Origin: Luteimonas terrae
GTDB taxonomy: Bacteria; Pseudomonadota; Gammaproteobacteria; Xanthomonadales; Xanthomonadaceae
Reading direction: 5' to 3'
DNA length: 64,000 bases
Assembly: GCF_004358165.1 (NCBI RefSeq)
Contig: NZ_SMTG01000004.1
Location: 124,001-188,000 of the forward strand
Shown piece after piece: positions 1 through 64,000 of this stretch (its first letter is position 1; each line of letters begins with the position of its first letter). The position numbers and the translations under genes were made by a program. The notes beneath the pieces were generated by a model, which saw only the letters and a list, made by a program, of their open reading frames with translations, made no database searches and was not told the DNA's origin.

Positions 1-597
1 CGCACGCCGCTGGCGAGCATCTGGATCGGCAACCGCACCCGCGTGCCCGCGCATCACGATCTACCCGACAACCTCGCATGCGTGGTCGCGGGCCGCCGTC
101 GCTTCACGCTGTTTCCGCCGGAACAGATCGGGAACCTCTACATCGGTCCGCTCGACGTCACGCCGGCCGGACAGCCGGTCAGCCTCGTGGATCCGCAAGC
201 GCCCGATCTCGAACGATTTCCCCGTTTCAGCGAGGCTTGGGCACATGCGCAGGTCGCCGAACTCGGCCCCGGCGATGCGGTCCTAATTCCCAGCTTGTGG
301 TGGCACGCCATCGACGCGCTGGACGGCTTCAACGTGCTGGTGAACTACTGGTGGCGACGCACGCCGGACTGGATGGACGCCCCATTGAACGCGTTGATGG
401 CCGGTCTGCTCGCGATCCGCCAGTTGCCCGCGCACGAGCGCGCGCACTGGAAACACATGTTCGACCACTACGTCTTCGACGCGGACCACACGACTAGCGC
501 GCACATTCCCGAGACCGCACGCGGTGTGCTCGCGCCTTTCGATGAAGCCGGCGCCGCGAATCTGAGGCGCCTCCTGCGTCAGCGCCTCGAGCGGTAG
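1..597 (+). CDS. Cupin-like (JmjC/Cupin_8) protein, 5' end cut by window
   Basis: The frame is open from base 1, so the N-terminus lies outside the window; a GTG at 43 is internal. The 198 visible residues carry the cupin_8 pattern: an HHD metal-binding triplet near residue 18, then a strand ending in FTLFPPEQ, and later a second histidine in PSLWWHAID. Members of this family are 2-oxoglutarate/iron dioxygenase-like, but the substrate is unknown. In xanthomonads such genes often sit in carbohydrate-uptake loci beside tryptophan-halogenase-like genes, TonB receptors and LacI regulators (recalled knowledge). That fits the LacI and GH3 genes that follow. It converges on the LacI gene with a 16-base gap. 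Confidence 0.8.
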   Translation, partial: RTPLASIWIGNRTRVPAHHDLPDNLACVVAGRRRFTLFPPEQIGNLYIGPLDVTPAGQPVSLVDPQAPDLERFPRFSEAWAHAQVAELGPGDAVLIPSLWWHAIDALDGFNVLVNYWWRRTPDWMDAPLNALMAGLLAIRQLPAHERAHWKHMFDHYVFDADHTTSAHIPETARGVLAPFDEAGAANLRRLLRQRLER

Positions 598-613
598 GGC
601 AACACCGGACGCT

Positions 614-1621
614 TCAGCGCCTCACCGGCCCCGTCGACCTGCGCACCTGCAATTCGTAGGGCAGTTCCAGCGTCTGGCCGGCCTTGTCGTCGCGGATCGC
701 CTTGAGCAGTTCCAGACAGGCCACGCGGCCCATCTCGCGGCTCGGCTGACGCACCGTGGTCAGCGCCGGATAGATGTGGCGGGCGATGGGCATGTCGTCG
801 AAGCCGCAGACCGACACGTCCTTCGGCACCGACAGGCCGCGTTCGCAGATCGCGCAGATCGCGCCGGCTGCCATGTCGTCGTTCGCGGCGAAGATCGCGG
901 TTGGCGGCTGCGGCAGATCCAGCAGCTTGTTGGTCGCGTCGACGCCCGACTGGTGGAAGAACTTGCCCGCGACGACCAGGGAGGCATCGAAAGGGAGGCC
1001 GGCCTGCTTGAGGCCGTCGCGATAACCGGCCAGACGCCAAGCGCTGGCACCGTGCGCGGCATGGCCCTTGATGTGGGCGATGCGACGATGGCCGAGCCCT
1101 GCGAGATGCAGCACGACGTCGCGCGCGGCGCTGCGCTCGTCGACCACCGCGCCGATGCGCCGGTGCTCCTCCTTGGCCGAGACGCTGGCGTAGGGAATGC
1201 CGAGCGCCTCGAGGCGCGCGAGCAGCTTCACGTCGTCGGTGATCGGCGGCGTCAACACCACGCCGTCGATCTGCGACTGGGTGATCATCGATTCGACCTT
1301 GGCGACGATGTCCTTGGCCGTGTAGTCGACCGGCGCGAGCATCAGGTTGTAGTGCTGCGACTGGCAGGCGTCGAGCACGCCCAGCTCGACCTCCATCAGG
1401 TAGTTGCTCGACGGGTTGTCGTAGACCATCGCGACGAGATACGAGCGACGGCCTGCGAGCAGCCGCGCCGATGCCAACGGCCGGTACTGCAGCTTTTCCA
1501 CCGCAGCCTCGACGGCCACGCGCGTGCGCTCCGACACGTTCGGCTCGTTGTTGAGCACGCGCGAGACGGTCTTCATCGACACGCCCGCCGCCTCGGCGAC
1601 ATCCTCGATCCGCACACGCAT
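614..1621 (-). CDS. LacI-family transcriptional regulator
   Basis: The 335-residue protein starts with a LacI helix-turn-helix (RIEDVAEAAGVSMKTVSRVL, residues 3-22) followed by the hinge helix and a periplasmic-binding-protein-like sugar domain. I chose the ATG at 1621 because the helix-turn-helix begins right after it; an upstream in-frame ATG at 1657 would add 12 residues with no family match. It is divergent from the GH3 beta-glucosidase, and a near-perfect 14-base palindrome lies between them. The likely role is repression of glucoside uptake and hydrolysis, relieved by a sugar. The same 14-mer stands before the TonB receptor at 41297-43963, suggesting a two-locus regulon. The sugar effector cannot be read from the sequence. 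Confidence 0.92.
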   Translation of the reverse strand: MRVRIEDVAEAAGVSMKTVSRVLNNEPNVSERTRVAVEAAVEKLQYRPLASARLLAGRRSYLVAMVYDNPSSNYLMEVELGVLDACQSQHYNLMLAPVDYTAKDIVAKVESMITQSQIDGVVLTPPITDDVKLLARLEALGIPYASVSAKEEHRRIGAVVDERSAARDVVLHLAGLGHRRIAHIKGHAAHGASAWRLAGYRDGLKQAGLPFDASLVVAGKFFHQSGVDATNKLLDLPQPPTAIFAANDDMAAGAICAICERGLSVPKDVSVCGFDDMPIARHIYPALTTVRQPSREMGRVACLELLKAIRDDKAGQTLELPYELQVRRSTGPVRR

Positions 1622-1758
1622 GCTGTTCAATCCGGCCTGTCCGCCCCGGTCGCGCATTCTGCCAGACCCGGTGCATCATCGACGTACGTTCCGTCGGGCG
1701 CGCTATGACGCCCTGCAGCAAGCCTGTGCCGCCGCGCGCCGGTATGCTTGCCGCCTGC

Positions 1759-1772
1759 TGACAACGCTGTCA
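1759..1772. promoter_or_regulatory. Putative LacI-family operator before the GH3 gene
   Basis: TGACAACGCTGTCA is a palindrome with 12 of 14 positions paired and a central CG, the usual form of LacI-family operators. It lies in the divergent region, 51 bases before the GH3 start and about 138 bases before the LacI start. A TATGCT hexamer at 1743-1748 could be the -10 element of the GH3 promoter, which would put the operator near the transcription start. The identical 14-mer occurs at 44039-44052. The assignment to the adjacent regulator is an inference. Confidence 0.75.
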
Positions 1773-1823
1773 TCGCTGCCTCGCAGCCTGGCGCCCGCCT
1801 TCCACTCCTTCCGGAGCCCTTCG

Positions 1824-4424
1824 ATGATCCAGTCGCATCGCCCCGCCGCCCGCCCGTCCGTCCGTCGCGCCCTGTTGCCCGCGATGCTCGCCGCCCTCGT
1901 GTTCGGCGCCGGTTGCGCGCGCGACGAGACGCCCGTCGCCGCCGCTACGCCCGGGGCGCCTGCCGCGGCCCCGGCGGATGCCGGCGCGATCGACCCGGCG
2001 AACTGGCCCGACACCGCGTGGCCGCTGGCCGAAGACGCGGCGATGGAGCAGAAGATCACCGAACTGATGGCGACGATGACCGTCGAGGAGAAGGTCGGCC
2101 AGATCGTCCAGGGCGACATCGCCGACATCACGCCGGACGACCTGCGCAAGTACCGCCTGGGCTCGATCCTCGCCGGCGGCAACTCCGACCCGGGCGGCCG
2201 CTACGACGCCACGCCCGCCGAGTGGCTGGCGCTGGCCGACGCGTTCTGGGAAGCGTCGATGGACACCTCGGGCGGCGGCAAGGCGATCCCGGTGATCTTC
2301 GGCATCGACGCCGTGCACGGGCAGAGCAACATCGTCGGCGCGACGCTGTTCCCGCACAACATCGGTCTGGGCGCGACGCGCAATGCCGAGCTGATGCGCG
2401 AGATCGGCCGCGTCACCGCCATCGAAACCCGCACCACCGGCATGGAGTGGGCGTTCGCGCCGACCGTCGCCGTGCCGCAGGACGACCGCTGGGGCCGCAC
2501 CTACGAGGGCTACTCCGAATCGCCGGACGTCGTCGCGGCGTTTGCGCCGGCCGTCGTCGAAGGCATGCAGGGCAAGGCCGGCTCGCCCGATTTCCTCGAC
2601 GACCACCACGTCATGGTCTCGGTGAAGCATTACCTCGGCGACGGCGGCACCGCCGGCGGCAAGGACCAGGGCGAAACCGCGGTCACCGAGGCGCAGCTGC
2701 GCGACATCCACGGCGCGGGCTATCCGCCGGCGATCGCCGCGGGCGCGCAGGCGGTCATGGCCTCGTTCAACAGCGTGCACGGCCAGCGCATGCACGGACA
2801 CAAGGCGCTGCTGACCGATGTGCTCAAGGACCGGATGAACTTCGGCGGTTTCGTCGTCGGCGACTGGAACGGCCACGGCCAGCTGCCGGGCTGCACCACC
2901 ACCGATTGCGCGTCCACCTTCAACGCCGGCCTCGACATGGCGATGGCGCCCGACAGCTGGCGCGGCCTGTACGACAGCACGGTCAAGCACGTGCAGTCGG
3001 GCGAGATTCCGATGGCGCGCCTCGACGATGCCGTGCGCCGCATCCTGCGCGTCAAGTTCCGCATGGGGCTGTTCGATGCGCCCAGGCCATCAGAGCGCGC
3101 GCTCGGCGGCAAGTTCGAACTGCTCGGCGCGCCCGAGCATCGCGAAGTCGCGCGCCGCGCGGTGCGCGAATCGCTGGTGCTGCTGAAGAACGACGGCGTG
3201 CTGCCGCTGGCGCCGAAGCAGCGCGTGCTCGTCGCTGGCGACGGCGCCGACGACATGGGCAAGCAGTCCGGCGGCTGGACGCTCAACTGGCAGGGCACCG
3301 GCACCAAGCGCGCCGATTACCCGAACGCCGACACCATCTGGGACGGCATCCGCGCCCAGGTCACCGCGGCCGGCGGTACCGCGCAGCTCGCGGTGGATGG
3401 CAAGTACCGGCAGAAGCCGGACGTGGCGATCGTCGTGTTCGGCGAAGACCCGTATGCGGAATTCCTCGGCGACCTGCCCAACCTGCTCTACAAGCCCGGC
3501 AACGATGCGGACCTCGAACTGGTCAAGCGCCTGCGCGCAGAAGGCATTCCGGTGGTGTCGGTGTTCCTGAGCGGTCGTCCGCTGTGGATGAACCGCGAGA
3601 TCAACGCGTCCAACGCTTTCGTCGCCGCGTGGCTGCCGGGCTCGGAAGGCGCGGGCGTCGCCGACGTGCTGCTGCAGGGCGCGGACGGTAAGCCGCAACA
3701 CGACTTCAAGGGCAAGCTGAGCTTCTCGTGGCCGCGCCGCGGCGACCAGTACGTCAACAACGTCGGCATGGAGGGCTACGACCCGCTGTTCGCGTTCGGC
3801 CACGGCCTGACCTACGCCGATGACGGCAACCTCGCGCCGCTGCCGGAAGAGTCCGGCGTCAGCGCCGAGGACGGCAAGGAGGCCGGCTACTTCGCACGCG
3901 GTGTGCCCGGCCCGGGCCTGCGCCTGGTCGTGACCGGCGCCGACGGCCGCGGCGCCGACGTGCTGCATCCGCGCGTCGCCACGCCGGACGGCACGCTCAC
4001 GCTGGCCGCGGTCGACTACAAGACCCAGGAGGGCGCGCGCCTGCTGACCTGGACCGGCAATGCCACCGCCGAACTGCTGTCGCATTCGCCGTTCGATCTG
4101 GCCCGCGAAACCAATGGTGATTCGCTGCTGCTGGCGACGCTGCGCGTGGATGCCCTGCCCGCTTCGAACGACGTCGTGCTGTTCGCCGGCTGCGGCGAAG
4201 GCTGCAAGGCCGAACTGCCGATCGGCCAGTGGCTGTCGACGCTGCCGCGCGGCGAGTGGGTGACGGCCGGCGTGCCGCTGAAGTGCCTGACCACGGCCGG
4301 CCTCGATGCCGCGCGCGTCAGCACCCCGTTCGCGATCCGTGCGCCGGCCGGTCTGACGCTCGGCATGGCCGATATCCGCATCGGCACCGAGGCGACGCAC
4401 CGGCTCGACTGCAAGACGCAGTAA
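1824..4424 (+). CDS. GH3 beta-glucosidase / 1,4-beta-glucan glucohydrolase, lipoprotein
   Basis: The 866-residue exported enzyme should release glucose from the ends of beta-glucans or aryl glucosides. The ATG at 1824 follows a GGAG site at 1812 and begins a lipoprotein signal peptide ending in FGAGC (Cys about residue 31). The GH3 N-domain shows the DAVHGQ motif, the RTYEGY segment, the KHYLGDGGT substrate loop and the nucleophile Asp347 in GFVVGDWNGH. The C-terminal GH3 domain follows (LVLLKNDGVLPL). A further beta-rich domain of about 200 residues matches the ExoP-type extension seen in xanthomonad glucohydrolases. An in-frame opening back to 1524 overlaps the LacI gene and is not used. 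It is probably controlled by the divergent LacI regulator. Confidence 0.93.
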   Translation: MIQSHRPAARPSVRRALLPAMLAALVFGAGCARDETPVAAATPGAPAAAPADAGAIDPANWPDTAWPLAEDAAMEQKITELMATMTVEEKVGQIVQGDIADITPDDLRKYRLGSILAGGNSDPGGRYDATPAEWLALADAFWEASMDTSGGGKAIPVIFGIDAVHGQSNIVGATLFPHNIGLGATRNAELMREIGRVTAIETRTTGMEWAFAPTVAVPQDDRWGRTYEGYSESPDVVAAFAPAVVEGMQGKAGSPDFLDDHHVMVSVKHYLGDGGTAGGKDQGETAVTEAQLRDIHGAGYPPAIAAGAQAVMASFNSVHGQRMHGHKALLTDVLKDRMNFGGFVVGDWNGHGQLPGCTTTDCASTFNAGLDMAMAPDSWRGLYDSTVKHVQSGEIPMARLDDAVRRILRVKFRMGLFDAPRPSERALGGKFELLGAPEHREVARRAVRESLVLLKNDGVLPLAPKQRVLVAGDGADDMGKQSGGWTLNWQGTGTKRADYPNADTIWDGIRAQVTAAGGTAQLAVDGKYRQKPDVAIVVFGEDPYAEFLGDLPNLLYKPGNDADLELVKRLRAEGIPVVSVFLSGRPLWMNREINASNAFVAAWLPGSEGAGVADVLLQGADGKPQHDFKGKLSFSWPRRGDQYVNNVGMEGYDPLFAFGHGLTYADDGNLAPLPEESGVSAEDGKEAGYFARGVPGPGLRLVVTGADGRGADVLHPRVATPDGTLTLAAVDYKTQEGARLLTWTGNATAELLSHSPFDLARETNGDSLLLATLRVDALPASNDVVLFAGCGEGCKAELPIGQWLSTLPRGEWVTAGVPLKCLTTAGLDAARVSTPFAIRAPAGLTLGMADIRIGTEATHRLDCKTQ

Positions 4425-4447
4425 GCGCTGAAGCGATCCACGCCTTC

Positions 4448-4463
4448 CCCCCGCCTGCGGGGG
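4448..4463. terminator. Hairpin after the GH3 gene
   Basis: CCCCCGC and GCGGGGG form a 7-base perfect stem around a 2-base turn, 23 bases after the GH3 stop. No T-run follows, so it is a weak intrinsic terminator at best. The sequence resembles a short palindrome common in proteobacterial intergenic DNA. The rest of 4425-4617 shows nothing else. Confidence 0.45.
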
Positions 4464-4617
4464 AGGGCGTCGTTCACCACAGACGCCGCCCATACAGGCG
4501 GCGTCGTCATCTCCGCGCCCCAAGCCCCACCACCGCAACGCTGCGTGCGCCCTGCCTCCACGCCGGCCACGGGTCACGCGCCTAGACTCGACGCACCTGC
4601 CTGCGGAGCGCTGTCCC

Positions 4618-5313
4618 ATGATCGATTTCCACTACTGGCCCACCCCCAACGGCCACAAGGTCACCCTGTTCCTCGAAGAAGCCGGTCTCGACTACAGCAT
4701 CCACCCGGTCAATATCGGCAAGGGCGACCAGTTCAGGCCCGAATACCTCGCGTTCTCGCCGAACAACAAGATGCCGGCGATCGTCGACCACGCGCCCGCC
4801 GACGGCGGCAAGCTCCAGACGGTGTTCGAGTCCGGCGCCATCCTGCTGTACCTGGCCGAGAAGACCGGGCAGTTCCTGTCGACCGATCCGCGCGTGCGCA
4901 TCGAGACGCTGGAATGGCTGTTCTGGCAGATGGCCGGCCTCGGGCCGATGACCGGCCAGTACGGACACTTCAACGTCTACGCCCCGGAAAAGATTCCGTA
5001 TGCCATCGAGCGTTACACCAACGAGGCCAACCGCCTGCTGCAGGTGCTCGACACGCACCTGAAGGGCCGCGACTTCATCGCCGGCAACGCGTACTCGATC
5101 GCCGACATGGCCACGTATCCGTGGATCGGCGTCTACGACAAGGCCCCGATCGACATGACGCCGTATCCGGAGGTGCAGCGCTGGCACGCCGCGATCAAGG
5201 CCCGCCCGGCCACCGCACGCGCCTATGCGAAGGCGAAAGAGATCAATCCCGACGCCGGCAAGGCGATGAGCGACGACGAGAAGAAACTGCTGTTCGGGCA
5301 GGGCCGTCGCTGA
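4618..5313 (+). CDS. Glutathione S-transferase family protein, YfcG (Nu) type
   Basis: The 231-residue cytoplasmic protein has a thioredoxin-fold N-domain and an all-helical C-domain. The segment TPNGHKVTLFLEEAGLDY near the N-terminus, SPNNKMPAIVDH, and ESGAILLYLAEK are those of YfcG/YghU-like Nu-class proteins. That class lacks a classical catalytic Tyr or Ser and acts as a disulfide-bond or organic peroxide reductase using two bound glutathiones. The substrate here is unknown. It has its own intergenic region on both sides and appears monocistronic. Confidence 0.9.
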   Translation: MIDFHYWPTPNGHKVTLFLEEAGLDYSIHPVNIGKGDQFRPEYLAFSPNNKMPAIVDHAPADGGKLQTVFESGAILLYLAEKTGQFLSTDPRVRIETLEWLFWQMAGLGPMTGQYGHFNVYAPEKIPYAIERYTNEANRLLQVLDTHLKGRDFIAGNAYSIADMATYPWIGVYDKAPIDMTPYPEVQRWHAAIKARPATARAYAKAKEINPDAGKAMSDDEKKLLFGQGRR

Positions 5314-5389
5314 TCGGCACCGCATGGCGGGATGCATCGCCACGCATTCCCGCCTAGCATCGGCCGACCCACCGGATCAGGGACGACCG

Positions 5390-8072
<2,683 letters not shown>

Positions 8073-8083
8073 GGAACACGCGC

Positions 8084-8587
8084 ATGTCGACGCGCCCGCC
8101 GCCGTTGCCGCCGCACGTACCGCCCGCGGCAGCGGCGCCGCGCGGCTGGTGGCAGCGCCACTGGAAATGGGCATTGCCGGTCGTGGTGGTGGGCGTGTTC
8201 GCGATGCTCGTCGCGTGCGCGGCGGGACTGCTGTTCGCGCTGCGCGGCACGATGATGGGGTCGGACGTCTACCGCGACGCGATGGCGCGCGCGGTCGCAC
8301 ATCCCGAACTCGTGGCGGCGCTGGGCGAGCCGGTCGAAGCGGGCTTCATGCCGATGGGGTCGATCAGCCGGTCCAACGAGGACGGCGGCTCCGGCCGCGC
8401 CGATCTGGTCATCGGCTTGTCCGGCCCGCGCGGCGAAGGCCACCTTGTCGCGACGGCCGATCGAAGACTCGGCGCCTGGACCTGGGAATCGCTGGTCTTC
8501 GTGCCCGAGGGCGGCGGTGTGGACGACGCGATCCTGATCGCCGACGAGCACGAGCCGGTCGAACACCACGCCGCATCGGCACCGTGA
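8084..8587 (+). CDS. Single-pass membrane protein with Coa1-like domain
   Basis: The 167-residue protein starts at ATG 8084, 11 bases after the peptidase stop, behind GAGGAA. It has a proline-rich N-terminal tail, one transmembrane helix (WALPVVVVGVFAMLVACAAG, about residues 29-48), and an outer domain. That domain contains the pattern 'AVAHPELVAALGEPV ... SGPRGEGHLVATA' recalling the cytochrome c oxidase assembly factor Coa1 family. A direct role in oxidase assembly is not shown, because many bacterial members of this fold have no assigned function. It is probably co-transcribed with the upstream peptidase. Confidence 0.75.
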   Translation: MSTRPPPLPPHVPPAAAAPRGWWQRHWKWALPVVVVGVFAMLVACAAGLLFALRGTMMGSDVYRDAMARAVAHPELVAALGEPVEAGFMPMGSISRSNEDGGSGRADLVIGLSGPRGEGHLVATADRRLGAWTWESLVFVPEGGGVDDAILIADEHEPVEHHAASAP

Positions 8588-8657
8588 CATCCGGGCCATT
8601 GCCCGCGCGCGCACGAGCGCATACGGTCGGCGCCTGACCTGCCGCCCGGAGCCCCGC

Positions 8658-10454
8658 ATGAAACCCCTCGTCCTCGCGATCGCCCTGTCGCTCGCCACGC
8701 CGTTCGCCGCGTTCGCCCACACCGACGAGGCCAAGGCCGCCACGGCCGCATCGCAGGCGGCCGCTCCCGCCTGGGTCGCACGCAGCAACGCACTGGCGCA
8801 GATCCTGATCGACGCGCAGGCGCCGTTCCAGCCCGAGTCGGCCGGCTTCTTCGGCATTCCGGGCTACGACGACCAGGTCGCCGATTTCGGACCGGACAAT
8901 GCCGCCCGATATCGCACGGCGATGGCCGGCGCGCGCGCCAAATTGCAGACCCAGCTCGAACTCGAGCGCGACGCCAACGTGCGCCAGGACCTGCAGATCC
9001 TGCTCAAGAGCATCGACGAGAGCGTCGAGGGCAGCACGCTCGAGGAGTGCTACCTGCTGCCGTGGACCGATGCGCCGGAGCTGGTCTTCAGCGGCATCAA
9101 CGGCCTGCTGTCGGCGCAGACGCCGCCCGAGCGTCGCGCGCACGCGTTGGCGCGCCTCCAGCGCTACGCCGGCCTGACCGAAGGCAGCACGCCCATCACC
9201 ACGCTCGCGCGCCAGCGCTACGAGGAGCGCCTGTCGAATCCCGAGCTGCTGCAGCCGACGAAGCTCGAAGTGCAGCGCGCGCTCGACAGCGCCGACACCT
9301 ACATCGCCGGCATCCGCGAACTGTTCGAGGAATACAAGATCGAAGGTGCCGAACCGGCGCTCGATGCGATGGCTAAGGAAATCACCGCCTACGCCGACTG
9401 GACCCGCCGCACGGTGCTGCCGAAGGCGCGCGAAGACACGCGCCTGCCGCCCGAACTCTACGCCTTCGGGCTCAAGCAGTACGGCACCGATGTCGACCCG
9501 CAGCTGCTGATGCAGCGCGCGCAACTGGCCTTCATGGAAATCCGCGCGCAGATGCAGCAGCTCGCGCCGCTGGTCGCGAAAGAGAAGGGCATTGCAGCGA
9601 CCGACTACCGCGGCGTCATCACCGCGCTCAAGCGCGACACGATTCCCAACGACGAGCTCGAAGCCAGCTACCGCGACGTCATCGACGCGATCGACCCGAT
9701 CATCGAGCGCGAGAACATCGTCGACGTGCCGCAGCGGCAGATGCAGATGCGTCTGGGCTCGGAAGCCGAATCGGCGGCGTCGCCGGCGCCGCACTTCCGC
9801 CCCGCGCCGCTGGTCGGCAATACCGGGCAGCAGGGCACCTTCGTGCTGCCGCTGGGCAATCCGGGCGGCGACGGCGCGGGCGATGCCTACGACGACTTCA
9901 ACTTCGACGCCGTGCGCTGGACGCTCTCGGCGCACGAAGGCCGTCCCGGCCACGAACTGCAGTTCACCGCGATGGTCGAGCGCGGCGTGTCGCTGGCGCG
10001 CTCGATGTTCGCGTTCAACTCGGTCAACGTCGAAGGCTGGGCGCTGTATGCCGAGGCCGAACTGGTGCCGTACGAGCCCCTCGACGGCCAGCTGATCGCG
10101 CTGCAGTTCCGCCTGCTGCGCGCCGCCCGCGCGATGCTCGATCCGATGCTCAACCTGGGCCTGATCGACCGCGAGCGCGCCGGCCGCGTGTTGACCGAAG
10201 AGGTCATGCTGTCGCCCGCGATGGCGCGCCAGGAGCTGGACCGCTACACCTTCAACGCGCCGGGTCAGGCGACCAGCTACTTCTACGGCTACACCCGCAT
10301 CCTCGAACTGCGCATGCGCACCGAGCTTGCGCTGGGCGAGAAGTTCGATCGCCGCGCCTTCAACAATTTCCTGCTCGACCAGGGTCTGCTGCCGCCCGAC
10401 CAGCTGGCCGAAGCGGTGGAGACCACGTTCATTCCGGCGCAGTTGAGGCGCTGA
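8658..10454 (+). CDS. DUF885 family exported protein
   Basis: The 598-residue protein has a clear signal peptide (MKPLVLAIALSLATPFAAFA) and the DUF885 signature HEGRPGHELQF starting at His426, with EGWALYAE following about 30 residues later. These motifs resemble zinc-peptidase helices, and the family is thought to be peptidase-like, but no reaction is established that I can cite. The length is typical. It ends before a perfect 9-base hairpin and converges on the DUF218 gene. Confidence 0.88.
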   Translation: MKPLVLAIALSLATPFAAFAHTDEAKAATAASQAAAPAWVARSNALAQILIDAQAPFQPESAGFFGIPGYDDQVADFGPDNAARYRTAMAGARAKLQTQLELERDANVRQDLQILLKSIDESVEGSTLEECYLLPWTDAPELVFSGINGLLSAQTPPERRAHALARLQRYAGLTEGSTPITTLARQRYEERLSNPELLQPTKLEVQRALDSADTYIAGIRELFEEYKIEGAEPALDAMAKEITAYADWTRRTVLPKAREDTRLPPELYAFGLKQYGTDVDPQLLMQRAQLAFMEIRAQMQQLAPLVAKEKGIAATDYRGVITALKRDTIPNDELEASYRDVIDAIDPIIERENIVDVPQRQMQMRLGSEAESAASPAPHFRPAPLVGNTGQQGTFVLPLGNPGGDGAGDAYDDFNFDAVRWTLSAHEGRPGHELQFTAMVERGVSLARSMFAFNSVNVEGWALYAEAELVPYEPLDGQLIALQFRLLRAARAMLDPMLNLGLIDRERAGRVLTEEVMLSPAMARQELDRYTFNAPGQATSYFYGYTRILELRMRTELALGEKFDRRAFNNFLLDQGLLPPDQLAEAVETTFIPAQLRR

Positions 10455-10467
10455 GCGGCTTGTGCCC

Positions 10468-10491
10468 GTTCCGCGCCGGACAGCGCGGAAC
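10468..10491. terminator. Hairpin between convergent genes
   Basis: GTTCCGCGC and GCGCGGAAC form a perfect 9-base stem with a 6-base loop between the DUF885 stop (10454) and the DUF218 stop (10501). It has no T-run on either side, but its position suits a bidirectional terminator. Confidence 0.55.
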
Positions 10492-10500
10492 GCGGCGCCC

Positions 10501-11205
10501 TCAGCGCAGCCGCGCCAGGATCCGTTCATGGCCGATCAGCCGCGCCCAGCGCGCGCCGATGTCGAGCCAGCAGACGTAGGCCGCCTCGCCGGCGATGCGC
10601 CACAGCGTCGCCGGGTGCCACGGCAGCGCAGGTTCAGCCGCGCACAGTTCCCAGTCCAGCCCGAGGCCGCGGGCGAACAGGGCGCAGCGCGCGAGGTGGT
10701 AGCGGCTGCTGAGCAGGGTGACCTGCCGGTGCGGCGCGTCGGGATCGACCGCCGCGGCGGTCAGCAGGCTGCGGGCATTGCGCAGGTTCTGCAGCGTGTC
10801 GCGCGAAGCGTCCTCGAGCACCAGCGGCGCGTCGTCCGGCACGCCGAGCGCGTGCAGCGCATCGCGGGCGAGGGCCGCCTCGGTCGGCCGGCCGGCGGGG
10901 CCGCCGCCGAGCAGCAGCACGCTGGCCGGCGTGTGCGAGGTCCACAGCGAGGCCGCGCGCGACAGCCGGGCCTGGAAGTCGGCATCCAGCCGGCCCTGCG
11001 GCGCATGCTTGCCGAACACCAGCACGCATTCGCCGCGCACCGGCACGCTGGGCGCGTTGCGGGCCACCCGCCACACGTGGACGACATAGCCCAGGTAGAC
11101 CAGTCCGCAGCTCAGCAGACAGGCCGCCGCGGTCACCGCGAGCGTATGCAGCGCATCGCGATCGGACAGCATGTTCAGGCGGTGCAGCAGGCGGGTGCGG
11201 GCCAT
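10501..11205 (-). CDS. DUF218 (YdcF/SanA/ElyC-like) membrane protein
   Basis: The 234-residue protein has one N-terminal membrane helix (TLAVTAAACLLSCGLVYLGY) and a DUF218 domain: VLVFGKHAP, then SVLLLGGGPAGRPTEA, then ASRDTLQNLRNA and LLSSRYHLARC. Those are the conserved strand, glycine loop, N-x-x-N-A and S-x-x-H-x-x-R elements of the family. Relatives act in envelope or vancomycin-resistance phenotypes (SanA, ElyC), but the reaction is unknown. It is divergent from the pigment ketosynthase and may belong to the pigment locus, as similar genes border such clusters. Confidence 0.85.
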   Translation of the reverse strand: MARTRLLHRLNMLSDRDALHTLAVTAAACLLSCGLVYLGYVVHVWRVARNAPSVPVRGECVLVFGKHAPQGRLDADFQARLSRAASLWTSHTPASVLLLGGGPAGRPTEAALARDALHALGVPDDAPLVLEDASRDTLQNLRNARSLLTAAAVDPDAPHRQVTLLSSRYHLARCALFARGLGLDWELCAAEPALPWHPATLWRIAGEAAYVCWLDIGARWARLIGHERILARLR

Positions 11206-11336
11206 CGCGCGAGGGGGTCTGCAAGGCGTCCGGGCCGGGGCGGACCCTGCAGTCTAGCCTCACCGCCCTGTGGCTATACTCGGGCGCTTGATTGCCCCGG
11301 ACCTGCTGCGTGCCTGAACCGTTGTCTCCGTCGCCG

Positions 11337-12536
11337 ATGCCGGCGATCGCCATCCGGGCGTTCACCGCCACCACCGCACTCGGCCGGGGCAATGCCGCCC
11401 AGGCCCAGGCCCTGCGCGAGCGCCGTGGCGGTCTGCGCCGCAACGATTTCGGCGCGACGCCGCTGCCGACCTGGATCGGCCGCGTCGACGGCGTCGAAGA
11501 CGCCCCGCTGCCCTCGGCGCTGTCGCGCTGGGAGTGCCGCAACAACCGGCTGGCGTGGCTGGCGCTGCAGCAGGACGGCGTGCAGGCCGCGCTCGACGCG
11601 CTGGTCGGCAAGTACGGCGCGGATCGCATCGCACTGGTCGTCGGCACGTCGACGTCCAGCATCGGCGCGAGCGAGGAAGGCTATGCACGGGCCGAGACCG
11701 GCGACGATGGCGTGCGCCGCTTCCCCGACGATCTGGCCCGCCCGATCGTGCACACCCCGCATTCGCTCGGCGATTTCCTGCAGCACGCCACCGGGTTGCG
11801 CGGTCCCTGCATCACGGTGGCGACCGCGTGCTCGTCGAGCGCCAAGGTGTTCGCGCAGGCGGCCCGGATGATCGAGGCCGGCCTCGTCGATGCGGCACTC
11901 GTCGGCGGCGTCGACACGCTGTGCGGCAGCGTGCTGTTCGGCTTCAACGCGCTGGGCCTGGTGTCGATCGAGCGCTGCCGTCCCTTCGATGCCACGCGTG
12001 ACGGCCTGTCGCTCGGCGAGGCCGGCGGCTTCGCGTTGCTGGAACGCGCCGCGCCCGGCGAGACCGGCCTGCAGCTGCGCGGCTACGGCGAGTCCAGCGA
12101 CGCCCACCATATGTCGGCGCCGCATCCCGAAGGTCTCGGCGCGACCCTGGCGATGCGCGGCGCCCTTGCACGTGCCGGCATCGATGCCGCCGAAGTCGGC
12201 TATCTCAATCTGCATGGCACCTCGACGCCGGCCAACGATTCGGTCGAAGCGCGCGCCGTCGATGCCCTGTTCCCGGCCTCGCTGCACGCCAGTTCGACCA
12301 AGGGCTGGACCGGCCACACGCTGGGCGCGGCCGGCATCGTGGAATCCGTCGTCGCGCTGCTGGCGCTGGAGACCGGTCTGCTGCCGGGCATCCTCGACAG
12401 CACGGTGCGCGATCCCGCCTGCGGCCCGCAGATCCGCTTCGACAATGCCGAGGCCGACATCCGCTACGCGATGAACAATTCCTTCGGCTTCGGCGGCAAC
12501 AACTGTTCGCTGGTGTTCGGCAAGGTGGCGGCATGA
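11337..12536 (+). CDS. Beta-ketoacyl synthase of the aryl polyene (xanthomonadin) pathway
   Basis: This 399-residue FabB/FabF-like ketosynthase should condense malonyl units onto an aryl-acyl carrier chain. The catalytic residues are all present with FabB-like spacing: Cys165 in ATACSSSAKVF, His293 in HGTSTPAND and His327 in GHTLGAAG. I chose ATG 11337 because the family's opening strand (AIRAFTATTALGRG) begins just after it. GTG 11310 is a possible alternative and TTG 11292 is less likely. A TATACT at 11275-11280 may be its -10 element. It overlaps the next ketosynthase by 4 bases (ATGA), opening a tightly coupled operon. Confidence 0.92.
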   Translation: MPAIAIRAFTATTALGRGNAAQAQALRERRGGLRRNDFGATPLPTWIGRVDGVEDAPLPSALSRWECRNNRLAWLALQQDGVQAALDALVGKYGADRIALVVGTSTSSIGASEEGYARAETGDDGVRRFPDDLARPIVHTPHSLGDFLQHATGLRGPCITVATACSSSAKVFAQAARMIEAGLVDAALVGGVDTLCGSVLFGFNALGLVSIERCRPFDATRDGLSLGEAGGFALLERAAPGETGLQLRGYGESSDAHHMSAPHPEGLGATLAMRGALARAGIDAAEVGYLNLHGTSTPANDSVEARAVDALFPASLHASSTKGWTGHTLGAAGIVESVVALLALETGLLPGILDSTVRDPACGPQIRFDNAEADIRYAMNNSFGFGGNNCSLVFGKVAA

Positions 12537-13348
12537 GCACCGGGACCGCAGCGAACGCCCTGTCGGCGACGATCGCCGGCATCGGCTTCTGGGCCGACGG
12601 CCTGCCGGACTGGGCGACCGCACGCGCATTCGCGACCGACGGCTCGCGTCCGGAATCGGCACCGTCGCGCCCGTCGCCGCAGCTGCTGGCGCCGAACGAA
12701 CGCCGTCGCGCGCCCGGCTCGGTCGCGGTCGCACTCGACGTGGCGCAGGCCGCGTGCCGGGATGCGGACATCGCGCCGGAGACGCTGCCGTCGGTATTCG
12801 CCTCGACGCACGGTGACCTGGGCATCACCGATTACATGTGCGACACGCTGGCGGCCGATCCCACCGCGATCTCGCCGACGAAATTCCACAACTCGGTGCA
12901 CAACGCCGCGGCCGGCTACTGGACCATCGGCACCGGCTGCACCGAAGCGACGACCGCGATCAGCGCCTACGACGCGACCTTCGCGCAGGGCCTGATCGAA
13001 GCGATGATGCAGCTGGCGACGGGCGCGCCGGCGGTGCTGCTGGTCGCCTACGACACCGCGTCCAGCGGCCCGCTGGGCACGCTGACGCACAGCGAAGGCC
13101 TGCTCGGCGCGGCGCTGGTACTCACGCGCGACGGCGCCGGCCCGCGCCTGACCGCCACGCTGCGCGACGGCACCGATCTCGACCTGCCCGGCCCGCTCGG
13201 CACGCAGGCGCAGGCCAACGCGATGGCGCAGATGCTGCCGCTGTTCGACGCACTGGCCACCGGCGGTTCGCGCGCGGTCCTGCGCGCGGGGCCGCATCGC
13301 ACGCTGTCGGTGGAGATCGACGGCGCACGCGCGGACGCGCAGTCATGA
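12533..13348 (+). CDS. Second, half-size beta-ketoacyl synthase (chain-length-factor-like)
   Basis: At 271 residues this is about two-thirds of a full ketosynthase. It matches the N-terminal ketoacyl-synthase fold seen in aryl polyene clusters (PF13723 type, from memory). Recognisable segments are FASTHGDLGITDYMC, SPTKFHNSVHNAAAGYWTIG and a glycine-cysteine at the nucleophile position (GTGCTEATTA). The two C-terminal catalytic histidine motifs of a complete synthase are missing, so it probably works as the non-condensing partner of the full ketosynthase encoded just upstream. Start ATG 12533 overlaps the previous stop, and its own stop overlaps the next start, both as ATGA. Confidence 0.87.
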   Translation: MSTGTAANALSATIAGIGFWADGLPDWATARAFATDGSRPESAPSRPSPQLLAPNERRRAPGSVAVALDVAQAACRDADIAPETLPSVFASTHGDLGITDYMCDTLAADPTAISPTKFHNSVHNAAAGYWTIGTGCTEATTAISAYDATFAQGLIEAMMQLATGAPAVLLVAYDTASSGPLGTLTHSEGLLGAALVLTRDGAGPRLTATLRDGTDLDLPGPLGTQAQANAMAQMLPLFDALATGGSRAVLRAGPHRTLSVEIDGARADAQS

Positions 13349-14172
13349 CCGGCCAGCCGCATCTGCATCGCGGCAACGTCGCGATCGTGATTCCGGCGCT
13401 CAACGAGGCGCTGCGCATCGACGAGGTCGTCAGCGAAGCGCTGGTGTACAGCGAACACGTGATCGTGGTGGACGACGGCTCCGACGACGCCACGCCCGAC
13501 ATCGTCGCCGCACTGCCGGTCACGCTGTTGCGCCACACCCGGCGCATGGGGAAGGGGCAGGCGCTGCGCGACGGTTTCGCCGAAGCGCGCCGCCGGGGCT
13601 TCGCGGCCGTGGTGACGATGGACGGCGACGGCCAGCACCGCGCCAGCGACATTCCGCGCCTGATCGCCGCGGCCAATGCGCACCCCGACTGCATCGTCAA
13701 CGGCGCGCGGCTGAAGAAGCGCGGCACCCAGCCCTGGTACCGCCGCATCGGCAACGACTTCGGCGACTGGGGCATCGCCTGGGGCTGCGGCTACCGCATG
13801 GTCGACACGCAGAGCGGCCAGCGGCTGTATCCGGCTTCGGTGCTCGCGCTCGACGACGTGCCCGGCGAAGGCTTCGTGTTCGAAGCGCAGATCCTGATTA
13901 GCGCCGCGCGCAAGCTGGGATGCGGCGTGGTGTCGGTGCCGGTGGAGACGCGCTACCACTGCGCGGATTCCGACGAGCAGTTCCGCAAGAGCCATTTCCG
14001 CCTGTTCCGCGACCTGTACAACATCACCTCGCACGTCATCGGGCAGGTGGTGTCGCATGGTCAGCTCCTGCGCGTCTATCGCGACACGCGCGCGCATCCC
14101 CCCGTGATCTACGACCCCGGCGCCGACACCGACGCCGTGCTCGCCCCCGAACCCATCCAAGGAGCAGGTTGA
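13345..14172 (+). CDS. Family 2 glycosyltransferase in the pigment operon
   Basis: The 275-residue GT-A protein resembles dolichyl-phosphate-mannose-synthase-like GT2 enzymes: VAIVIPALNEALRIDEVV, then VVDDGSDDAT, then VTMDGDGQH (metal-binding DxD) and a later acidic segment, VPGEGFVFEAQIL. No membrane helix is obvious, so it is cytoplasmic or peripheral. It overlaps the ketosynthase-like gene by ATGA and the halogenase start by one base. The position suggests that the pigment or its lipid anchor is glycosylated, though the donor and acceptor are not visible. Confidence 0.88.
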   Translation: MTGQPHLHRGNVAIVIPALNEALRIDEVVSEALVYSEHVIVVDDGSDDATPDIVAALPVTLLRHTRRMGKGQALRDGFAEARRRGFAAVVTMDGDGQHRASDIPRLIAAANAHPDCIVNGARLKKRGTQPWYRRIGNDFGDWGIAWGCGYRMVDTQSGQRLYPASVLALDDVPGEGFVFEAQILISAARKLGCGVVSVPVETRYHCADSDEQFRKSHFRLFRDLYNITSHVIGQVVSHGQLLRVYRDTRAHPPVIYDPGADTDAVLAPEPIQGAG

Positions 14173-15827
14173 TGCACGACGCCGCCGACACCCGTACCAC
14201 CGGACCGCGCGATCACCACGCGGACGTGGCGATTCTCGGGGGCGGTCTGGCCGGCCTCACCCTGGCGATGCAGCTGCGCCAGCGCCATCCCGACCTCGCG
14301 GTGACGGTGATCGAGCGGCGCGCGCATCCGGTGCGCGAGGCTGCGCACAAGGTCGGCGAATCGAGTGTCGAGATCGGCGCACATTACTTCGCGCACACGC
14401 TGGGCCTGCGCGAGCATCTGGAGACCGAGCAGATCCGCAAGTTCGGGTTCCGCTTCTTCTTTTCCGAAGGCGCCGACAAGGTCGACCGCTGCACCGAGCT
14501 CGGCGTCAGCCAGCTGATGCCCACGCCCTCGTGGCAGATCGACCGCGGCCGCTTCGAGAACCATCTGGGCGAGCGCGCACGTGCACTGGGCGTGCGTTTC
14601 GACGACGACGCGGTGGTGCGCGGCCTCGACATCGCCGATGACGACGGCGACCACGCGGTCCGCATCGAACAGGCCGGCGAAACGCATACCGTTACCTGCC
14701 GCTGGCTGGTCGACGCCAGCGGCCGCGCAGGCCTCGTCAAGCGCAAGCTCGATCTGGCGATGGCGAACGACCACAACGCCAATGCCGTGTGGTGGCGCGT
14801 GGACGGCATCGTCGATCCCAACAGCTGGTCGCAGGATGCGCACTGGCTGCAGCGCTGCGATCCGCCGGACCGCTGGCGTTCGACCAACCACATGTGCGGC
14901 CCGGGCTACTGGTTCTGGCTGATTCCGCTGTCGTCGGGCGCGCATTCGCTGGGCATCGTCTGCGACGCGGACATGCACCCGCTCGACACCATGAACACCC
15001 ACGCCAAGGCGATGGACTGGCTGCGCACGCACCAGCCACAGGTCGCCGCCAGCCTCGACAGTACCGAGCACACGCTGCAGGACTTCCTGTTCCTGCGGCA
15101 CTTCTCCTACGGCGTGAAGCAGGTGTTCTCGCGCAACCGCTGGGCACTGACGGGCGAGGCCGGACTGTTCCTCGATCCGTTCTATTCGCCGGGCAGCGAC
15201 TTCATCGCGATCAGCAACACCTACATCTGCGACCTGATCGAGAAGGAACGCGCGGGCACCGACATCGGCCCCTACGCCGAGCTCTACCAGCAGCTGTATT
15301 TCTCGTTCTACGAGAACACGCTCACCCTCTACCAGGACCAGTACCCGCTGTTCGGCGACGAGCAGGTCATGCCGGTCAAGGTGATCTGGGACTACACCTA
15401 TTACTGGGCGCTGCTGGCGCCGTTGTTCTTCGCCGAGCGCCTGACCGACCTGGCGACGCTGGGCCGCCTGCGCCCGGCATTCAATGAAGCACGTGCGTTG
15501 AACCTGGCGCTGCAGCCGCTGCTGCGCGAATGGGGCGCGCGCAACACCGCGCGAGGCCGGGCGCCGGCCTCGCGCCTGCTCGACCAGTTCCACATCGGCT
15601 GGTTCCGCGAGATGAACAGCGCGCTCAACGACACGCTCGACACCGAAGCCTTCGTCGCCCGCATCGCCGACAACGTCGCGCGCATGCGCTGGCTGGCCGC
15701 CGAGATCCTCGGCCGCGCCCGCCAGGATCACGCCGACATCGACGATCACGGCCTCGACGCACTGCTCGCCGACACCACCGATGTGCCGGTGTCGCTGGGC
15801 GCGAACTGGTACGCCGACGCCGCCTGA
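14172..15827 (+). CDS. Flavin-dependent halogenase-family protein (first of two in the pigment cluster)
   Basis: The 551-residue FAD protein opens with a dinucleotide-binding fold (VAILGGGLAGLTLAMQ). It carries the flavin-halogenase marker WxWxIP as WFWLIP (residues 247-252), a lysine in RKFGFRF (Lys90) at the place of the catalytic lysine, and FLDPFYSPGSDF, matching the Fx.Px.Sx.G halogenase signature. Xanthomonadins are brominated aryl polyenes (established), so aryl-ring bromination is the likely reaction. The C-terminal extension of about 150 residues is longer than in the second halogenase. The ATG overlaps the GT2 stop by one base. Confidence 0.85.
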   Translation: MHDAADTRTTGPRDHHADVAILGGGLAGLTLAMQLRQRHPDLAVTVIERRAHPVREAAHKVGESSVEIGAHYFAHTLGLREHLETEQIRKFGFRFFFSEGADKVDRCTELGVSQLMPTPSWQIDRGRFENHLGERARALGVRFDDDAVVRGLDIADDDGDHAVRIEQAGETHTVTCRWLVDASGRAGLVKRKLDLAMANDHNANAVWWRVDGIVDPNSWSQDAHWLQRCDPPDRWRSTNHMCGPGYWFWLIPLSSGAHSLGIVCDADMHPLDTMNTHAKAMDWLRTHQPQVAASLDSTEHTLQDFLFLRHFSYGVKQVFSRNRWALTGEAGLFLDPFYSPGSDFIAISNTYICDLIEKERAGTDIGPYAELYQQLYFSFYENTLTLYQDQYPLFGDEQVMPVKVIWDYTYYWALLAPLFFAERLTDLATLGRLRPAFNEARALNLALQPLLREWGARNTARGRAPASRLLDQFHIGWFREMNSALNDTLDTEAFVARIADNVARMRWLAAEILGRARQDHADIDDHGLDALLADTTDVPVSLGANWYADAA

Positions 15828-15849
15828 TCCGCCTGCCGGAGCACTGCGC

Positions 15850-17100
15850 ATGACCACGCTCCTGTTGTTGCAGTTGGCCGTCATCCTGCTGGCCGCACGC
15901 CTCTGCGGTTGGGTACTCCGCCATTTCGGGCAACCGGCGGTGATCGGCGAGATGGCCGCCGGCCTGCTGCTCGGCCCGGTGGTGTTCGGCGCGTGGATGC
16001 CGGAGGCGCACGCCGCGCTGTTTCCCGCCGCGTCGCTGCCGCCGCTGTCGGCGCTGGCGACGCTCGGCCTGGTGCTCTTCATGTTCGTGGTCGGCGCGGA
16101 ACTGCGCGCGGTCGAGGGCACGAAGGCGCAGGTGCGCGCAGCCGGCCTCGTCGGTGCATTGGGGATCTCCTTGCCGCTGGCGATGGGCCTGGCGATCTCG
16201 CCCTGGCTGCATCCGCGCTTCGCGCCGGAGGGCCTTGGCTTCTGGCCGTTCGCATTGTTCATCGCCGCCGCGATGTCGGTCACCGCGTTTCCGGTGCTGG
16301 CGCGCATCCTCAAGGATCGCAACCTCACCCAGACGCGCGCAGGCCGTCTGGCGATGAGCGCGGCGATCATCGACGACGGCTTCGTCTGGATCTTCCTGGC
16401 ACTGGTGCTGACGCTGGCCGGTGGCCACACCGGTCCGGGCATCGAAGTGGCGGCGACTGGTGCGCTGATCCTGGTCGCGGTCGCGTTCCTCGTGCTCAAG
16501 CCGCTGTATGCGTGGCTTCTGAAGCGCGGCTGCGACGAAGACGGCGCCCCCACCCGCGGCACACTGGTCGCGATCCTGATCGGCCTGGTCGGCTGCGCGG
16601 CCTTCGCCGAGGCGATCAGTCTGCACGCGGTGTTCGGCGCCTTCGTGTTCGGCGTCTGCCTGCCGCGCGACAACAGGCTGGTGCACCACCTGGCCAAGGC
16701 GTTCGAACCGGTGTCGATGCTGCTGCTGATGCCGATCGTGTTCGCGCTGGCCGGCCTCAACACCACGCCCGAGGCCTTCGTCGGCGCGGGGCTTGGCGCG
16801 TTCGCGCTGATCCTGTCGGTCGCGATCGCCGGCAAGATGCTCGGCGGGACCATCGGCGCGCGGCTGTCGGGTTATGACTGGCGCGACAGCTTCGCCGTCG
16901 GGTCGCTGATCAATGCGCGCGGACTGATGGAACTGGTGGTGCTGAAGATCGGTCTGGATGCCGGCCTCATCGGGCCGGAACTGTTCACGCTGATGTTCGG
17001 CATGACCCTCGTCACGACGGTCATGACCTCGCCGCTGCTGTCGTTGTGGGCGCGCCGCGGCGAAGGCGCGGCACTGGCCGATCGGTCCAGGCCGCGCTGA
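15850..17100 (+). CDS. CPA2-type cation:proton antiporter
   Basis: The 416-residue integral membrane protein has 11-13 predicted hydrophobic segments. It shows CPA2 exchanger hallmarks: IGEMAAGLLLGPVVFG near the N-terminus, FVVGAEL, the acidic pair in MSAAIIDDGFVWI and INARGLMELVVLKIGL. It should exchange Na+ or K+ for protons across the inner membrane. No regulatory TrkA domain is attached. It starts 22 bases after the halogenase stop, so it probably belongs to the same operon. That suggests a link to ion balance, to halide counter-ion supply or to pigment export. Confidence 0.88.
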   Translation: MTTLLLLQLAVILLAARLCGWVLRHFGQPAVIGEMAAGLLLGPVVFGAWMPEAHAALFPAASLPPLSALATLGLVLFMFVVGAELRAVEGTKAQVRAAGLVGALGISLPLAMGLAISPWLHPRFAPEGLGFWPFALFIAAAMSVTAFPVLARILKDRNLTQTRAGRLAMSAAIIDDGFVWIFLALVLTLAGGHTGPGIEVAATGALILVAVAFLVLKPLYAWLLKRGCDEDGAPTRGTLVAILIGLVGCAAFAEAISLHAVFGAFVFGVCLPRDNRLVHHLAKAFEPVSMLLLMPIVFALAGLNTTPEAFVGAGLGAFALILSVAIAGKMLGGTIGARLSGYDWRDSFAVGSLINARGLMELVVLKIGLDAGLIGPELFTLMFGMTLVTTVMTSPLLSLWARRGEGAALADRSRPR

Positions 17101-17106
17101 GTACGG

Positions 17107-17589
17107 TCAACGCGCCGGCGGCGGGGTCGCCGGTGCAGGGGGCATCGCGGTTTCCGGCGGCGGATTGGCCACCCAGATCGCCACGCCGCTGGCGTACTTC
17201 TGCTGCGGGCTGATGTCCACGCCGACGCCGGCCGAGGAGAACGTGCGACCGCCGCCACGTCCCAGCCCGCCGCCGACACTGACGCCGCCGCTGCGATACC
17301 CGTCGGCCGTGCCCTGGAACAACACGCCGTTGGCACCGAGCTTGGCCGCTTCGGCGCGCAGCTTGCGCAGTACCGAATCGACCTTGTTCTGCTCGCCGTA
17401 GGTCAGCGCGCCGCTGCTGGTGTTGAGGATCGCGATCTCCTCGTACTGGCCCGGCGGCGGCCCGTGATAGATGCGAACCTGCGCCGGGTCGATCGGCGCG
17501 CGCGGCGTGCCGGTCAGCACGTGGGAGCTGGCGCAGCCGGTGACCACGACGGCGGCGAGCGAGAGCAGCATCAAGCGGAAGGCGCGCAT
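17107..17589 (-). CDS. Small lipoprotein, last gene of the leftward pigment operon
   Basis: The 160-residue protein has a lipoprotein signal (MLLSLAAVVVTGC, Cys about residue 19). Its compact domain contains RIYHGPPPGQYEEIAILNTS and LRAEAAKLGANGVLF, a pattern like the DUF4156/RcsF-type heavy-metal-like fold of small lipoproteins. A glycine-serine-rich stretch and a proline-rich tail follow (PPAPATPPPAR). Function unknown. It converges on the antiporter with a 6-base gap and lies 85 bases downstream of the next exported protein. Confidence 0.75.
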   Translation of the reverse strand: MRAFRLMLLSLAAVVVTGCASSHVLTGTPRAPIDPAQVRIYHGPPPGQYEEIAILNTSSGALTYGEQNKVDSVLRKLRAEAAKLGANGVLFQGTADGYRSGGVSVGGGLGRGGGRTFSSAGVGVDISPQQKYASGVAIWVANPPPETAMPPAPATPPPAR

Positions 17590-17674
17590 GGCGATTTCTC
17601 AGTTCGGGTGTGCCCGGATGGGCGCCCGACGATCATCGGGCCGACGACCTGAAGCCGGCGTGGATGACGCGCGC

Positions 17675-18169
17675 TCAGCCGCCCTGCCCGATCCGGGCGC
17701 CGTCGACGGGGTTCCGCAGCCAGCGCTTGATGTGCCAGGTCAGCGCGCGGAAGTTCGCGTTCATCTGGAAACAGCCGCTGGTCATGCCGCCACCGCGCCC
17801 CTGCATGACGCCGTTGAAGCCCGACACGCGCGTGCCGTCCTCGTACAGCGCGCCGCGCACGCGCAGCGTCTGGGTGTGTTCGATGAACCAGTTGCCGCCC
17901 CAGATGGCATCGACGATCTCGACCTTGAGCACGCGCCCGTGCATGTCGGCCAGCGGCGTCTGCGCCGGCTCGGCGACCTTGCGCAGCTCGCGGATCAGGG
18001 CGGTGTTGAAGTTGCCTGCGATGTCGCAGTTGTCGAGGATCTCGGCATCGATGTCGGCGCCCGCGACGACCGGCACCGGTACTTCGAGACGGATCTTCTC
18101 TGCGGCTATCGCGGTGCCGGCGAGCGTGCAGCCGATCGCGATCAGACAGGTCAGCGGAAACAGGCGCAT
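17675..18169 (-). CDS. Exported protein of unknown function in the pigment operon
   Basis: The 164-residue product begins with a signal peptide (MRLFPLTCLIAIGCTLAGTAIAA). The mature protein contains CDIAGNFNTALIRELRK, a WGGNWFIEHTQ segment and a C-terminal cysteine (SGCFQMN). I do not recognise a named family beyond conserved hypothetical proteins of xanthomonads. It follows the ketoreductase by 32 bases on the same strand, so co-expression with the pigment genes is likely. An upstream in-frame start at 18265 falls inside the ketoreductase and lacks a signal peptide, so 18169 is preferred. Confidence 0.72.
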   Translation of the reverse strand: MRLFPLTCLIAIGCTLAGTAIAAEKIRLEVPVPVVAGADIDAEILDNCDIAGNFNTALIRELRKVAEPAQTPLADMHGRVLKVEIVDAIWGGNWFIEHTQTLRVRGALYEDGTRVSGFNGVMQGRGGGMTSGCFQMNANFRALTWHIKRWLRNPVDGARIGQGG

Positions 18170-18201
18170 CGATCGATACTCGTCCCTGGAGAAGTGGTGC
18201 G

Positions 18202-18942
18202 TCAGCCCATGCCGCCGTTGACGCCGATGACCTGGCCGTTGATGTAGCCGGCCGGTTCCGAGCACAGGAACGCGACCAGCGCCGCGACCTCGTCGGGCGT
18301 GCCGGCGCGTGCGGCAGGCACGATCTGCTTGATCGTCTCCTGCGGAAACGCGTCATCGGCCATGCTGCCGGCGATCACGCCCGGTGCGACCACGTTGACG
18401 GTGATGCCGCGGCTGGCCATCTCGCGCGCCAGCGACTTCGACGCGCCGTGCAGCGCGGCCTTGGCGGCGGCGTAGTTGGTCTGCCCTCGGTTGCCGGTCA
18501 CCGCAGCGACCGAGGACACGTTGACGATGCGGCCCCAGCGCTTGCGCGCCATCGGCAGCAGCAGCGGCTGGGTGACGTGGAAAAAGCCGTGCAGCGACAC
18601 GTCGATGACCCGCGTCCACTGCGCCTCGGACATGCCGGCCATCGGCGCGTCGTCGTGGATGCCGGCATTGTTGACGACGACCTGGATCGGCCCCGCTTCG
18701 AGCAGCGCGTCGAGCGCGCGACGCACGGCCGCGCCATCGGCGACATCGAACACGACAGCTTCCGCGCTGCCGCCCGCCGCGACGATGTCGGCGACGACCG
18801 TCCCGGCCCGTGCGCGATTGCCGTTGGCATGGACGATGACGTGGAAGCCATCGGCGGCGAGGCGCCTGCAGACCGCGCCGCCGATGTCGCCGCTGCCACC
18901 GGTGACGAGGGCGCGACGTGCGGATGTCGTGGATTCGCTCAT
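18202..18942 (-). CDS. 3-oxoacyl-ACP reductase (FabG-like) of the aryl polyene pathway
   Basis: The 246-residue short-chain dehydrogenase should reduce the 3-keto group of the growing polyene using NADPH. It shows the cofactor loop TGGSGDIGG, NNAG, the catalytic Ser in VSSVAA, and Tyr-x-x-x-Lys in TNYAAAKAAL, plus the family C-terminus (INGQVIGVNGGMG). Its ATG at 18942 places the cofactor strand (ALVTGG) 11 residues in. Upstream open frame to 19053 runs through an intergenic palindrome and is not used. Its partners are the dehydratase upstream and the ketosynthases of the divergent operon. Confidence 0.92.
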   Translation of the reverse strand: MSESTTSARRALVTGGSGDIGGAVCRRLAADGFHVIVHANGNRARAGTVVADIVAAGGSAEAVVFDVADGAAVRRALDALLEAGPIQVVVNNAGIHDDAPMAGMSEAQWTRVIDVSLHGFFHVTQPLLLPMARKRWGRIVNVSSVAAVTGNRGQTNYAAAKAALHGASKSLAREMASRGITVNVVAPGVIAGSMADDAFPQETIKQIVPAARAGTPDEVAALVAFLCSEPAGYINGQVIGVNGGMG

Positions 18943-18980
18943 GTGGCGATTGTAACGAGCCGCCGACACGTGCGACGACC

Positions 18981-19062
18981 GCAGGATGGGCAGAGCAAGG
19001 CGAAACCCATCATCGCCATGAGCGTTCGTGCGATGGGTTTCGCTGCGCGCCACCCATCCTGC
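18981..19062. repeat. Extragenic palindrome inside the pigment operon
   Basis: The element has nested inverted repeats: GCAGGATGGG at 18981-18990 pairs with CCCATCCTGC at 19053-19062, and GCGAAACCCATC at 19000-19011 pairs with GATGGGTTTCGC at 19032-19043. It fills most of the 127-base gap between the ketoreductase and dehydratase genes. The sequence resembles a short interspersed palindrome I associate with xanthomonad genomes. It could form a strong RNA hairpin that tunes expression or stability of the operon's tail. Confidence 0.8.
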
Positions 19063-19069
19063 AAAGCGA

Positions 19070-19510
19070 CTATTGCGCTGGCCCCAGCATCACCGCCGCA
19101 CGCCCTTCGGCGAGCAGCACGCCATCGCAGCTGATCCGGAACGCGTACTGCTGGCTGTCCTCCGACTCCACCAGCACCTCGGCCACGCATTCGAGATCGC
19201 CGGCGAGATCGTCGACGTACGCGACGTGCAGGTGCACGCCCCGCAAGGCGACCAGCATGCCCGGCCGCACCGGCGCGCCGCTGGCCTGCCCGCGCAATCC
19301 GCCGTGCACGGCCATCGCCTGCGCGCCGTATTCGCACAGATGCAGGGCGCGCAGCCGGCCGTGGCTGCGCAGCGGGTTGTCGGCGGCGCGATGACTCGCG
19401 CTGTGCAAAGTCACGCGCGCGTCGTTCCATTCGGTGACCGCATCCCACAGGCACATCGCGCCCTGGTGCGGAATCATCGCCAGGATCGCGTCCCGATCGA
19501 CGACGCTCAT
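19070..19510 (-). CDS. 3-hydroxyacyl-ACP dehydratase (ApeP/FabZ-like)
   Basis: The 146-residue hot-dog protein should dehydrate 3-hydroxyacyl intermediates to give the conjugated polyene. The opening MIPHQGAMCLWDAV and the helix segment HLCEYGAQAMAVHGG resemble the ApeP family, with the histidine and glutamate expected at the active site. It overlaps the exporter stop as ATGA (19507-19510), so translation is coupled. Its own downstream neighbour, the ketoreductase, is separated by the palindromic element. Confidence 0.87.
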   Translation of the reverse strand: MSVVDRDAILAMIPHQGAMCLWDAVTEWNDARVTLHSASHRAADNPLRSHGRLRALHLCEYGAQAMAVHGGLRGQASGAPVRPGMLVALRGVHLHVAYVDDLAGDLECVAEVLVESEDSQQYAFRISCDGVLLAEGRAAVMLGPAQ

Positions 19511-21924
19511 GGAAGCAGCTCCGCACGCGCGGCTTCGATCGCCGCACGCTGGCGCGCAACCAGCAGCGACAGCACGAAGTTGCACAACACGCCGAGCGCG
19601 ACCGTGCTGCCGATCGCGCGCAGCACCGGAATCGACGACAGCGCGAGCAGGCTGAAGACCAGCAGGGTCATCAGACTGCAGACCAGGATCGCGTGCAGCG
19701 TGCGGATCTGGTCGGCACGATCGTCGCCGGCGTGCTCGAAGAACAGCGCGTAATCGAGGCCGAGGCCGGCGGCGAGGATCAGCGCGACCAGATGGAACAG
19801 GGTCAGTTCGACGCCGGCCAGTCGCAGCACGGCGACGATCACCAGCAAGGTCAGCAGCGTCGGCAGCAGCACGCGCCAGACGCGGCGCGGGCTGCGCAGC
19901 GCGATCCACACCGTGCCGACCAGCAGCACCAGCGCGACGGCCATCGCCGCGAGCACGCGGCCGCGGTATTCGACCACCAGCGATTCGGACGCGGCCTTCA
20001 TGTCGAGCAGGCGCACGTCGACATCGGCGGTGCGCGCCTGCGCGGCGAGTGCCTCGACATCGGCCGGATCGTCGAGACCGCTCAGCGAGACCAGCGCGGT
20101 CGAGCGGTCGTCGTGCTCGAGCAGCAGGCCCGACACCGCCGTCGCCAGCGGCGAGCCCTCCAGATCGGCGCGGGTAAGGGACGCGGCCGATTTCGCGCGG
20201 GCGACGTCCTCGACGAAGGGTTCGAACGCATCCTCGTTGAATTCCGAACCGGCCAGTGCCGCGGCGAGCATCGTGCGCAGCGTCGCGTCGTCCGGCAGCG
20301 CGGCCTGTCGTGCGCGCTGGACGTCCGCGGCGGGCAGATAGCGCGCGGCCATGTCGTAGCCGTCGAGATGCCCGTCGGCGACCAGCGCATCGAGCGCTGG
20401 GCGCAACGCCGCCGTCGCGTCGAGCACGGCATCGCTGCCCCGCGCCTGCGCGACCAGCACGTAACGCACGTCCGGCGCGCCGAGTTCGGCGCGCAGCTCG
20501 GTGTCGCGCTGCATCGAGGCCGGATCGACCGGCGTCAGCTTCGACAGGTCGTTCTGCCAGAACACGCCGGGGCTCCAGGCGATCGCGGCGACGGCGGCGA
20601 GTGCGAGGACCGCCAGCGACCACTTCGGTCGCGGCAGCGCCTCGATGCGATGCCACAGGCGCTGCAGGCGCGGCGAATCGGCGAGATCCGGCGGCGACGG
20701 GTCGACCAGACCCGGCAGCAGATAGCGCGTGGTCAACGCGGCGATGCCCAGCGCAAAGATCGTGAACACCGCGAGCTGGCGCAGGCCGTCGACGCCGGAG
20801 AACAGGAAGGTCGCGTAGGCGATGCAGGTCGCGACGACGCCGGTCGACAGCGCCGGCCACAGCCCCCGCACGTTGCGCCACGGCGACAGCCCGGCGCGCT
20901 GGTGGCTGAAGAAGTGGATCGGATAGTCCTGCACCACGCCGATCAGGGTGAAGCCGAAGGCGATGGTGATGCCGTGTACGCCGCCGGGGAACAGCAGCGC
21001 CACCGCGGTGAGGCCGGCGATGCCTGCACTGGCGAGCGGCAGCACGCCGAGCAGCGGCATCTTCCAGCTGCGATAGGCGATCAGCAGCAGCAGGATCAGG
21101 CCGATGGTGTCGACCATGCCGATGCGCTGCGCCTCGGCCTGCGTGCGGCCGCCGATGTCGACCGAGAACGCACCCGGACCGACGACGTCGAGGGTCGCGG
21201 TGCTGCCGGCGGCCTGCGTGGCGAAGGTGTCGCGGATGGTGCCGACCGCGTCGAGCTGGCCGGTCGGATCGAAGCCCGCCGCGCGCGTTTCGACCAGCAG
21301 CAAGGCCTGCGTGCCGGCCTTGTCGAACCACACGTCGTGCAGGCGCTGCGGCGCGCCGGCCGGCTGCCAGGCCTCGGCGAGCGCGAGGACTTCCAGCGTG
21401 GGATCGGATGGTATCAGGGGCTCGACGAGCCCCGCGGCGGGGGAACCGAGATCCTGCAGGCGCGCATCGAGCGCCTCGCGCAGCGTGTCGGCGTCGAGCG
21501 GCGCGGCGTCGAAGCTCGACGTCAGCAGATAGCGGTACGGCAGCAGGTCTTCGGGAAACGCATCGAGTCCGGCTTCGCCACCGTTGGTGACCAGCGTGTA
21601 GCGCGGGTCGTTGACCAGCGCGTCATGCAGTGCGCGCGAACGGTCGGCGAGTGCTTCGGGCGCTTCGCCCGAGATCGCCAGCATCAGCAGGCGCGAGCCC
21701 GGCCCGTCGCCGAGTTCCTCCATCAGCAGCCGCTGTTCGGGCGTGCGCGCATCGGGCAGGAAGCGGCGCAGGTCGCCGCTGAACTCCAGTCGGGCGCTCG
21801 CGAGCCAGCCCAGTGCGAGCAATGCCAGCAACCACAGGGCGGCCAGCGTCAGCCGCAGGCCGGGGCGCTGCAGCAGGCGGTCGCGGAATCCGGGCCGCCC
21901 GCTCAACGCGGGACGTCGTGGCAC
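19507..21924 (-). CDS. MMPL/RND-type exporter of the pigment cluster
   Basis: The 805-residue inner-membrane protein has an N-terminal helix, a large periplasmic domain, five to six helices, a second periplasmic domain and a second helix bundle, the usual RND repeat. Identifiable parts are GMVDTIGLILLLLIAYRSWKM and GLGLDYALFFEHAGDDRADQ in the transmembrane relay region. Aryl polyene clusters encode such an exporter to move the lipid-anchored pigment to the outer membrane. The start is ambiguous: GTG 21924 gives a 22-base overlap with the LolA-like gene, while TTG 21906 would overlap its stop as TTGA. Both are in frame. Confidence 0.9.
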   Translation of the reverse strand: MPRRPALSGRPGFRDRLLQRPGLRLTLAALWLLALLALGWLASARLEFSGDLRRFLPDARTPEQRLLMEELGDGPGSRLLMLAISGEAPEALADRSRALHDALVNDPRYTLVTNGGEAGLDAFPEDLLPYRYLLTSSFDAAPLDADTLREALDARLQDLGSPAAGLVEPLIPSDPTLEVLALAEAWQPAGAPQRLHDVWFDKAGTQALLLVETRAAGFDPTGQLDAVGTIRDTFATQAAGSTATLDVVGPGAFSVDIGGRTQAEAQRIGMVDTIGLILLLLIAYRSWKMPLLGVLPLASAGIAGLTAVALLFPGGVHGITIAFGFTLIGVVQDYPIHFFSHQRAGLSPWRNVRGLWPALSTGVVATCIAYATFLFSGVDGLRQLAVFTIFALGIAALTTRYLLPGLVDPSPPDLADSPRLQRLWHRIEALPRPKWSLAVLALAAVAAIAWSPGVFWQNDLSKLTPVDPASMQRDTELRAELGAPDVRYVLVAQARGSDAVLDATAALRPALDALVADGHLDGYDMAARYLPAADVQRARQAALPDDATLRTMLAAALAGSEFNEDAFEPFVEDVARAKSAASLTRADLEGSPLATAVSGLLLEHDDRSTALVSLSGLDDPADVEALAAQARTADVDVRLLDMKAASESLVVEYRGRVLAAMAVALVLLVGTVWIALRSPRRVWRVLLPTLLTLLVIVAVLRLAGVELTLFHLVALILAAGLGLDYALFFEHAGDDRADQIRTLHAILVCSLMTLLVFSLLALSSIPVLRAIGSTVALGVLCNFVLSLLVARQRAAIEAARAELLP

Positions 21925-22628
21925 AGCCGCTGCGCGGCGTCGAGCGAGTCGACCGCAGCGGCGGCGGTCGCGGCGCTGCCGAGCAGCGTCGGTTGCGCAT
22001 CCCCCTGCTTCGGGCGCGTCTCGATGCAGCGCAGTTCGGCGTCGCGGCCGCGCAGCACGATGGCGGTCACGCGACCGGCCAGGCGGGCATCGCGCGGGCT
22101 CAGGGTCAGCGTCCAGTCCGCCGGCACGCCGTCGGCCTCGAGGGCGTAGACGGTTTCCAGCGCCTTGCGGTCCCCGGCCAGCAGCGCACCGAAGCTGCCC
22201 TGCAACGCAGCGAGCTCGGGCACGCGCGCCAGCGAGAACGTGCGCGCAGCGCGGCCCTCGCGGGCGATCGTCGCCTCGGTGCCGCGGATGGTCGTGGTCT
22301 CGACGTAGGGCGTGCGCACTTCGCGCACCAGCGTGTCGGCGTCCGGGCGGCGGTATTCGCCCGAGAGCACCAGCGGGCGCTTGAGCATCGACGACACGCG
22401 CAGCTCCACGAACGGCGTGGCAGTGGCGCCGTGCTGGGTCAGGCGCTGCAGGATCCAGTCGGCGTCCACGCTGCGCGGCGCGACGGCGGCCGGCGCCGGC
22501 ACGCGGTCGCGCGACTGGCTGGCGCGCTGGGCGCCGTCAGCGCTCTGGGTCGCCGACCAGGCCGGCGCTGCGAGCATCGCCAGCAGCAGGCAACCCGCCT
22601 GCCACCGGTGCGGAAACGTGCGGGGCAT
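21903..22628 (-). CDS. LolA-like periplasmic carrier protein
   Basis: The 241-residue protein starts with a signal peptide (MPRTFPHRWQAGCLLLAMLAAPAWS), and its mature part has the LolA-type barrel pattern: FVELRVSSMLKRPLVLSGEYRRP and VRTPYVETTTIRG. It probably shuttles the lipid-linked pigment through the periplasm with the MMPL exporter. Starts at 22637 or 22649 are also possible. The first 92 bases overlap the end of the LpxL-like acyltransferase in another frame, which is unusual but supported by the signal peptide on one side and the continuous frame on the other. Confidence 0.83.
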   Translation of the reverse strand: MPRTFPHRWQAGCLLLAMLAAPAWSATQSADGAQRASQSRDRVPAPAAVAPRSVDADWILQRLTQHGATATPFVELRVSSMLKRPLVLSGEYRRPDADTLVREVRTPYVETTTIRGTEATIAREGRAARTFSLARVPELAALQGSFGALLAGDRKALETVYALEADGVPADWTLTLSPRDARLAGRVTAIVLRGRDAELRCIETRPKQGDAQPTLLGSAATAAAAVDSLDAAQRLCHDVPR

Positions 22629-23526
22629 CGGCGCCATTCCAGAAGTCATAGAAGTTGAACCAGTTGTAGGGAGCGCTGCGGGCGTGATGTTCGAGGCGCG
22701 CGGCATAACGGTGGATGAGCGCGGACACGCCCGCCTGGCGCTCGCGACGCGGCAGGTCGATGCCGTCGCTGAAAGGCTCGAACACCAGGTCGTAGCGGTT
22801 GCCCCCACGGTACAGGCCGAAGGCCAACATCACCGGCGCCTTCAGCACCGAGGCGAGCAGCCAGGGCGCCACCGGAAACGGCGCCGGCGCACCGAGGAAC
22901 GGCACCGGCAGCGTGGCGCCGCCCTCCTGGCTGCGGTCGACCAGCAGCGCGACCATCGCGCCCTGCGCCAGGCCGTCCTGGATCGCCAGCGCCACCGACG
23001 GGCCGTCGGCACCCGCGTCGATGACGGTCGCGGCGACCTCCGGGTTGAGCGCTTCGAGCAGCTCGGTCATCGCCTGACCGTGCGCGCGGTCGAGCACGAC
23101 GCGGATCTTGTAGTCGGGCCGCTGGCTGGCGAGCACGCGCAACACTTCGAAACTGCCCAGATGCGAGCCGAACAGCAGCACGCCGCGGCCCGTGTCCAGA
23201 TGCCCGTGCAGGATGTCCAAGCCCTGCGCGTCGACGTCGAAGCGACGCGTGTTCTCGCTGAGCAGGAACAACCGGTCCAGGATGGTCGCCGCGAAGGTGC
23301 GGAAGTGCCGCGCGACCTCGCCCAGCCGCGCGGGCCGGCCGAACATGCGCGACAGGTAGCGCCGCGAATCGCGACGTTCGGCACCCCGGCGGATCATGAA
23401 GTACAGCGAGATCGGATACAGCAGCGCGCGTGCCGGCGCCCGTCCGCAGTTCGAGGCGAACACCAGCAGCGATCGCAACGCCAGCCGCCCGCCGCCCTCG
23501 CGGCGCGCCTTCCACGCGCTGCTCAT
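22537..23526 (-). CDS. LpxL/HtrB-like lipid acyltransferase
   Basis: The 329-residue protein belongs to the lysophospholipid/lipid A acyltransferase family: FGSHLGSFEVLR carries the HxxxxE-type catalytic pattern, and LLVDRSQEGG is followed by a substrate groove (VPFLGAPAPFPVAPWLLA). It likely adds an acyl group to the pigment's head or lipid anchor at the inner membrane. The family usually ends near NWFNFYDFW. Here about 33 residues (GADAPHVS to GDPER) run beyond it, over the start of the LolA-like gene. Its ATG overlaps the hot-dog gene's stop as ATGA. Confidence 0.87.
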   Translation of the reverse strand: MSSAWKARREGGGRLALRSLLVFASNCGRAPARALLYPISLYFMIRRGAERRDSRRYLSRMFGRPARLGEVARHFRTFAATILDRLFLLSENTRRFDVDAQGLDILHGHLDTGRGVLLFGSHLGSFEVLRVLASQRPDYKIRVVLDRAHGQAMTELLEALNPEVAATVIDAGADGPSVALAIQDGLAQGAMVALLVDRSQEGGATLPVPFLGAPAPFPVAPWLLASVLKAPVMLAFGLYRGGNRYDLVFEPFSDGIDLPRRERQAGVSALIHRYAARLEHHARSAPYNWFNFYDFWNGADAPHVSAPVAGGLPAAGDARSAGLVGDPER

Positions 23527-23837
23527 GCCTGCGCGAGACCGTCGGCGACGACGTCGCCACTGGCGAGCAGCACGCCCGCGCGCTCCACGCGGAAGCGCCA
23601 GCGCGGCGCGCCGTCGCGGCGCATGTCCTCGAGCACGATCGCCGCCGCTTCCCCCGGCAGCAGCGGCTGCACGAACTTCACCTGCGGCAGTCGCAATGCG
23701 TCCTGCGGGCCGTATGCGGCTTCGATCGCGTCGATGACCCGGTCGAGGATCACCACGCCCGGCACCAGCGGCCGGCCGGGAAAATGGCCGGGCAGGCAGG
23801 GATGCGCGGCATCGACGACGAACACGTGCGACGTCAT
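23523..23837 (-). CDS. Hot-dog fold dehydratase/thioesterase-like protein (ApeI-like)
   Basis: The 104-residue protein has the FabA/FabZ-like core HPCLPGHFPGRPLVPGVVILDRV, where the HFPGxPxxPGV element is diagnostic, followed by KFVQPLLPGEAA. In aryl polyene clusters a protein of this type works as a second dehydratase or as a thioesterase-like helper. Which role applies here is not resolvable. It follows the PlsC-like gene with a 3-base gap and overlaps the next gene by 4 bases. Confidence 0.87.
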   Translation of the reverse strand: MTSHVFVVDAAHPCLPGHFPGRPLVPGVVILDRVIDAIEAAYGPQDALRLPQVKFVQPLLPGEAAAIVLEDMRRDGAPRWRFRVERAGVLLASGDVVADGLAQA

Positions 23838-23840
23838 CGC

Positions 23841-24611
23841 TCAGCGCCTGCCGAGCATCGCGGCCACGGCGTCCTGCGCTTCGCGGGCGACGGCCTGCCG
23901 GCCGGCGGCGCCGGCGCGGCCTTCGACACGGATCGGCGTGCCCACGGTGGCACGCATCGGGCCGCGGCAGGTGCGGAAGAAGCCGGTCGGCGGCAGCACC
24001 TTGCCGGTGCCGTGCAGCGCGATCGGCAGCACGTCGACGCCGGCGTCGATCGCCGCCTGGAACGACCCCGACTTGAACTCGCCCAGACGGCCGTCACGCG
24101 AGCGCGTGCCTTCGGGAAACAGGCACAGCGACTTGCCCGAACCGAGCAGCCCGCTGACCTGGCGCCGCAGCAGCGGCCCGGCGCGGCGGTCTTCGCGGCT
24201 GATGAAGAGCATGCCGGTGGCGCGCGCGTAGGTGCACAGGAACGGCACGCGGCGCATCTCGTCCTTGAGCAGGAAGCGCAGCGGCACCGGCACGGCCATG
24301 AACAGCACGCAGATGTCGAGCAGCGATTCGTGGTTGGCGACGACGAGGTAGGGGCGGTTCCAGTCGACCGCTTCGGCGCCTTCGACCGTCAGACCACCCG
24401 CGGGCCCGACCAGACCCGGCGCCCAGTGCGTGCGCGCCATCTCCAGCGCGAGCTCGGGCCGGCCGGTCAGCGCCTGCCGGATCAGGGACACGCTGATCCA
24501 GCCCGCCGTCCATAGCAGGGTGTACAGGCATTCCAGGACGTTGATCGCGCGTGCGGACAGGGCCGCGAACGCCGCGGCCCCGGTTGCGGCACGGGTCTGT
24601 CGGTATTCCAT
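23841..24611 (-). CDS. PlsC-like 1-acyl-glycerol-phosphate acyltransferase
   Basis: The 256-residue protein carries the acyltransferase motifs in order: NHESLLD (HxxxxD), LFISREDRR, FPEGTRSRDGRLG and a late VLPIALHGTG block. An N-terminal hydrophobic helix (VLECLYTLLWTAGWISVSLI) ties it to the inner membrane. In an aryl polyene context it probably builds the lipid or acyl moiety to which the polyene is esterified, rather than ordinary phosphatidate. It sits 63 bases downstream of the membrane-protein gene on the same strand. Confidence 0.88.
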   Translation of the reverse strand: MEYRQTRAATGAAAFAALSARAINVLECLYTLLWTAGWISVSLIRQALTGRPELALEMARTHWAPGLVGPAGGLTVEGAEAVDWNRPYLVVANHESLLDICVLFMAVPVPLRFLLKDEMRRVPFLCTYARATGMLFISREDRRAGPLLRRQVSGLLGSGKSLCLFPEGTRSRDGRLGEFKSGSFQAAIDAGVDVLPIALHGTGKVLPPTGFFRTCRGPMRATVGTPIRVEGRAGAAGRQAVAREAQDAVAAMLGRR

Positions 24612-24674
24612 CGGGCGACAAGGATATCGCGTGTGACAGCCGCAAATCGCGCCGTTTGCGTTCAGGCGCCGGCT

Positions 24675-25361
24675 TCAGCGCAGCAGATCGCGCCAGAACA
24701 TCGGGCCGAGCCCGGCCAGCTTGCGCAGAAATCCGAGAAATCCGTCATAGCGACCGGGGAACCGCCGCTTGCGGTACGCGAACTCGACGATGAAGAACCC
24801 GCCGATGACGCCGTAATTGAGCAGGTTGGCCCACAGCGACCACTGCTCCTGGGTGATCGGCAGCGGCGAGGGCACGCCCAGGCTCTCCAGCAGGCCGGAC
24901 GGACTGGCGATCAGCGCCAGCGTCAGGCTGGCGCCGGCCATGCCCAGCAGCACGATGGCCCAGGCCGCGGTCAGGCCGCGGGTATAGCGCTGCAGATCGG
25001 GCGCGAGCGCGGCGGCATCGCCGGCCTCCTCGATGCCGACCACGATCCGCGTGATCAGCGGCACCGAGCCGGGCCTGAGCGTGCGCGCGAAGATCCATGC
25101 GATGCCGACCACGAACACCACCGGCACCAGCAGCAGCGGCAGCGCGGCATGGCCCGCGTCGTAGAGCCCCCACGCGCCCCAGAGCAACAGGGGCGTCGCG
25201 ACGAACGCCAGCGGGCGCCGCGCCAGCAGCGGCTCGACGACGAACATCGCGATCAGCGCAACGAGTGCGCCGAGCGCGAGGCCGTCGTGCTGGAAGACGC
25301 TCGCCAGATGCGCCAGGGCCGTGTATCCGAGCCCCAGCAGCAGTTGCAGCAGCAGGATCAA
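24675..25361 (-). CDS. COG4648-like membrane protein of the pigment cluster, TTG start
   Basis: The 228-residue integral membrane protein has about six hydrophobic helices (LILLLQLLLGLGYTALAHL, LALGALVALIAMFVVEPLL and others) and ends in a basic segment, YRKRRFPGRYDGFLGFLR. It matches the predicted-membrane-protein family found in aryl polyene clusters, whose job is unknown. The only start consistent with its first helix is TTG at 25361, which overlaps the acyl carrier protein's stop as TTGA, implying coupled translation. A longer frame upstream to 26090 runs through the carrier-protein and halogenase genes and is not used. Confidence 0.8.
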   Translation of the reverse strand: MILLLQLLLGLGYTALAHLASVFQHDGLALGALVALIAMFVVEPLLARRPLAFVATPLLLWGAWGLYDAGHAALPLLLVPVVFVVGIAWIFARTLRPGSVPLITRIVVGIEEAGDAAALAPDLQRYTRGLTAAWAIVLLGMAGASLTLALIASPSGLLESLGVPSPLPITQEQWSLWANLLNYGVIGGFFIVEFAYRKRRFPGRYDGFLGFLRKLAGLGPMFWRDLLR

Positions 25362-25627
25362 GTGGTGCGGTGCTGCTCGACGTGCGCGGAGAGCGCACGC
25401 AGCGAGGCGAAGATCTTCCGGTTCTCGTCGTTGTCCGAGCGCAGCTGGAAGCCGTAGCGCTTGCTGATCGCCAGCGCCAGCTCCAGCGCATCGATCGAAT
25501 CCAGACCCAGGCCAGCGTTGAACAGCGGGGCTTCGGGATCGATGTCGGCCGCCTGCACGTCCTCCAGGTTCAGACTCTCGACCAGCAGGTCGGCGAGGGC
25601 GCGTTCGGCTTCGGTTTGGGCGGACAT
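25358..25627 (-). CDS. xanC: Acyl carrier protein, XanC-like
   Basis: The 89-residue protein has the phosphopantetheine site GLDSIDALELALAI (Ser about residue 45). It should carry the aryl starter and growing polyene. It begins at ATG 25627 and is the first gene of the leftward operon, about 128 bases from the divergent halogenase. The symbol follows the Xanthomonas pigment carrier protein by function and position, not by a database match. Only one carrier protein is visible in the window. Confidence 0.85.
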   Translation of the reverse strand: MSAQTEAERALADLLVESLNLEDVQAADIDPEAPLFNAGLGLDSIDALELALAISKRYGFQLRSDNDENRKIFASLRALSAHVEQHRTT

Positions 25628-25755
25628 CGGGACTTCCGGGACAGGACTGGGGTGCAACGATCCGGCATCGGCACCGCGCGTGCAAGCGCTGCGGACCGCC
25701 TACGGGGCTTGCCGCTATCATGCGCGACTGTCCGCACGCCGCCTGCAGATCCACG

Positions 25756-27122
25756 ATGAACCCGACCCCGCCCCCGACCGCAAGTGACACCGCCGAGCGC
25801 GCCAGGCTCGACGTCGACGTGCTGGTCATCGGCGGCGGTCCGGCGGGCACCACCGCGGCCACGACGCTGGCCCGGCGGGGCTGGAAGGTCCTGCTGCTGG
25901 AGAAGGACGTGCATCCGCGCTTCCACATCGGCGAGTCGCTGCTGCCGATGAACCTGCCGATCCTCGAACGCCTCGGCGTGCTGGAGCAGGTTCGTGCGAT
26001 GGGCACGCTCAAGCTCGGCGCCGATTTCCCCGTGCACGACGCCGACGACACCACCCACGTGTTCCGCTTCGACCGCGCGCTCGATCCCAAGTTCGGCTAC
26101 GCCTTCCAGGTGCGCCGCTCCGAGTTCGACGCGATGCTGTTCGACAATGCGCGCGCCAACGGCGTCGACGCGCGCATGCGGGTCAAGGTCGAGTCGCTGG
26201 TCCACGATGCCGACGGGCGTCCGACGGGCGCGGTCGCGCGCGATGCCGAAGGCGACCGGCTCGATGTCACGATGCGCTACCTCGTCGATGCCAGCGGCCG
26301 CGACACGTTCCTGGGCAGCAGGCTCAAGCTCAAGCGCAAGAGCACCAAGCACCAGTCGGCGGCGATCTTCAGCCACTTCCGCGGCGTGCAGCGTCGCGAT
26401 GGCGACGATGCCGGCAACATCACCGTCGACCGTTTCGAATACGGCTGGTACTGGCTGATTCCGCTCGGCGACGACGTCATGAGCGTCGGCGCGGTGTGTT
26501 TCCCCGAGTACCTCAAGCAACGCCAGGGCCTCGACAACGAGACGTTCCTGATGCGCACGCTGATGCGCACGCCGTCGGTGGCCCGGCGGATGGCCGGCGC
26601 GGAGCGCGTCGCCCCGGTCCATGCCACGGGCAACTACTCCTACGACTGCACGCGCATGACCGGCCCGGGCTGGGTCATGGCCGGCGATGCATATGCCTTC
26701 ATCGATCCGGTGTTTTCCTCGGGCGTGTATCTGGGCATGAACAGTGCCGAACATGCCGCCGATGTGGTCGACGGCAGCCTGCGCGACCCCGCCTGCGAAC
26801 ACGCCCTGCAGCGCGCGATGGAACGTCGCCTGCGACGCGGCCTGCGCCACTTCAGCTGGTTCATCCATCGCTTCACCACGCCGGTCATGCAGCGCCTGTT
26901 CGCGGCGCCGCGCAACGACTGGCAGCTCGAGCAGGCCGTGATCTCGATGCTGGCCGGCGACGTTTTCGACAATCCCGCGGTGTTGCGCCGCCTGCGCCTG
27001 TTCCGCCTGGTCTACGCGGTCAATGCGATCGCGATCGCACCGGCGGCATTGCGCGGCTGGTTCGCGCGCCGTCGCCAGGTCCGCGCGCAGTTCCGTGGCG
27101 ACACCCTGCACGAGGGCAATCC

Positions 27123-27126
<4 letters not shown>
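25756..27126 (+). CDS. Flavin-dependent halogenase-family protein (second of two in the pigment cluster)
   Basis: The 456-residue protein has the FAD fold VLVIGGGPAGTTAATTLARR, FHIGESLLPMNL, Lys86 in TLKLGADF at the catalytic-lysine position, WxWxIP as WYWLIP (residues 231-236), and FIDPVFSSGVYLG, the Fx.Px.Sx.G signature. It resembles phenol- and pyrrole-type halogenases more than tryptophan 7-halogenase in length. The expected reaction is bromination of the hydroxybenzoyl ring or polyene. Its stop overlaps the chorismatase GTG start (GTGA), so the two are translated together. Confidence 0.85.
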
Positions 27127-29296
<2,170 letters not shown>

Positions 29297-29395
29297 GCGC
29301 GGCCTTTTCGTCGCAGGACGCTCCCCGCTGACGCCGCAATCTTGCCGCTAGACTGGCGCGGCGCCACCACCGGCGCGCCGCCCATCGAGCCTTCC

Positions 29396-30241
29396 ATGTC
29401 GCCAGCCCGCCACGCCGTGTTCGGCCATCCGGTCGTCCATTCGCTGTCCCCGCGCATCCACGGCGCGTTCGGCGCGCAGACCGGGATCGCGGTTGCCTAC
29501 GAGGCGATCGATGCGGGGCCGGCCACGTTCGCCGATGCGCTGGCGGCGTTCGCGGCCGCGGGCGGCACCGGCGCCAACGTGACCCTGCCGCTGAAGGAGC
29601 TGGCGTTCGACCTGGCCGCGACGCGCAGCGAGCGCGCCGAGCGGGCCGGCGCGGTCAATACGCTGGTGCGTCGCGGTGAGACCTGGCATGGCGACAACAC
29701 CGACGGCGCGGGGCTGGTCCGCGATCTCACCGACCGCCGCGGGCTCGACCTGCGCGGTCGTCGCACGTTGTTGATCGGCGCAGGCGGCGCGGCGCGCGGT
29801 GTCGCGCCGGCACTGCTCGATGCCGGCATCCCCGATCTCTTCGTGGTCAACCGCACGCCGGCGCGCACCGACGCGCTGGCCGATGCCCTGGGCGAGCCGG
29901 GACGCGTCCATCCGCGCCATTTCGAACAGCTCGGCGAGCTGGGCGAGTTCGAGCTGATCATCAATGCGACGTCGGCGGGACGTGGCGGCACGTTTCCGGC
30001 GCTGCCGCGTTCGCTGGTGGGCATGCGCACCGTGGCCGTCGACCTCAGCTATGGCGAAGCCTCGGTGCCGTTCCTCGCCTGGGCACGCGCGCACGACGTG
30101 CGCGATGTCATCGACGGACTGGGCATGCTGGTCGAACAGGCCGCCGAGAGTTTCGAGCTGTGGCACGGCGTGCGACCGGAAACCGCGGCCGTGTTCGAGG
30201 CGCTGCAGGCGCGCAACGCCTCGCTGGTCACCGCGGACTGA
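29396..30241 (+). CDS. aroE: Shikimate dehydrogenase
   Basis: The 281-residue enzyme reduces 3-dehydroshikimate to shikimate with NADPH. It has the substrate motif [11 protein letters not shown], the catalytic lysine in NVTLPLKE, the aspartate in NTDGAG, the dinucleotide loop [12 protein letters not shown] and the NATSAG segment. It lies 99 bases after hemB. The pathway leads to chorismate, the substrate of the chorismatase 1.2 kb upstream, so the neighbourhood may keep pigment precursor supply together, although hemB stands between them. Confidence 0.95.
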
Positions 30242-30246
30242 CGCGC

Positions 30247-30582
30247 ATGGCCCTCCAGGACATCGGGATGATGATCATCGGCCAGCTGCCGGGACGCCTG
30301 CCCGTCATCATCGCGCTGGTGGTCGGACTGGTGCTGGTCGCGCAACGCCGTGCGCTGTCGCCCGCGTCGCGCAAGCTGGGCGTGCTGGGCTTCTGCGTGC
30401 TGCTGGCCGCCAACCTGCTCGGCCTGATCGCCTGGCCGCTGGCGCAGGCCTGGATCATCCATGCGGCGATGCCGGCATCGCAGATGTCGATGGCATTCGC
30501 GCTGCTGTCGGTGCCGCTGGCACTGCTCGATGCCGCCGGCCTGGTGTTGCTGGCACTGGCGATCGTGCGCCGCGCGGACTGA
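30247..30582 (+). CDS. Small integral membrane protein, unknown
   Basis: The 111-residue protein has three to four hydrophobic segments (LPVIIALVVGLVLVA, LGVLGFCVLLAANLLGLIAW, FALLSVPLALLDAAGLVLLA), so nearly all of it sits in the membrane. No family is recognised. It starts 5 bases after aroE's stop and is followed after 5 bases by the YkgJ-like gene, so the three probably form an operon. Confidence 0.72.
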   Translation: MALQDIGMMIIGQLPGRLPVIIALVVGLVLVAQRRALSPASRKLGVLGFCVLLAANLLGLIAWPLAQAWIIHAAMPASQMSMAFALLSVPLALLDAAGLVLLALAIVRRAD

Positions 30583-30587
30583 CCCGA

Positions 30588-30842
30588 GTGGATTGCCGGG
30601 ACGGCTGCGCGGCCTGCTGCATCGCGCCTTCGATCACGTCGCCGATTCCCGGCATGCCGGACGGCAAGCCGGCAGGCGTGGCCTGCGTGCAGCTCGACGA
30701 CCGGCTGCGCTGTCGCCTGTTCGGACGGCCGGAACGACCGGCCTTCTGTGGTTCGCTGCGCCCGGCGCCCGACATGTGCGGCACATCGCGCGCCGCGGCA
30801 TTCTCGACGCTCGAAGCACTGGAGCAGGCCACGGCGCCCTGA
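30588..30842 (+). CDS. YkgJ-family cysteine-cluster protein, GTG start
   Basis: The 84-residue protein begins with CRDGCAACCIAPSITSPIPG and carries two more cysteine pairs (VACVQLDDRLRC and FCGSLRP followed by MCG). That is the UPF0153/YkgJ pattern of metal or Fe-S binding small proteins. GTG 30588 is chosen because the first cysteine of the motif follows two residues later; no ATG lies in between. The biochemical role of the family is not established. It ends an apparent aroE operon. Confidence 0.8.
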   Translation: MDCRDGCAACCIAPSITSPIPGMPDGKPAGVACVQLDDRLRCRLFGRPERPAFCGSLRPAPDMCGTSRAAAFSTLEALEQATAP

Positions 30843-30908
30843 GGGCGTCTGCCCCCGTGTCCGACCTTCGCGGGCACAGCAGACGATCGACTCGAAACAC
30901 CCTCCACG

Positions 30909-30931
30909 AAAAAGGGCGGCCGAAGCCGCCC
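30909..30931 (-). terminator. Intrinsic terminator of csbD
   Basis: Read on the minus strand, GGGCGGC and GCCGCCC form a perfect 7-base stem with a 4-base loop, followed by five T residues (AAAAA at 30909-30913 on the plus strand). It lies 23 bases after the csbD stop. It can also stop transcription from the aroE operon. Confidence 0.85.
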
Positions 30932-30953
30932 CATCTGTGACCTGCGTGGCGCC

Positions 30954-31130
30954 TCAGCGGCCCTTGCGCGCGTCGTCGTTGGCCTTGCCAACTGCGCTCT
31001 GCACCTTGCCCGCGGTCTTCTGTGCCTTGCCGGCGACTTCCTTGGACGTGTTGCCGGTGACCTTGCCCGCGATTTCCTTCGCGGTGCCCTTGACCTGGTT
31101 CTTCATGCCTTCGGTGCGGTTCTTGTCCAC
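30954..31130 (-). CDS. CsbD family stress protein
   Basis: The 58-residue protein reads DKNRTEGMKNQVKGTAKEIA, then GKVTGN and two GKAQKT/GKVQSA repeats, ending in a basic tail. This is the CsbD/YjbJ pattern of small general-stress proteins of unknown mechanism. The GTG start at 31130 has GGAG at a good distance upstream. It is followed by an intrinsic terminator and lies downstream of the stress-type SDR, with 116 bases between them. Confidence 0.85.
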   Translation of the reverse strand: MDKNRTEGMKNQVKGTAKEIAGKVTGNTSKEVAGKAQKTAGKVQSAVGKANDDARKGR

Positions 31131-31246
31131 GTGTCGACTCCAGACCTGCCGGATTGCAGGGTGGGAACGATATGCGCCCTTGCACGCAACGAAGTGGTGA
31201 AGAAACATCCGTGGTCGTGCGATTCCGCGTTGCCGCTCAGCCAGGG

Positions 31247-32086
31247 TTACAGAATCGGCGCCCCGCCGGTCACGGCATAGCGTCCGCCGCTCATGTAACT
31301 CGCCTCGTCGGAGGCCAGCAGTACGTAGATCGGCGCGCACTCGGCGGGCTGCCCCGGGCGCTTGAGCGGCACCTGTTCGCCGAACGAAGCGACCTCGTCG
31401 GGCGGCATGGTCGAGGGAATCAGCGGCGTCCAGATCGGGCCGGGGGCGACCGAGTTCACGCGGATGCCCTTGTCGGCCAGCAACTGCGCGAGCCCGGCGC
31501 TGAAGTTGGCGATCGCGCCCTTCGTCGTGGCGTAGGGCAGCAGCGTTTCCTTGGGCTTGTCGGAATTGATGGAACTGGTGTTGATGATCGACGCGCCCGG
31601 CTTCATGTGCGGCACAGCGGCCTTGCACAGATGGAACATCGCACTGACGTTGACCTGGAAGGTGTAGTCCCACTTGTCGTCGGGAATCTCGTCGAGCGAG
31701 GTGTAGCTCATCTGGTAGGCGGCGTTGTTGACCAGCACGTCGATGCGCCCGAACGTGTCGATGGTCTTCTGCACGATCGCCCGGCAATGCGCAGGGTCCG
31801 CAAGATCTCCCGGCACGAGTTCGCAGCGGCGACCGGCTTCTTCGACGAGGCGCTGCGTTTCGCGCGCATCCTCGTCCTCGCTCAGGTAGCTCACCAGCAC
31901 GTCGGCGCCTTCGCGTGCGTAGGCCAGCGCCACCGCGCGACCGATGCCGCTGTCGCCGCCGGTGATGATGGCGACCTTGTCCTGCAGGCGGCCGCTGCCC
32001 CGGTAGCTGGATTCGCCGTGGTCGGCGGGCGGGTCGAGCTTCTTCTCGACGCCGGGCACCGGTTGCTGCTGGGCGGGCTGGTTCAT
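31247..32086 (-). CDS. SDR family oxidoreductase, general-stress (GSP39/YhdF-like) type
   Basis: The 279-residue short-chain dehydrogenase has an N-terminal extension of about 35 residues (rich in Pro and Gln), the cofactor loop ITGGDSGIGRAVALAYAREG, NNAAYQ, the catalytic Ser-Ser-Ile-Asn and Tyr-x-x-x-Lys in LPYATTKGAI, and the C-terminal SGGRYAVTGG. Such proteins are annotated as general-stress proteins or glucose dehydrogenases, but the substrate is unknown. ATG 32086 is chosen because the N-terminal extension begins there, and the frame further upstream has no match. Confidence 0.9.
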   Translation of the reverse strand: MNQPAQQQPVPGVEKKLDPPADHGESSYRGSGRLQDKVAIITGGDSGIGRAVALAYAREGADVLVSYLSEDEDARETQRLVEEAGRRCELVPGDLADPAHCRAIVQKTIDTFGRIDVLVNNAAYQMSYTSLDEIPDDKWDYTFQVNVSAMFHLCKAAVPHMKPGASIINTSSINSDKPKETLLPYATTKGAIANFSAGLAQLLADKGIRVNSVAPGPIWTPLIPSTMPPDEVASFGEQVPLKRPGQPAECAPIYVLLASDEASYMSGGRYAVTGGAPIL

Positions 32087-32340
32087 CGTGGACTCCTGCG
32101 GTCGGGGGCCTGCACGCTCGCGCGTCCGCCGTCGCCCGTTCGTGAATCCCGGCGGCTCGAAGCGCTGCGTTCGCACGCGCGATGCGATGTGACCGTGCGC
32201 ACGCTTGGCCGAAAGGCCAATGCCCGCATCGCGCGAAGCATGATGGTGTGTGGGCACGGGCTGCATCCCCCACGTGGCCCGCCGTCCGGCGCCGCCGGGT
32301 GTGACCGTCACGGATGGCCCGAAGGGCCGGGAGGGATGCG

Positions 32341-33060
32341 ATGTCGCTGTACTCCGATCGCCGCGATGCGCGGCTGCTGCGCCTGCTGATGATCCTGTTC
32401 GTCTGTGCGCTGTCAGGCGCTGCACAGGCCGCCTGCCGCGATGCGGTGGTGCTGGTGCACGGCAATGCCGGCACACCGACGCAGTTCGACAACACCTACA
32501 TCGAGCTGCGTGCGCGCGGCTGGCGCGAAGACGAGATCCTCCGCCCCGCCTGGGGCAGCCGCACCTGCGCGGCCTGCAATGATCACGCCGGCAGCGAAGA
32601 GATTCCGGTGCGCGATGCGCTGGTCGAGGCCATCGCGCGTTCGTGCACCGGCAAGATCGACGTCATCGCGCACTCGATGGGCGTCACCCTCGCGGCGAAG
32701 CAGATCGTCGGCTACGGCCTGGCCGGTGACGTCGATGCCTTCGTCGGCATCGCCGGTGCGTGGCGTGGCCTGTGGAGCTGCGGCAGCTATCCGTGGAACG
32801 TCGCCACCTCGACCTGCGGCGCGCAAGGCCTGTCGGTCGGCAGCCCGCTGCTGGCCTCGCTGGCGTCGAGGCCGCTTGCGATGCGCACCCACTCGATCAA
32901 GTCCTGGATCGACCAGATCGTCTGCTACGGCGGCGTGTGCACGGTGGGCGGGCGGCACAGTTCCGAGATCGACGGCGAGACCGCCAGCTACACCTTCGCC
33001 ACCGGGCATTTCGGGTTGCTGACCGACACCGCGGTGTTGCAGGTCGATCTGATCGACTGA
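32341..33060 (+). CDS. Class 2 lipase/esterase, exported
   Basis: The 239-residue protein begins with a signal peptide (LLMILFVCALSGAAQA) behind GGGAGGG, and its mature part has the lipase class 2 pattern: VVLVHGNAGTPTQFDNTY (oxyanion region), a CAACND cysteine pair, and the nucleophile elbow IAHSMGVTLA. A further CGS/TCGA and VCYGGVC suggest two or three disulfides, consistent with secretion. It should hydrolyse acylglycerol or short-chain esters. Confidence 0.88.
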   Translation: MSLYSDRRDARLLRLLMILFVCALSGAAQAACRDAVVLVHGNAGTPTQFDNTYIELRARGWREDEILRPAWGSRTCAACNDHAGSEEIPVRDALVEAIARSCTGKIDVIAHSMGVTLAAKQIVGYGLAGDVDAFVGIAGAWRGLWSCGSYPWNVATSTCGAQGLSVGSPLLASLASRPLAMRTHSIKSWIDQIVCYGGVCTVGGRHSSEIDGETASYTFATGHFGLLTDTAVLQVDLID

Positions 33061-33127
33061 CACGCCCCACGGCGTCTTCAACGCGCCGGTGCGATGCTCG
33101 CCACCTCGTCGCGCTGGAGACGCCGTC

Positions 33128-34903
33128 ATGCCACGTCGTATCGCATTCCACAGCATGGCCGTCGCACTGCTGTCGACCGTCCTGCTCGCCGGATGTGCTG
33201 CCACGCGCGAGTCGGTGCGTCCTGTGTCGATACAGTCACCTGCGCTGCCTGCCACACCCGACGTCGCCTGGCCGCAGACCTTCGCCGCGGTGCAGGCAGC
33301 CTGGCTGTTCGAGGACCAGAAGGCCTTTGCCGACGCGGTGCCGCGCAGCGACCCGCGCATGATCGAAGCCGAGTACGCGCGCACGCACGGCGAGTCGGGT
33401 TTCGACATCCGCCGGTTCGTCGAACGCCATTTCGTGCTGCCGGCGCCGGTCACCGCCACACGCGTCGAATCGCACGACACGTTGCGCGCGCACATCGACG
33501 CGCTGTGGCCACTGCTCACGCGCACGACCCCGTCGCCCGCACCGCACGACAGTCTGCTGCCGCTGACGCAGCCCTATGTGGTGCCCGGCGGCCGCTTCCG
33601 CGAGATCTACTACTGGGATTCCTATTTCACGATGCGCGGCCTGGTCGAAAGCGGCGAGCACGCGCGGTCGCGGGCGATGCTGGAGAACTTCGCCGCGCTC
33701 ATCGACACCTGGGGCCGCGTGCCCAACGGCAACCGCAGCTACTACCTCAGCCGCTCGCAGCCACCATTCTTCTCGCACATGGTGATGCTCGAGGCGCGCG
33801 ACGATCCCGCGCTGCCGGTCCGCTATCTGCCGCAGTTGCGCCGCGAGCACGCGTTCTGGATGGACGGCGTCGACGCACTCGCGCCGGGCCAGGCACAGCG
33901 TCGCGTGGTGCGGCTCGCCGATGGCAGCGTGCTCAACCGCTACTGGGACGACCGCGACGCGCCGCGTCCGGAATCCTTCGTGCAGGACCGCGAGACGGCG
34001 GCTGCCGGAACGCGGCCGTATCCGCAGGTCTGGCGCGAACTGCGCGCCGGCGCGGAGAGCGGCTGGGACTACTCGAGCCGCTGGCTCGACGACCCGATGC
34101 GCCTGGACAGCATCCGCGTCACCGCCATCGCGCCGGTGGATCTCAACAGCCTGCTGCACCATCTCGAGACCACGATCGCCAGCGCCTGCGCGCAGGCCGG
34201 TGATGCCCGCTGCGCATCCGACTTCCGCGCGATGGCCGACGCGCGCCGCAAGGCGATCCACGGCCACCTGTGGCACCCCGACGGCTATTACGCCGATTAC
34301 GACATCGAACGCCGCGCGCCCCGTCCCGGCATCACGGCCGCGGCGCTGTTCCCGCTGCACGCCGGCATCGCGACGGAAGCGCGTGCGCAGTCCACCGCGC
34401 GTCACGTGGCGGCGCAGCTGCTCGCCCCCGGCGGGCTGCTGACCACGCCCATCGACAGCGGGCAGCAATGGGACGCCCCCAATGTCTGGGCGCCCCTGCA
34501 ATGGATCGCGGTCGACGGCCTGCGCCGCAGCGGCGGGAACGCGCTCGCCGAGACCATCGCAGCGCGCTTCGTGGCGAATGCAGGCACGCTGTTCGCGCGC
34601 GAAGGCAAGCTGGTCGAGAAATACGACGGCGACGGTGCGCTGCAGGGCGGTGGCGGTGGCGAGTATCCGCTGCAGGACGGCTTCGGCTGGTCCAACGGCG
34701 TGGTGCTGTCGCTGTTCGCGCTCTACCCGGCGCTGGAACGCGAGGTGGATCGCACGACGCGCGCGGCACGTGGCACCGCCCAGGCCGTATCCGCCACGCG
34801 TCGAGCGGTTCGCCACACGACGACGCCGCACCCGTCCGGGTGCGGCGTCGTCGGCACACGCTGCGGCTTTACTTCGCGAGGAAGTCGATCAGCGCACGAT
34901 TGA
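33128..34903 (+). CDS. treA: Periplasmic alpha,alpha-trehalase (GH37) with read-through C-terminus
   Basis: The 591-residue enzyme splits trehalose into two glucoses. It has a lipoprotein-like signal (LLSTVLLAGC), trehalase signature 1 in PGGRFREIYYWDSYFT and signature 2 in QQWDAPNVWAPLQW, plus the EYPLQDGFGWSNGV segment. Trehalases usually end shortly after YPALERE. Here about 50 further residues follow, the last 29 or so read through a 16-base-stem hairpin and into the opposite-strand hydrolase gene. The original stop was probably lost. Whether the tail is made or matters is open. Confidence 0.92.
   Translation: MPRRIAFHSMAVALLSTVLLAGCAATRESVRPVSIQSPALPATPDVAWPQTFAAVQAAWLFEDQKAFADAVPRSDPRMIEAEYARTHGESGFDIRRFVERHFVLPAPVTATRVESHDTLRAHIDALWPLLTRTTPSPAPHDSLLPLTQPYVVPGGRFREIYYWDSYFTMRGLVESGEHARSRAMLENFAALIDTWGRVPNGNRSYYLSRSQPPFFSHMVMLEARDDPALPVRYLPQLRREHAFWMDGVDALAPGQAQRRVVRLADGSVLNRYWDDRDAPRPESFVQDRETAAAGTRPYPQVWRELRAGAESGWDYSSRWLDDPMRLDSIRVTAIAPVDLNSLLHHLETTIASACAQAGDARCASDFRAMADARRKAIHGHLWHPDGYYADYDIERRAPRPGITAAALFPLHAGIATEARAQSTARHVAAQLLAPGGLLTTPIDSGQQWDAPNVWAPLQWIAVDGLRRSGGNALAETIAARFVANAGTLFAREGKLVEKYDGDGALQGGGGGEYPLQDGFGWSNGVVLSLFALYPALEREVDRTTRAARGTAQAVSATRRAVRHTTTPHPSGCGVVGTRCGFTSRGSRSAHD
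34818..34853. terminator. 16-base-stem hairpin between trehalase and hydrolase
   Basis: CGACGACGCCGCACCC (34818-34833) and its exact inverted copy (34838-34853) flank a GTCC loop. This is the strongest hairpin in the window and has the position of a bidirectional terminator for the convergent genes. It lies inside the trehalase reading frame, which runs on to 34903, and 15 bases from the hydrolase stop. Confidence 0.7.
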
Positions 34904-35693
34904 ACGCATCCGCGTGGCTGGCGTTGAAGCCGTGCGGCGCATCGGGCACGACGACCGCTTCGCTGCCGGCAATCGCCGCATGCGTGCGCTTGCCCGAGCC
35001 CTCGTAGGGCACGGTGCCGTCGCTGTCGCCGTGCAGGACCAGCGTCGGTACGGTGACCTTCTTCAGGTCCTCGCGGAAATCCGTCGTGCCGAAGGCCTTC
35101 ATGCAGCCCAGCGCGGCGGTCTGATCGGACTGCTTGCACAGCGCGATCGCCTCCTGCCGGGTCTGCTCGTCGACCTTCAGTTCGCCGTTCGCGCTGAAGA
35201 AATCCTTGGTGAACCCGTCGAAGAAGGTATCGCGGTCCCGCTTCAGGCCGTCTTCCATTTCCTTGGCCTTGTCCTGCGTCAGCGGCCCGTCCGGGTTGTC
35301 GTCGGTCTTGAGCATGTAAGGCGGCACGGCCGCGGCGAAGACGACGCTGTGGAGACGGTCTTCGCCATGGTTGGCGATGTAGCGCGCGACTTCGCCGCCG
35401 CCCATCGAGAAGCCGACGAGGGTGACGTCGCGCAGATCAAGGTCTTCCAGCACACCGGCCAGATCGGCGGCGAGCGTGTCGTACTCGTAGCCGTCGGCCG
35501 GCTTGTCCGAGCGCCCGAAGCCGCGGCGGTCGTAGGCGACGACGCGATAACCGGCATCGCGCAGCGGGCCGGTCTGGGCCTTCCACGATTCGGCGGACAG
35601 CGGCCAACCGTGGATCAGCACGACAGGGCGGCCGGTGCCGCCGGTGTCGTCGATGTGGAGGCGCACGCGTGGGGTGGAGGGGACTGCGGACAT
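34869..35693 (-). CDS. Alpha/beta hydrolase, cofactor-free haloperoxidase/arylesterase type
   Basis: The 274-residue hydrolase shows the oxyanion HGWPLSAESW, DRRGFGRSDKPADGYEYDT, the nucleophile elbow GFSMGGGEVARY, the acid in HGDSDGTVPYE and the histidine in APHGFNASHAD. This set is typical of non-heme chloroperoxidase-like esterases. Its true substrate is unknown, and peroxidase activity in this family is side chemistry. The 3' end overlaps the trehalase frame by 35 bases. Confidence 0.9.
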   Translation of the reverse strand: MSAVPSTPRVRLHIDDTGGTGRPVVLIHGWPLSAESWKAQTGPLRDAGYRVVAYDRRGFGRSDKPADGYEYDTLAADLAGVLEDLDLRDVTLVGFSMGGGEVARYIANHGEDRLHSVVFAAAVPPYMLKTDDNPDGPLTQDKAKEMEDGLKRDRDTFFDGFTKDFFSANGELKVDEQTRQEAIALCKQSDQTAALGCMKAFGTTDFREDLKKVTVPTLVLHGDSDGTVPYEGSGKRTHAAIAGSEAVVVPDAPHGFNASHADAFNRALIDFLAK

Positions 35694-35829
35694 GGGAATT
35701 CCTCTGTAAGTGGTGGAGCGGTCGGAAGCGCCATCAGCGCACCCGCGCCATACCGGCCCGGTGAAAAGACCGCGCCCGCATCGCGCGCCGTTCAGCGCAG
35801 TCGCAGCCGCATGACGTCAACTTTTCGTT

Positions 35830-35848
35830 GATAACGATAATTAGTCGC
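35830..35848 (+). promoter_or_regulatory. Putative Fur box
   Basis: GATAACGATAATTAGTCGC matches the Fur consensus (GATAATGATAATCATTATC) well in its left two thirds, including an exact GATAAT, and poorly in its right third. It lies 56 bases before the siderophore receptor start in an AT-rich stretch unusual for this window. Iron repression of the receptor is inferred. Confidence 0.7.
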
Positions 35849-35903
35849 ATTAATATTCCGATCGAACCGGCAGTCCGCCGGCATCCGTTCGAAGGAATCT
35901 CCT

Positions 35904-38069
35904 GTGTCCCACCGTGTCCTGCGACCCGCGAACCCGCGCGTCGTCCGCTGCGCCCTGTCCGTTTCCCTGTCACTGGTTCTGTTTCCCGCGCTGGCAGAGG
36001 ACGCGCCGTCCGCGCGCACGCTCGACACGCTGGTGGTGACCGCCGACGCGTTGGACCGCGACGACAGCCGTCCGGGCACGGTGTCCACCGCGACCAAGAC
36101 CGCGCTTGACCCGAAAGACGTGCCGCAGACCATCAACACGCTCGAAATGAGCAAGTCCAAGGTCTACGGCCTCAACGACCTCAGCGTGCTGCTCGATGGC
36201 ACGCCGGGCGTCGACACGACCTACGACATGCGCGGCGACGGCATCCTGCTGCGCGGCTTCGAGGCCGACTCCAACGACATCTACCGCGACGGCGTGCGCG
36301 CCGCGGGCCAGGTGCGTCGCAGCACCGCCAACGTGGACCGCATCGAGATCGTCAAGGGCCCGGCGTCGGTGCTCTACGGCCGCGGCCTCGGCGGCGGCAT
36401 GGTCAACCTGATCAGCAAGCAGGCGCGCTTCGACGGCATCAGCAGCGCCAACGTGCGCTTCGGCAGCTGGAACAACCAGGGCGGCACGCTCGACATCAAC
36501 GAAGTGCTGTCGCCGCAGTGGGTCGTACGCCTGACTGCCGACTACGAGGAAGCCGACAGCTTCCGCCGCGGGATCGCCAACGAGAACCGCATGGTCTCGC
36601 CGAGCGTGCTGTTCGACAACGGCCGTGGCCTGACCTGGCTGGGCCAGTACACCTACGACCAGATCCACCGTGTCCCGGACCGAGCGCCGGCCTACGACGC
36701 GCTGCCGGCCGACGTGCCGCATCGCATCGCCTACGCGCATCCCGACGATTTCGTCGAGGACACGCTGCGCTCGGCGCGCTCGGTGCTCGACTACCGCATC
36801 GGCGACGACTGGTCGGTGAAGTGGACAGCGACGATGAGCGAAACCGGCCAGGACTTCGATCATCTCTATGCCGGCACCTACTGCGGTCTGGACGGTCGCC
36901 TGCTGAGCACCGGCCGTCCCTGCACCACGCGCGGGCTGATGACATTCACCCGCGCCTGGCAGGAGACCGAGAACCGCGTGCTGAGCAACACCGTCGACCT
37001 GACCGGTCGCCTGCGCACCGGCACGCTCGAACACGATCTGCTGGTCGGCATCGAGGACAGCCGCGAACAGCGCAATCCCGACCTGTCGACATCGCTCGCA
37101 AGTTCCGACCCGTCGCTGGCGTATCCGTACGGTGTGGATCCCTACAACCCGCAGTGGATCGCACCGAAGACGCCGCGTGGCGCGGCGCGCACATCCAACC
37201 GGCATCGCGCCGAATCGCAGGCGCTGTACGTGCAGGACCTGATGCATCTGGGTGATCACTGGAAGGTCCTCGCCGGCGCCCGCTTCGACCGCTTCGACTT
37301 CCGCACCACCAATCGCATCACCAGCCAGACCCGCAGCTACGACGGCACCACGCTGAGCCCGCGCGTCGGCCTGATCTGGCAGCCGGTCGAGGCGCACAGC
37401 GTGTATGCGTCCTACAGCAAGAACTTCGCGCCCTACGGCGGTCGCGGACTGATGAGCGTGGCTGTCGCCGAGAACGCGGTGTTCGACGAAGAGCCGCAGT
37501 ACTCGCGGCAGATCGAGGCCGGACTCAAGAGCGACTGGCTGGACGGCCGTCTGTCGTCGTCGCTCGCGGTCTACGAGCTCGAGCTCTACAACGTGCGGTA
37601 TCGCCCCGATCCCGAGAACGAGCCCTTCACCTGGGCGGTCCGCGGCAGCGAGCGTTCGCGCGGTGTCGAGGCCAGTCTGATGGGCCGTCTGGCGCGCGAC
37701 TGGTACATCCGCAGCGGCTTCGGTCTGCAGGAAGCCAAGGTCGTCGAAGACAAGGTGACGCCGGCGAACGAGGACAAGTACCGCATCGGCGTGGCGCGCA
37801 GGACCGGCAACGCCTTCATCCGCTACGCCCCCGAAGGCGCGTTCTACGCCGAAGCGGGCGTGACCTATCGCGGCCCGGTGTTCAACAACGCGGCCAACAC
37901 CAGCGAGCGCGCCGGCTATACGCGCTGGGACGCGTCGCTGGGCTGGCGCGTGATGCCGTGGACGGTGACGCTGGCGGTGACCAACCTCACCGACACCGAC
38001 TACTGGCGTTCGACCAGCATGCCGGGCGCACCGCGCACCGCGCTGGTCAGCGTGAACTACGTGTTCTGA
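35904..38069 (+). CDS. TonB-dependent siderophore receptor
   Basis: The 721-residue outer-membrane receptor starts at GTG 35904 behind GAAGGAA and has a signal peptide (VRCALSVSLSLVLFPALA). The plug domain includes the TonB box-like LDTLVVTADA, then VPQTINTLEMSK, LLDGTPGVDTTYDMRGDGI and VEIVKGPASVLYGRG-type sequence (here RIEIVKGPASVLYG). The 22-strand barrel ends in the terminal aromatic residue (VSVNYVF). The family imports ferric siderophores, with energy from TonB-ExbBD. A Fur box precedes it. Confidence 0.93.
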   Translation: MSHRVLRPANPRVVRCALSVSLSLVLFPALAEDAPSARTLDTLVVTADALDRDDSRPGTVSTATKTALDPKDVPQTINTLEMSKSKVYGLNDLSVLLDGTPGVDTTYDMRGDGILLRGFEADSNDIYRDGVRAAGQVRRSTANVDRIEIVKGPASVLYGRGLGGGMVNLISKQARFDGISSANVRFGSWNNQGGTLDINEVLSPQWVVRLTADYEEADSFRRGIANENRMVSPSVLFDNGRGLTWLGQYTYDQIHRVPDRAPAYDALPADVPHRIAYAHPDDFVEDTLRSARSVLDYRIGDDWSVKWTATMSETGQDFDHLYAGTYCGLDGRLLSTGRPCTTRGLMTFTRAWQETENRVLSNTVDLTGRLRTGTLEHDLLVGIEDSREQRNPDLSTSLASSDPSLAYPYGVDPYNPQWIAPKTPRGAARTSNRHRAESQALYVQDLMHLGDHWKVLAGARFDRFDFRTTNRITSQTRSYDGTTLSPRVGLIWQPVEAHSVYASYSKNFAPYGGRGLMSVAVAENAVFDEEPQYSRQIEAGLKSDWLDGRLSSSLAVYELELYNVRYRPDPENEPFTWAVRGSERSRGVEASLMGRLARDWYIRSGFGLQEAKVVEDKVTPANEDKYRIGVARRTGNAFIRYAPEGAFYAEAGVTYRGPVFNNAANTSERAGYTRWDASLGWRVMPWTVTLAVTNLTDTDYWRSTSMPGAPRTALVSVNYVF

Positions 38070-38092
38070 CGCGGCGCGGGTTGCAACGGAAA

Positions 38093-38121
38093 ACGGGCGC
38101 CTCGCGGCGCCCGTTTTTTTT
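38093..38121 (+). terminator. Intrinsic terminator after the siderophore receptor
   Basis: ACGGGCGCC and GGCGCCCGT form a 9-base perfect stem with a TCGC loop, followed by an eight-T run. On the opposite strand four T residues follow the stem (AAAA at 38089-38093), so it may also serve the convergent barrel gene. Confidence 0.93.
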
Positions 38122-38141
38122 GTCATCTCATACCGCGTGGA

Positions 38142-38852
38142 TCAGAACGCGTATTCCGCGGTCAGGCCCAGCAGCGCGGTCGAGCGCTTGGGACCTTCGA
38201 ACTTCACGCCGCTTACCGGATCGCGCACGTCGCCGGCCTTGGCGCGGTAGTAGTCGTAGTGCACACCGATGCTGAAGTTCTCGGTGGCATTCCAACCGGT
38301 GCCGACGCCGGCGTACCAGCTGTTGCGACCGTCGCTGCCGCCGCTTTCCAGACCGAGGTCCTGGCCGACCGAGTTGTAGTAGTCGATGTTGTTGTCCGAG
38401 GCGCGGAAGAAACCACCGCGGCCGCTGACGTACCAGGCCGGCGTCACGTTGAGGCGGGCGTTACCGCCGACCTGCCAGCCACGCAGCGCGTTGCGGTCGC
38501 TACGCTGGTTCACGTCGTCGCCGTTGTTGATGTTGCGGACCTCGATGTTGCCCAGGTCCGTGTAACCACCCTCGACACCGAGGCCGAAATTCTGCGAGAG
38601 CTTCCAGCGGTAACCGCCGACCAGGCCATAACCGGTCTTGCGGCCGTCGCGGCTCTCGAACACGTTGAAATCGCCGGTGCCGAAACGGCCGGCGGTGCCG
38701 CCGTCGGTGCGACCGACGTTACCGGCCACAAAGGCGTTGCCCTGGCCAACCTGCAGGTCCGGGCGATAGGTGTCGCCGCCGGTGCTCTGTGCGAAGGCGG
38801 TCGGTGCGCACAGCGCGGCCGCGATCGCGGCGGGAATGAGGAGCTTCTTCAT
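38142..38852 (-). CDS. Outer-membrane beta-barrel protein (OmpX/opacity-like)
   Basis: The 236-residue protein has a signal peptide (MKKLLIPAAIAAALCAPTAFA). The rest is alternating aromatic and glycine-rich strands (KTGYGLVGGYRWKLSQNFGL, NSWYAGVGTGWNATENFSIG), ending in a terminal Phe (LLGLTAEYAF), as in eight-stranded porin-like barrels. The start at 38852 fits an AAAGGA site 9-10 bases upstream; 38861 would place it too close. The function is not known; such barrels act in adhesion or envelope stability. The 261 bases upstream to 39113 hold its promoter region and nothing else I can identify. Confidence 0.85.
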   Translation of the reverse strand: MKKLLIPAAIAAALCAPTAFAQSTGGDTYRPDLQVGQGNAFVAGNVGRTDGGTAGRFGTGDFNVFESRDGRKTGYGLVGGYRWKLSQNFGLGVEGGYTDLGNIEVRNINNGDDVNQRSDRNALRGWQVGGNARLNVTPAWYVSGRGGFFRASDNNIDYYNSVGQDLGLESGGSDGRNSWYAGVGTGWNATENFSIGVHYDYYRAKAGDVRDPVSGVKFEGPKRSTALLGLTAEYAF

Positions 38853-39113
38853 CGGGGCCATCCTTTCTTGGTCTTGGATGCGCGCAAGGCGCGCGCATCT
38901 GCGGGGGAGTCGCACAACGCCAAAGGGCGTCGCGGGCCGCAGTAAAGACCGCAGAGCCTGAAGCGCACACAAACCTTCACGCGCCCTCGACGGATTCGCG
39001 TCGTCCACGTTCAAGTTGTGTTTACGCCGATGAGGAACTTCGCGGTGCGACACATCGCGCGCCTTGACGCAGGTCACGCGTACGCGACGTGCCGCACTTC
39101 GGGAACGCCTGGA

Positions 39114-40205
39114 TCAGGGCGCCTGCACATCCGTTGCGGGCGGCGCGTCAACGCCATCGATGCGCGCTTCGATCTCGAACATGCCCGTGCCCCCGCCCAG
39201 ACTTTCCACGCGCACCGCATAACGGCCGGCACGCAGCGACTGCGACAGACGCGAGTTGGTCCCCGAGCCGCCGTCATCGTCCTCGAAGTTGCCGCCCGGA
39301 CCTTCGACGTACAGCACCGTGTCGAAATCTTCCGAGCGCGCTTCCAGTTCGACCTGCGCATCGCGCGGCACGTCGAGCACGAACCGGCGACCACTGGCGT
39401 TCTCGACACGCGCGACCGCAACGCGTCCGGACACCAGTGCGCTGCCGTCACCGGTGACCATGCCGCCTGGCAGCGGCGCGTACCGCACGGCGAGGTTGAA
39501 GTCGCCGCGATCGCTGCCGCCCTCGAGCGCCGCTGCATTCATCGTGTAGGTGCCCGGCTCGAGATACAGACGCAGCATCGAATCGGTGCTGCCGCCGCTG
39601 TCATCGTTCTCGGCGTCGACGCCGGGACCGCGCACGCGCAGCACCGGATCGAACACCGTCGACGCCAGCGTGATCGTGTACAGGCCGGCGCGCTCGACCT
39701 GCAGCGTGTAGTCCTGCGCCTGGCCGGTGAGCCAGTCCATGATCGCGCCCTCGCCCATCAGCGGCTTGCCGTCGTAGGCGGTGATGGTCTTGGCGGCGAG
39801 GGTGAACGGACCGAAGGCATTGGCGCCCTCACCGCTCACGGCCACCACGTAGTCGCCGTCGGCGTCCGCGCGGAATGCCAGCGCGCCGCCACTGCCCTGC
39901 GCCACCATGCGCTCGTCCTTGAACACCGCCAGCGTGCCGGACAACGCACCGGCCAGCGACACCGAGACCGCCTGGTCCTGCGTCAGCGCGATCGAGAACC
40001 GCTGATAACGACTGCCGTCGCTGTAGTTGAGGCCGCTCGACGAGGTGATCTCGCCGCGCGCCTCGCCGTCGAGGGGCAGCGGCGTGGTCTGCGTCGCATC
40101 CGCTGTGGCAGTCGCAGCCTTGTCGTCGTCTCCCGGGAACTTCACGCCACAACCCGACACCAGCAATGCAGCCGACACGGCCGCCGTCAACGCCAACACA
40201 CGCAT
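39114..40205 (-). CDS. Lipoprotein with three PPC-like repeats
   Basis: The 363-residue lipoprotein has a signal ending in LLVSGCG (Cys about residue 19). Three tandem domains of about 100 residues each resemble bacterial pre-peptidase C-terminal (PPC) domains: SIALTQDQAVSVSLAG, then FDPVLRVRGPGVDAENDDSGG, then FDTVLYVEGPGGNFEDDDGG. The last two share an acidic turn (D-D-S/G-G) typical of calcium or sugar contacts. No catalytic domain is attached, so it is a binding or structural envelope protein. It is divergent from the methyltransferase, 124 bases away. Confidence 0.8.
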   Translation of the reverse strand: MRVLALTAAVSAALLVSGCGVKFPGDDDKAATATADATQTTPLPLDGEARGEITSSSGLNYSDGSRYQRFSIALTQDQAVSVSLAGALSGTLAVFKDERMVAQGSGGALAFRADADGDYVVAVSGEGANAFGPFTLAAKTITAYDGKPLMGEGAIMDWLTGQAQDYTLQVERAGLYTITLASTVFDPVLRVRGPGVDAENDDSGGSTDSMLRLYLEPGTYTMNAAALEGGSDRGDFNLAVRYAPLPGGMVTGDGSALVSGRVAVARVENASGRRFVLDVPRDAQVELEARSEDFDTVLYVEGPGGNFEDDDGGSGTNSRLSQSLRAGRYAVRVESLGGGTGMFEIEARIDGVDAPPATDVQAP

Positions 40206-40329
40206 GCGATCGATCCCGGATCAAGGACGCGGCGCGTCCGGAAGCTGGATTCTCGTCGATGCACGCCGTTCCCGACAGAGGTCCAGGCCGGGTCGGGTAC
40301 GATGCCCGCCCGCCTGCCGGACCCGCGCA

Positions 40330-41172
40330 ATGCCCCACGTCCCCACGCCGCTGCTGACTCGCGACATCGCCGACGCGATGCGGTCCGCGCGCGATGCCGG
40401 GGCGTCGACGTGGCAGGGCTCGCTGGATCTCGGCCGCAGCGTCGAGGCTGTGCAGTTCGTCGACGGCTACTGGACGTGGCGCGGCAGCGCGTTCCCGTGG
40501 CCGGACGTGCTCAAGGACCGCACGATCTACGCCTTCGACGGCGATGCCTGGTCGGCGGTGTCACGCTACGGCCGCTCGCTGATCAAGCTGGTGCCCACGC
40601 AGTGGGGCACGCCGACGTTCGAGATCGACGGCATCAAGATGCTGGTGTCCGCGCGCATCGCGCCGATGGACGATGCCAGGCAGAAGGTCGCGCTGGTCGC
40701 GCCGCGCGGCAAGATCGTGCTCGACACCTGTGGCGGCCTGGGCTACTTCGCCGCGGTGTGCCTGGACGCGGGCGTGGCGCGCATCCGGTCGTTCGAGAAG
40801 AACGAGGACGTGTTGTGGCTGCGCACGCTCAACCCCTGGTCGCCGGATCCCGACTCCGCCGAGGCCGGTGGCCGCCTGCAACTCACGCAAGGCGATGTGT
40901 CGCAGGCGATCGCCGACATCGCCGACGCCAGCGTCGATGCCGTGCTGCACGACCCGCCGCGTTTCGGCATTGCCGGTGAACTCTACTCGCAGGTGTTCTA
41001 CGACCATTTCGCCCGCGTGCTGCGCAAGGGCGGCCGCCTGTTCCACTACACCGGCGCGCCGAACCGCCTGACCAGCGGCCGCGATGTCCCGCGCGAAGTC
41101 GCGCGGCGGCTGGAGAAATCGGGCTTCCGGACCGAATTCGCGCTGGACGGCGTGCTCGGGGTCAAGCGCTGA
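40330..41172 (+). CDS. SAM-dependent methyltransferase resembling archaeal COG2521
   Basis: The 280-residue protein has a Rossmann-type methyltransferase core: VLDTCGGLGYFA (SAM loop), EKNEDVLWLRTLNPWS, LHDPPRFGIAGELYSQVFY and a late GGRLFHYTGAPN. The phrases NPWS, HDPPRFxxAGELYS and GGRLFHYxGxP are those I recall from the predicted archaeal methyltransferase family COG2521. The substrate of that family is unknown. In a bacterial genome it looks out of place, but there is no mobile element beside it. Confidence 0.82.
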   Translation: MPHVPTPLLTRDIADAMRSARDAGASTWQGSLDLGRSVEAVQFVDGYWTWRGSAFPWPDVLKDRTIYAFDGDAWSAVSRYGRSLIKLVPTQWGTPTFEIDGIKMLVSARIAPMDDARQKVALVAPRGKIVLDTCGGLGYFAAVCLDAGVARIRSFEKNEDVLWLRTLNPWSPDPDSAEAGGRLQLTQGDVSQAIADIADASVDAVLHDPPRFGIAGELYSQVFYDHFARVLRKGGRLFHYTGAPNRLTSGRDVPREVARRLEKSGFRTEFALDGVLGVKR

Positions 41173-41230
41173 GGCAGTGCGGCGGCGCGTGGCCGCCTGC
41201 CAGGCGGACGCGGTGCTCGGTATGGAACAA

Positions 41231-41260
41231 GGCCACCGGATGCGCGGGCATCCGGTGGCC
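41231..41260. terminator. Hairpin between methyltransferase and TonB receptor
   Basis: GGCCACCGGATG and CATCCGGTGGCC form a perfect 12-base stem with a 6-base loop, between convergent stops at 41172 and 41297. No T-run is present, but the position suits a bidirectional terminator. Confidence 0.65.
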
Positions 41261-41296
41261 TGAACGCAGCGCGTCGCGACACTCTGCCGGCTCCGG

Positions 41297-43963
41297 TCAG
41301 AACTGGTAGCGCACCCGCAGGCCGTAGGCGCGCGCATCGTTGAGGAAGCGGATGTTGAGCCGCGAGCCCACGATCGCCTTCTGCGAGACATCGTTGTCGA
41401 GCAGGTTGCTGCCGTAGAGCTCGTAGCGCCAGCGGCCGTCGAGGGACGTCAGGCCGATACCGGCATTGAGCGTGACCTCGCCGCGCTGGCGGTCCGGGAA
41501 GCCCGCCTCGGCGGCCGACTCCCCACGGACGAATTCACCGGCCTGGTCCACGTAGGCCACGTCGCGATTGTTGTACTGGGTGAGGTAGTAGGCCGAGCGA
41601 TAGGAGGCCAGCAGCTGCCAGTCCAGCGAACCGAACGACAGTTCGGTCATCTGCTGCAGACGCACGTTGCCGGTGAAGCGCGACGCCAGCGGCAGCTCGT
41701 TGCCGGTCAGGTCGATCAGCGACGTCACGCCGCCGGCGGCGTAGTTCTGGCTGCGCGCATCGCCGACCGTGCCTTCCTTGATCTCGCTGTCGAGCGCCAG
41801 CGCATTGACGTGCAGCATGAAGCCGCCACCGAAGCGCGTCACGCTCTCGGCTTCGATGCCGTAGATCGCCGAACGTCCGATGTTGCGGTTGACCAGCGAG
41901 TAGCCGGCCGGCTCGCCATCGTTGTTGAGCGAGATCACCGTCAGGTCCTGGAACACCTGGTCGGTGTAGTCGTAATAGAAGGCGCTGACGTTGAAGGTGC
42001 CCGGACGTCCGAACCAGCGGTGGCTCATCTTGCTGCCGATCTCGTAGGCCTTGATCGACTCGGGACTGAAGGTCTCGGGAATCACGTTGACGTCGAAGGT
42101 GTCGTTGAAGCCGCCCGACTTGTGGCCCGTCGACACCGTGCCGTAGAGCATGTGGTCGTCGCTGAGGTCGAACTCCACACCGGCGCGCCAGTCGTTGAAC
42201 TGGAAGCGGCTCTCGCCGAACTGCTGCGAGGGAATCGCATTGACCTGCACCCAGGGCTGATACGGACAATCGATGGTGTCGCCGCCGATGTCGGGACGGT
42301 CGACGCAGCCGAAGTCGCCCCCGTTCGCCACGCCGCCGATCTGCTCGGCGATGGTGTCGCGCTGGCCGTGCTGCAGGATGCCCTGCAGCAGGAAACGCGC
42401 CATGTCGGCCTGCGAGGTCAGCCCGGTGACGTCGAAGTTCGGCCGCTTCATGAAAGCGGGCCTGAAACCCTCGGTGCCCAGGCGCGTGGCGAAATCGCCG
42501 CCCTGGCCCGGCAGGCCCAGCGCCCAGTTGCCACCGATGCCGTAGCGCGATTTGGCTTCGCGCGTGCGGCGCACGCCGGCTTTCAGGCGCGTGCGGTCGT
42601 TGAGCTCGAACGTGCCGTCGGCGAACAGTGCGGTCGAACGGCCGTTGACGCGCGGCATCGTGAACTCGGTGCCCGAGAACCACGTGCCCTTGTCCGACAG
42701 CGAGAGGTAACCGACCTGCTGGTCCTCGTTGAAATGGAAAGCGCCGCCGGTCCACTGGAAGCGACCGTCGCCGGACGAGGACAAGCGCAGTTCGTGCGTG
42801 GTCGACTGCGACAGCGTTTCCCAGTACTGGGTGGAGAAGTTGTCGTAGTCGAAGCCATCCGGATTGCCTGGCCCACGCGGGCTGACATCGCGGCCCGGCC
42901 ACAGGATGCCTTCGCTCGCGGCATTGGTCTGGCGGTAGTCGACGTCGCGGTAGCTGGTGTTGTACTCGGCGACGATCGGGCCGAAGTCGTAGCTCACGTT
43001 CGCCATCGCACCCCAGTTGGTGCTGTCGAGGGTGCCCTGGGCGCCACGGTAGACGACGTTACGCAGGTCCAAATCCTCGGGCGCCAGGCCCGGGCTGTCG
43101 GGGCAGGTGTCGGGGTCGGCGCTGCCGCAGGCCGCACTCCAGATGTTGGCGCCCGGATAGCCGGTGCCGCCTTCCTTGCCCATGTCGGCCATTGCGAACA
43201 CGCTGAGCTTGTCGTCGGGCTGGTAGAGGAACGACACGCGGCCGCCCTTCTCGTCCTGGATGCCGGCCGGATCGAGGCGCGGATCACCGGCATTGCGGAA
43301 GGAGCTGTCCTTCTCGACCGAGTAGCCGGCGAAGCGCAACGCCGCCCAGCCGCCGAGCGGCAGGTTCAATGCGAACTCGCCGGCGCGATGATCGCGGTTG
43401 CCCGCTTCGACCTGCGCATAGCCGCCAAAGTGTTCCAGATCCGGACGCTTGGTGACGATGTTGAGCGAGCCGGCGAGCGCGTTGCGCCCGCGCAGCGTGC
43501 CCTGCGGGCCCTTGTTGATCTCGACGCGTTCGACGTCGTAGAACATGCCGCCGAGACCGCGCGGACGCGCGATGTAGGCGCCGTTGATGTGCGGCGCCGC
43601 GCCCGGATCGCCCAGCTCGGTGTTGTTGGCCGAACCCACGCCACGGATGAAGATTTCCAGGTTGCCTTCCTGGTTGGACATGCTCAGGCCCGGCACCACG
43701 GTCTGGATGTTCCGCAGCTCGTTGTTGATGCCCAGCGCGCGAGCGTCGTCCCCCGAGATCGCCTGCGCGGTGCCGGCGTACTTCTGCAGATCCTGCTCGC
43801 GGCGCTCGACGGTGACGATCACCGCATCGAGCGTCGATGCTTCGTCGGCCGCCGGCGGCGTGGTCGTGGTGGCGCCGTCCTGCGCAGCGGCGCTGAACAC
43901 CATCGAGGCGAAGGCGAGCGGCGTGAGCGCGAGGCGCAGCCGCGAATGGCGAAGTCGGTCCAT
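41297..43963 (-). CDS. TonB-dependent receptor, probably LacI-controlled glycoside uptake
   Basis: The 888-residue receptor starts at ATG 43963 behind a strong GGGAGGGATC site and has a signal peptide (LALTPLAFASMVFSAAA). The TonB box region is LDAVIVTVERREQDLQ, and the plug contains FIRGVGSANNTELGDPG and VEINKGPQGTLRGRNALAGSLN. The barrel ends in LRVRYQF. Size and plug features match TonB receptors of non-siderophore type that import glycans or glycosides in xanthomonads. Its upstream operator is identical to the one before the GH3 gene, so a beta-glucoside substrate is inferred. Three hundred bases further upstream frame to 44290 are not coding. Confidence 0.9.
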   Translation of the reverse strand: MDRLRHSRLRLALTPLAFASMVFSAAAQDGATTTTPPAADEASTLDAVIVTVERREQDLQKYAGTAQAISGDDARALGINNELRNIQTVVPGLSMSNQEGNLEIFIRGVGSANNTELGDPGAAPHINGAYIARPRGLGGMFYDVERVEINKGPQGTLRGRNALAGSLNIVTKRPDLEHFGGYAQVEAGNRDHRAGEFALNLPLGGWAALRFAGYSVEKDSSFRNAGDPRLDPAGIQDEKGGRVSFLYQPDDKLSVFAMADMGKEGGTGYPGANIWSAACGSADPDTCPDSPGLAPEDLDLRNVVYRGAQGTLDSTNWGAMANVSYDFGPIVAEYNTSYRDVDYRQTNAASEGILWPGRDVSPRGPGNPDGFDYDNFSTQYWETLSQSTTHELRLSSSGDGRFQWTGGAFHFNEDQQVGYLSLSDKGTWFSGTEFTMPRVNGRSTALFADGTFELNDRTRLKAGVRRTREAKSRYGIGGNWALGLPGQGGDFATRLGTEGFRPAFMKRPNFDVTGLTSQADMARFLLQGILQHGQRDTIAEQIGGVANGGDFGCVDRPDIGGDTIDCPYQPWVQVNAIPSQQFGESRFQFNDWRAGVEFDLSDDHMLYGTVSTGHKSGGFNDTFDVNVIPETFSPESIKAYEIGSKMSHRWFGRPGTFNVSAFYYDYTDQVFQDLTVISLNNDGEPAGYSLVNRNIGRSAIYGIEAESVTRFGGGFMLHVNALALDSEIKEGTVGDARSQNYAAGGVTSLIDLTGNELPLASRFTGNVRLQQMTELSFGSLDWQLLASYRSAYYLTQYNNRDVAYVDQAGEFVRGESAAEAGFPDRQRGEVTLNAGIGLTSLDGRWRYELYGSNLLDNDVSQKAIVGSRLNIRFLNDARAYGLRVRYQF

Positions 43964-44038
43964 GTGATCCCTCCCCAGGGCGTTTCGAAACATCGGATGC
44001 GCGCGGAAACACGCGAAGGGCGCGACTGTCGGGCCCGA

Positions 44039-44052
44039 TGACAACGCTGTCA
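44039..44052. promoter_or_regulatory. Putative LacI-family operator before the TonB receptor
   Basis: TGACAACGCTGTCA is identical base for base to the site at 1759-1772. On the minus strand a consensus -35 hexamer TTGACA (44048-44053) overlaps it, so a bound repressor would block RNA polymerase. The site lies 75 bases before the receptor start. Confidence 0.78.
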
Positions 44053-44160
44053 AGTTGCAGGGCAACAGTGGCCGCGCCGATCGAGACGGAAATCGAAGAC
44101 GCGTTTCGGGATCACGTGCGCAGCTGACACTGTGCAAGCGGTTGTTTCCGATTGAAGCGC

Positions 44161-44484
44161 TCAGTCGCGCGATCGCGACAGCAGCCCGCGTCGGCGGAAC
44201 CATATCTCCGCGGGAACCGTCGTCAGCGGCGGCACCGCGGCGAGCAGTGCGATCAGCACCGCCCACAACGGCCAGCGCAGGCGGAGCCATGCGAACAGGC
44301 TGACCGCGAGGTAGAGCAGGAAGGCCGCGCCGTGCAGGCGCCCGAAGAACCAGACGCCGAGGTCGGTGGTCTGCGTGCCGTACTTGAGCAGCATGCCGAC
44401 CAGCAGGCCGGCCCAGGTAAAGGCCTCGAAGAATGCGACGGCCGCGAACACGCGGCCCGTGGTGGACAAAGGGCGTGGAGACAC
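44161..44484 (-). CDS. DUF3817 family membrane protein
   Basis: The 107-residue protein has two to three membrane segments (RVFAAVAFFEAFTWAGLLVG, LHGAAFLLYLAVSLFAWLR, WAVLIALLAAVPPLTTVP) and the pattern FFEAFTWAGLL plus FGRLHGAAF of the DUF3817/YdzA-like family. The GTG at 44484 follows GAAGGA at a proper distance. Function unknown. It is divergent from the GAF protein. Confidence 0.8.
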   Translation of the reverse strand: MSPRPLSTTGRVFAAVAFFEAFTWAGLLVGMLLKYGTQTTDLGVWFFGRLHGAAFLLYLAVSLFAWLRLRWPLWAVLIALLAAVPPLTTVPAEIWFRRRGLLSRSRD

Positions 44485-44597
44485 GGGCAATCCTTCGACG
44501 GGGGCGTGCAGTCTATCGGCGTCATGCAACCGGCGATGCCGGGCGTTGACGCGGGCCTGCAGTAGGATCGCCACTCCCCCGCAACGCCGAGTCCGCC

Positions 44598-45545
44598 ATG
44601 ACGGCCACGTCCATTCCGACTCTCGACGAAGCATCGCGCCAGCGTGCGCTAGACCGCTATCACGTGCTCGACAGCCTGCCCGAAGGTGCCTTCGACGACA
44701 TCGTCCAGCTCGCCGCCACGCTGTGCGGCACGCCGACCGCGCTGATCTCCCTGCTCGACCACGACCGCCAGTGGTTCAAGGCACGCACCGGCTTCGACGG
44801 CACGCAGACCGATCGCAGCATCGCGGTGTGCGATCACGCGATCCGCTCGCCCGACACGCTGATGGAGATTCCCGATCTCAGGCAGGACGCGCGCTTCGCC
44901 CACAACCCGCTGGTCGACGGCACGCAGGGCGACGCGCGGTTCTATGCCGGCATGCCGCTGGTGACACCGGACGGCGCGGCGATCGGCACGGTCTGCGTGC
45001 TCGACGACACGCCGCGGCATCTCGACGACGCGCAGCGCGCGGCGCTGCAGGCGCTCGCGCGCCTGACGATGACGCTGTTCGATGCCCGCGCCCGCGAACG
45101 TGCGCACGAACACGAAGCCTTCGTGGCGACCGTCGTCGCTGCGCCTGCGCCGGATGCGCACGCCGCGCCCGCGACGACCCACTACACGCTCGCACTGCTC
45201 GAACTGCAGGACCTCGCCGGCACCGTCGCGCGCCTGGGTGAGCGCGGCACCGAAAAGCTGCTGCAGGAACTCGATGCGGCCCTGGAAGCGGCGCTGCCGT
45301 CGGGCGGGACGGACGCGGTGAGCCGCAGCAGCGGCAGTGGCGAATACGTCGCGGTGCTGCATGGCGGCGACGCGGCGCGCACGCTCGAACGGCTGCAGGC
45401 CGAAATCTCGGCGCGTGCCCACGCACACGGGCTCCGCTTCCTCACCGGCACCACGCAGGGCACCGCCCGCGAGCACACTGGCGCGGTGTTCCTGCGCGCC
45501 GAGGCCGACCTGCTCGACCGCAAGGCGGCGCAGACACCGCACTGA
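44598..45545 (+). CDS. GAF-domain protein with degenerate GGDEF domain
   Basis: The 315-residue cytoplasmic protein has a GAF domain (about residues 25-165) with the FDDIVQLAA, DHDRQWFKA, SIAVCDHAI and FYAGMPLVTPDG markers of sensor GAF domains. The C-terminal 130 residues show the diguanylate-cyclase fold pattern, but the signature reads SGSGEYVAVL where GGDEF is expected, and the ends are shortened. It is unlikely to make c-di-GMP and may sense or bind a ligand instead. Its own promoter region is short, and a small membrane-anchored protein follows after 82 bases. Confidence 0.8.
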   Translation: MTATSIPTLDEASRQRALDRYHVLDSLPEGAFDDIVQLAATLCGTPTALISLLDHDRQWFKARTGFDGTQTDRSIAVCDHAIRSPDTLMEIPDLRQDARFAHNPLVDGTQGDARFYAGMPLVTPDGAAIGTVCVLDDTPRHLDDAQRAALQALARLTMTLFDARARERAHEHEAFVATVVAAPAPDAHAAPATTHYTLALLELQDLAGTVARLGERGTEKLLQELDAALEAALPSGGTDAVSRSSGSGEYVAVLHGGDAARTLERLQAEISARAHAHGLRFLTGTTQGTAREHTGAVFLRAEADLLDRKAAQTPH

Positions 45546-45627
45546 GCCCGGGACCGATGCCCGGGTCACACGCGGATCACTCCCGCGTCGCCACCCTGTC
45601 GGTCCCCACCCGATCGATGGAACCGTC

Positions 45628-45858
45628 ATGAAGATGTTGAGGATCGTGGCCGCAGGCGCCCTGAGCTATTTCGCCTACCGCAGCTGGAAGCGCAACCGCG
45701 ACGCGCAGGTCGTCGAGCCGCAGCCAGCCACCCGTTCGTTGCGCGACGACGGCGCGCGCACCGCGCCGCACGGCGACCCGCTGATTGCCGAGGAAGATCT
45801 CGACGTGTCCGTGCCGCGCAGCACGTCGCATTCGAGCCCGGGATTCGGCGCGCCCTGA
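45628..45858 (+). CDS. Small protein with N-terminal membrane segment (paralogue 1)
   Basis: The 76-residue product opens with MLRIVAAGALSYFAYRSWKR, a short hydrophobic stretch ending in basic residues, and continues as a disordered, acidic, Pro/Ser-rich tail. A 71-residue relative at 53651-53866 has the same opening. I know no function. The pattern looks like a membrane-anchored, YtxH-like stress protein. It lies between the GAF gene and the metallo-hydrolase, with a 13-base-stem hairpin after it. Confidence 0.7.
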   Translation: MKMLRIVAAGALSYFAYRSWKRNRDAQVVEPQPATRSLRDDGARTAPHGDPLIAEEDLDVSVPRSTSHSSPGFGAP

Positions 45859-45870
45859 GGCTGCCTTGCA

Positions 45871-45904
45871 CGCCGACCGCGCGGCATTCCTCGCGCGGTC
45901 GGCG
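45871..45904. terminator. Hairpin after the small paralogue
   Basis: CGCCGACCGCGCG and CGCGCGGTCGGCG form a perfect 13-base stem with an 8-base loop, 13 bases after the stop at 45858 and 71 bases before the convergent metallo-hydrolase stop. No T-run follows. Confidence 0.65.
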
Positions 45905-45974
45905 CCGGCCCCACCGAGACGACCTGGGCGATCGGCGGATACGTGCCGGTCGCGCATCGCGCCGCGTCGATGAC

Positions 45975-47132
45975 TCAGTCGCGCCGTATCTCCCGCCACC
46001 AGGCCTGCGTCGGCGCGGGTGCCAGCAGATCGAGACGCTCGCCCATGCGCGGCGTCGCCAAGGTCACGCCGCGATCGGCCGCCACGCGCGTGACGCGCTC
46101 GAACGGGTCGTCCCAGGCGTGCATCGCCAGATCGAAGGTGCCGTTGTGGATCGGCAGCAGCACGCGCGCGTCGAGATCCAGGTGCGCCTGCACGGTCTGC
46201 TCGGGCAGCATGTGCACGAACGCCCAGCGGTGGTCGTAGGCGCCGGTTTCCACGGCCGCCACGTCGAACGGTCCGAAGCGCCGGCCGATCTCGGCGAACC
46301 CGTCGAAGTAGCCGGTGTCGCCACTGAAGAACACCTTGAGCCCGGCGTCGCCCGGTGCGCGCGCGGGATCCTCGATCACCCACGACGCCCACAGCGTGCG
46401 GTCACCGTCGAACAGTCCGCGTCCGGAAAAGTGCTGCGCCGGCGTCGTGGTGAAACGCAGCCCGTCGATCTCCACGTCCTGCCACCAGTCGAACTGGCGC
46501 ACCTTCTCGCGCGGTACGCCCCAGGCGATCAGCCGGTCGCCGACACCCAGCGGCGTCAGGAACACGTCGGCCCGTTCGCCCAGCGCGACGACGGTCTCGC
46601 GGTCGAGATGGTCGTAGTGGTCATGCGACAGCACCACGCCACGCAGCGGCGGCAGGTCCGCGAGCGCGATCGGCGGTGCATGCCAGCGTCGGGGACCGGC
46701 GAATGACACCGGCGACGCGCGCTCGGCGAACACCGGGTCGGTGATCCAGAAGCCGCCGCGCAGCTTGAGCAGCAAGGTCGAGTGGCCCAGGCGCCAGAGA
46801 CTGCGGTCCGGCGCGGGGGCGAGTGCATCCCGTGTCAGCGGCTGCACCGGCGTCGGCAGCGGCGGCGTGGTGCCGCCTGGCTTGTTGAACATGAAGTCCC
46901 ACCAGAGCTTCATGCCCTTGGCGAAGCCCATCGGCGGACGCGGCGTGGGATTGGTGAACCGGCCGTCGCCGGCCTGCGGCGAGGCTGCGTAGTCGGCGAC
47001 GGGCTGGCTGGTGCGGACGTAGGACAGGGTGCAGGCGCTCACGGCGAAGACTCCAAGGACGAGGGCGGACAGCAGGCCGGCACGTCGCAGACGACGGGAA
47101 CGCGGGTGTGCGGCGTGCGATGGGCGGGACAT
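45975..47132 (-). CDS. MBL-fold metallohydrolase lipoprotein (RomA/NAPE-PLD-like)
   Basis: The 385-residue protein has a lipoprotein signal (SALVLGVFAVSACT) and a metallo-beta-lactamase fold: LSHDHYDHLDRETV (metal ligands), the late histidine in TPAQHFSGRG, FSGDTGYFDGF and IHNGTFDLAMHAW. These match RomA and the N-acyl-phosphatidylethanolamine phospholipase D-like branch. Phospholipid hydrolysis is plausible but unproven. It is divergent from a TetR regulator with an 80-base gap containing repeated half-sites, so TetR control is likely. Confidence 0.88.
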   Translation of the reverse strand: MSRPSHAAHPRSRRLRRAGLLSALVLGVFAVSACTLSYVRTSQPVADYAASPQAGDGRFTNPTPRPPMGFAKGMKLWWDFMFNKPGGTTPPLPTPVQPLTRDALAPAPDRSLWRLGHSTLLLKLRGGFWITDPVFAERASPVSFAGPRRWHAPPIALADLPPLRGVVLSHDHYDHLDRETVVALGERADVFLTPLGVGDRLIAWGVPREKVRQFDWWQDVEIDGLRFTTTPAQHFSGRGLFDGDRTLWASWVIEDPARAPGDAGLKVFFSGDTGYFDGFAEIGRRFGPFDVAAVETGAYDHRWAFVHMLPEQTVQAHLDLDARVLLPIHNGTFDLAMHAWDDPFERVTRVAADRGVTLATPRMGERLDLLAPAPTQAWWREIRRD

Positions 47133-47152
47133 GGCGGGATCCGGGCAAGAAC

Positions 47153-47203
47153 TACACCGTGCAGTGTAATTATGCGATCCGGAAAGTAAACCCCCCGGTG
47201 TAA
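47153..47203. promoter_or_regulatory. Putative TetR operator region
   Basis: In the divergent gap, TACAC(N6)GTGTA at 47153-47168 is an imperfect palindrome, and the half-site GTGTAA recurs at 47164-47169 and 47198-47203. This suits a TetR-type operator controlling the metallohydrolase and the regulator itself. No experiment supports it here. Confidence 0.5.
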
Positions 47204-47212
47204 ACTTGCCGC

Positions 47213-47830
47213 ATGGCCCGCGCAGACGACATCCCGACCCGCCTCACCGACCGCAAGCGCGCGGCGATTCTCGAGGCGGCCGTGGCCGAGTTCCGCAGCG
47301 CCGGCTACGAGGCGACCACGATGGACCGCATCGCCGCGGCCGCCGGCGTGTCCAAGCGCACCGTCTACAACCACTTCCCCAGCAAGGACGCGCTGTTCCT
47401 GCGCATCCTCGAAGAGATGTTCGCGCGTGGCATCGGCGGCCCCGACCTCGCCTATCGCGCCGACCGCCCGCTGCGCGCGCAGCTGATGGAACTGGTCGAA
47501 CAGAAACTGCGCCTGCTCGACGATCCGCATTTCGTCGATCTCGCACGTGTCGCCATCGCCGCCGGCCTGCATTCGCCCACGCTGGCGCGCGACATGCTCG
47601 AGCGTCTGGGCGACCGCGAGGAAGGCATCACGACCTGGGTACGCGCCGCGGCCGCCGACGGCCGCCTGAAGACCGACGACCCGCTGTTCGCCGCGATGCA
47701 GTTGCAGGCGTTGGTGAAAGGCCCCGCGTTCTGGCCGCAGATGTCGATGGGCCAGCCGGCGCTGGATGCCGCGCAGCAGCGGCAGGTCGCCGACGGCGCG
47801 GTCGACATGTTCTTGGCGCGCTACGGCTGA
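47213..47830 (+). CDS. TetR-family transcriptional regulator
   Basis: The 205-residue regulator has the TetR helix-turn-helix in residues 18-60 (MDRIAAAAGVSKRTVYNHF, the last part being the recognition helix) and a C-terminal helical ligand domain of the AcrR/DUF-type with FVDLARVAIAAG and QLQALVKGPAFWPQ. The ligand is unknown. It is divergent from the RomA-like gene, which is probably its target. Confidence 0.9.
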   Translation: MARADDIPTRLTDRKRAAILEAAVAEFRSAGYEATTMDRIAAAAGVSKRTVYNHFPSKDALFLRILEEMFARGIGGPDLAYRADRPLRAQLMELVEQKLRLLDDPHFVDLARVAIAAGLHSPTLARDMLERLGDREEGITTWVRAAAADGRLKTDDPLFAAMQLQALVKGPAFWPQMSMGQPALDAAQQRQVADGAVDMFLARYG

Positions 47831-47840
47831 AACGCCGGTC

Positions 47841-48224
47841 TCAGGTTTCCGGCGAGCCGTAACGCAGCCACAGGCTGGCCATGCGTTCGTCCTCGAACAC
47901 GCGGGCATCGAGCCCGGCGCCCATGGCCGACAGCACGCAGTACTCGACCGTGTCGAGCCCATGCGGTTTGACGTGGGCGATGCGCAACTGTCCCAGCCGC
48001 GGTCCGATCTCGGCGACCAGCTGCTTCCACTGCGCCTCCGACATCGCCGGGCCGCGCAGCTCGTCGATCAGCAGCAACAGCTGCGCCGGTCGGTCTTCGA
48101 TCGCGTCGGCGATCGCGTTCCAGTACGCCACGGCGTTGTCGAACGACGCGGTACCGCGCACGCGGACGTAGAGCAGGCCGCCGGCCTGGCGGCTGACATC
48201 GATGGCGGGATCCTCGTGCCGCAT
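47841..48224 (-). CDS. Conserved hypothetical protein, STAS/SpoIIAA-like fold likely
   Basis: The 127-residue protein alternates strands and helices: GLLYVRVRGTASFDNAVAYW, QLLLLIDELRGPAMSEAQWK, RIAHVKPHG and RVFEDERMASLWL. The pattern FEDERMASLWLR at the end is that of SpoIIAA-like (STAS-related) small proteins. No function can be given. It converges on the TetR gene with a 10-base gap. Confidence 0.7.
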   Translation of the reverse strand: MRHEDPAIDVSRQAGGLLYVRVRGTASFDNAVAYWNAIADAIEDRPAQLLLLIDELRGPAMSEAQWKQLVAEIGPRLGQLRIAHVKPHGLDTVEYCVLSAMGAGLDARVFEDERMASLWLRYGSPET

Positions 48225-48328
48225 CTGCCTCTCCCCTCGTCAGCTGGAACAGCCTACCGGGCAACTCCTCCCGGGCAACGTCGTCGCCAGCGTCCCGCGG
48301 ACACCGGCGCGCAACGCTCACGCCTGCA

Positions 48329-48931
48329 TCAGGGCCCGCACTGCCACTGGCCCTGGATGCTGCGGCTGGCCCCGTCGGCGCGCAGGTAGGTCAGCGTCGC
48401 CGGGCGCGGCGGGGACTCGCCGCCACCGATGGCCTCGCCGGTCTCCTTGATGCGGATGGTCTTGACCTGACCGGTGAAGGTGGGATTCCGCGTCATGCCA
48501 TTGAAACCGCCCGGCGCGCGCACCGGCTCCACATAACCGGCGACCTTGACCACGCCCTGCGCCGGCGAGTCGCTGCCGACATCGCCCTTGGCAAGCAGCA
48601 GCGGCTGCGCACCCGCTTCGGCGAAACTGCAGGCGAGTTCGCCGGCCAGCGCGGCTTGCGTCATGTCTGCCTCGGTCAGCACGTCGAGCCGGATCTCCGA
48701 ACCGTCGCCGCCGTTCGTGTCTCCGCCCGCCGCGTCAGATGCGGGCGCGGCGGCGGGCGCGTCGACCGGCGCCGGTGCCGGTGACGGCGCAGGCGATGGC
48801 GCCTGCGGATCGGCCGTGGCCGCGTCGGGGGCCGAAGGCGCACACGCGGTCAGCGCCGCAGCGGACACCAGCGCGCAGGCGAGCGCCTTCGCGATCGACG
48901 CGACGCGGAACGGTTGCAGGATGTCGGACAT
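48329..48931 (-). CDS. Lipoprotein of unknown function
   Basis: The 200-residue product has a lipoprotein signal (ALACALVSAAALTAC, Cys about residue 30), then a Pro/Ala-rich linker of about 40 residues and a compact domain. In that domain are ELACSFAEAGAQPLLLAKGD and a C-terminal SIQGQWQCGP. I recognise no family. It reads leftward between the STAS-like gene and the histidine kinase and has its own intergenic regions. Confidence 0.65.
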   Translation of the reverse strand: MSDILQPFRVASIAKALACALVSAAALTACAPSAPDAATADPQAPSPAPSPAPAPVDAPAAAPASDAAGGDTNGGDGSEIRLDVLTEADMTQAALAGELACSFAEAGAQPLLLAKGDVGSDSPAQGVVKVAGYVEPVRAPGGFNGMTRNPTFTGQVKTIRIKETGEAIGGGESPPRPATLTYLRADGASRSIQGQWQCGP

Positions 48932-49162
48932 CGAAAACCTCTTCGGTGGAATCGCGCGGACGCGATGCGGGTCTCAAGGGTGCGTGCGCGGAGCTTCGCG
49001 CCTTGTGAAACACCCGGCACCCGGCTGATCCCGCGCGACGGCATGACACCCGCACATGCCGCGCTCGCGCCATGGGAGCCGCGGCGATACTCTGGCGCGA
49101 TCCACGCGGCGGCGCCGGTCCGGTGTCGGCGCCTCCGCATTCCACGCTTCCGCGAGCCCGCC

Positions 49163-51544
49163 TTGACCTCTCCGTTTTCCAACAGCATCGCCGGCGTGCG
49201 GGATACCCAGCGGGTGGAGATGGCGCTGGCCGCGGGCGCGATCCTCGGCACCTGGTTCTGGGACGTCGTGCGCGACCGGGTCACCGTCGACACCGCCCTC
49301 GCCCATGCGTTCGGGCTGGACCCGGCCGAGGCGGGCCGCGAGCTGCCGCTGTCGGCCCTGCTCGCCTCGGTACACCCGGACGACCTCGCCGGGCTGCAGA
49401 CCGCGATCGCAGCCGCGCTCGCCCGCGGCAGCGGTTACGAACACCAGTACCGCGTGCGCAATGCCGAAGGCGAATACCGCTGGATCGAGGCCTTCGGCCG
49501 CGTCGACGTCGATGGCGCGGGTACCGCTACCGGGTTCCACGGCGTGCTGATCGACATCGAGGAACGTCGCCGCATCGAGGCCGAGCGCGACGAGGCCCAG
49601 ACCCTGCTGCGCTCCTTCGTCGAGGCCGCGCCCGGCGTGGTGTATGCCAAGGATCGCGGTGGCCGGATCGTCATCGGCAACCACGGCACGACCGAACTGA
49701 TCGGCCGGCCGCCCGAGGCCTATATCGGTCGTACCGATGCCGAACTGCTGGCCGATGCCGCGCAGGCCGCCGAGATCATGGCGACCGACGAACGCATCAT
49801 GTCGAGTGGCCAGTCCGAGCAGCTCGAGGAACTGGTGAGTTTTCCCGATGGCCGACGCGCCTGGTGGCTGTCGACGAAGGCGCCGCTGCGCGCTGCCGAC
49901 GGCACCGTCGTCGGACTGGTCGGCACTTCGCTGGACATCACCGACCGCAAGGCCGTAGAAGCGCGGCATCGCGAGATCGAGGAGCGCTACCGGCTGGCCG
50001 CCCGCGCCACCAACGACGCGATCTGGGACTGGCGCATCATCGACGGACAGGTGATCTGGAACGAGGCGCTGGCCACGCTGTTCGGCCACACGGTCACCGT
50101 GTCCGACGCGCAGTGGTGGCTCGACCACATCCACTCCGACGACCGCGCGCGCATCGACACCAACATCCACGCGATCATCGAAGGCGACGGCACGGCGTGG
50201 ACGGACGAGTACCGGTTCCGCCGCGCCGACGGTAGTTACGCCTCGGTGCTCGATCGCGGCACCGTGCTGCGCGGCGACGGGGGCGAGCCGCTGCGCATGA
50301 TCGGCGCGATGCTCGACCTGTCGGCAAGCAAGGCGGCCGCCGCTGCGCTTGCGGAGAGCGAAGAGCGCCTGCGTCTGGCCACCGAGGCCGGCGACATGGG
50401 CTTCTGGGACGTCGACCTGGTCAACGACGTGCTGATCTGGCCCGCGCGCATGAAGGCGATGTTCGGCATCTCGCCGGACGCGCCGATCTCGATGCAGGAT
50501 TTCTACGACGGCCTGCATCCCGACGATCACGACGCCACCGTGGCCGCCTTCCGCGCGGCCGCCGATCCCGCACAGCGCGCGCTCTACGACATCGAATACC
50601 GCACGGTCGGCAAGGAAGACGGCGTCGTGCGCTGGGTCGCCGCCAAAGGACGCGGCCTGTTCGACGGCGGGCGCTGCACGCGCGTGCTGGGCGTGGCCAT
50701 CGACGTCACCGCGCGCCGCGCGGCCGATGCGCGGCTGCAGGAGCTCAACGAACGGCTGGAGACGCGCGTCCGCGAGGAAGTCGCCGAGCGCACGCGTGTC
50801 GAGGACGCACTGCGCCAGAGCCAGAAGATGGAGGCCGTCGGCCAGCTCACCGGCGGCATCGCCCACGACTTCAACAACATGCTGGCGACGATCATCGGCC
50901 CGCTGGATCTGCTGTCCAAACGCATCGGCGAGGACGACGTGCGCGCGCGCCGCTACATCGACACCGCGATCGACGGCGCCACGCGCGCCGCGCAGCTGGT
51001 GCGGCGCCTGCTCGCCTTCGCACGCCAGCAGCCGCTCCAGCCCGAGGCCGTGGACGCGAACCGCCTGATCGTCGACATGTCCGACTTGCTCGAACGCTCG
51101 CTGGTGGCCGGCATCCGCATGGACACACGACTGGCCGACGATCTGTGGCTGGCGCACGTGGACGCCAACCAGCTCGAGAACGTGATCCTCAATCTCGTGG
51201 TCAACGCCCGCGATGCGATGCCCGGCGGCGGACGCCTGACGATCGAAACGGGGAACTGCCGGCTCGAAGACACGCTCGATGTCGACCTGCAGGATGTGCC
51301 TGGCGGGGAGTACGTGCTCATCACCGTGCGCGACACCGGCACCGGCATGACGCCGGCGGTGATGGCCAAGGCCTTCGATCCGTTCTACACGACCAAGCCC
51401 GTCGGTCAGGGCACCGGCCTCGGCCTGTCGCAGGTCTACGGCTTCGTCAAACAGTCCTCGGGCCACCTGAAGCTGTGGTCCGCGCCGGATGAGGGCACCG
51501 TGTTCAAGGTGTATCTGCCGCGCTGGATAGACCGCGCCGGTTGA
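49163..51544 (+). CDS. Soluble PAS-rich histidine kinase
   Basis: The 793-residue kinase has no membrane helix. Four PAS domains are visible (about residues 20-135, 145-260, 270-385, 395-515), e.g. [46 protein letters not shown] and [18 protein letters not shown] coiled segment and HisKA follow ([20 protein letters not shown], with His568), then the ATPase ([37 protein letters not shown]). No receiver domain is attached. The TTG start is the best fit to the family's beginning but is uncertain; an upstream ATG at 49044 is possible. Its ligand and partner regulator are unknown. Confidence 0.87.
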
Positions 51545-51559
51545 CGGACGGCTGTGTCG

Positions 51560-51583
51560 GCATCCCGCCCAACGCCGGGATGC
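51560..51583. terminator. Hairpin after the PAS kinase
   Basis: GCATCCCG and CGGGATGC form an 8-base perfect stem with an 8-base loop, 15 bases after the kinase stop. No T-run follows. The remaining bases to 51713 show nothing recognisable. Confidence 0.55.
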
Positions 51584-51713
51584 ATCGTCTCCCTGCAATC
51601 CGATGCCGGGATCAAAGGCCATCCGTTTCGCGCCTCCGACAGGACGCAAGACGGTCAACGCAATGCCGCCACGTCGCCGATCATGTCCGTAGCGGCGCAG
51701 CGCCGGGAGCACG

Positions 51714-52829
51714 ATGAAAACTCTGGTCCTGGGTGGTTACGGCAACTTCGGCGCCCGCATCTGCCGGGCGCTCGCGCAGGATCCACTGATCGAGCTGCTG
51801 GTGGCCGGACGGGATGCGCAACGCGCGCAGACGTTTGCCGACGCGCTGGGCGGCAGCGCCCGCGGTGTCGCCATCGACATCGCGGCCCATGACTTTCCGC
51901 GAGCGCTCGCGGCGCTCGGCGTCGGCCTGGTCATCCACACCGCAGGTCCTTTCCAGGCACAGGGCTACGCCGTCGCGCGGGCCGCCGCGCGCGCCGGTGC
52001 GCACTACATCGACCTGGCCGACGGCCGCCGCTTCGTCTGCGATTTCCCCGCCGCATTGCAGGACAGCTTCGCGGCCGCCGGGCGCGTCGCGATTACCGGG
52101 GCGAGCACGGTGCCGGCGCTGTCGTCGGCGGTGATCGAGCATCTGTCCGAAGGCTGGCAGGCCCTGCATGCGATCGACATCTGCATTGCACCTGCGCAGA
52201 CCGCACCACGCGGCCGGGCCACGCTGGCCGCGGTACTGAGCTACTGCGGCAAACCGATCGACATCTGGCGGGACGGAACATGGACGCAGGCGCCCGGCTG
52301 GGCCACGCCCACCCACGTCCGCTTCAAACGCCTGCAACCGCGCATCGGCGCGCTGTGCGACATCCCCGATCTCGAGCTGTTCCCCGCGCGCTATCGCGTG
52401 CGCGACACGGTGATGTTCCGCGCCGCGCTCGAAGTGGGGGCCACCCAGCGCGCGTTCGCGGGCATCGCCGCCCTGCATCGCGCCGGTCTGCTGCCGCGGC
52501 CCGAACGTCTTGCCGGCCTGCTCGATCGCGTCAGCGCACTGGCCGACCCCTTCGGCACTGCGCTCGGCGGCATGGTCGCGCGTATCGATGGTCTCGACGC
52601 ATACGGCCGTCCCGCATGCCGCGCCTGGCACATCGCCACCGATGACGACCACGGCCCCGAGATTCCGTGCATGGCGACCATCCTGCTTGCCAGACGATTC
52701 GCAACGGGCGAGGCCCTGATGCCCGGCGCGTATACCGCTGCCGGCCAGCTGCAATTGAACGCCTTCGCGCCGGAATTCGCGAAGTGGGGCATGGTCACAG
52801 ACGTCGAGGACGAGCCCAGGCCATGCTGA
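51714..52829 (+). CDS. Saccharopine dehydrogenase-like NAD(P)-binding protein
   Basis: The 371-residue protein has an N-terminal Rossmann fold (TLVLGGYGNFGARICRALA) with the cofactor turn VAGRDAQR, then LVIHTAGPFQAQGYAVA and GAHYIDLADG, which match the saccharopine-dehydrogenase-like family. The C-terminal half (from about residue 130) is less clear. Members include saccharopine reductase and trans-acting enoyl reductases, and the substrate here is not predictable. Confidence 0.8.
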   Translation: MKTLVLGGYGNFGARICRALAQDPLIELLVAGRDAQRAQTFADALGGSARGVAIDIAAHDFPRALAALGVGLVIHTAGPFQAQGYAVARAAARAGAHYIDLADGRRFVCDFPAALQDSFAAAGRVAITGASTVPALSSAVIEHLSEGWQALHAIDICIAPAQTAPRGRATLAAVLSYCGKPIDIWRDGTWTQAPGWATPTHVRFKRLQPRIGALCDIPDLELFPARYRVRDTVMFRAALEVGATQRAFAGIAALHRAGLLPRPERLAGLLDRVSALADPFGTALGGMVARIDGLDAYGRPACRAWHIATDDDHGPEIPCMATILLARRFATGEALMPGAYTAAGQLQLNAFAPEFAKWGMVTDVEDEPRPC

Positions 52830-52964
52830 CGGCAAAGACGACCTTGATCTATTGATCGCCGAAACGCGGCGACCGGTTCGACATGCGCGCTTCACGCGCA
52901 CGCTGCGGCCTTGCGGGAACGCTGGGCGTGCCATGCGTCCTGCCCGTGTTTTCCACATTCGCCC

Positions 52965-53279
52965 ATGTCCGCGCCGCTGACGCCCGACGGCCGGTATCTG
53001 GTCGTGCGCGGACGGCTGTGGCGCGCGAGCAATCCCGCACTGTCGGACGATGCGAGGCGTGACGCCGTGTCCGCGCTGATGGACGCGCGACGCGCGGTCA
53101 AACATGCGCGGCAGACGCAGGACGCAGACGCGCTTGCCCGCGCGCGTCGCGCCGTCGATGCGGCCAAACATACACTCGGCGAGCGCGGGCCGGTGTGGTG
53201 GACCGACGGCGCGCCGGACTACAACCGGCGTCTTGCGAAGAACACACCTTACGCCGACTGGTTCGCCTCGCTCGACTGA
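52965..53279 (+). CDS. Conserved hypothetical protein (helical, GPVWW motif)
   Basis: The 104-residue protein starts with GRYLVVRGRLWRASNPALS, then an alanine/arginine-rich helix, then LGERGPVWWTDGAPDYN and a C-terminal NTPYADWF. This arrangement (xLVxGRLWRxxNPxL ... GPVWWxDGxPDxN) is a family I know only as hypothetical. It precedes two small disordered proteins. Confidence 0.75.
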   Translation: MSAPLTPDGRYLVVRGRLWRASNPALSDDARRDAVSALMDARRAVKHARQTQDADALARARRAVDAAKHTLGERGPVWWTDGAPDYNRRLAKNTPYADWFASLD

Positions 53280-53435
53280 AGTGGACGCCTGCGTCGCCTG
53301 CCGTCACGCGATACACGCGCAGATGAAACGCGCCTGTCCGCGCGAGAGGAGCCGATGACTGAATGCACGCGCCTCGCTCCGGTTTCACGACGGGGCGGGC
53401 AGCGTCGCGTCTCCCCTCCACACCGGACACCTCCG

Positions 53436-53612
53436 ATGTCGCAGCCGAACACGACGCCCTCGAACGACGACACCGATCTCACGCAGCCGGGCCGCCGTCC
53501 GGACCACGGCGACGCGCAGCCCGGTCAGACCGGCGCGCCGGGCCGCGACACGCCGTCCGACCACACGACCGACGTGCCCGACGACGAGGCGTCGCCGGGC
53601 ACGCCGGACTGA
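53436..53612 (+). CDS. Small disordered protein, unknown
   Basis: The 58-residue product is highly acidic and Pro/Gly/Thr-rich (NTTPSNDDTDLTQPGRRPDH ... TTDVPDDEASPGTPD) and has no hydrophobic segment. It might be a disordered stress protein. Codon bias is not distinctive and no family is recognised, so its reality is uncertain. The next gene starts after 38 bases. Confidence 0.45.
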   Translation: MSQPNTTPSNDDTDLTQPGRRPDHGDAQPGQTGAPGRDTPSDHTTDVPDDEASPGTPD

Positions 53613-53650
53613 CCCAACCACCCGCTCTTTTCCACCACGGAGACAACACC

Positions 53651-53866
53651 ATGGGACTTCTGAGAATCGCCACCGTCGGCGCGCTGGGCTACTTCGCCTA
53701 CCGCGCGTTCCAGAACCGGACCAGCGCCGCGATCGCCGCGGATGCCCACGACGACGACACCGCCGCCGACGCCACCAGGGACGTCGATACCGACGACGAC
53801 GCGATCACGGAGGATGAGCCGCAAGGCGACGTCACGCCCAGCGCAGGGACGCGACGCACGTCCTGA
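53651..53866 (+). CDS. Small protein with N-terminal membrane segment (paralogue 2)
   Basis: The 71-residue protein opens with MGLLRIATVGALGYFAYRAF and continues as an acidic, Asp-rich disordered tail. The N-terminus matches the 76-residue protein at 45628-45858 (LRI-x3-GAL-x-YFAYR). The start ATG has AGACAACACC before it, a weak ribosome site. Function unknown. Confidence 0.7.
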   Translation: MGLLRIATVGALGYFAYRAFQNRTSAAIAADAHDDDTAADATRDVDTDDDAITEDEPQGDVTPSAGTRRTS

Positions 53867-53906
53867 GTCGCAGCCTCATCAAAAAAACTTTTCAACGGAG
53901 CCATCG

Positions 53907-54446
53907 ATGGATTCCATCAACCGCAACCAGCCCGAGCACAATCGCGAAGACCTCAGCGCGCGGGACGCGATCACTCGCATCCGCGACATGTCCGAAGACG
54001 CGGAGTCCTGCTTCTTCTGCACCAACCCACTGTCCGACAGCGACACCGGCGGTACGCGTCCGATGTCGATCGAACAGGCCGACGACGACGGTGCGCTGTG
54101 GTTTCTCAGCAGTGCGGACAGCCGCAAGAATGCCGAGATCCAGGCCGACCCTGCTGTGCGCCTGTATCTGCAGTCGTCCAAACATTCGGGCTTTCTCGCC
54201 CTCGACGGCCACGCCAGCATCAGCCGCGACAAGGCGAAGATCGATGCGCTGTGGAGCCCGATCATGAAAACCTGGTTCACCGACGGCAAGGACGACGCGC
54301 GCATCACGGTGATCAAGGTGACGCCGACCACCGGCTACTACTGGGACAACAAGCACGGCGATTTCGTCGCCGCGACGAAGATGGCGATCGGCGCCGCCAT
54401 CGGCCGCACGCTCGACGATTCGATCGAAGGCAACGTCACGCCGTGA
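53907..54446 (+). CDS. Pyridoxamine-5'-phosphate-oxidase-like general stress protein 26
   Basis: The 179-residue protein has an FMN-binding split-barrel fold: AESCFFCTNPL, RPMSIEQADDDGALWFLS, ADSRKNAEIQADPAVRLYLQ and WTPTTGYYWDNKHG-like segment (KVTPTTGYYWD). It matches the GSP26 group of general-stress proteins, which bind FMN or F420-like cofactors, but the reaction is unknown. ATG 53907 follows CGGAG. It ends at a hairpin between convergent genes. Confidence 0.88.
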   Translation: MDSINRNQPEHNREDLSARDAITRIRDMSEDAESCFFCTNPLSDSDTGGTRPMSIEQADDDGALWFLSSADSRKNAEIQADPAVRLYLQSSKHSGFLALDGHASISRDKAKIDALWSPIMKTWFTDGKDDARITVIKVTPTTGYYWDNKHGDFVAATKMAIGAAIGRTLDDSIEGNVTP

Positions 54447-54460
54447 TGCAGACGGCTGCG

Positions 54461-54482
54461 GTGATGCCGCCCGCGGCATCAC
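54461..54482. terminator. Hairpin between GSP26 and the next leftward gene
   Basis: GTGATGCCGC and GCGGCATCAC form a 10-base perfect stem with a 2-base turn between the stops at 54446 and 54489. It has no T-run. Confidence 0.6.
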
Positions 54483-54488
54483 CGTCGC

Positions 54489-54986
54489 TCAGAGATAGGT
54501 CCAGCTCTGTCCTTCGCCACCGTGCGAACGCACGCGCCACAGCCACGTCGACAGCCGCTCCTTCGAACGCGTGCGCATCAGCAGGCGCGGACCCAGCTTG
54601 ACCGTACTGGTCGTCTCGACCATCGCATGGCGGCCGCCCGGAGCGATGTCGATGCGGGTGATCGCGTAACTGAGGTCCAGCGCCAGCAAGCCGCCGGTCC
54701 GCTCGGACAGCGAACGCATGATCGAAAACGCCTCACGCACGTTCCTGCAGCCGTCCTCGCGCAACGTCGCGATGCGCGCGCCGGGGTCGGCGACATGTTC
54801 GATCATGTGCAGGCTGAAGTCGTGCGCCATCGCGTCGCAGACGAAGCGGCTGTCGAACGTCCGGGTCGCGGCGAGTGACGCTTCCATGTGGGCGCGCACC
54901 TGTGATTCGTCGATGCGCTTGGAGTGTTCGTAGGCCACCACGCCACCGACCACCAGCACCATGCCCAGCACGAGCTTTCCCAACAT
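54489..54986 (-). CDS. Single-pass membrane-anchored protein, unknown
   Basis: The 165-residue product has one N-terminal membrane segment (LVLGMVLVVGGVVAYEHSKR), an alpha-helical region (EASLAATRTFDSRF) and an alpha/beta C-terminal part. It contains two cysteines (FVCDAMA, DGCRNV). It starts at ATG 54986 behind GGAGGACACGCG. I recognise no family. The region to 55110 between it and the next leftward gene shows nothing more. Confidence 0.7.
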   Translation of the reverse strand: MLGKLVLGMVLVVGGVVAYEHSKRIDESQVRAHMEASLAATRTFDSRFVCDAMAHDFSLHMIEHVADPGARIATLREDGCRNVREAFSIMRSLSERTGGLLALDLSYAITRIDIAPGGRHAMVETTSTVKLGPRLLMRTRSKERLSTWLWRVRSHGGEGQSWTYL

Positions 54987-55110
54987 CGCGTGTCCTCCAT
55001 GACCGCTGTTCGAGGCGCCGATGACGCCGTTCTTGCGCCGGCAGTCCTCGCCGTGCGTCCGCATCGTAATCCCCTGCCGGTCCGGACGCTATGGAGCCCT
55101 GCCGATTACT

Positions 55111-55473
55111 TCAGGCCCGCGCGTGACCGCCGACGCGGGTGTCGTAGTCGCGCAGGAATTCCTGCAACGGCACCAGGGTCTTCGGCGGCAGATCGGCGTC
55201 CAGCAGCGGCGCGAGGTGGCGGTGGGCGTGCAGCCAGCGCGCCATGAAACGTCGGGCCTGGCCGGGCGAGGCCGCCGTGCCGACGTGTTCCCGGCGGCGC
55301 CATTTCAGCCAGTAGCGGCCGTCGGAGTACACAGCGCCGACGGCGTGACCCTTCCAGGTCAGCAGGGTCATGCCGGCGCAGGGGCTCCAGGCGTACTGCA
55401 TCGGAATCGCCCGCGGCGCCCGCCGGGCCACGGTGATCTCCTCGCGCAACAAGGGGTCGGTCTGCCAGTCCAC
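55111..55473 (-). CDS. Conserved hypothetical protein
   Basis: The 120-residue protein has YAWSPCAGMTLLTWKGHAVGA and SDGRYWLKWRRREHVG, an aromatic-rich beta-pattern, followed by a helical end (PGQARRFMARWLHAH). Nothing here points to a named domain. It is separated from the H-NS-like gene by 88 bases on the same strand. Confidence 0.65.
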   Translation of the reverse strand: MDWQTDPLLREEITVARRAPRAIPMQYAWSPCAGMTLLTWKGHAVGAVYSDGRYWLKWRRREHVGTAASPGQARRFMARWLHAHRHLAPLLDADLPPKTLVPLQEFLRDYDTRVGGHARA

Positions 55474-55561
55474 GGCGACAGCGTGTCGCCACGCCGGCGC
55501 AGAAGCTGAGATGACGCGGCGCCGATGGGCAGCGACGCTGCAGCCGCTGCAGTCCGATCGA

Positions 55562-55972
55562 TCAGCCGCCCTTGAAGACGGTCTTCTGGCCGATGGCGCG
55601 GGTGTTGGCGGTGGGCTTCGCCAACCCGGGGATCAGGAAGTCGGCCGCGCTCAGGCCCTGCCGGGTCTTCGACACCAGCCACAGCGGCATGCGGCCGCGA
55701 CCGGACCAGGTGTTGCGCCGGTTGTGCGGGTCGCGGTACTTCGCCGCCACCTTGCCGGACTTGCGTCTCGCCGCCTTCCGCGGCGCGGCCTGCGTCGCCT
55801 GCGTGCCGACGAGCTCTTCGATGCGGTAGCCGCAGTCGGCCGCGAAGGCGATCAGTTCGGCGCGGACCACCGCGATGGGCCGGCGACGCGCCAGCAGCGC
55901 CCTGCGCTTTTCGGCGGCGGCAATGAGGGCATCCAGCTCGCGCGAGGTCAGCGCGTCGACATCGATCTTCAT
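55562..55972 (-). CDS. H-NS family nucleoid protein
   Basis: The 136-residue protein has an N-terminal dimerising helix region (DALIAAAEKRRALLARRRP), a basic linker and the H-NS DNA-binding core in YRDPHNRRNTWSGRGRMPLW, here TWSGRGR with a basic flank. It should bind AT-rich or curved DNA and silence genes. It is shorter in the linker than Bordetella BpH3-type proteins. ATG 55972 starts it, since the frame further upstream (to 56440) has no coding character. Confidence 0.88.
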   Translation of the reverse strand: MKIDVDALTSRELDALIAAAEKRRALLARRRPIAVVRAELIAFAADCGYRIEELVGTQATQAAPRKAARRKSGKVAAKYRDPHNRRNTWSGRGRMPLWLVSKTRQGLSAADFLIPGLAKPTANTRAIGQKTVFKGG

Positions 55973-56201
55973 GGCGGGGAGCGTCGGGGCGGGCCGGGCG
56001 GGTGTCAAGCGTTCCCGCAATGGACACCCGCCATGCGGCGGAGGTCCTGGTGTCTGCCCGTCAGGGGCCGCCTGCCGCAGTCGCGCCCCGGCCGCATCCG
56101 GCATGTCGGTGCTGACGTACATGCACGGCGATGTCGAATCCGTACGGACGCGCGCGTCGCAGTGGGCTAGCATCCCGTCAGCCGCCGACCCATGACTCAC
56201 C

Positions 56202-57362
56202 ATGCGCCTCGCCGACTTCATCGAACAGCATCTGGACCGGATTCTCGAAGGTGCCATTGCCTTCGCCCGGACGCAGGCGCCTGCCGGCGTGGCCTTCAGC
56301 GAGAAGGAACTGCGCAACCATCTGCCGGAGATCCTCAAGGCCGTCGTCGGCGATCTGCGGACCGCACAGACCGCGACCCAGCAGCACATCAAGTCCGAGG
56401 GACGCGCGCCTGCCAAGGCCGGCCCGGAGACGGCGGCCACCTATCACGGGCGCACGCGCGCGATCGCCGGCTTCGGCATCAATCAGATGATCGCCGAGTA
56501 CCGTGCGCTGCGCGCCGCGGTGCTGCGCTTGTGGGCGGAGGACTCGGCGCTGGTCACCGAGTCCATTGAGGACTTGGTGCGTTTCAACGAAGCGATCGAC
56601 CAGGCGGTGGCCGAATCCCTGGCGGAATTTTCGTCGGAGGTGGAATCCTGGCGGCAGATCTTCCTCGGCGCGCTGGGGCACGATCTGCGCGGCCCGCTCA
56701 CTGCGGTGGTGTTCTCGGCCGACGTGCTGGCGAGCAAGCTGCGCGAGACCCCGCACGCGCGGCAGGTCGATCGCATCCTGGCCGGCGGGCTGCGCATGAC
56801 CCAGCTGCTCGACGACCTGCTGCGTTACAGCCGTAGCAAACTCGGCGACGGCATGGTGATCCACGCGCGGGACTGCGAGCTCGCGCCCGCGCTTGCCGAG
56901 GAGGCCGAACTCCTGCGTGCCGCGTTGCCCGACACGACCCTCCACTTCGAATCGCACGGCGACACGCACGGCCGGTTCGACACGTCGCGCGTGCGCGAGG
57001 CGCTGCACAACCTGGCCACGAATGCCGCGAAGTACGGCGAGCAGGACACCGCGGTCACGATCGAGGTCAAGGGCCAGGACGACCACGTGCTGGTCGCGGT
57101 GACCAACCACGGCGCGCCGCTGAGCGACGATGCGCGGCGGGTCATGTTCGATCCGCTGCGTCGGGGCTCGAACAAGGCCAAGAGCAGCGAAGAGGTCAGC
57201 CTGGGGCTGGGTCTGTTCCTGGTGCGCGAGATCGCGCGTGCGCATGGCGGCAGTGTCGATGCGGCGTCCGCGGACGGCCTGACGACGTTCTCGATCCTGC
57301 TGCCGCGTGATGGTGTGGCCCGCAAGGGCGATACCGCGGCCGCGCCGATGGTCGACGCCTGA
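56202..57362 (+). CDS. Sensor histidine kinase with RsbRD-type N-terminal domain
   Basis: The 386-residue soluble kinase starts with an RsbRD-like all-helical sensor domain (about residues 1-140, MRLADFIEQHLDRILEGAIA and HGRTRAIAGFGINQMIAEYRAL). This is followed by HisKA with His160 in LGALGHDLRGPLTAV and the ATPase: LATNAAKYGEQD, NHGAPLS and LGLGLFLVREIARAHGGSV. No receiver domain is present. In the family such N-terminal domains bind small ligands or heme in stress sensing. Target regulator unknown. Confidence 0.87.
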   Translation: MRLADFIEQHLDRILEGAIAFARTQAPAGVAFSEKELRNHLPEILKAVVGDLRTAQTATQQHIKSEGRAPAKAGPETAATYHGRTRAIAGFGINQMIAEYRALRAAVLRLWAEDSALVTESIEDLVRFNEAIDQAVAESLAEFSSEVESWRQIFLGALGHDLRGPLTAVVFSADVLASKLRETPHARQVDRILAGGLRMTQLLDDLLRYSRSKLGDGMVIHARDCELAPALAEEAELLRAALPDTTLHFESHGDTHGRFDTSRVREALHNLATNAAKYGEQDTAVTIEVKGQDDHVLVAVTNHGAPLSDDARRVMFDPLRRGSNKAKSSEEVSLGLGLFLVREIARAHGGSVDAASADGLTTFSILLPRDGVARKGDTAAAPMVDA

Positions 57363-57369
57363 GGCGCTT

Positions 57370-57615
57370 TCAGCAGGGCGCGCCGTGCCCCGGATAGGCG
57401 AGCACGCATTCGTCCGGCAGTCCATGTTTCTTCGCGACGCCGTGCAGGCGCGCGTTGACCCGGTGCCGACCCGCCTCGTCCAGTCCTTCGTGCAGCGCGA
57501 GCGAGGTGTTGCAGAAGCAGACGATCTTGCGAAGCCTGCCGTCTTCGCCGTCGCCGTGGCGCCCAAGCTCCTTGTCGAGATCGTCGATTGTCGCGATGAG
57601 CTGGTCGTGTTCCAT
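57370..57615 (-). CDS. Conserved hypothetical small protein
   Basis: The 81-residue protein is acidic-helical at the N-terminus (QLIATIDDLDKELGRHGDGE), then contains CFCNTSLALHEGLDEAGRH and a C-terminal GLPDECVLAYPGHGAPC. The three cysteine-containing segments might bind metal. No family is known to me. It converges on the RsbRD kinase with a 7-base gap. Confidence 0.6.
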   Translation of the reverse strand: MEHDQLIATIDDLDKELGRHGDGEDGRLRKIVCFCNTSLALHEGLDEAGRHRVNARLHGVAKKHGLPDECVLAYPGHGAPC

Positions 57616-57831
57616 GGCGGACTCCAGAGAATGGGCCGACCGTAGGCCGCCATGTGTCGCGGCCCCGTGCGCAAGATGTGCGCGCCGCGTCACGGGCTGA
57701 CGCGTGTCGACGGCCGCACCCGCTTACCGTGTCCGCTTCGAGCGCGCGACCTGAATGTTCAACGCCGTGAGGGCGGCCTTGATGCGCCGCATGTCCTACT
57801 CGCGCCCACATCCCCACGATGGCGCTTGGAC

Positions 57832-58074
57832 ATGCAGACCGAAGGCACCTATCAGCTCGTCGCGGTCGTCGGCCGCTCGACCCGTCAGCCCGACCTCTGG
57901 CAGTCGGAGGGTTTCGTGCACGCGCCCGGCGATATCGATCCCGTCGCCACCGTCTTCGCCGGCGACACGTTCGAGACCTGCGCGGTGGCCAACGCCGCGG
58001 GCATCGAGGCCGCGCGGCAACTGGCGATGACGCTGGCCCCCGGTCTCACCAGCGCCGACCGCGTCGCCGCCTGA
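57832..58074 (+). CDS. Small hypothetical protein
   Basis: The 80-residue product shows a beta-rich start (TYQLVAVVGRSTRQPDLWQS), then FVHAPGDIDPVATVFAGDTF and an alanine-rich helix. It has no membrane segment. Nothing more can be assigned. It lies between the small protein and the EAL gene, which converges with it after 4 bases. Confidence 0.55.
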   Translation: MQTEGTYQLVAVVGRSTRQPDLWQSEGFVHAPGDIDPVATVFAGDTFETCAVANAAGIEAARQLAMTLAPGLTSADRVAA

Positions 58075-58078
58075 GGCG

Positions 58079-58867
58079 TCAGTCCAGCGCGTCCCAGTCC
58101 GCGGGCGTCAGCGTGCCCAGCGTTTCGAGCAGGGGCCGGCCGAACAGGTAGCCCTGGTACAGCGGCACGCCCAGCGCGCGCAGGTGCCGGTATTCCTCGA
58201 CGGTCTCCACACCCTCGGCCAGCAGCGTGCAGCCCAGCGCATCGGCGATCTGCACCATGCCGCGCACGATCGCACTGCGCGCGGCGTCGCGGTCGATGCC
58301 GCGCACCAGTGCGATGTCCAGCTTCAGCAGGTCCGGCTGGAAATCGGCGAGCAGACTCAGGCCCGCATAGCCGGCGCCGAAATCGTCGATCGCGGTCAGG
58401 AAGCCACGGCTGCGGTAGTCGCGGAAGATGCGCATCAGATGCGCGCGGTCCTGCACCTGCTCGGACTCGGCGGTCTCGAAGATCAGCTTCTCGGTCGGAA
58501 AGCCGTAGGTCTGCGCGGCCATCAGCGTCAGCCGGATGCAGGTCGCCGGCTCGTAGACGGCATTGGGAAAGAAGTTGATCGACAACCGCTGGCGCAGCTC
58601 CAGGCGGGCCGCCGTCTCGATGGCGCGCACCCGGCACGACTGGTCGAAGCGGTACAGCTGTTCGGGCCGTACCTGCGCGATCACGTCGGCCGCGCCGCCG
58701 CCGTCCGGCGTCCGCACCAGCGCTTCGTAGCCGAAGATCGAGCGGTCTCGCGCGTCCACGATGGGCTGGAAGGCCATGCGGAAGTCGAATTCGAGCCGGT
58801 CGTCGCCGCTGCAGGCGCGACAGGGCGGCGGAACGGGCGCACCGCCCAGCAATTTGTCCAGATACAC
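58079..58867 (-). CDS. EAL-domain c-di-GMP phosphodiesterase
   Basis: The 262-residue protein is a single EAL domain after a short N-terminal cysteine pair (PPPCRACSG). The key elements are intact: FGYEALVR (the EAL), SINFFPNAV, IFETAESEQ, AIDDFGAGYAGLSLL (loop 6), LKLDIALVRG, and LLAEGVET followed by QGYLFGRPL. These residues bind the two metals and c-di-GMP, so it should degrade c-di-GMP to pGpG. There is no sensory domain; the N-terminal cysteines may bind metal or form a redox switch. Confidence 0.9.
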   Translation of the reverse strand: MYLDKLLGGAPVPPPCRACSGDDRLEFDFRMAFQPIVDARDRSIFGYEALVRTPDGGGAADVIAQVRPEQLYRFDQSCRVRAIETAARLELRQRLSINFFPNAVYEPATCIRLTLMAAQTYGFPTEKLIFETAESEQVQDRAHLMRIFRDYRSRGFLTAIDDFGAGYAGLSLLADFQPDLLKLDIALVRGIDRDAARSAIVRGMVQIADALGCTLLAEGVETVEEYRHLRALGVPLYQGYLFGRPLLETLGTLTPADWDALD

Positions 58868-59040
58868 GGCATGTCCCCGAAAGCGCAGGTACGCGACGCG
58901 TCCCGTCGACGACTGTATAGACGCACAGGAGCGGACTGTGTGCGTTACCGCACATCGGACCGGCGTCGCGCTGCAGGGATTTCACTTCGGCCCCTGCGCT
59001 GCAGGCCTAGGCTCGCGTGCCCACCCACGAGGACGCCGCC

Positions 59041-59766
59041 ATGAAGACCCGCATCACCCTGCTCGCCGCCGCGCTGACGCTCGGCCTGTCCGCGTGCAAC
59101 AACCAGGACCCGGCGAACGACACGACCGGTCTGGACGTCGAGACCACGGCCGTCGAACAGGGACCTGCGAACGCGCGCGACACCGATGGCTCGGCGGCTG
59201 ACGGCGCGATGACGGGCGCGGGGCAACTGGCGGATGTCGACCGCAAGGCGCTGATGACCGTCGAGGCGATCGATGCCCACGAAATCGCCGCTTCGGAAGA
59301 TGCCCTGTCGAAGAACGTCGAGGGCGATCTGCGGGCGTATGCGGAGACGCTGCGCGACGACCACACGCGCAACCTCGACGCGACGCGTCGGCTGCTCGAT
59401 GCCGGCGTGCGGGGCGAGTACGCCGCGCAGGCGGCGCGCACGCCGGCCGTGACCGGATCGACGGAAGCCTCGCCTCCGGAAGACACGCACGCTGGCGCAC
59501 ATGACGAACGCCCCGCCGATCCCGGGATCGACGCGATGCGCCAGCAGCACGACGCCGAGCGCAAGCGCCTCGCCGCGCTCGACGGCGACGCGTTCGCCGC
59601 GGCGTGGCTGGAGGCGATGGTCAAGGGCCACGAGGGCGCGCTGACGAAGATCGATGCGCTGCTGCCGACGGCGACGCACGAAGGCGTCGGCCGTCACCTG
59701 CGCGACACCCGCGACGCCGTCGCCGCGCATCTGGACACCGCGCGCGAACTGCAGAAGGCGCGCTGA
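59041..59766 (+). CDS. DUF4142 lipoprotein
   Basis: The 241-residue protein has a lipoprotein signal (LLAAALTLGLSAC) and a DUF4142 ferritin-like helical domain: VEAIDAHEIAASEDALSK, VEGDLRAYAETLRDDH and HDAERKRLAALDGD. A Pro/Thr-rich acidic linker splits the domain. The family is common in soil and stress contexts, and its function is not known. The start at 59041 is preferred because the signal peptide begins there; ATG 59017 adds 8 non-signal residues. Confidence 0.83.
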   Translation: MKTRITLLAAALTLGLSACNNQDPANDTTGLDVETTAVEQGPANARDTDGSAADGAMTGAGQLADVDRKALMTVEAIDAHEIAASEDALSKNVEGDLRAYAETLRDDHTRNLDATRRLLDAGVRGEYAAQAARTPAVTGSTEASPPEDTHAGAHDERPADPGIDAMRQQHDAERKRLAALDGDAFAAAWLEAMVKGHEGALTKIDALLPTATHEGVGRHLRDTRDAVAAHLDTARELQKAR

Positions 59767-59782
59767 CGACAGCGCCCTGCCA

Positions 59783-59812
59783 CGCGATGCAGGCGCGCCC
59801 GCCTGCATCGCG
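59783..59812. terminator. Hairpin after DUF4142
   Basis: CGCGATGCAGGCG and CGCCTGCATCGCG form a perfect 13-base stem with a CGCC loop, 17 bases after the stop. No T-run follows. It may end transcription before the hemerythrin gene. Confidence 0.65.
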
Positions 59813-59924
59813 CGGCGCCTCCGTGCGTATCGGACGCCGCTTTGCGCGCGTCGAAAAAATTCACGTTTGCCGCGCGCCGCACAGCATCTGCTGGGGAATC
59901 CCCGACCAGCCTGGAGCCAGTCCG

Positions 59925-60449
59925 ATGCGCGACATCCTCAAGACCCTTGCCGACGAGCACGACACGCTGCGGTCCTTGTTCGAGCAGATCAATGCGACCA
60001 CCGACCGGGCCGAGAAGAAGCGCACCGAACTGCTGCAGAAGATCGAGGCGAACCTGATTCCGCACGCCAAGTGGGAGGAGCTGGTGTTCTATCCGGCCTT
60101 CGCCGAGCGCGCCTCGCACGACCAGCTTTTGCAGCACGCCGAAGCCATCCAGGAACATCGCGCCGTCGAGCTGACCGTGCTGCCGGACCTGCATGCCGCC
60201 GACAAGACCTCCCGCCAGTTCGCCGGTTCGGTCAAGGTGCTGTCCGAGTTCATCACCCATCACGCCGACGAAGAGGAAAGCGAGATGTTCAAGGCCGCGC
60301 GGCAGCTCTTCACGCCCGCCGAGCGCGCCGAGCTCGACGAACAGTACGAAGCGTGGAAAGCCTCGCCCGCGGCCGCCGGGCTGACCTTCCATGCCAAGGC
60401 CAAGACCGCGCTGAAGTCGATCGTCCGCAACCCCAAGGCGCCGGGCTGA
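59925..60449 (+). CDS. Hemerythrin HHE domain protein
   Basis: The 174-residue protein has the HHE cation-binding pattern: DEHDTLRSLFEQI, ELLQKIEANLIPHAKWEELVFYP and ITHHADEEESEMF. These five or more histidines and glutamates bind a di-iron centre. Hemerythrins bind oxygen, NO or act in iron or redox stress. The C-terminal tail is basic (KAKTALKSIVRNPKAPG). It starts behind CTGGAG. Confidence 0.88.
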   Translation: MRDILKTLADEHDTLRSLFEQINATTDRAEKKRTELLQKIEANLIPHAKWEELVFYPAFAERASHDQLLQHAEAIQEHRAVELTVLPDLHAADKTSRQFAGSVKVLSEFITHHADEEESEMFKAARQLFTPAERAELDEQYEAWKASPAAAGLTFHAKAKTALKSIVRNPKAPG

Positions 60450-60467
60450 GCGCGAGCCTGATGCGGG

Positions 60468-61106
60468 TCAGCGCCACGTGCCGAGGCGCTGCGCCAGTTC
60501 TCGCGCGAGCCGACGCCGCGCGAACGGCCCTTGGATCTGTGTGGCCTTGATGCTGGTCGCGCACAGCCGCGTGACGCCGACGCGGGTCTCGACGCGATAA
60601 CCGCGCGAGGCCGCGCACAAGGCGGCGCCGGCGGCGGTGATCGTGACCACGGTGACTTCCAGGTGCGACAACGGCATGTCCGCCTGCACGTCCGGATTCT
60701 CGGCGCAGGCGCGCTCGATCAGCGTGCGGAAGCGACCGATGTCGATCTCCTCGCCACTGCGCAGCGGACCGACATTCGTCGCCCCGCGCGCCTCGTCGAG
60801 TCCCGCCTGATCGTCGCCGGGCAGACGCTCGTTGCGCTCGGGGATCACCGCACGGACGCGACTGCCGTCGGGACGCGTGAGGTCGAGCATGATGTCGAGC
60901 AGATAGATCGGCTCCAGGCCCAGATTGGTGACCAGGCAATGCGCCGCCATGCCGCGTCCGGCGCCCGACGTGATCAGGATCGACGGCCGGCGCTGGCGGC
61001 GGTAGCTGGCCAGGAACGCGGTCAGATAGACCACCCAGATCAAGGCCGTGAGTCCGGCCATGGCCGCGGAGGTCAGGGGTGCGTAATCGAGCAGGGACTG
61101 CAGCAT
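60468..61106 (-). CDS. Membrane-anchored hypothetical protein
   Basis: The 212-residue protein begins with a membrane segment (APLTSAAMAGLTALIWVVYL) and continues with a beta-rich domain: SILITSGAGRGMAAHCLVTN and LEPIYLLDIMLDL. No domain is recognised. It converges on the hemerythrin gene and stands opposite to the short gene at 61362. Confidence 0.65.
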   Translation of the reverse strand: MLQSLLDYAPLTSAAMAGLTALIWVVYLTAFLASYRRQRRPSILITSGAGRGMAAHCLVTNLGLEPIYLLDIMLDLTRPDGSRVRAVIPERNERLPGDDQAGLDEARGATNVGPLRSGEEIDIGRFRTLIERACAENPDVQADMPLSHLEVTVVTITAAGAALCAASRGYRVETRVGVTRLCATSIKATQIQGPFARRRLARELAQRLGTWR

Positions 61107-61361
61107 CGTCGGGCGTGGGGAATGAGGCGGGCCGGCACTGTGTCGCGCGCGCGGTTCGCGTGGCGCGAATCCCGGAGGATTGCGACCTGCACGGATCCAG
61201 GCCGGCTCGATGCGCGCAGTTTCTGCGCATCCACGGTGCCAATTGCCTGTTCAGCCGCACGGCGAATGAACGACCTCGCGGTCGATAGGCCGTCGCGACG
61301 TTTGCGTCCGGGTGTCTGCCTCTAAGATCGCGGTGCGCACAGGGGCGCACCGGAGTCCGAC

Positions 61362-61676
61362 ATGCACACGCGCGAATACGCAGCTGCGTCGCTCGCAGAA
61401 CTTGCCGAGGAGCTCGACCGGCTCACGCGTCTGAGCGCGTCGGCCGAAACGCTGTTCGCGGCGTATGACCACACCGCCCGCGCGGTCCGCGATCTGGTGT
61501 CCGAAGAGTTCCGCCCGTGGGTCGAATCGGAACTCGCACAGGTGCGCGCGAGCTACGGCATCGACGAAGGCGGTCCGCTGCAGGCGGGTATCGAGGCGGT
61601 CTCGGAGTTCCTGTCCGAGCTTGCGCCCGAGCCCGCACCCGATGCCGGCGGCGAGGCGGCCGAGCCTGCGCCCTGA
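61362..61676 (+). CDS. Small hypothetical protein, acidic-helical
   Basis: The 104-residue protein is largely helical and acidic (LAELAEELDRLTRLSASAET, VRDLVSEEFRPWVESELAQV) and has no membrane segment. GGAG precedes its ATG at a normal distance. Function unknown. It converges on the hybrid kinase with a 27-base gap. Confidence 0.6.
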   Translation: MHTREYAAASLAELAEELDRLTRLSASAETLFAAYDHTARAVRDLVSEEFRPWVESELAQVRASYGIDEGGPLQAGIEAVSEFLSELAPEPAPDAGGEAAEPAP

Positions 61677-61703
61677 GCCGGCGACACGCGCGCCCGCCAG
61701 CGG

Positions 61704-63620
61704 TCACCCCAGGTTCTGACGCACCGTCCGCAGCAGCGTGTTGAGGTTGAACGGCTTGGGCAGCATGTCCATGCCTTCGCCGAGGAAGGCCTGCCGGTTC
61801 TGCGCATTCTCGGCATAGCCGGTGATGAAGAGCACGCGGATGCCGGGCTGCTGCTCGCGCGCGCGGTCGGCGAGTTCGCGGCCGCTGATGCCGGGCAGGC
61901 CGACATCGGTCAGCAGCAGGCTGAAGCGGTGTTCGGCGAGCGCGACCAGTGCGGCATCGCCATCGGCGCAGGCGACGGCGTCGTAACCGGCATCGACCAG
62001 CGCTTCGAGCGTCATCGCGCGCACCGACGCGTCGTCGTCGACCAGCAGGATGCGCTCGACGCCGCCCGCCGGCGCTGCATCGTCCTGCGCGACCGTCGCC
62101 TGCGGCACTTCGCCACGCGGGATCAGCAGTTCGATCGTCGTGCCCTGGCCGACGGTGCTGTGCACGCGCGCGGTGCCGCCGCTCTGGCGGGCGAAGCCGT
62201 AGGTCATCGACAGGCCCAGACCCGTACCCTCGCCGATCGGCTTGGTGGTGAAGAACGGCTCGAACACCTTGTTGACGATGTCGGCCGGAATGCCCGGGCC
62301 ATCGTCGGTCACGCATACGCTGACGTAGTCACCGGCAGCGAGGTCGCCGGTCGCGGCCAGCGACGTGGGCCTGGCGGCAATCGTGATGTGTCCGTGGCGA
62401 TTGAGCGCGTCGCGCGCGTTGATCACCAGATTCAACAGCACGTTGTCGAGCTGGTCGGGATCGGCCACGACGCAGAGCCCCTCGTCGGGCAGATCGAACG
62501 ACAACCGCACGTTCTCGCCGATGGACTGGGCGAACAGGTCCGACAGCGCGCGCACGCGTGCGCCGATGTCGAAGGACGCGGTGTCGAGCGACTGCTTGCG
62601 CGCGAAGGCCAGCATGCGCTGGGTCAGCGCCGCGGCGCGCATCGCGGAGTTGAGACCCAGTTCGACGTAGCGCGGAATGCGGTCGAGCCGCTCGCGTTCG
62701 AGCGAGGTGTTGATCATGTCCAGCGCACCGATGATGCCGGTGAGCATGTTGTTGAAATCATGGGCGATTCCGCCGGTCAGCTTGCCCAGCGAATCCATCT
62801 TGCGCGCCTGCTGCAGCTCGATCTCGGTGCGCTGGCGCTCGGCGATCTGCACCGCGAGTTCGGTCGTCGCCGAATCGAGCTGGATGCGGTGCGCTTCCTC
62901 GCGTGCGAACTGTTCGGTCTGGTCCTCGACGTACAACAGGCCCACGCCGTGCTCGTTGTAGGGCGTCACGCGCCACTCGGTGATCCGCGGCCCGCCGGGC
63001 ATGTGCAGCGTGAACAGTCCGCGCCAGCTGGCGTCGTTGCGCAGCGCCTCCTGCAGACCGGTCACCGGTTGCTGGCCGAACAGCGCCGGCAATCCGTCCA
63101 CGCCCGCCTCGGCGAGCAGCTTGGCGAACGCCGGGTTGGCGTCGCGGACCTCCAGCGTTTCGGAGACCGCGGCGATCGGCGCGCCGATGTTCTCGAAGAT
63201 TTCGCGGAACCGGGCCTCGCTGCTGAGCAGCGCTTCTTCCGTGCGTCGCACGCGCAGCAGGGTGCGCAGCGTGGCCAGCAGCACGTCGTGGTCGACCGGA
63301 TGGATCAGATAGGCGTCCGCACCGGCGTCGAGACCGGTGATCAGATCGCCGGTCTGGATGGCGGCCGCGGACACGTGCACCACCGGCAACAGCGCCGTCG
63401 CCGGCGATGCGCGCAATGTGCGCACCAGGTCGAAGCCGCTCATGTCCGGCAGGTTCACATCCAGCACCAGCGCGTCGTAGTTGCGCTGTGCGATCTTCGC
63501 CAGGCCGTCGGTGCCGGTGCCGGCCTCGTCGACGTGGTAGCCGTAGCGTTCGAGCACGCGGCGGACGGAATAGCGGGTGGTGACGTTGTCGTCGACCACG
63601 AGGATGTCAGCGGGCGTCAT
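61704..63620 (-). CDS. Hybrid sensor histidine kinase (REC-PAS-HisKA-ATPase-REC)
   Basis: The 638-residue soluble protein has an N-terminal receiver (DILVVDDNVTTRYSVR; phospho-Asp in DALVLDVNLPDMSG), a PAS domain (about residues 145-250), HisKA ([20 protein letters not shown]), an ATPase (VINARDALNRHG, DDGPGIP, FFTTKPIGEGTGLGLSMTYG) and a second receiver (RILLVDDDASVRAMTLEAL; phospho-Asp in LLLTDVGLPGISG). The order suggests a phosphorelay node that receives from another kinase and passes on. Its start overlaps the end of the partner gene at the window edge by 14 bases. Confidence 0.93.
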   Translation of the reverse strand: MTPADILVVDDNVTTRYSVRRVLERYGYHVDEAGTGTDGLAKIAQRNYDALVLDVNLPDMSGFDLVRTLRASPATALLPVVHVSAAAIQTGDLITGLDAGADAYLIHPVDHDVLLATLRTLLRVRRTEEALLSSEARFREIFENIGAPIAAVSETLEVRDANPAFAKLLAEAGVDGLPALFGQQPVTGLQEALRNDASWRGLFTLHMPGGPRITEWRVTPYNEHGVGLLYVEDQTEQFAREEAHRIQLDSATTELAVQIAERQRTEIELQQARKMDSLGKLTGGIAHDFNNMLTGIIGALDMINTSLERERLDRIPRYVELGLNSAMRAAALTQRMLAFARKQSLDTASFDIGARVRALSDLFAQSIGENVRLSFDLPDEGLCVVADPDQLDNVLLNLVINARDALNRHGHITIAARPTSLAATGDLAAGDYVSVCVTDDGPGIPADIVNKVFEPFFTTKPIGEGTGLGLSMTYGFARQSGGTARVHSTVGQGTTIELLIPRGEVPQATVAQDDAAPAGGVERILLVDDDASVRAMTLEALVDAGYDAVACADGDAALVALAEHRFSLLLTDVGLPGISGRELADRAREQQPGIRVLFITGYAENAQNRQAFLGEGMDMLPKPFNLNTLLRTVRQNLG

Positions 63621-64000
63621 CGGCCTCTCCCGTCTCGAGTTTGATCGGCACGATCACGTGGAAGTCCGAGCCCTCGCCCACCGTGCTCTGCACGCCGACG
63701 CTGCCGCCCAGCAGTTCGGCGAACCGCTTGCACAGCGCCAGGCCGAGGCCCGTGCCGCGCACGCGCTTCTGGATCGGCGAATCGACCTGCACGAAATCCT
63801 CGAACAGCGCGTCCAGCATGTGCGCAGGAATGCCGATGCCGGTGTCGCGCACGCTGAAGCGGATGTGCGCCTCGCCTTCCGGACGCGCCGACACCACCAC
63901 GCGACCTTCCGGCGTGAACTTCAGCGCGTTGGAGATGAAGTTGCGCAGAATCTGCGCGAGCTTCTTGTCGTCGGTGAACAGCATCGGCAGTTCGGGCGGC
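63607..64000 (-). CDS. Histidine kinase ATPase end, cut by the window edge
   Basis: The frame is open to base 64000, so the N-terminal part is outside. The 130 visible residues are the end of a HATPase_c domain: LAQILRNFISNALKFTPEG (N-box), DTGIGIPAHMLDALFEDFVQ, GTGLGLALCKRFAELLGGSV and HVIVPIKLET. They belong to a kinase whose signal probably reaches the hybrid protein by phosphotransfer. Its stop overlaps the hybrid gene's start by 14 bases, so the pair is one operon. Confidence 0.9.
   Translation of the reverse strand, partial: PPELPMLFTDDKKLAQILRNFISNALKFTPEGRVVVSARPEGEAHIRFSVRDTGIGIPAHMLDALFEDFVQVDSPIQKRVRGTGLGLALCKRFAELLGGSVGVQSTVGEGSDFHVIVPIKLETGEADDAR

Follow-up and report, generated by a model that had tools for sequence, protein, structure and literature searches.

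Two distinct flavin-dependent halogenase family genes in a xanthomonadin-type gene cluster of Luteimonas terrae

Xanthomonadin I carries one bromine on its ring and one on its chain. According to the available portion of PMC3691225, xanthomonadins have between zero and two bromine atoms, xanthomonadin I being dibrominated, and their bromination is used as a chemical marker of Xanthomonas. This agrees with a previous sequence-only reading of the DNA analysed here, which had held that these pigments can carry more than one bromine. The same portion mentions one halogenase gene in Xanthomonas. A figure legend in PMC3838355 assigns to X. axonopodis pv. manihotis a halogenase (xanmn_chr15_0075), XanB1 as a 'putative reductase/halogenase' (0086), and XanB2 (0087), so that the halogenase pair is already known. 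The accessible sections of that paper state no division of labour between the two, and within the literature excerpts consulted we found neither a published assignment of enzyme to bromine position in xanthomonadins nor activity data for either halogenase gene.

In this study, we analysed a window of 64,000 nucleotides from Luteimonas terrae, by which we mean the whole stretch of DNA, and characterized two genes of this kind, termed Hal1 and Hal2. Our best explanation, which we hold with moderate confidence when its parts are taken together, is that the product of the cluster is an aryl polyene of the xanthomonadin type, and that Hal1 and Hal2 are two non-redundant FADH2-dependent halogenases acting at different positions or stages of this pigment.

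The cluster holds a xanthomonadin-type gene set of KS-CLF, ACP, KR, dehydratases, exporter, acyltransferases, GT2, and XanB2 chorismatase, with the ACP, LolA, and DH2 identified by sequence and position only. It opens on the forward strand with a beta-ketoacyl-ACP synthase (KS) of an aryl-polyene type II PKS (11292..12536; NCBIfam PRK09185, 513.8 bits, above cut-off), which is syntenic in relatives and whose likely start is 11337. Then come an ORF16-type, chain-length-factor-like KS partner (12533..13348; Pfam Ketoacyl-synt_2), a GT2 glycosyltransferase (13345..14172; Pfam Glycos_transf_2), Hal1 (14172..15827), and a Na+/H+ exchanger-like membrane protein (15844..17100; Pfam Na_H_Exchanger), found in only some related clusters. 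The reverse strand carries a FabG-type ketoreductase (KR; 18202..18921; NCBIfam PRK05653, 339 bits), a protein that we take to be the dehydratase-like DH2 (19070..19510; open reading frame and synteny), an MMPL/RND-type exporter (19507..21924; Pfam MMPL), and a presumably LolA-like carrier, so labelled from related clusters (21903..22541; open reading frame and synteny only). The same strand encodes an LpxL-type acyltransferase (22537..23526; Pfam Lip_A_acyltrans), a FabA/FabZ-like dehydratase (DH1; 23523..23837; Pfam FabA, 22.6 bits, slightly below the cut-off of 23), a 1-acylglycerol-3-phosphate acyltransferase (23841..24611; NCBIfam TIGR00530, 111 bits), and a putative acyl carrier protein (ACP; 25358..25627; labelled by sequence and position). 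Finally, Hal2 occupies the gene position of Xanthomonas XanB1 on the forward strand (25756..27126), next to a XanB2-type chorismatase (27123..28154; Pfam FkbO_Hyg5-like_N, 136.9 bits; NCBIfam TIGR04444, 207 bits, below the cut-off of 325).

The GT2 stop codon TGA (14170-14172) has one base in common with the ATG of Hal1, and the four-base overlap GTGA (27123-27126) joins the Hal2 stop to the likely GTG start of the chorismatase. Hence, the earlier proposal that Hal1 is coupled to GT2 and Hal2 to the chorismatase holds. Its further claim of separate operons fits the layout, because genes of the reverse strand (about 17.1-25.6 kb) stand between the two forward-strand halogenases.

Both open reading frames were found at the place and length proposed in that reading, Hal1 encoding 551 and Hal2 456 residues. 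An in-frame ATG at 25720 is an alternative start for Hal2 and would yield 468 residues. Each protein has the flavin-binding GxGxxG motif (GGGLAG in Hal1, GGGPAG in Hal2), and the signatures noted previously are all present: K90, WFWLIP (247-252), and FLDPFYSPG (333-341) in Hal1, and K86, WYWLIP (231-236), and FIDPVFSSG (315-323) in Hal2. K90 and K86 occupy the same alignment column, that of the conserved active-site lysine. Among the Hal1 homologues, this lysine is invariant in all 94 covered rows (two of 96 being uncovered), and WxWxIP and FxxPxxSxG are each found in 96 of 96; for Hal2, all three features are present in 102 of 102 rows. Both proteins also exceed the 21-bit cut-off of Pfam Trp_halogenase (PF04820), with 54.7 bits for Hal1 and 92.2 bits for Hal2, while sharing only about 25% identity over 323 aligned columns. 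Neither reaches the cut-off of 900 bits of the NCBIfam CmlS equivalog NF033113 (Hal2, 203.9; Hal1, 84.9). Altogether, their sequences confirm the two predicted proteins as members of the flavin-dependent halogenase family within a xanthomonadin-type cluster.

In our tree, whose midpoint root serves for drawing only, Hal1 and Hal2 fall in two clades with support of 99/96 and 100/99, respectively, which rules out that they are recent duplicates. Hal1 belongs to a deep clade without any solved chain in the tree. It lies outside a branch (100/95) containing Hal2 together with PltA, Mpy16, ChlB4, and CndH, and does not group with these variant B halogenases. We take PltA, Mpy16, and CndH to be tethered-substrate enzymes of this variant. 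Hal2 appears to group, with moderate support, with CndH, CmlS, FasV, PltA, Mpy16, and ChlB4 (93/89, below the starred level and with long branches flagged). The phylogeny thus bears out the idea of two different halogenase-family enzymes. In the consulted part of a review, 'variant B' denotes halogenases of tethered substrates, ChlB4 and Bmp2 being named (PMC8407142). The ten best solved chains for Hal2, with matches of up to 216 bits, are nine halogenases and the flavoprotein 3nix, and include 8zop, 3e1t, 5buk, 7fco, and 3i3l (FasV, CndH, Mpy16, ChlB4, and CmlS). For Hal1, the AlphaFold model (pLDDT 86.8) matches halogenases first, Foldseek ranks 1-45 all being halogenases or 3nix. By VIA, PltM, Bmp2, CtcP, and 3nix are tied at Z 28.3-28.9 and monooxygenases follow from Z 25.6. 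The model therefore indicates a halogenase fold, which would also be compatible with a hydroxylase (top Z of 28.9 versus 25.6 for p-hydroxybenzoate hydroxylase). The Hal2 model was built from four sequences only and has a mean pLDDT of 49.5; therefore, we base no structural claim on it.

The linkage of Hal2 to XanB2 is old. Outside the family, Hal2 adjoins XanB2 in 15 of 28 loci and lies by an ACP without XanB2 in 5 further ones. Among 369 genomes searched, Hal2-type genes occur in 33 and Hal1 in 7 from outside the family. This wider spread of Hal2 lends some weight to an unlikely but serious alternative, namely that only Hal1 halogenates the pigment, whereas Hal2 is a halogenase-like flavoenzyme that either oxidizes the aryl starter in some other way or works on a different substrate. 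Along the same line, Azoarcus has a 'halogenase' beside its chorismatase, yet arcuflavin is halogen-free (PMC3949708), and the monooxygenase QhpG is described, in the portion of PMC7876137 consulted, as structurally closest to the halogenase CmlS. However, the lysine, WxWxIP, and FxxPxxSxG motifs of Hal2 are intact in every homologue row, all but one of its ten best solved chains are halogenases, and a bromide-free medium would likewise yield a halogen-free pigment.

Returning to two complementary halogenases, we propose that in both enzymes reduced flavin and O2 would convert the halide into HOX, which would reach the substrate via the conserved lysine. By analogy with Xanthomonas, the halide is probably bromide. 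Hal2, as a XanB1-type enzyme, would most likely act early, on the ring derived from 3-hydroxybenzoate, with its substrate probably tethered to the ACP of the cluster. Hal1 may put a second halogen elsewhere or later, our best guess being that it acts on the polyene chain or on the completed aryl polyene. Halogenase activity itself, the sites, their order, and which enzyme acts where are what we infer. More tentatively, and with some doubt, Hal1 could found an uncharacterised clade that halogenates a conjugated polyene carbon and not an aromatic ring, and could behave as a swappable tailoring cassette; in Luteimonas, the slot after GT2 is taken by either of two Hal1 lineages, with neighbours as in the close relative. 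If true, a polyene-chain halogenase would be an unusual biocatalyst.

The idea of halogenation at two sites or stages stands only in part. Two distinct enzymes, their separate couplings, and their largely independent presence speak for it, and the halogen-free arcuflavin and X. populi speak against it. The title of a 1982 paper calls the X. populi pigment non-brominated. The one strain at hand, CFBP1817, has both genes, Hal2 being located between ACP and XanB2; near-invariant positions are unchanged, and a check for broken Hal1 or Hal2 genes was negative. If that title applies to the sequenced strain, X. populi contradicts the idea that bromination can be predicted from the presence of the genes. 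These data suit an explanation that we find improbable overall, in which the genes are sound and the pigment is usually unhalogenated in life, for lack of expression or bromide or through use of another substrate. Against it stand the active-site motifs, intact throughout the sampled homologues, and the dibrominated xanthomonadin I described in the accessible part of PMC3691225. Separately, the title of another paper mentions halogenated pigments in Xanthomonas maltophilia, to be set against the lack of Hal1 in 8 of 9 named Stenotrophomonas loci.

Two separate sites or stages predict largely independent presence of the two genes, and this is what we observed. Of the 149 family genomes, 97 carry an ortholog of the chain-length-factor-like partner, which served as cluster marker. 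Among these 97 we found 58 genomes with both genes, 13 with Hal1 only, 16 with Hal2 only, and 10 with neither. The 58 compare with 54 expected under independence (Fisher p 0.058). All four types belong to one syntenic cluster: among 60 stretches from relatives, picked so as to represent every type, Hal1 (25) and Hal2 (30) occupy the same two slots of one gene order, which speaks against a chance occurrence of the pair. A tree of 46 chosen clusters requires at least 8 changes for each gene. All nine named Xanthomonas loci have Hal1 after GT2, and Hal2 is present in 8 of those genomes, none being found in X. dyei. For named strains, absence of Hal1 was called from GT2 and KR in the flank sequence and not genome-wide. 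Some loci with Hal2 cut off at the flank end were scored as undecided in the motif count, Hal2 being visible in other locus comparisons.

False absence through contig breaks was dismissed, as the junctions of the missing gene were fully read in 10 of 13 Hal1-only, 16 of 16 Hal2-only, and 8 of 10 'neither' genomes (not fully read in G041, G047, G054, G001, and G030). The gap between ACP and XanB2 measures 153-388 bases in 18 Hal2-less loci versus 1456-1714 in 27 loci with Hal2; that of X. dyei, at about 627 bases, exceeds the former. Between GT2 and KR, the gap spans 33-2742 bases in Hal2-only and 37-1663 in 'neither' loci, and 1639-4192 where Hal1 is present. Being variable without Hal1 and overlapping the range with it, this gap gives no clean-excision signal, and a search at E 1e-4 found no Hal1 remnant in the interval of Hal1-less loci. 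As each gene is retained without the other (13 and 16 of 97 genomes), two separate reactions are favoured over redundancy. That Hal1 and Hal2 are redundant, or halide-specific for the same position, is therefore quite improbable, as their slight excess of co-occurrence is outweighed by deep divergence into different clades and by different gene couplings. Strains with both, either, or neither gene provide natural material for learning which enzyme halogenates where; since the four types occur in named type strains, a mass-spectrometry comparison is possible without gene editing. Both genes are present in, for instance, Luteimonas endophytica and Pseudoxanthomonas gei, Hal1 only in Lysobacter spongiicola and Lysobacter defluvii, Hal2 only in Pseudoxanthomonas yeongjuensis and Luteimonas gilva, and neither in Stenotrophomonas humi and S. 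terrae.

Among characterized enzymes, PltA, Mpy16, ChlB4, CndH, CmlS, and FasV are among the best solved relatives of Hal2, which still forms its own clade, with Hal1 outside. The arcuflavin cluster of Azoarcus BH72 resembles our locus in that the 'halogenase' arcA adjoins the XanB2-type arcB, a position from which arcA is probably of the Hal2 type; it differs in listing a single halogenase and in its halogen-free product (C41H52O4; PMC3949708). In the portion of PMC3691225 consulted, the yellow pigment cluster of Lysobacter enzymogenes has a type II PKS gene set of this kind, together with XanB2. Unlike our locus, it is described there as without a halogenase gene and its pigment as without a bromine pattern, which corresponds to the 'neither' type. 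The Xanthomonas pig cluster, like the window, combines halogenase H with XanB1 and places Hal1 after GT2, whereas the host here is a Luteimonas-like genome.

Two halogenase-family genes lie in the window's aryl-polyene cluster of xanthomonadin type, which spans about 11.3-28.2 kb (genome assembly, 3.57 Mb). Hal1, which follows the GT2 glycosyltransferase gene, is an open frame of 551 aa (14172-15827, + strand), and Hal2, which precedes the XanB2-type chorismatase gene, is an open frame of 456 aa (25756-27126, + strand). The differing lengths given by the sequence-only reading are thus correct, and so are the couplings it described: GT2 and Hal1 have one base in common, and the frames of Hal2 and the chorismatase overlap as GTGA. 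Both proteins exceed the cut-off of Pfam Trp_halogenase (54.7 bits for Hal1, 92.2 bits for Hal2), with two matching stretches each. CmlS is the top NCBIfam match for both, at scores far below the cut-off. The three halogenase motifs named by that reading were found in both proteins and are invariant among their homologues. Counting unique rows from the family, the class and the named loci (>250 bits, >300 query positions), the active-site lysine is present in 94/94 covered Hal1 rows and 102/102 Hal2 rows, and WxWxIP and FxxPxxSxG each in 96/96 and 102/102. The lysine and WxWxIP are described for halogenases in the available text of PMC5945002.

Hal1 and Hal2 of the window share 25% identity across 323 columns. 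In the phylogeny with Plt and Bmp types that the sequence-only reading had suggested, they proved to be separate clades. This tree comprised 53 chosen rows, in which the 16 Hal1 rows (first 420 residues) form one clade (99/96) and the 21 Hal2 rows another (100/99). The structurally solved halogenases CndH, CmlS, FasV, PltA, Mpy16 and ChlB4 join Hal2 at 93/89, and Hal1 lies outside the branch (100/95) of Hal2, its solved relatives, a more distant Hal2-like type and Bmp2; the tree program gave a long-branch warning. Hal1 was modelled with AlphaFold from 33 sequences (mean pLDDT 86.8), and the first matches of the model were PltA, ChlB4, CmlS, CtcP and PltM. After realignment, PltM (Z 28.9, rmsd 2.8, 428 aligned), Bmp2, CtcP and 3nix tied at the top, ahead of p-hydroxybenzoate hydroxylase (Z 25.6). 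With scores of 28.9 and 25.6, the predicted fold alone would leave unsettled whether Hal1 is a halogenase or a hydroxylase.

We found that the two genes also differ in their distribution. Among 149 family genomes, in which orthologs were counted by high scores, Hal1 occurs in 73, Hal2 in 76 and the chain-length-factor-like ketosynthase (KS) partner, our cluster marker, in 97. G007, G014 and G141, which have a Hal gene and no KS-partner ortholog, were excluded from the presence table. The 97 genomes with the KS partner divide into 58 with both genes, 13 with Hal1 only, 16 with Hal2 only and 10 with neither. Since 54 genomes with both would be expected (Fisher p 0.058), the presence of one gene is nearly independent of the other. 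A single gene order runs across the xanthomonadin-type loci in 60 fetched stretches, many of them without Hal1, Hal2 or both. The gap between the acyl carrier protein (ACP) and XanB2 genes is 153-388 bases in 18 measured Hal2-less loci versus 1456-1714 in 27 measured Hal2 loci (one further Hal2 locus was not measurable), and about 627 bases in X. dyei. Unlike this gap, the Hal1 interval gives no sign of absence, as its length varies and Hal1-bearing and Hal1-less loci overlap. When 46 chosen clusters are placed on a tree rooted at the midpoint, each gene requires at least 8 changes, against averages of 15.6 and 14.4 with shuffled labels, which indicates that these states are also inherited within lineages. 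Of 20 genomes in the genus to which G138 and Lysobacter sp. Root916 belong, 14 have Hal2. In Luteimonas granuli Gr-4 (L235), Hal1 matches are split over two reading frames (12820-14404) and a genome search for Hal2 gave no match; both halogenase genes are apparently being lost from this cluster. Another locus (L058, G101:C1:1206196-1209031) holds an adjacent pair of Hal2 genes from different Hal2 subclades.

Named strains, given as examples and in some cases assemblies already among the 149, were typed from named loci and junctions, and by searching 49 named genomes in full for Hal2, which was found in 34. Both genes occur in X. euroxanthea, X. hortorum, X. arboricola pv. guizotiae, X. populi, Luteimonas endophytica, Pseudoxanthomonas gei and Lysobacter dokdonensis. 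Only Hal1 is found in Lysobacter selenitireducens, L. spongiicola, L. bugurensis, L. defluvii, Stenotrophomonas ginsengisoli and Xanthomonas dyei, and only Hal2 in Pseudoxanthomonas yeongjuensis, Lysobacter soli, Luteimonas gilva, Luteimonas aquatica and Lysobacter chinensis. Stenotrophomonas humi, S. terrae, S. nitritireducens, [Pseudomonas] boreopolis and Lysobacter sp. yr284 have neither.

Hal1 appears to have been exchanged as a single cassette. In Luteimonas sp. XNQY3 (L236), which the KS tree draws beside the window, KS (93%), GT2 (87%), the Na+/H+ exchanger (87%), the ketoreductase (KR; 92%) and Hal2 (94%) are close to those of the window and Hal1 is just 67% identical, an apparent gene-for-gene replacement. 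This Hal1 belongs to a second lineage found in 5 of 23 chosen loci (L236, L233, L171, L177, L084; FastTree support 1.0). The second lineage occupies the slot of window 14172-15827, flanked in L236 by the genes of a close relative. Moreover, G123, of the same genus, has two Hal1 genes (C1:2576268-2577869 and C2:413705-415312), 77% and 67% identical to that of the window.

A search of 369 genomes of the class found Hal2-type proteins (43-59% identity) in 33 genomes outside the family and Hal1-type proteins (40-58%) in 7, with both in one, G512. We read the 28 outside-family Hal2 loci with DNA, up to 1.5 kb per side. XanB2 is adjacent in 15, so the link of Hal2 to 3-hydroxybenzoate supply is old; the others have ACP without XanB2 (5), GT2 and KR (3), the KS partner (3) or none of these neighbours (2). 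In L145, L148 and L149, the loci with GT2 and KR, a Hal2-type gene thus occupies the position taken in the window by Hal1. The more distant Hal2-like type (about 33%) occurs in 16/149 family genomes and, in the six read (L115-L120), lies in a polyene cluster with a different gene order. These six proteins keep all three motifs, and the nearest solved chain to one of them is the unassigned Cytophaga flavoprotein 3nix. A third halogenase elsewhere in the genome (L001, G000:C5:1803065-1804444) is of the typical tryptophan-halogenase family (PF04820, 675.6 bits); its nearest solved chain is 6y1w, and 6frl, presumably BrvH, is also close.

Of the two bromines of xanthomonadin I, one sits on the ring and the other on the chain. 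For two enzymes that are lost separately and belong to different clades, the simplest reading is that halogenation takes place in two separate steps. Hal2 would act on the ring, since its gene is coupled to XanB2 and the protein is related to halogenases that work on tethered aromatic substrates. Hal1 would act at the second place, by exclusion and through its coupling to KS-CLF-GT2, although these roles could be reversed. The claim that xanthomonadins can carry more than one bromine holds in the available text of PMC3691225, which gives 0-2 bromines per Xanthomonas pigment and xanthomonadin I as dibrominated.

Two results count against this two-site reading. As far as the available part of PMC3949708 goes, Azoarcus arcA, annotated as a halogenase, adjoins the XanB2-type arcB, and arcuflavin is a nonbrominated heptaene, C41H52O4. 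The X. populi pigment is termed non-brominated in a paper's title, and X. populi CFBP1817 keeps both genes with near-invariant positions unchanged. Growth without bromide may be the cause in both, but neither lends the reading support. Of the named Stenotrophomonas loci, 8 of 9 (L178, L189, L196, L205, L208, L211, L219, L221) have GT2 and KR without Hal1, in contrast with the title of a 1985 paper on halogenated pigments in Xanthomonas maltophilia.

In the retrieved titles and abstract openings on xanthomonadin and aryl-polyene halogenation, we found no assignment of the two bromines to enzymes. The accessible text of PMC8253772 concerns E. coli aryl polyenes, and no halogenase is named in the accessible portions of PMC8042644 and PMC3826837 on Xanthomonas. 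The available part of PMC3838355 lists X. axonopodis pv. manihotis with a halogenase and XanB1, a 'putative reductase/halogenase', a pair as in the window; on this listing, the pair was already known. Unlike the window cluster, that of L. enzymogenes is without a halogenase gene and its pigment without a bromine pattern, according to the text available from PMC3691225. What is new here is the four-type pattern across the family and the separate ancestry of Hal1 and Hal2.
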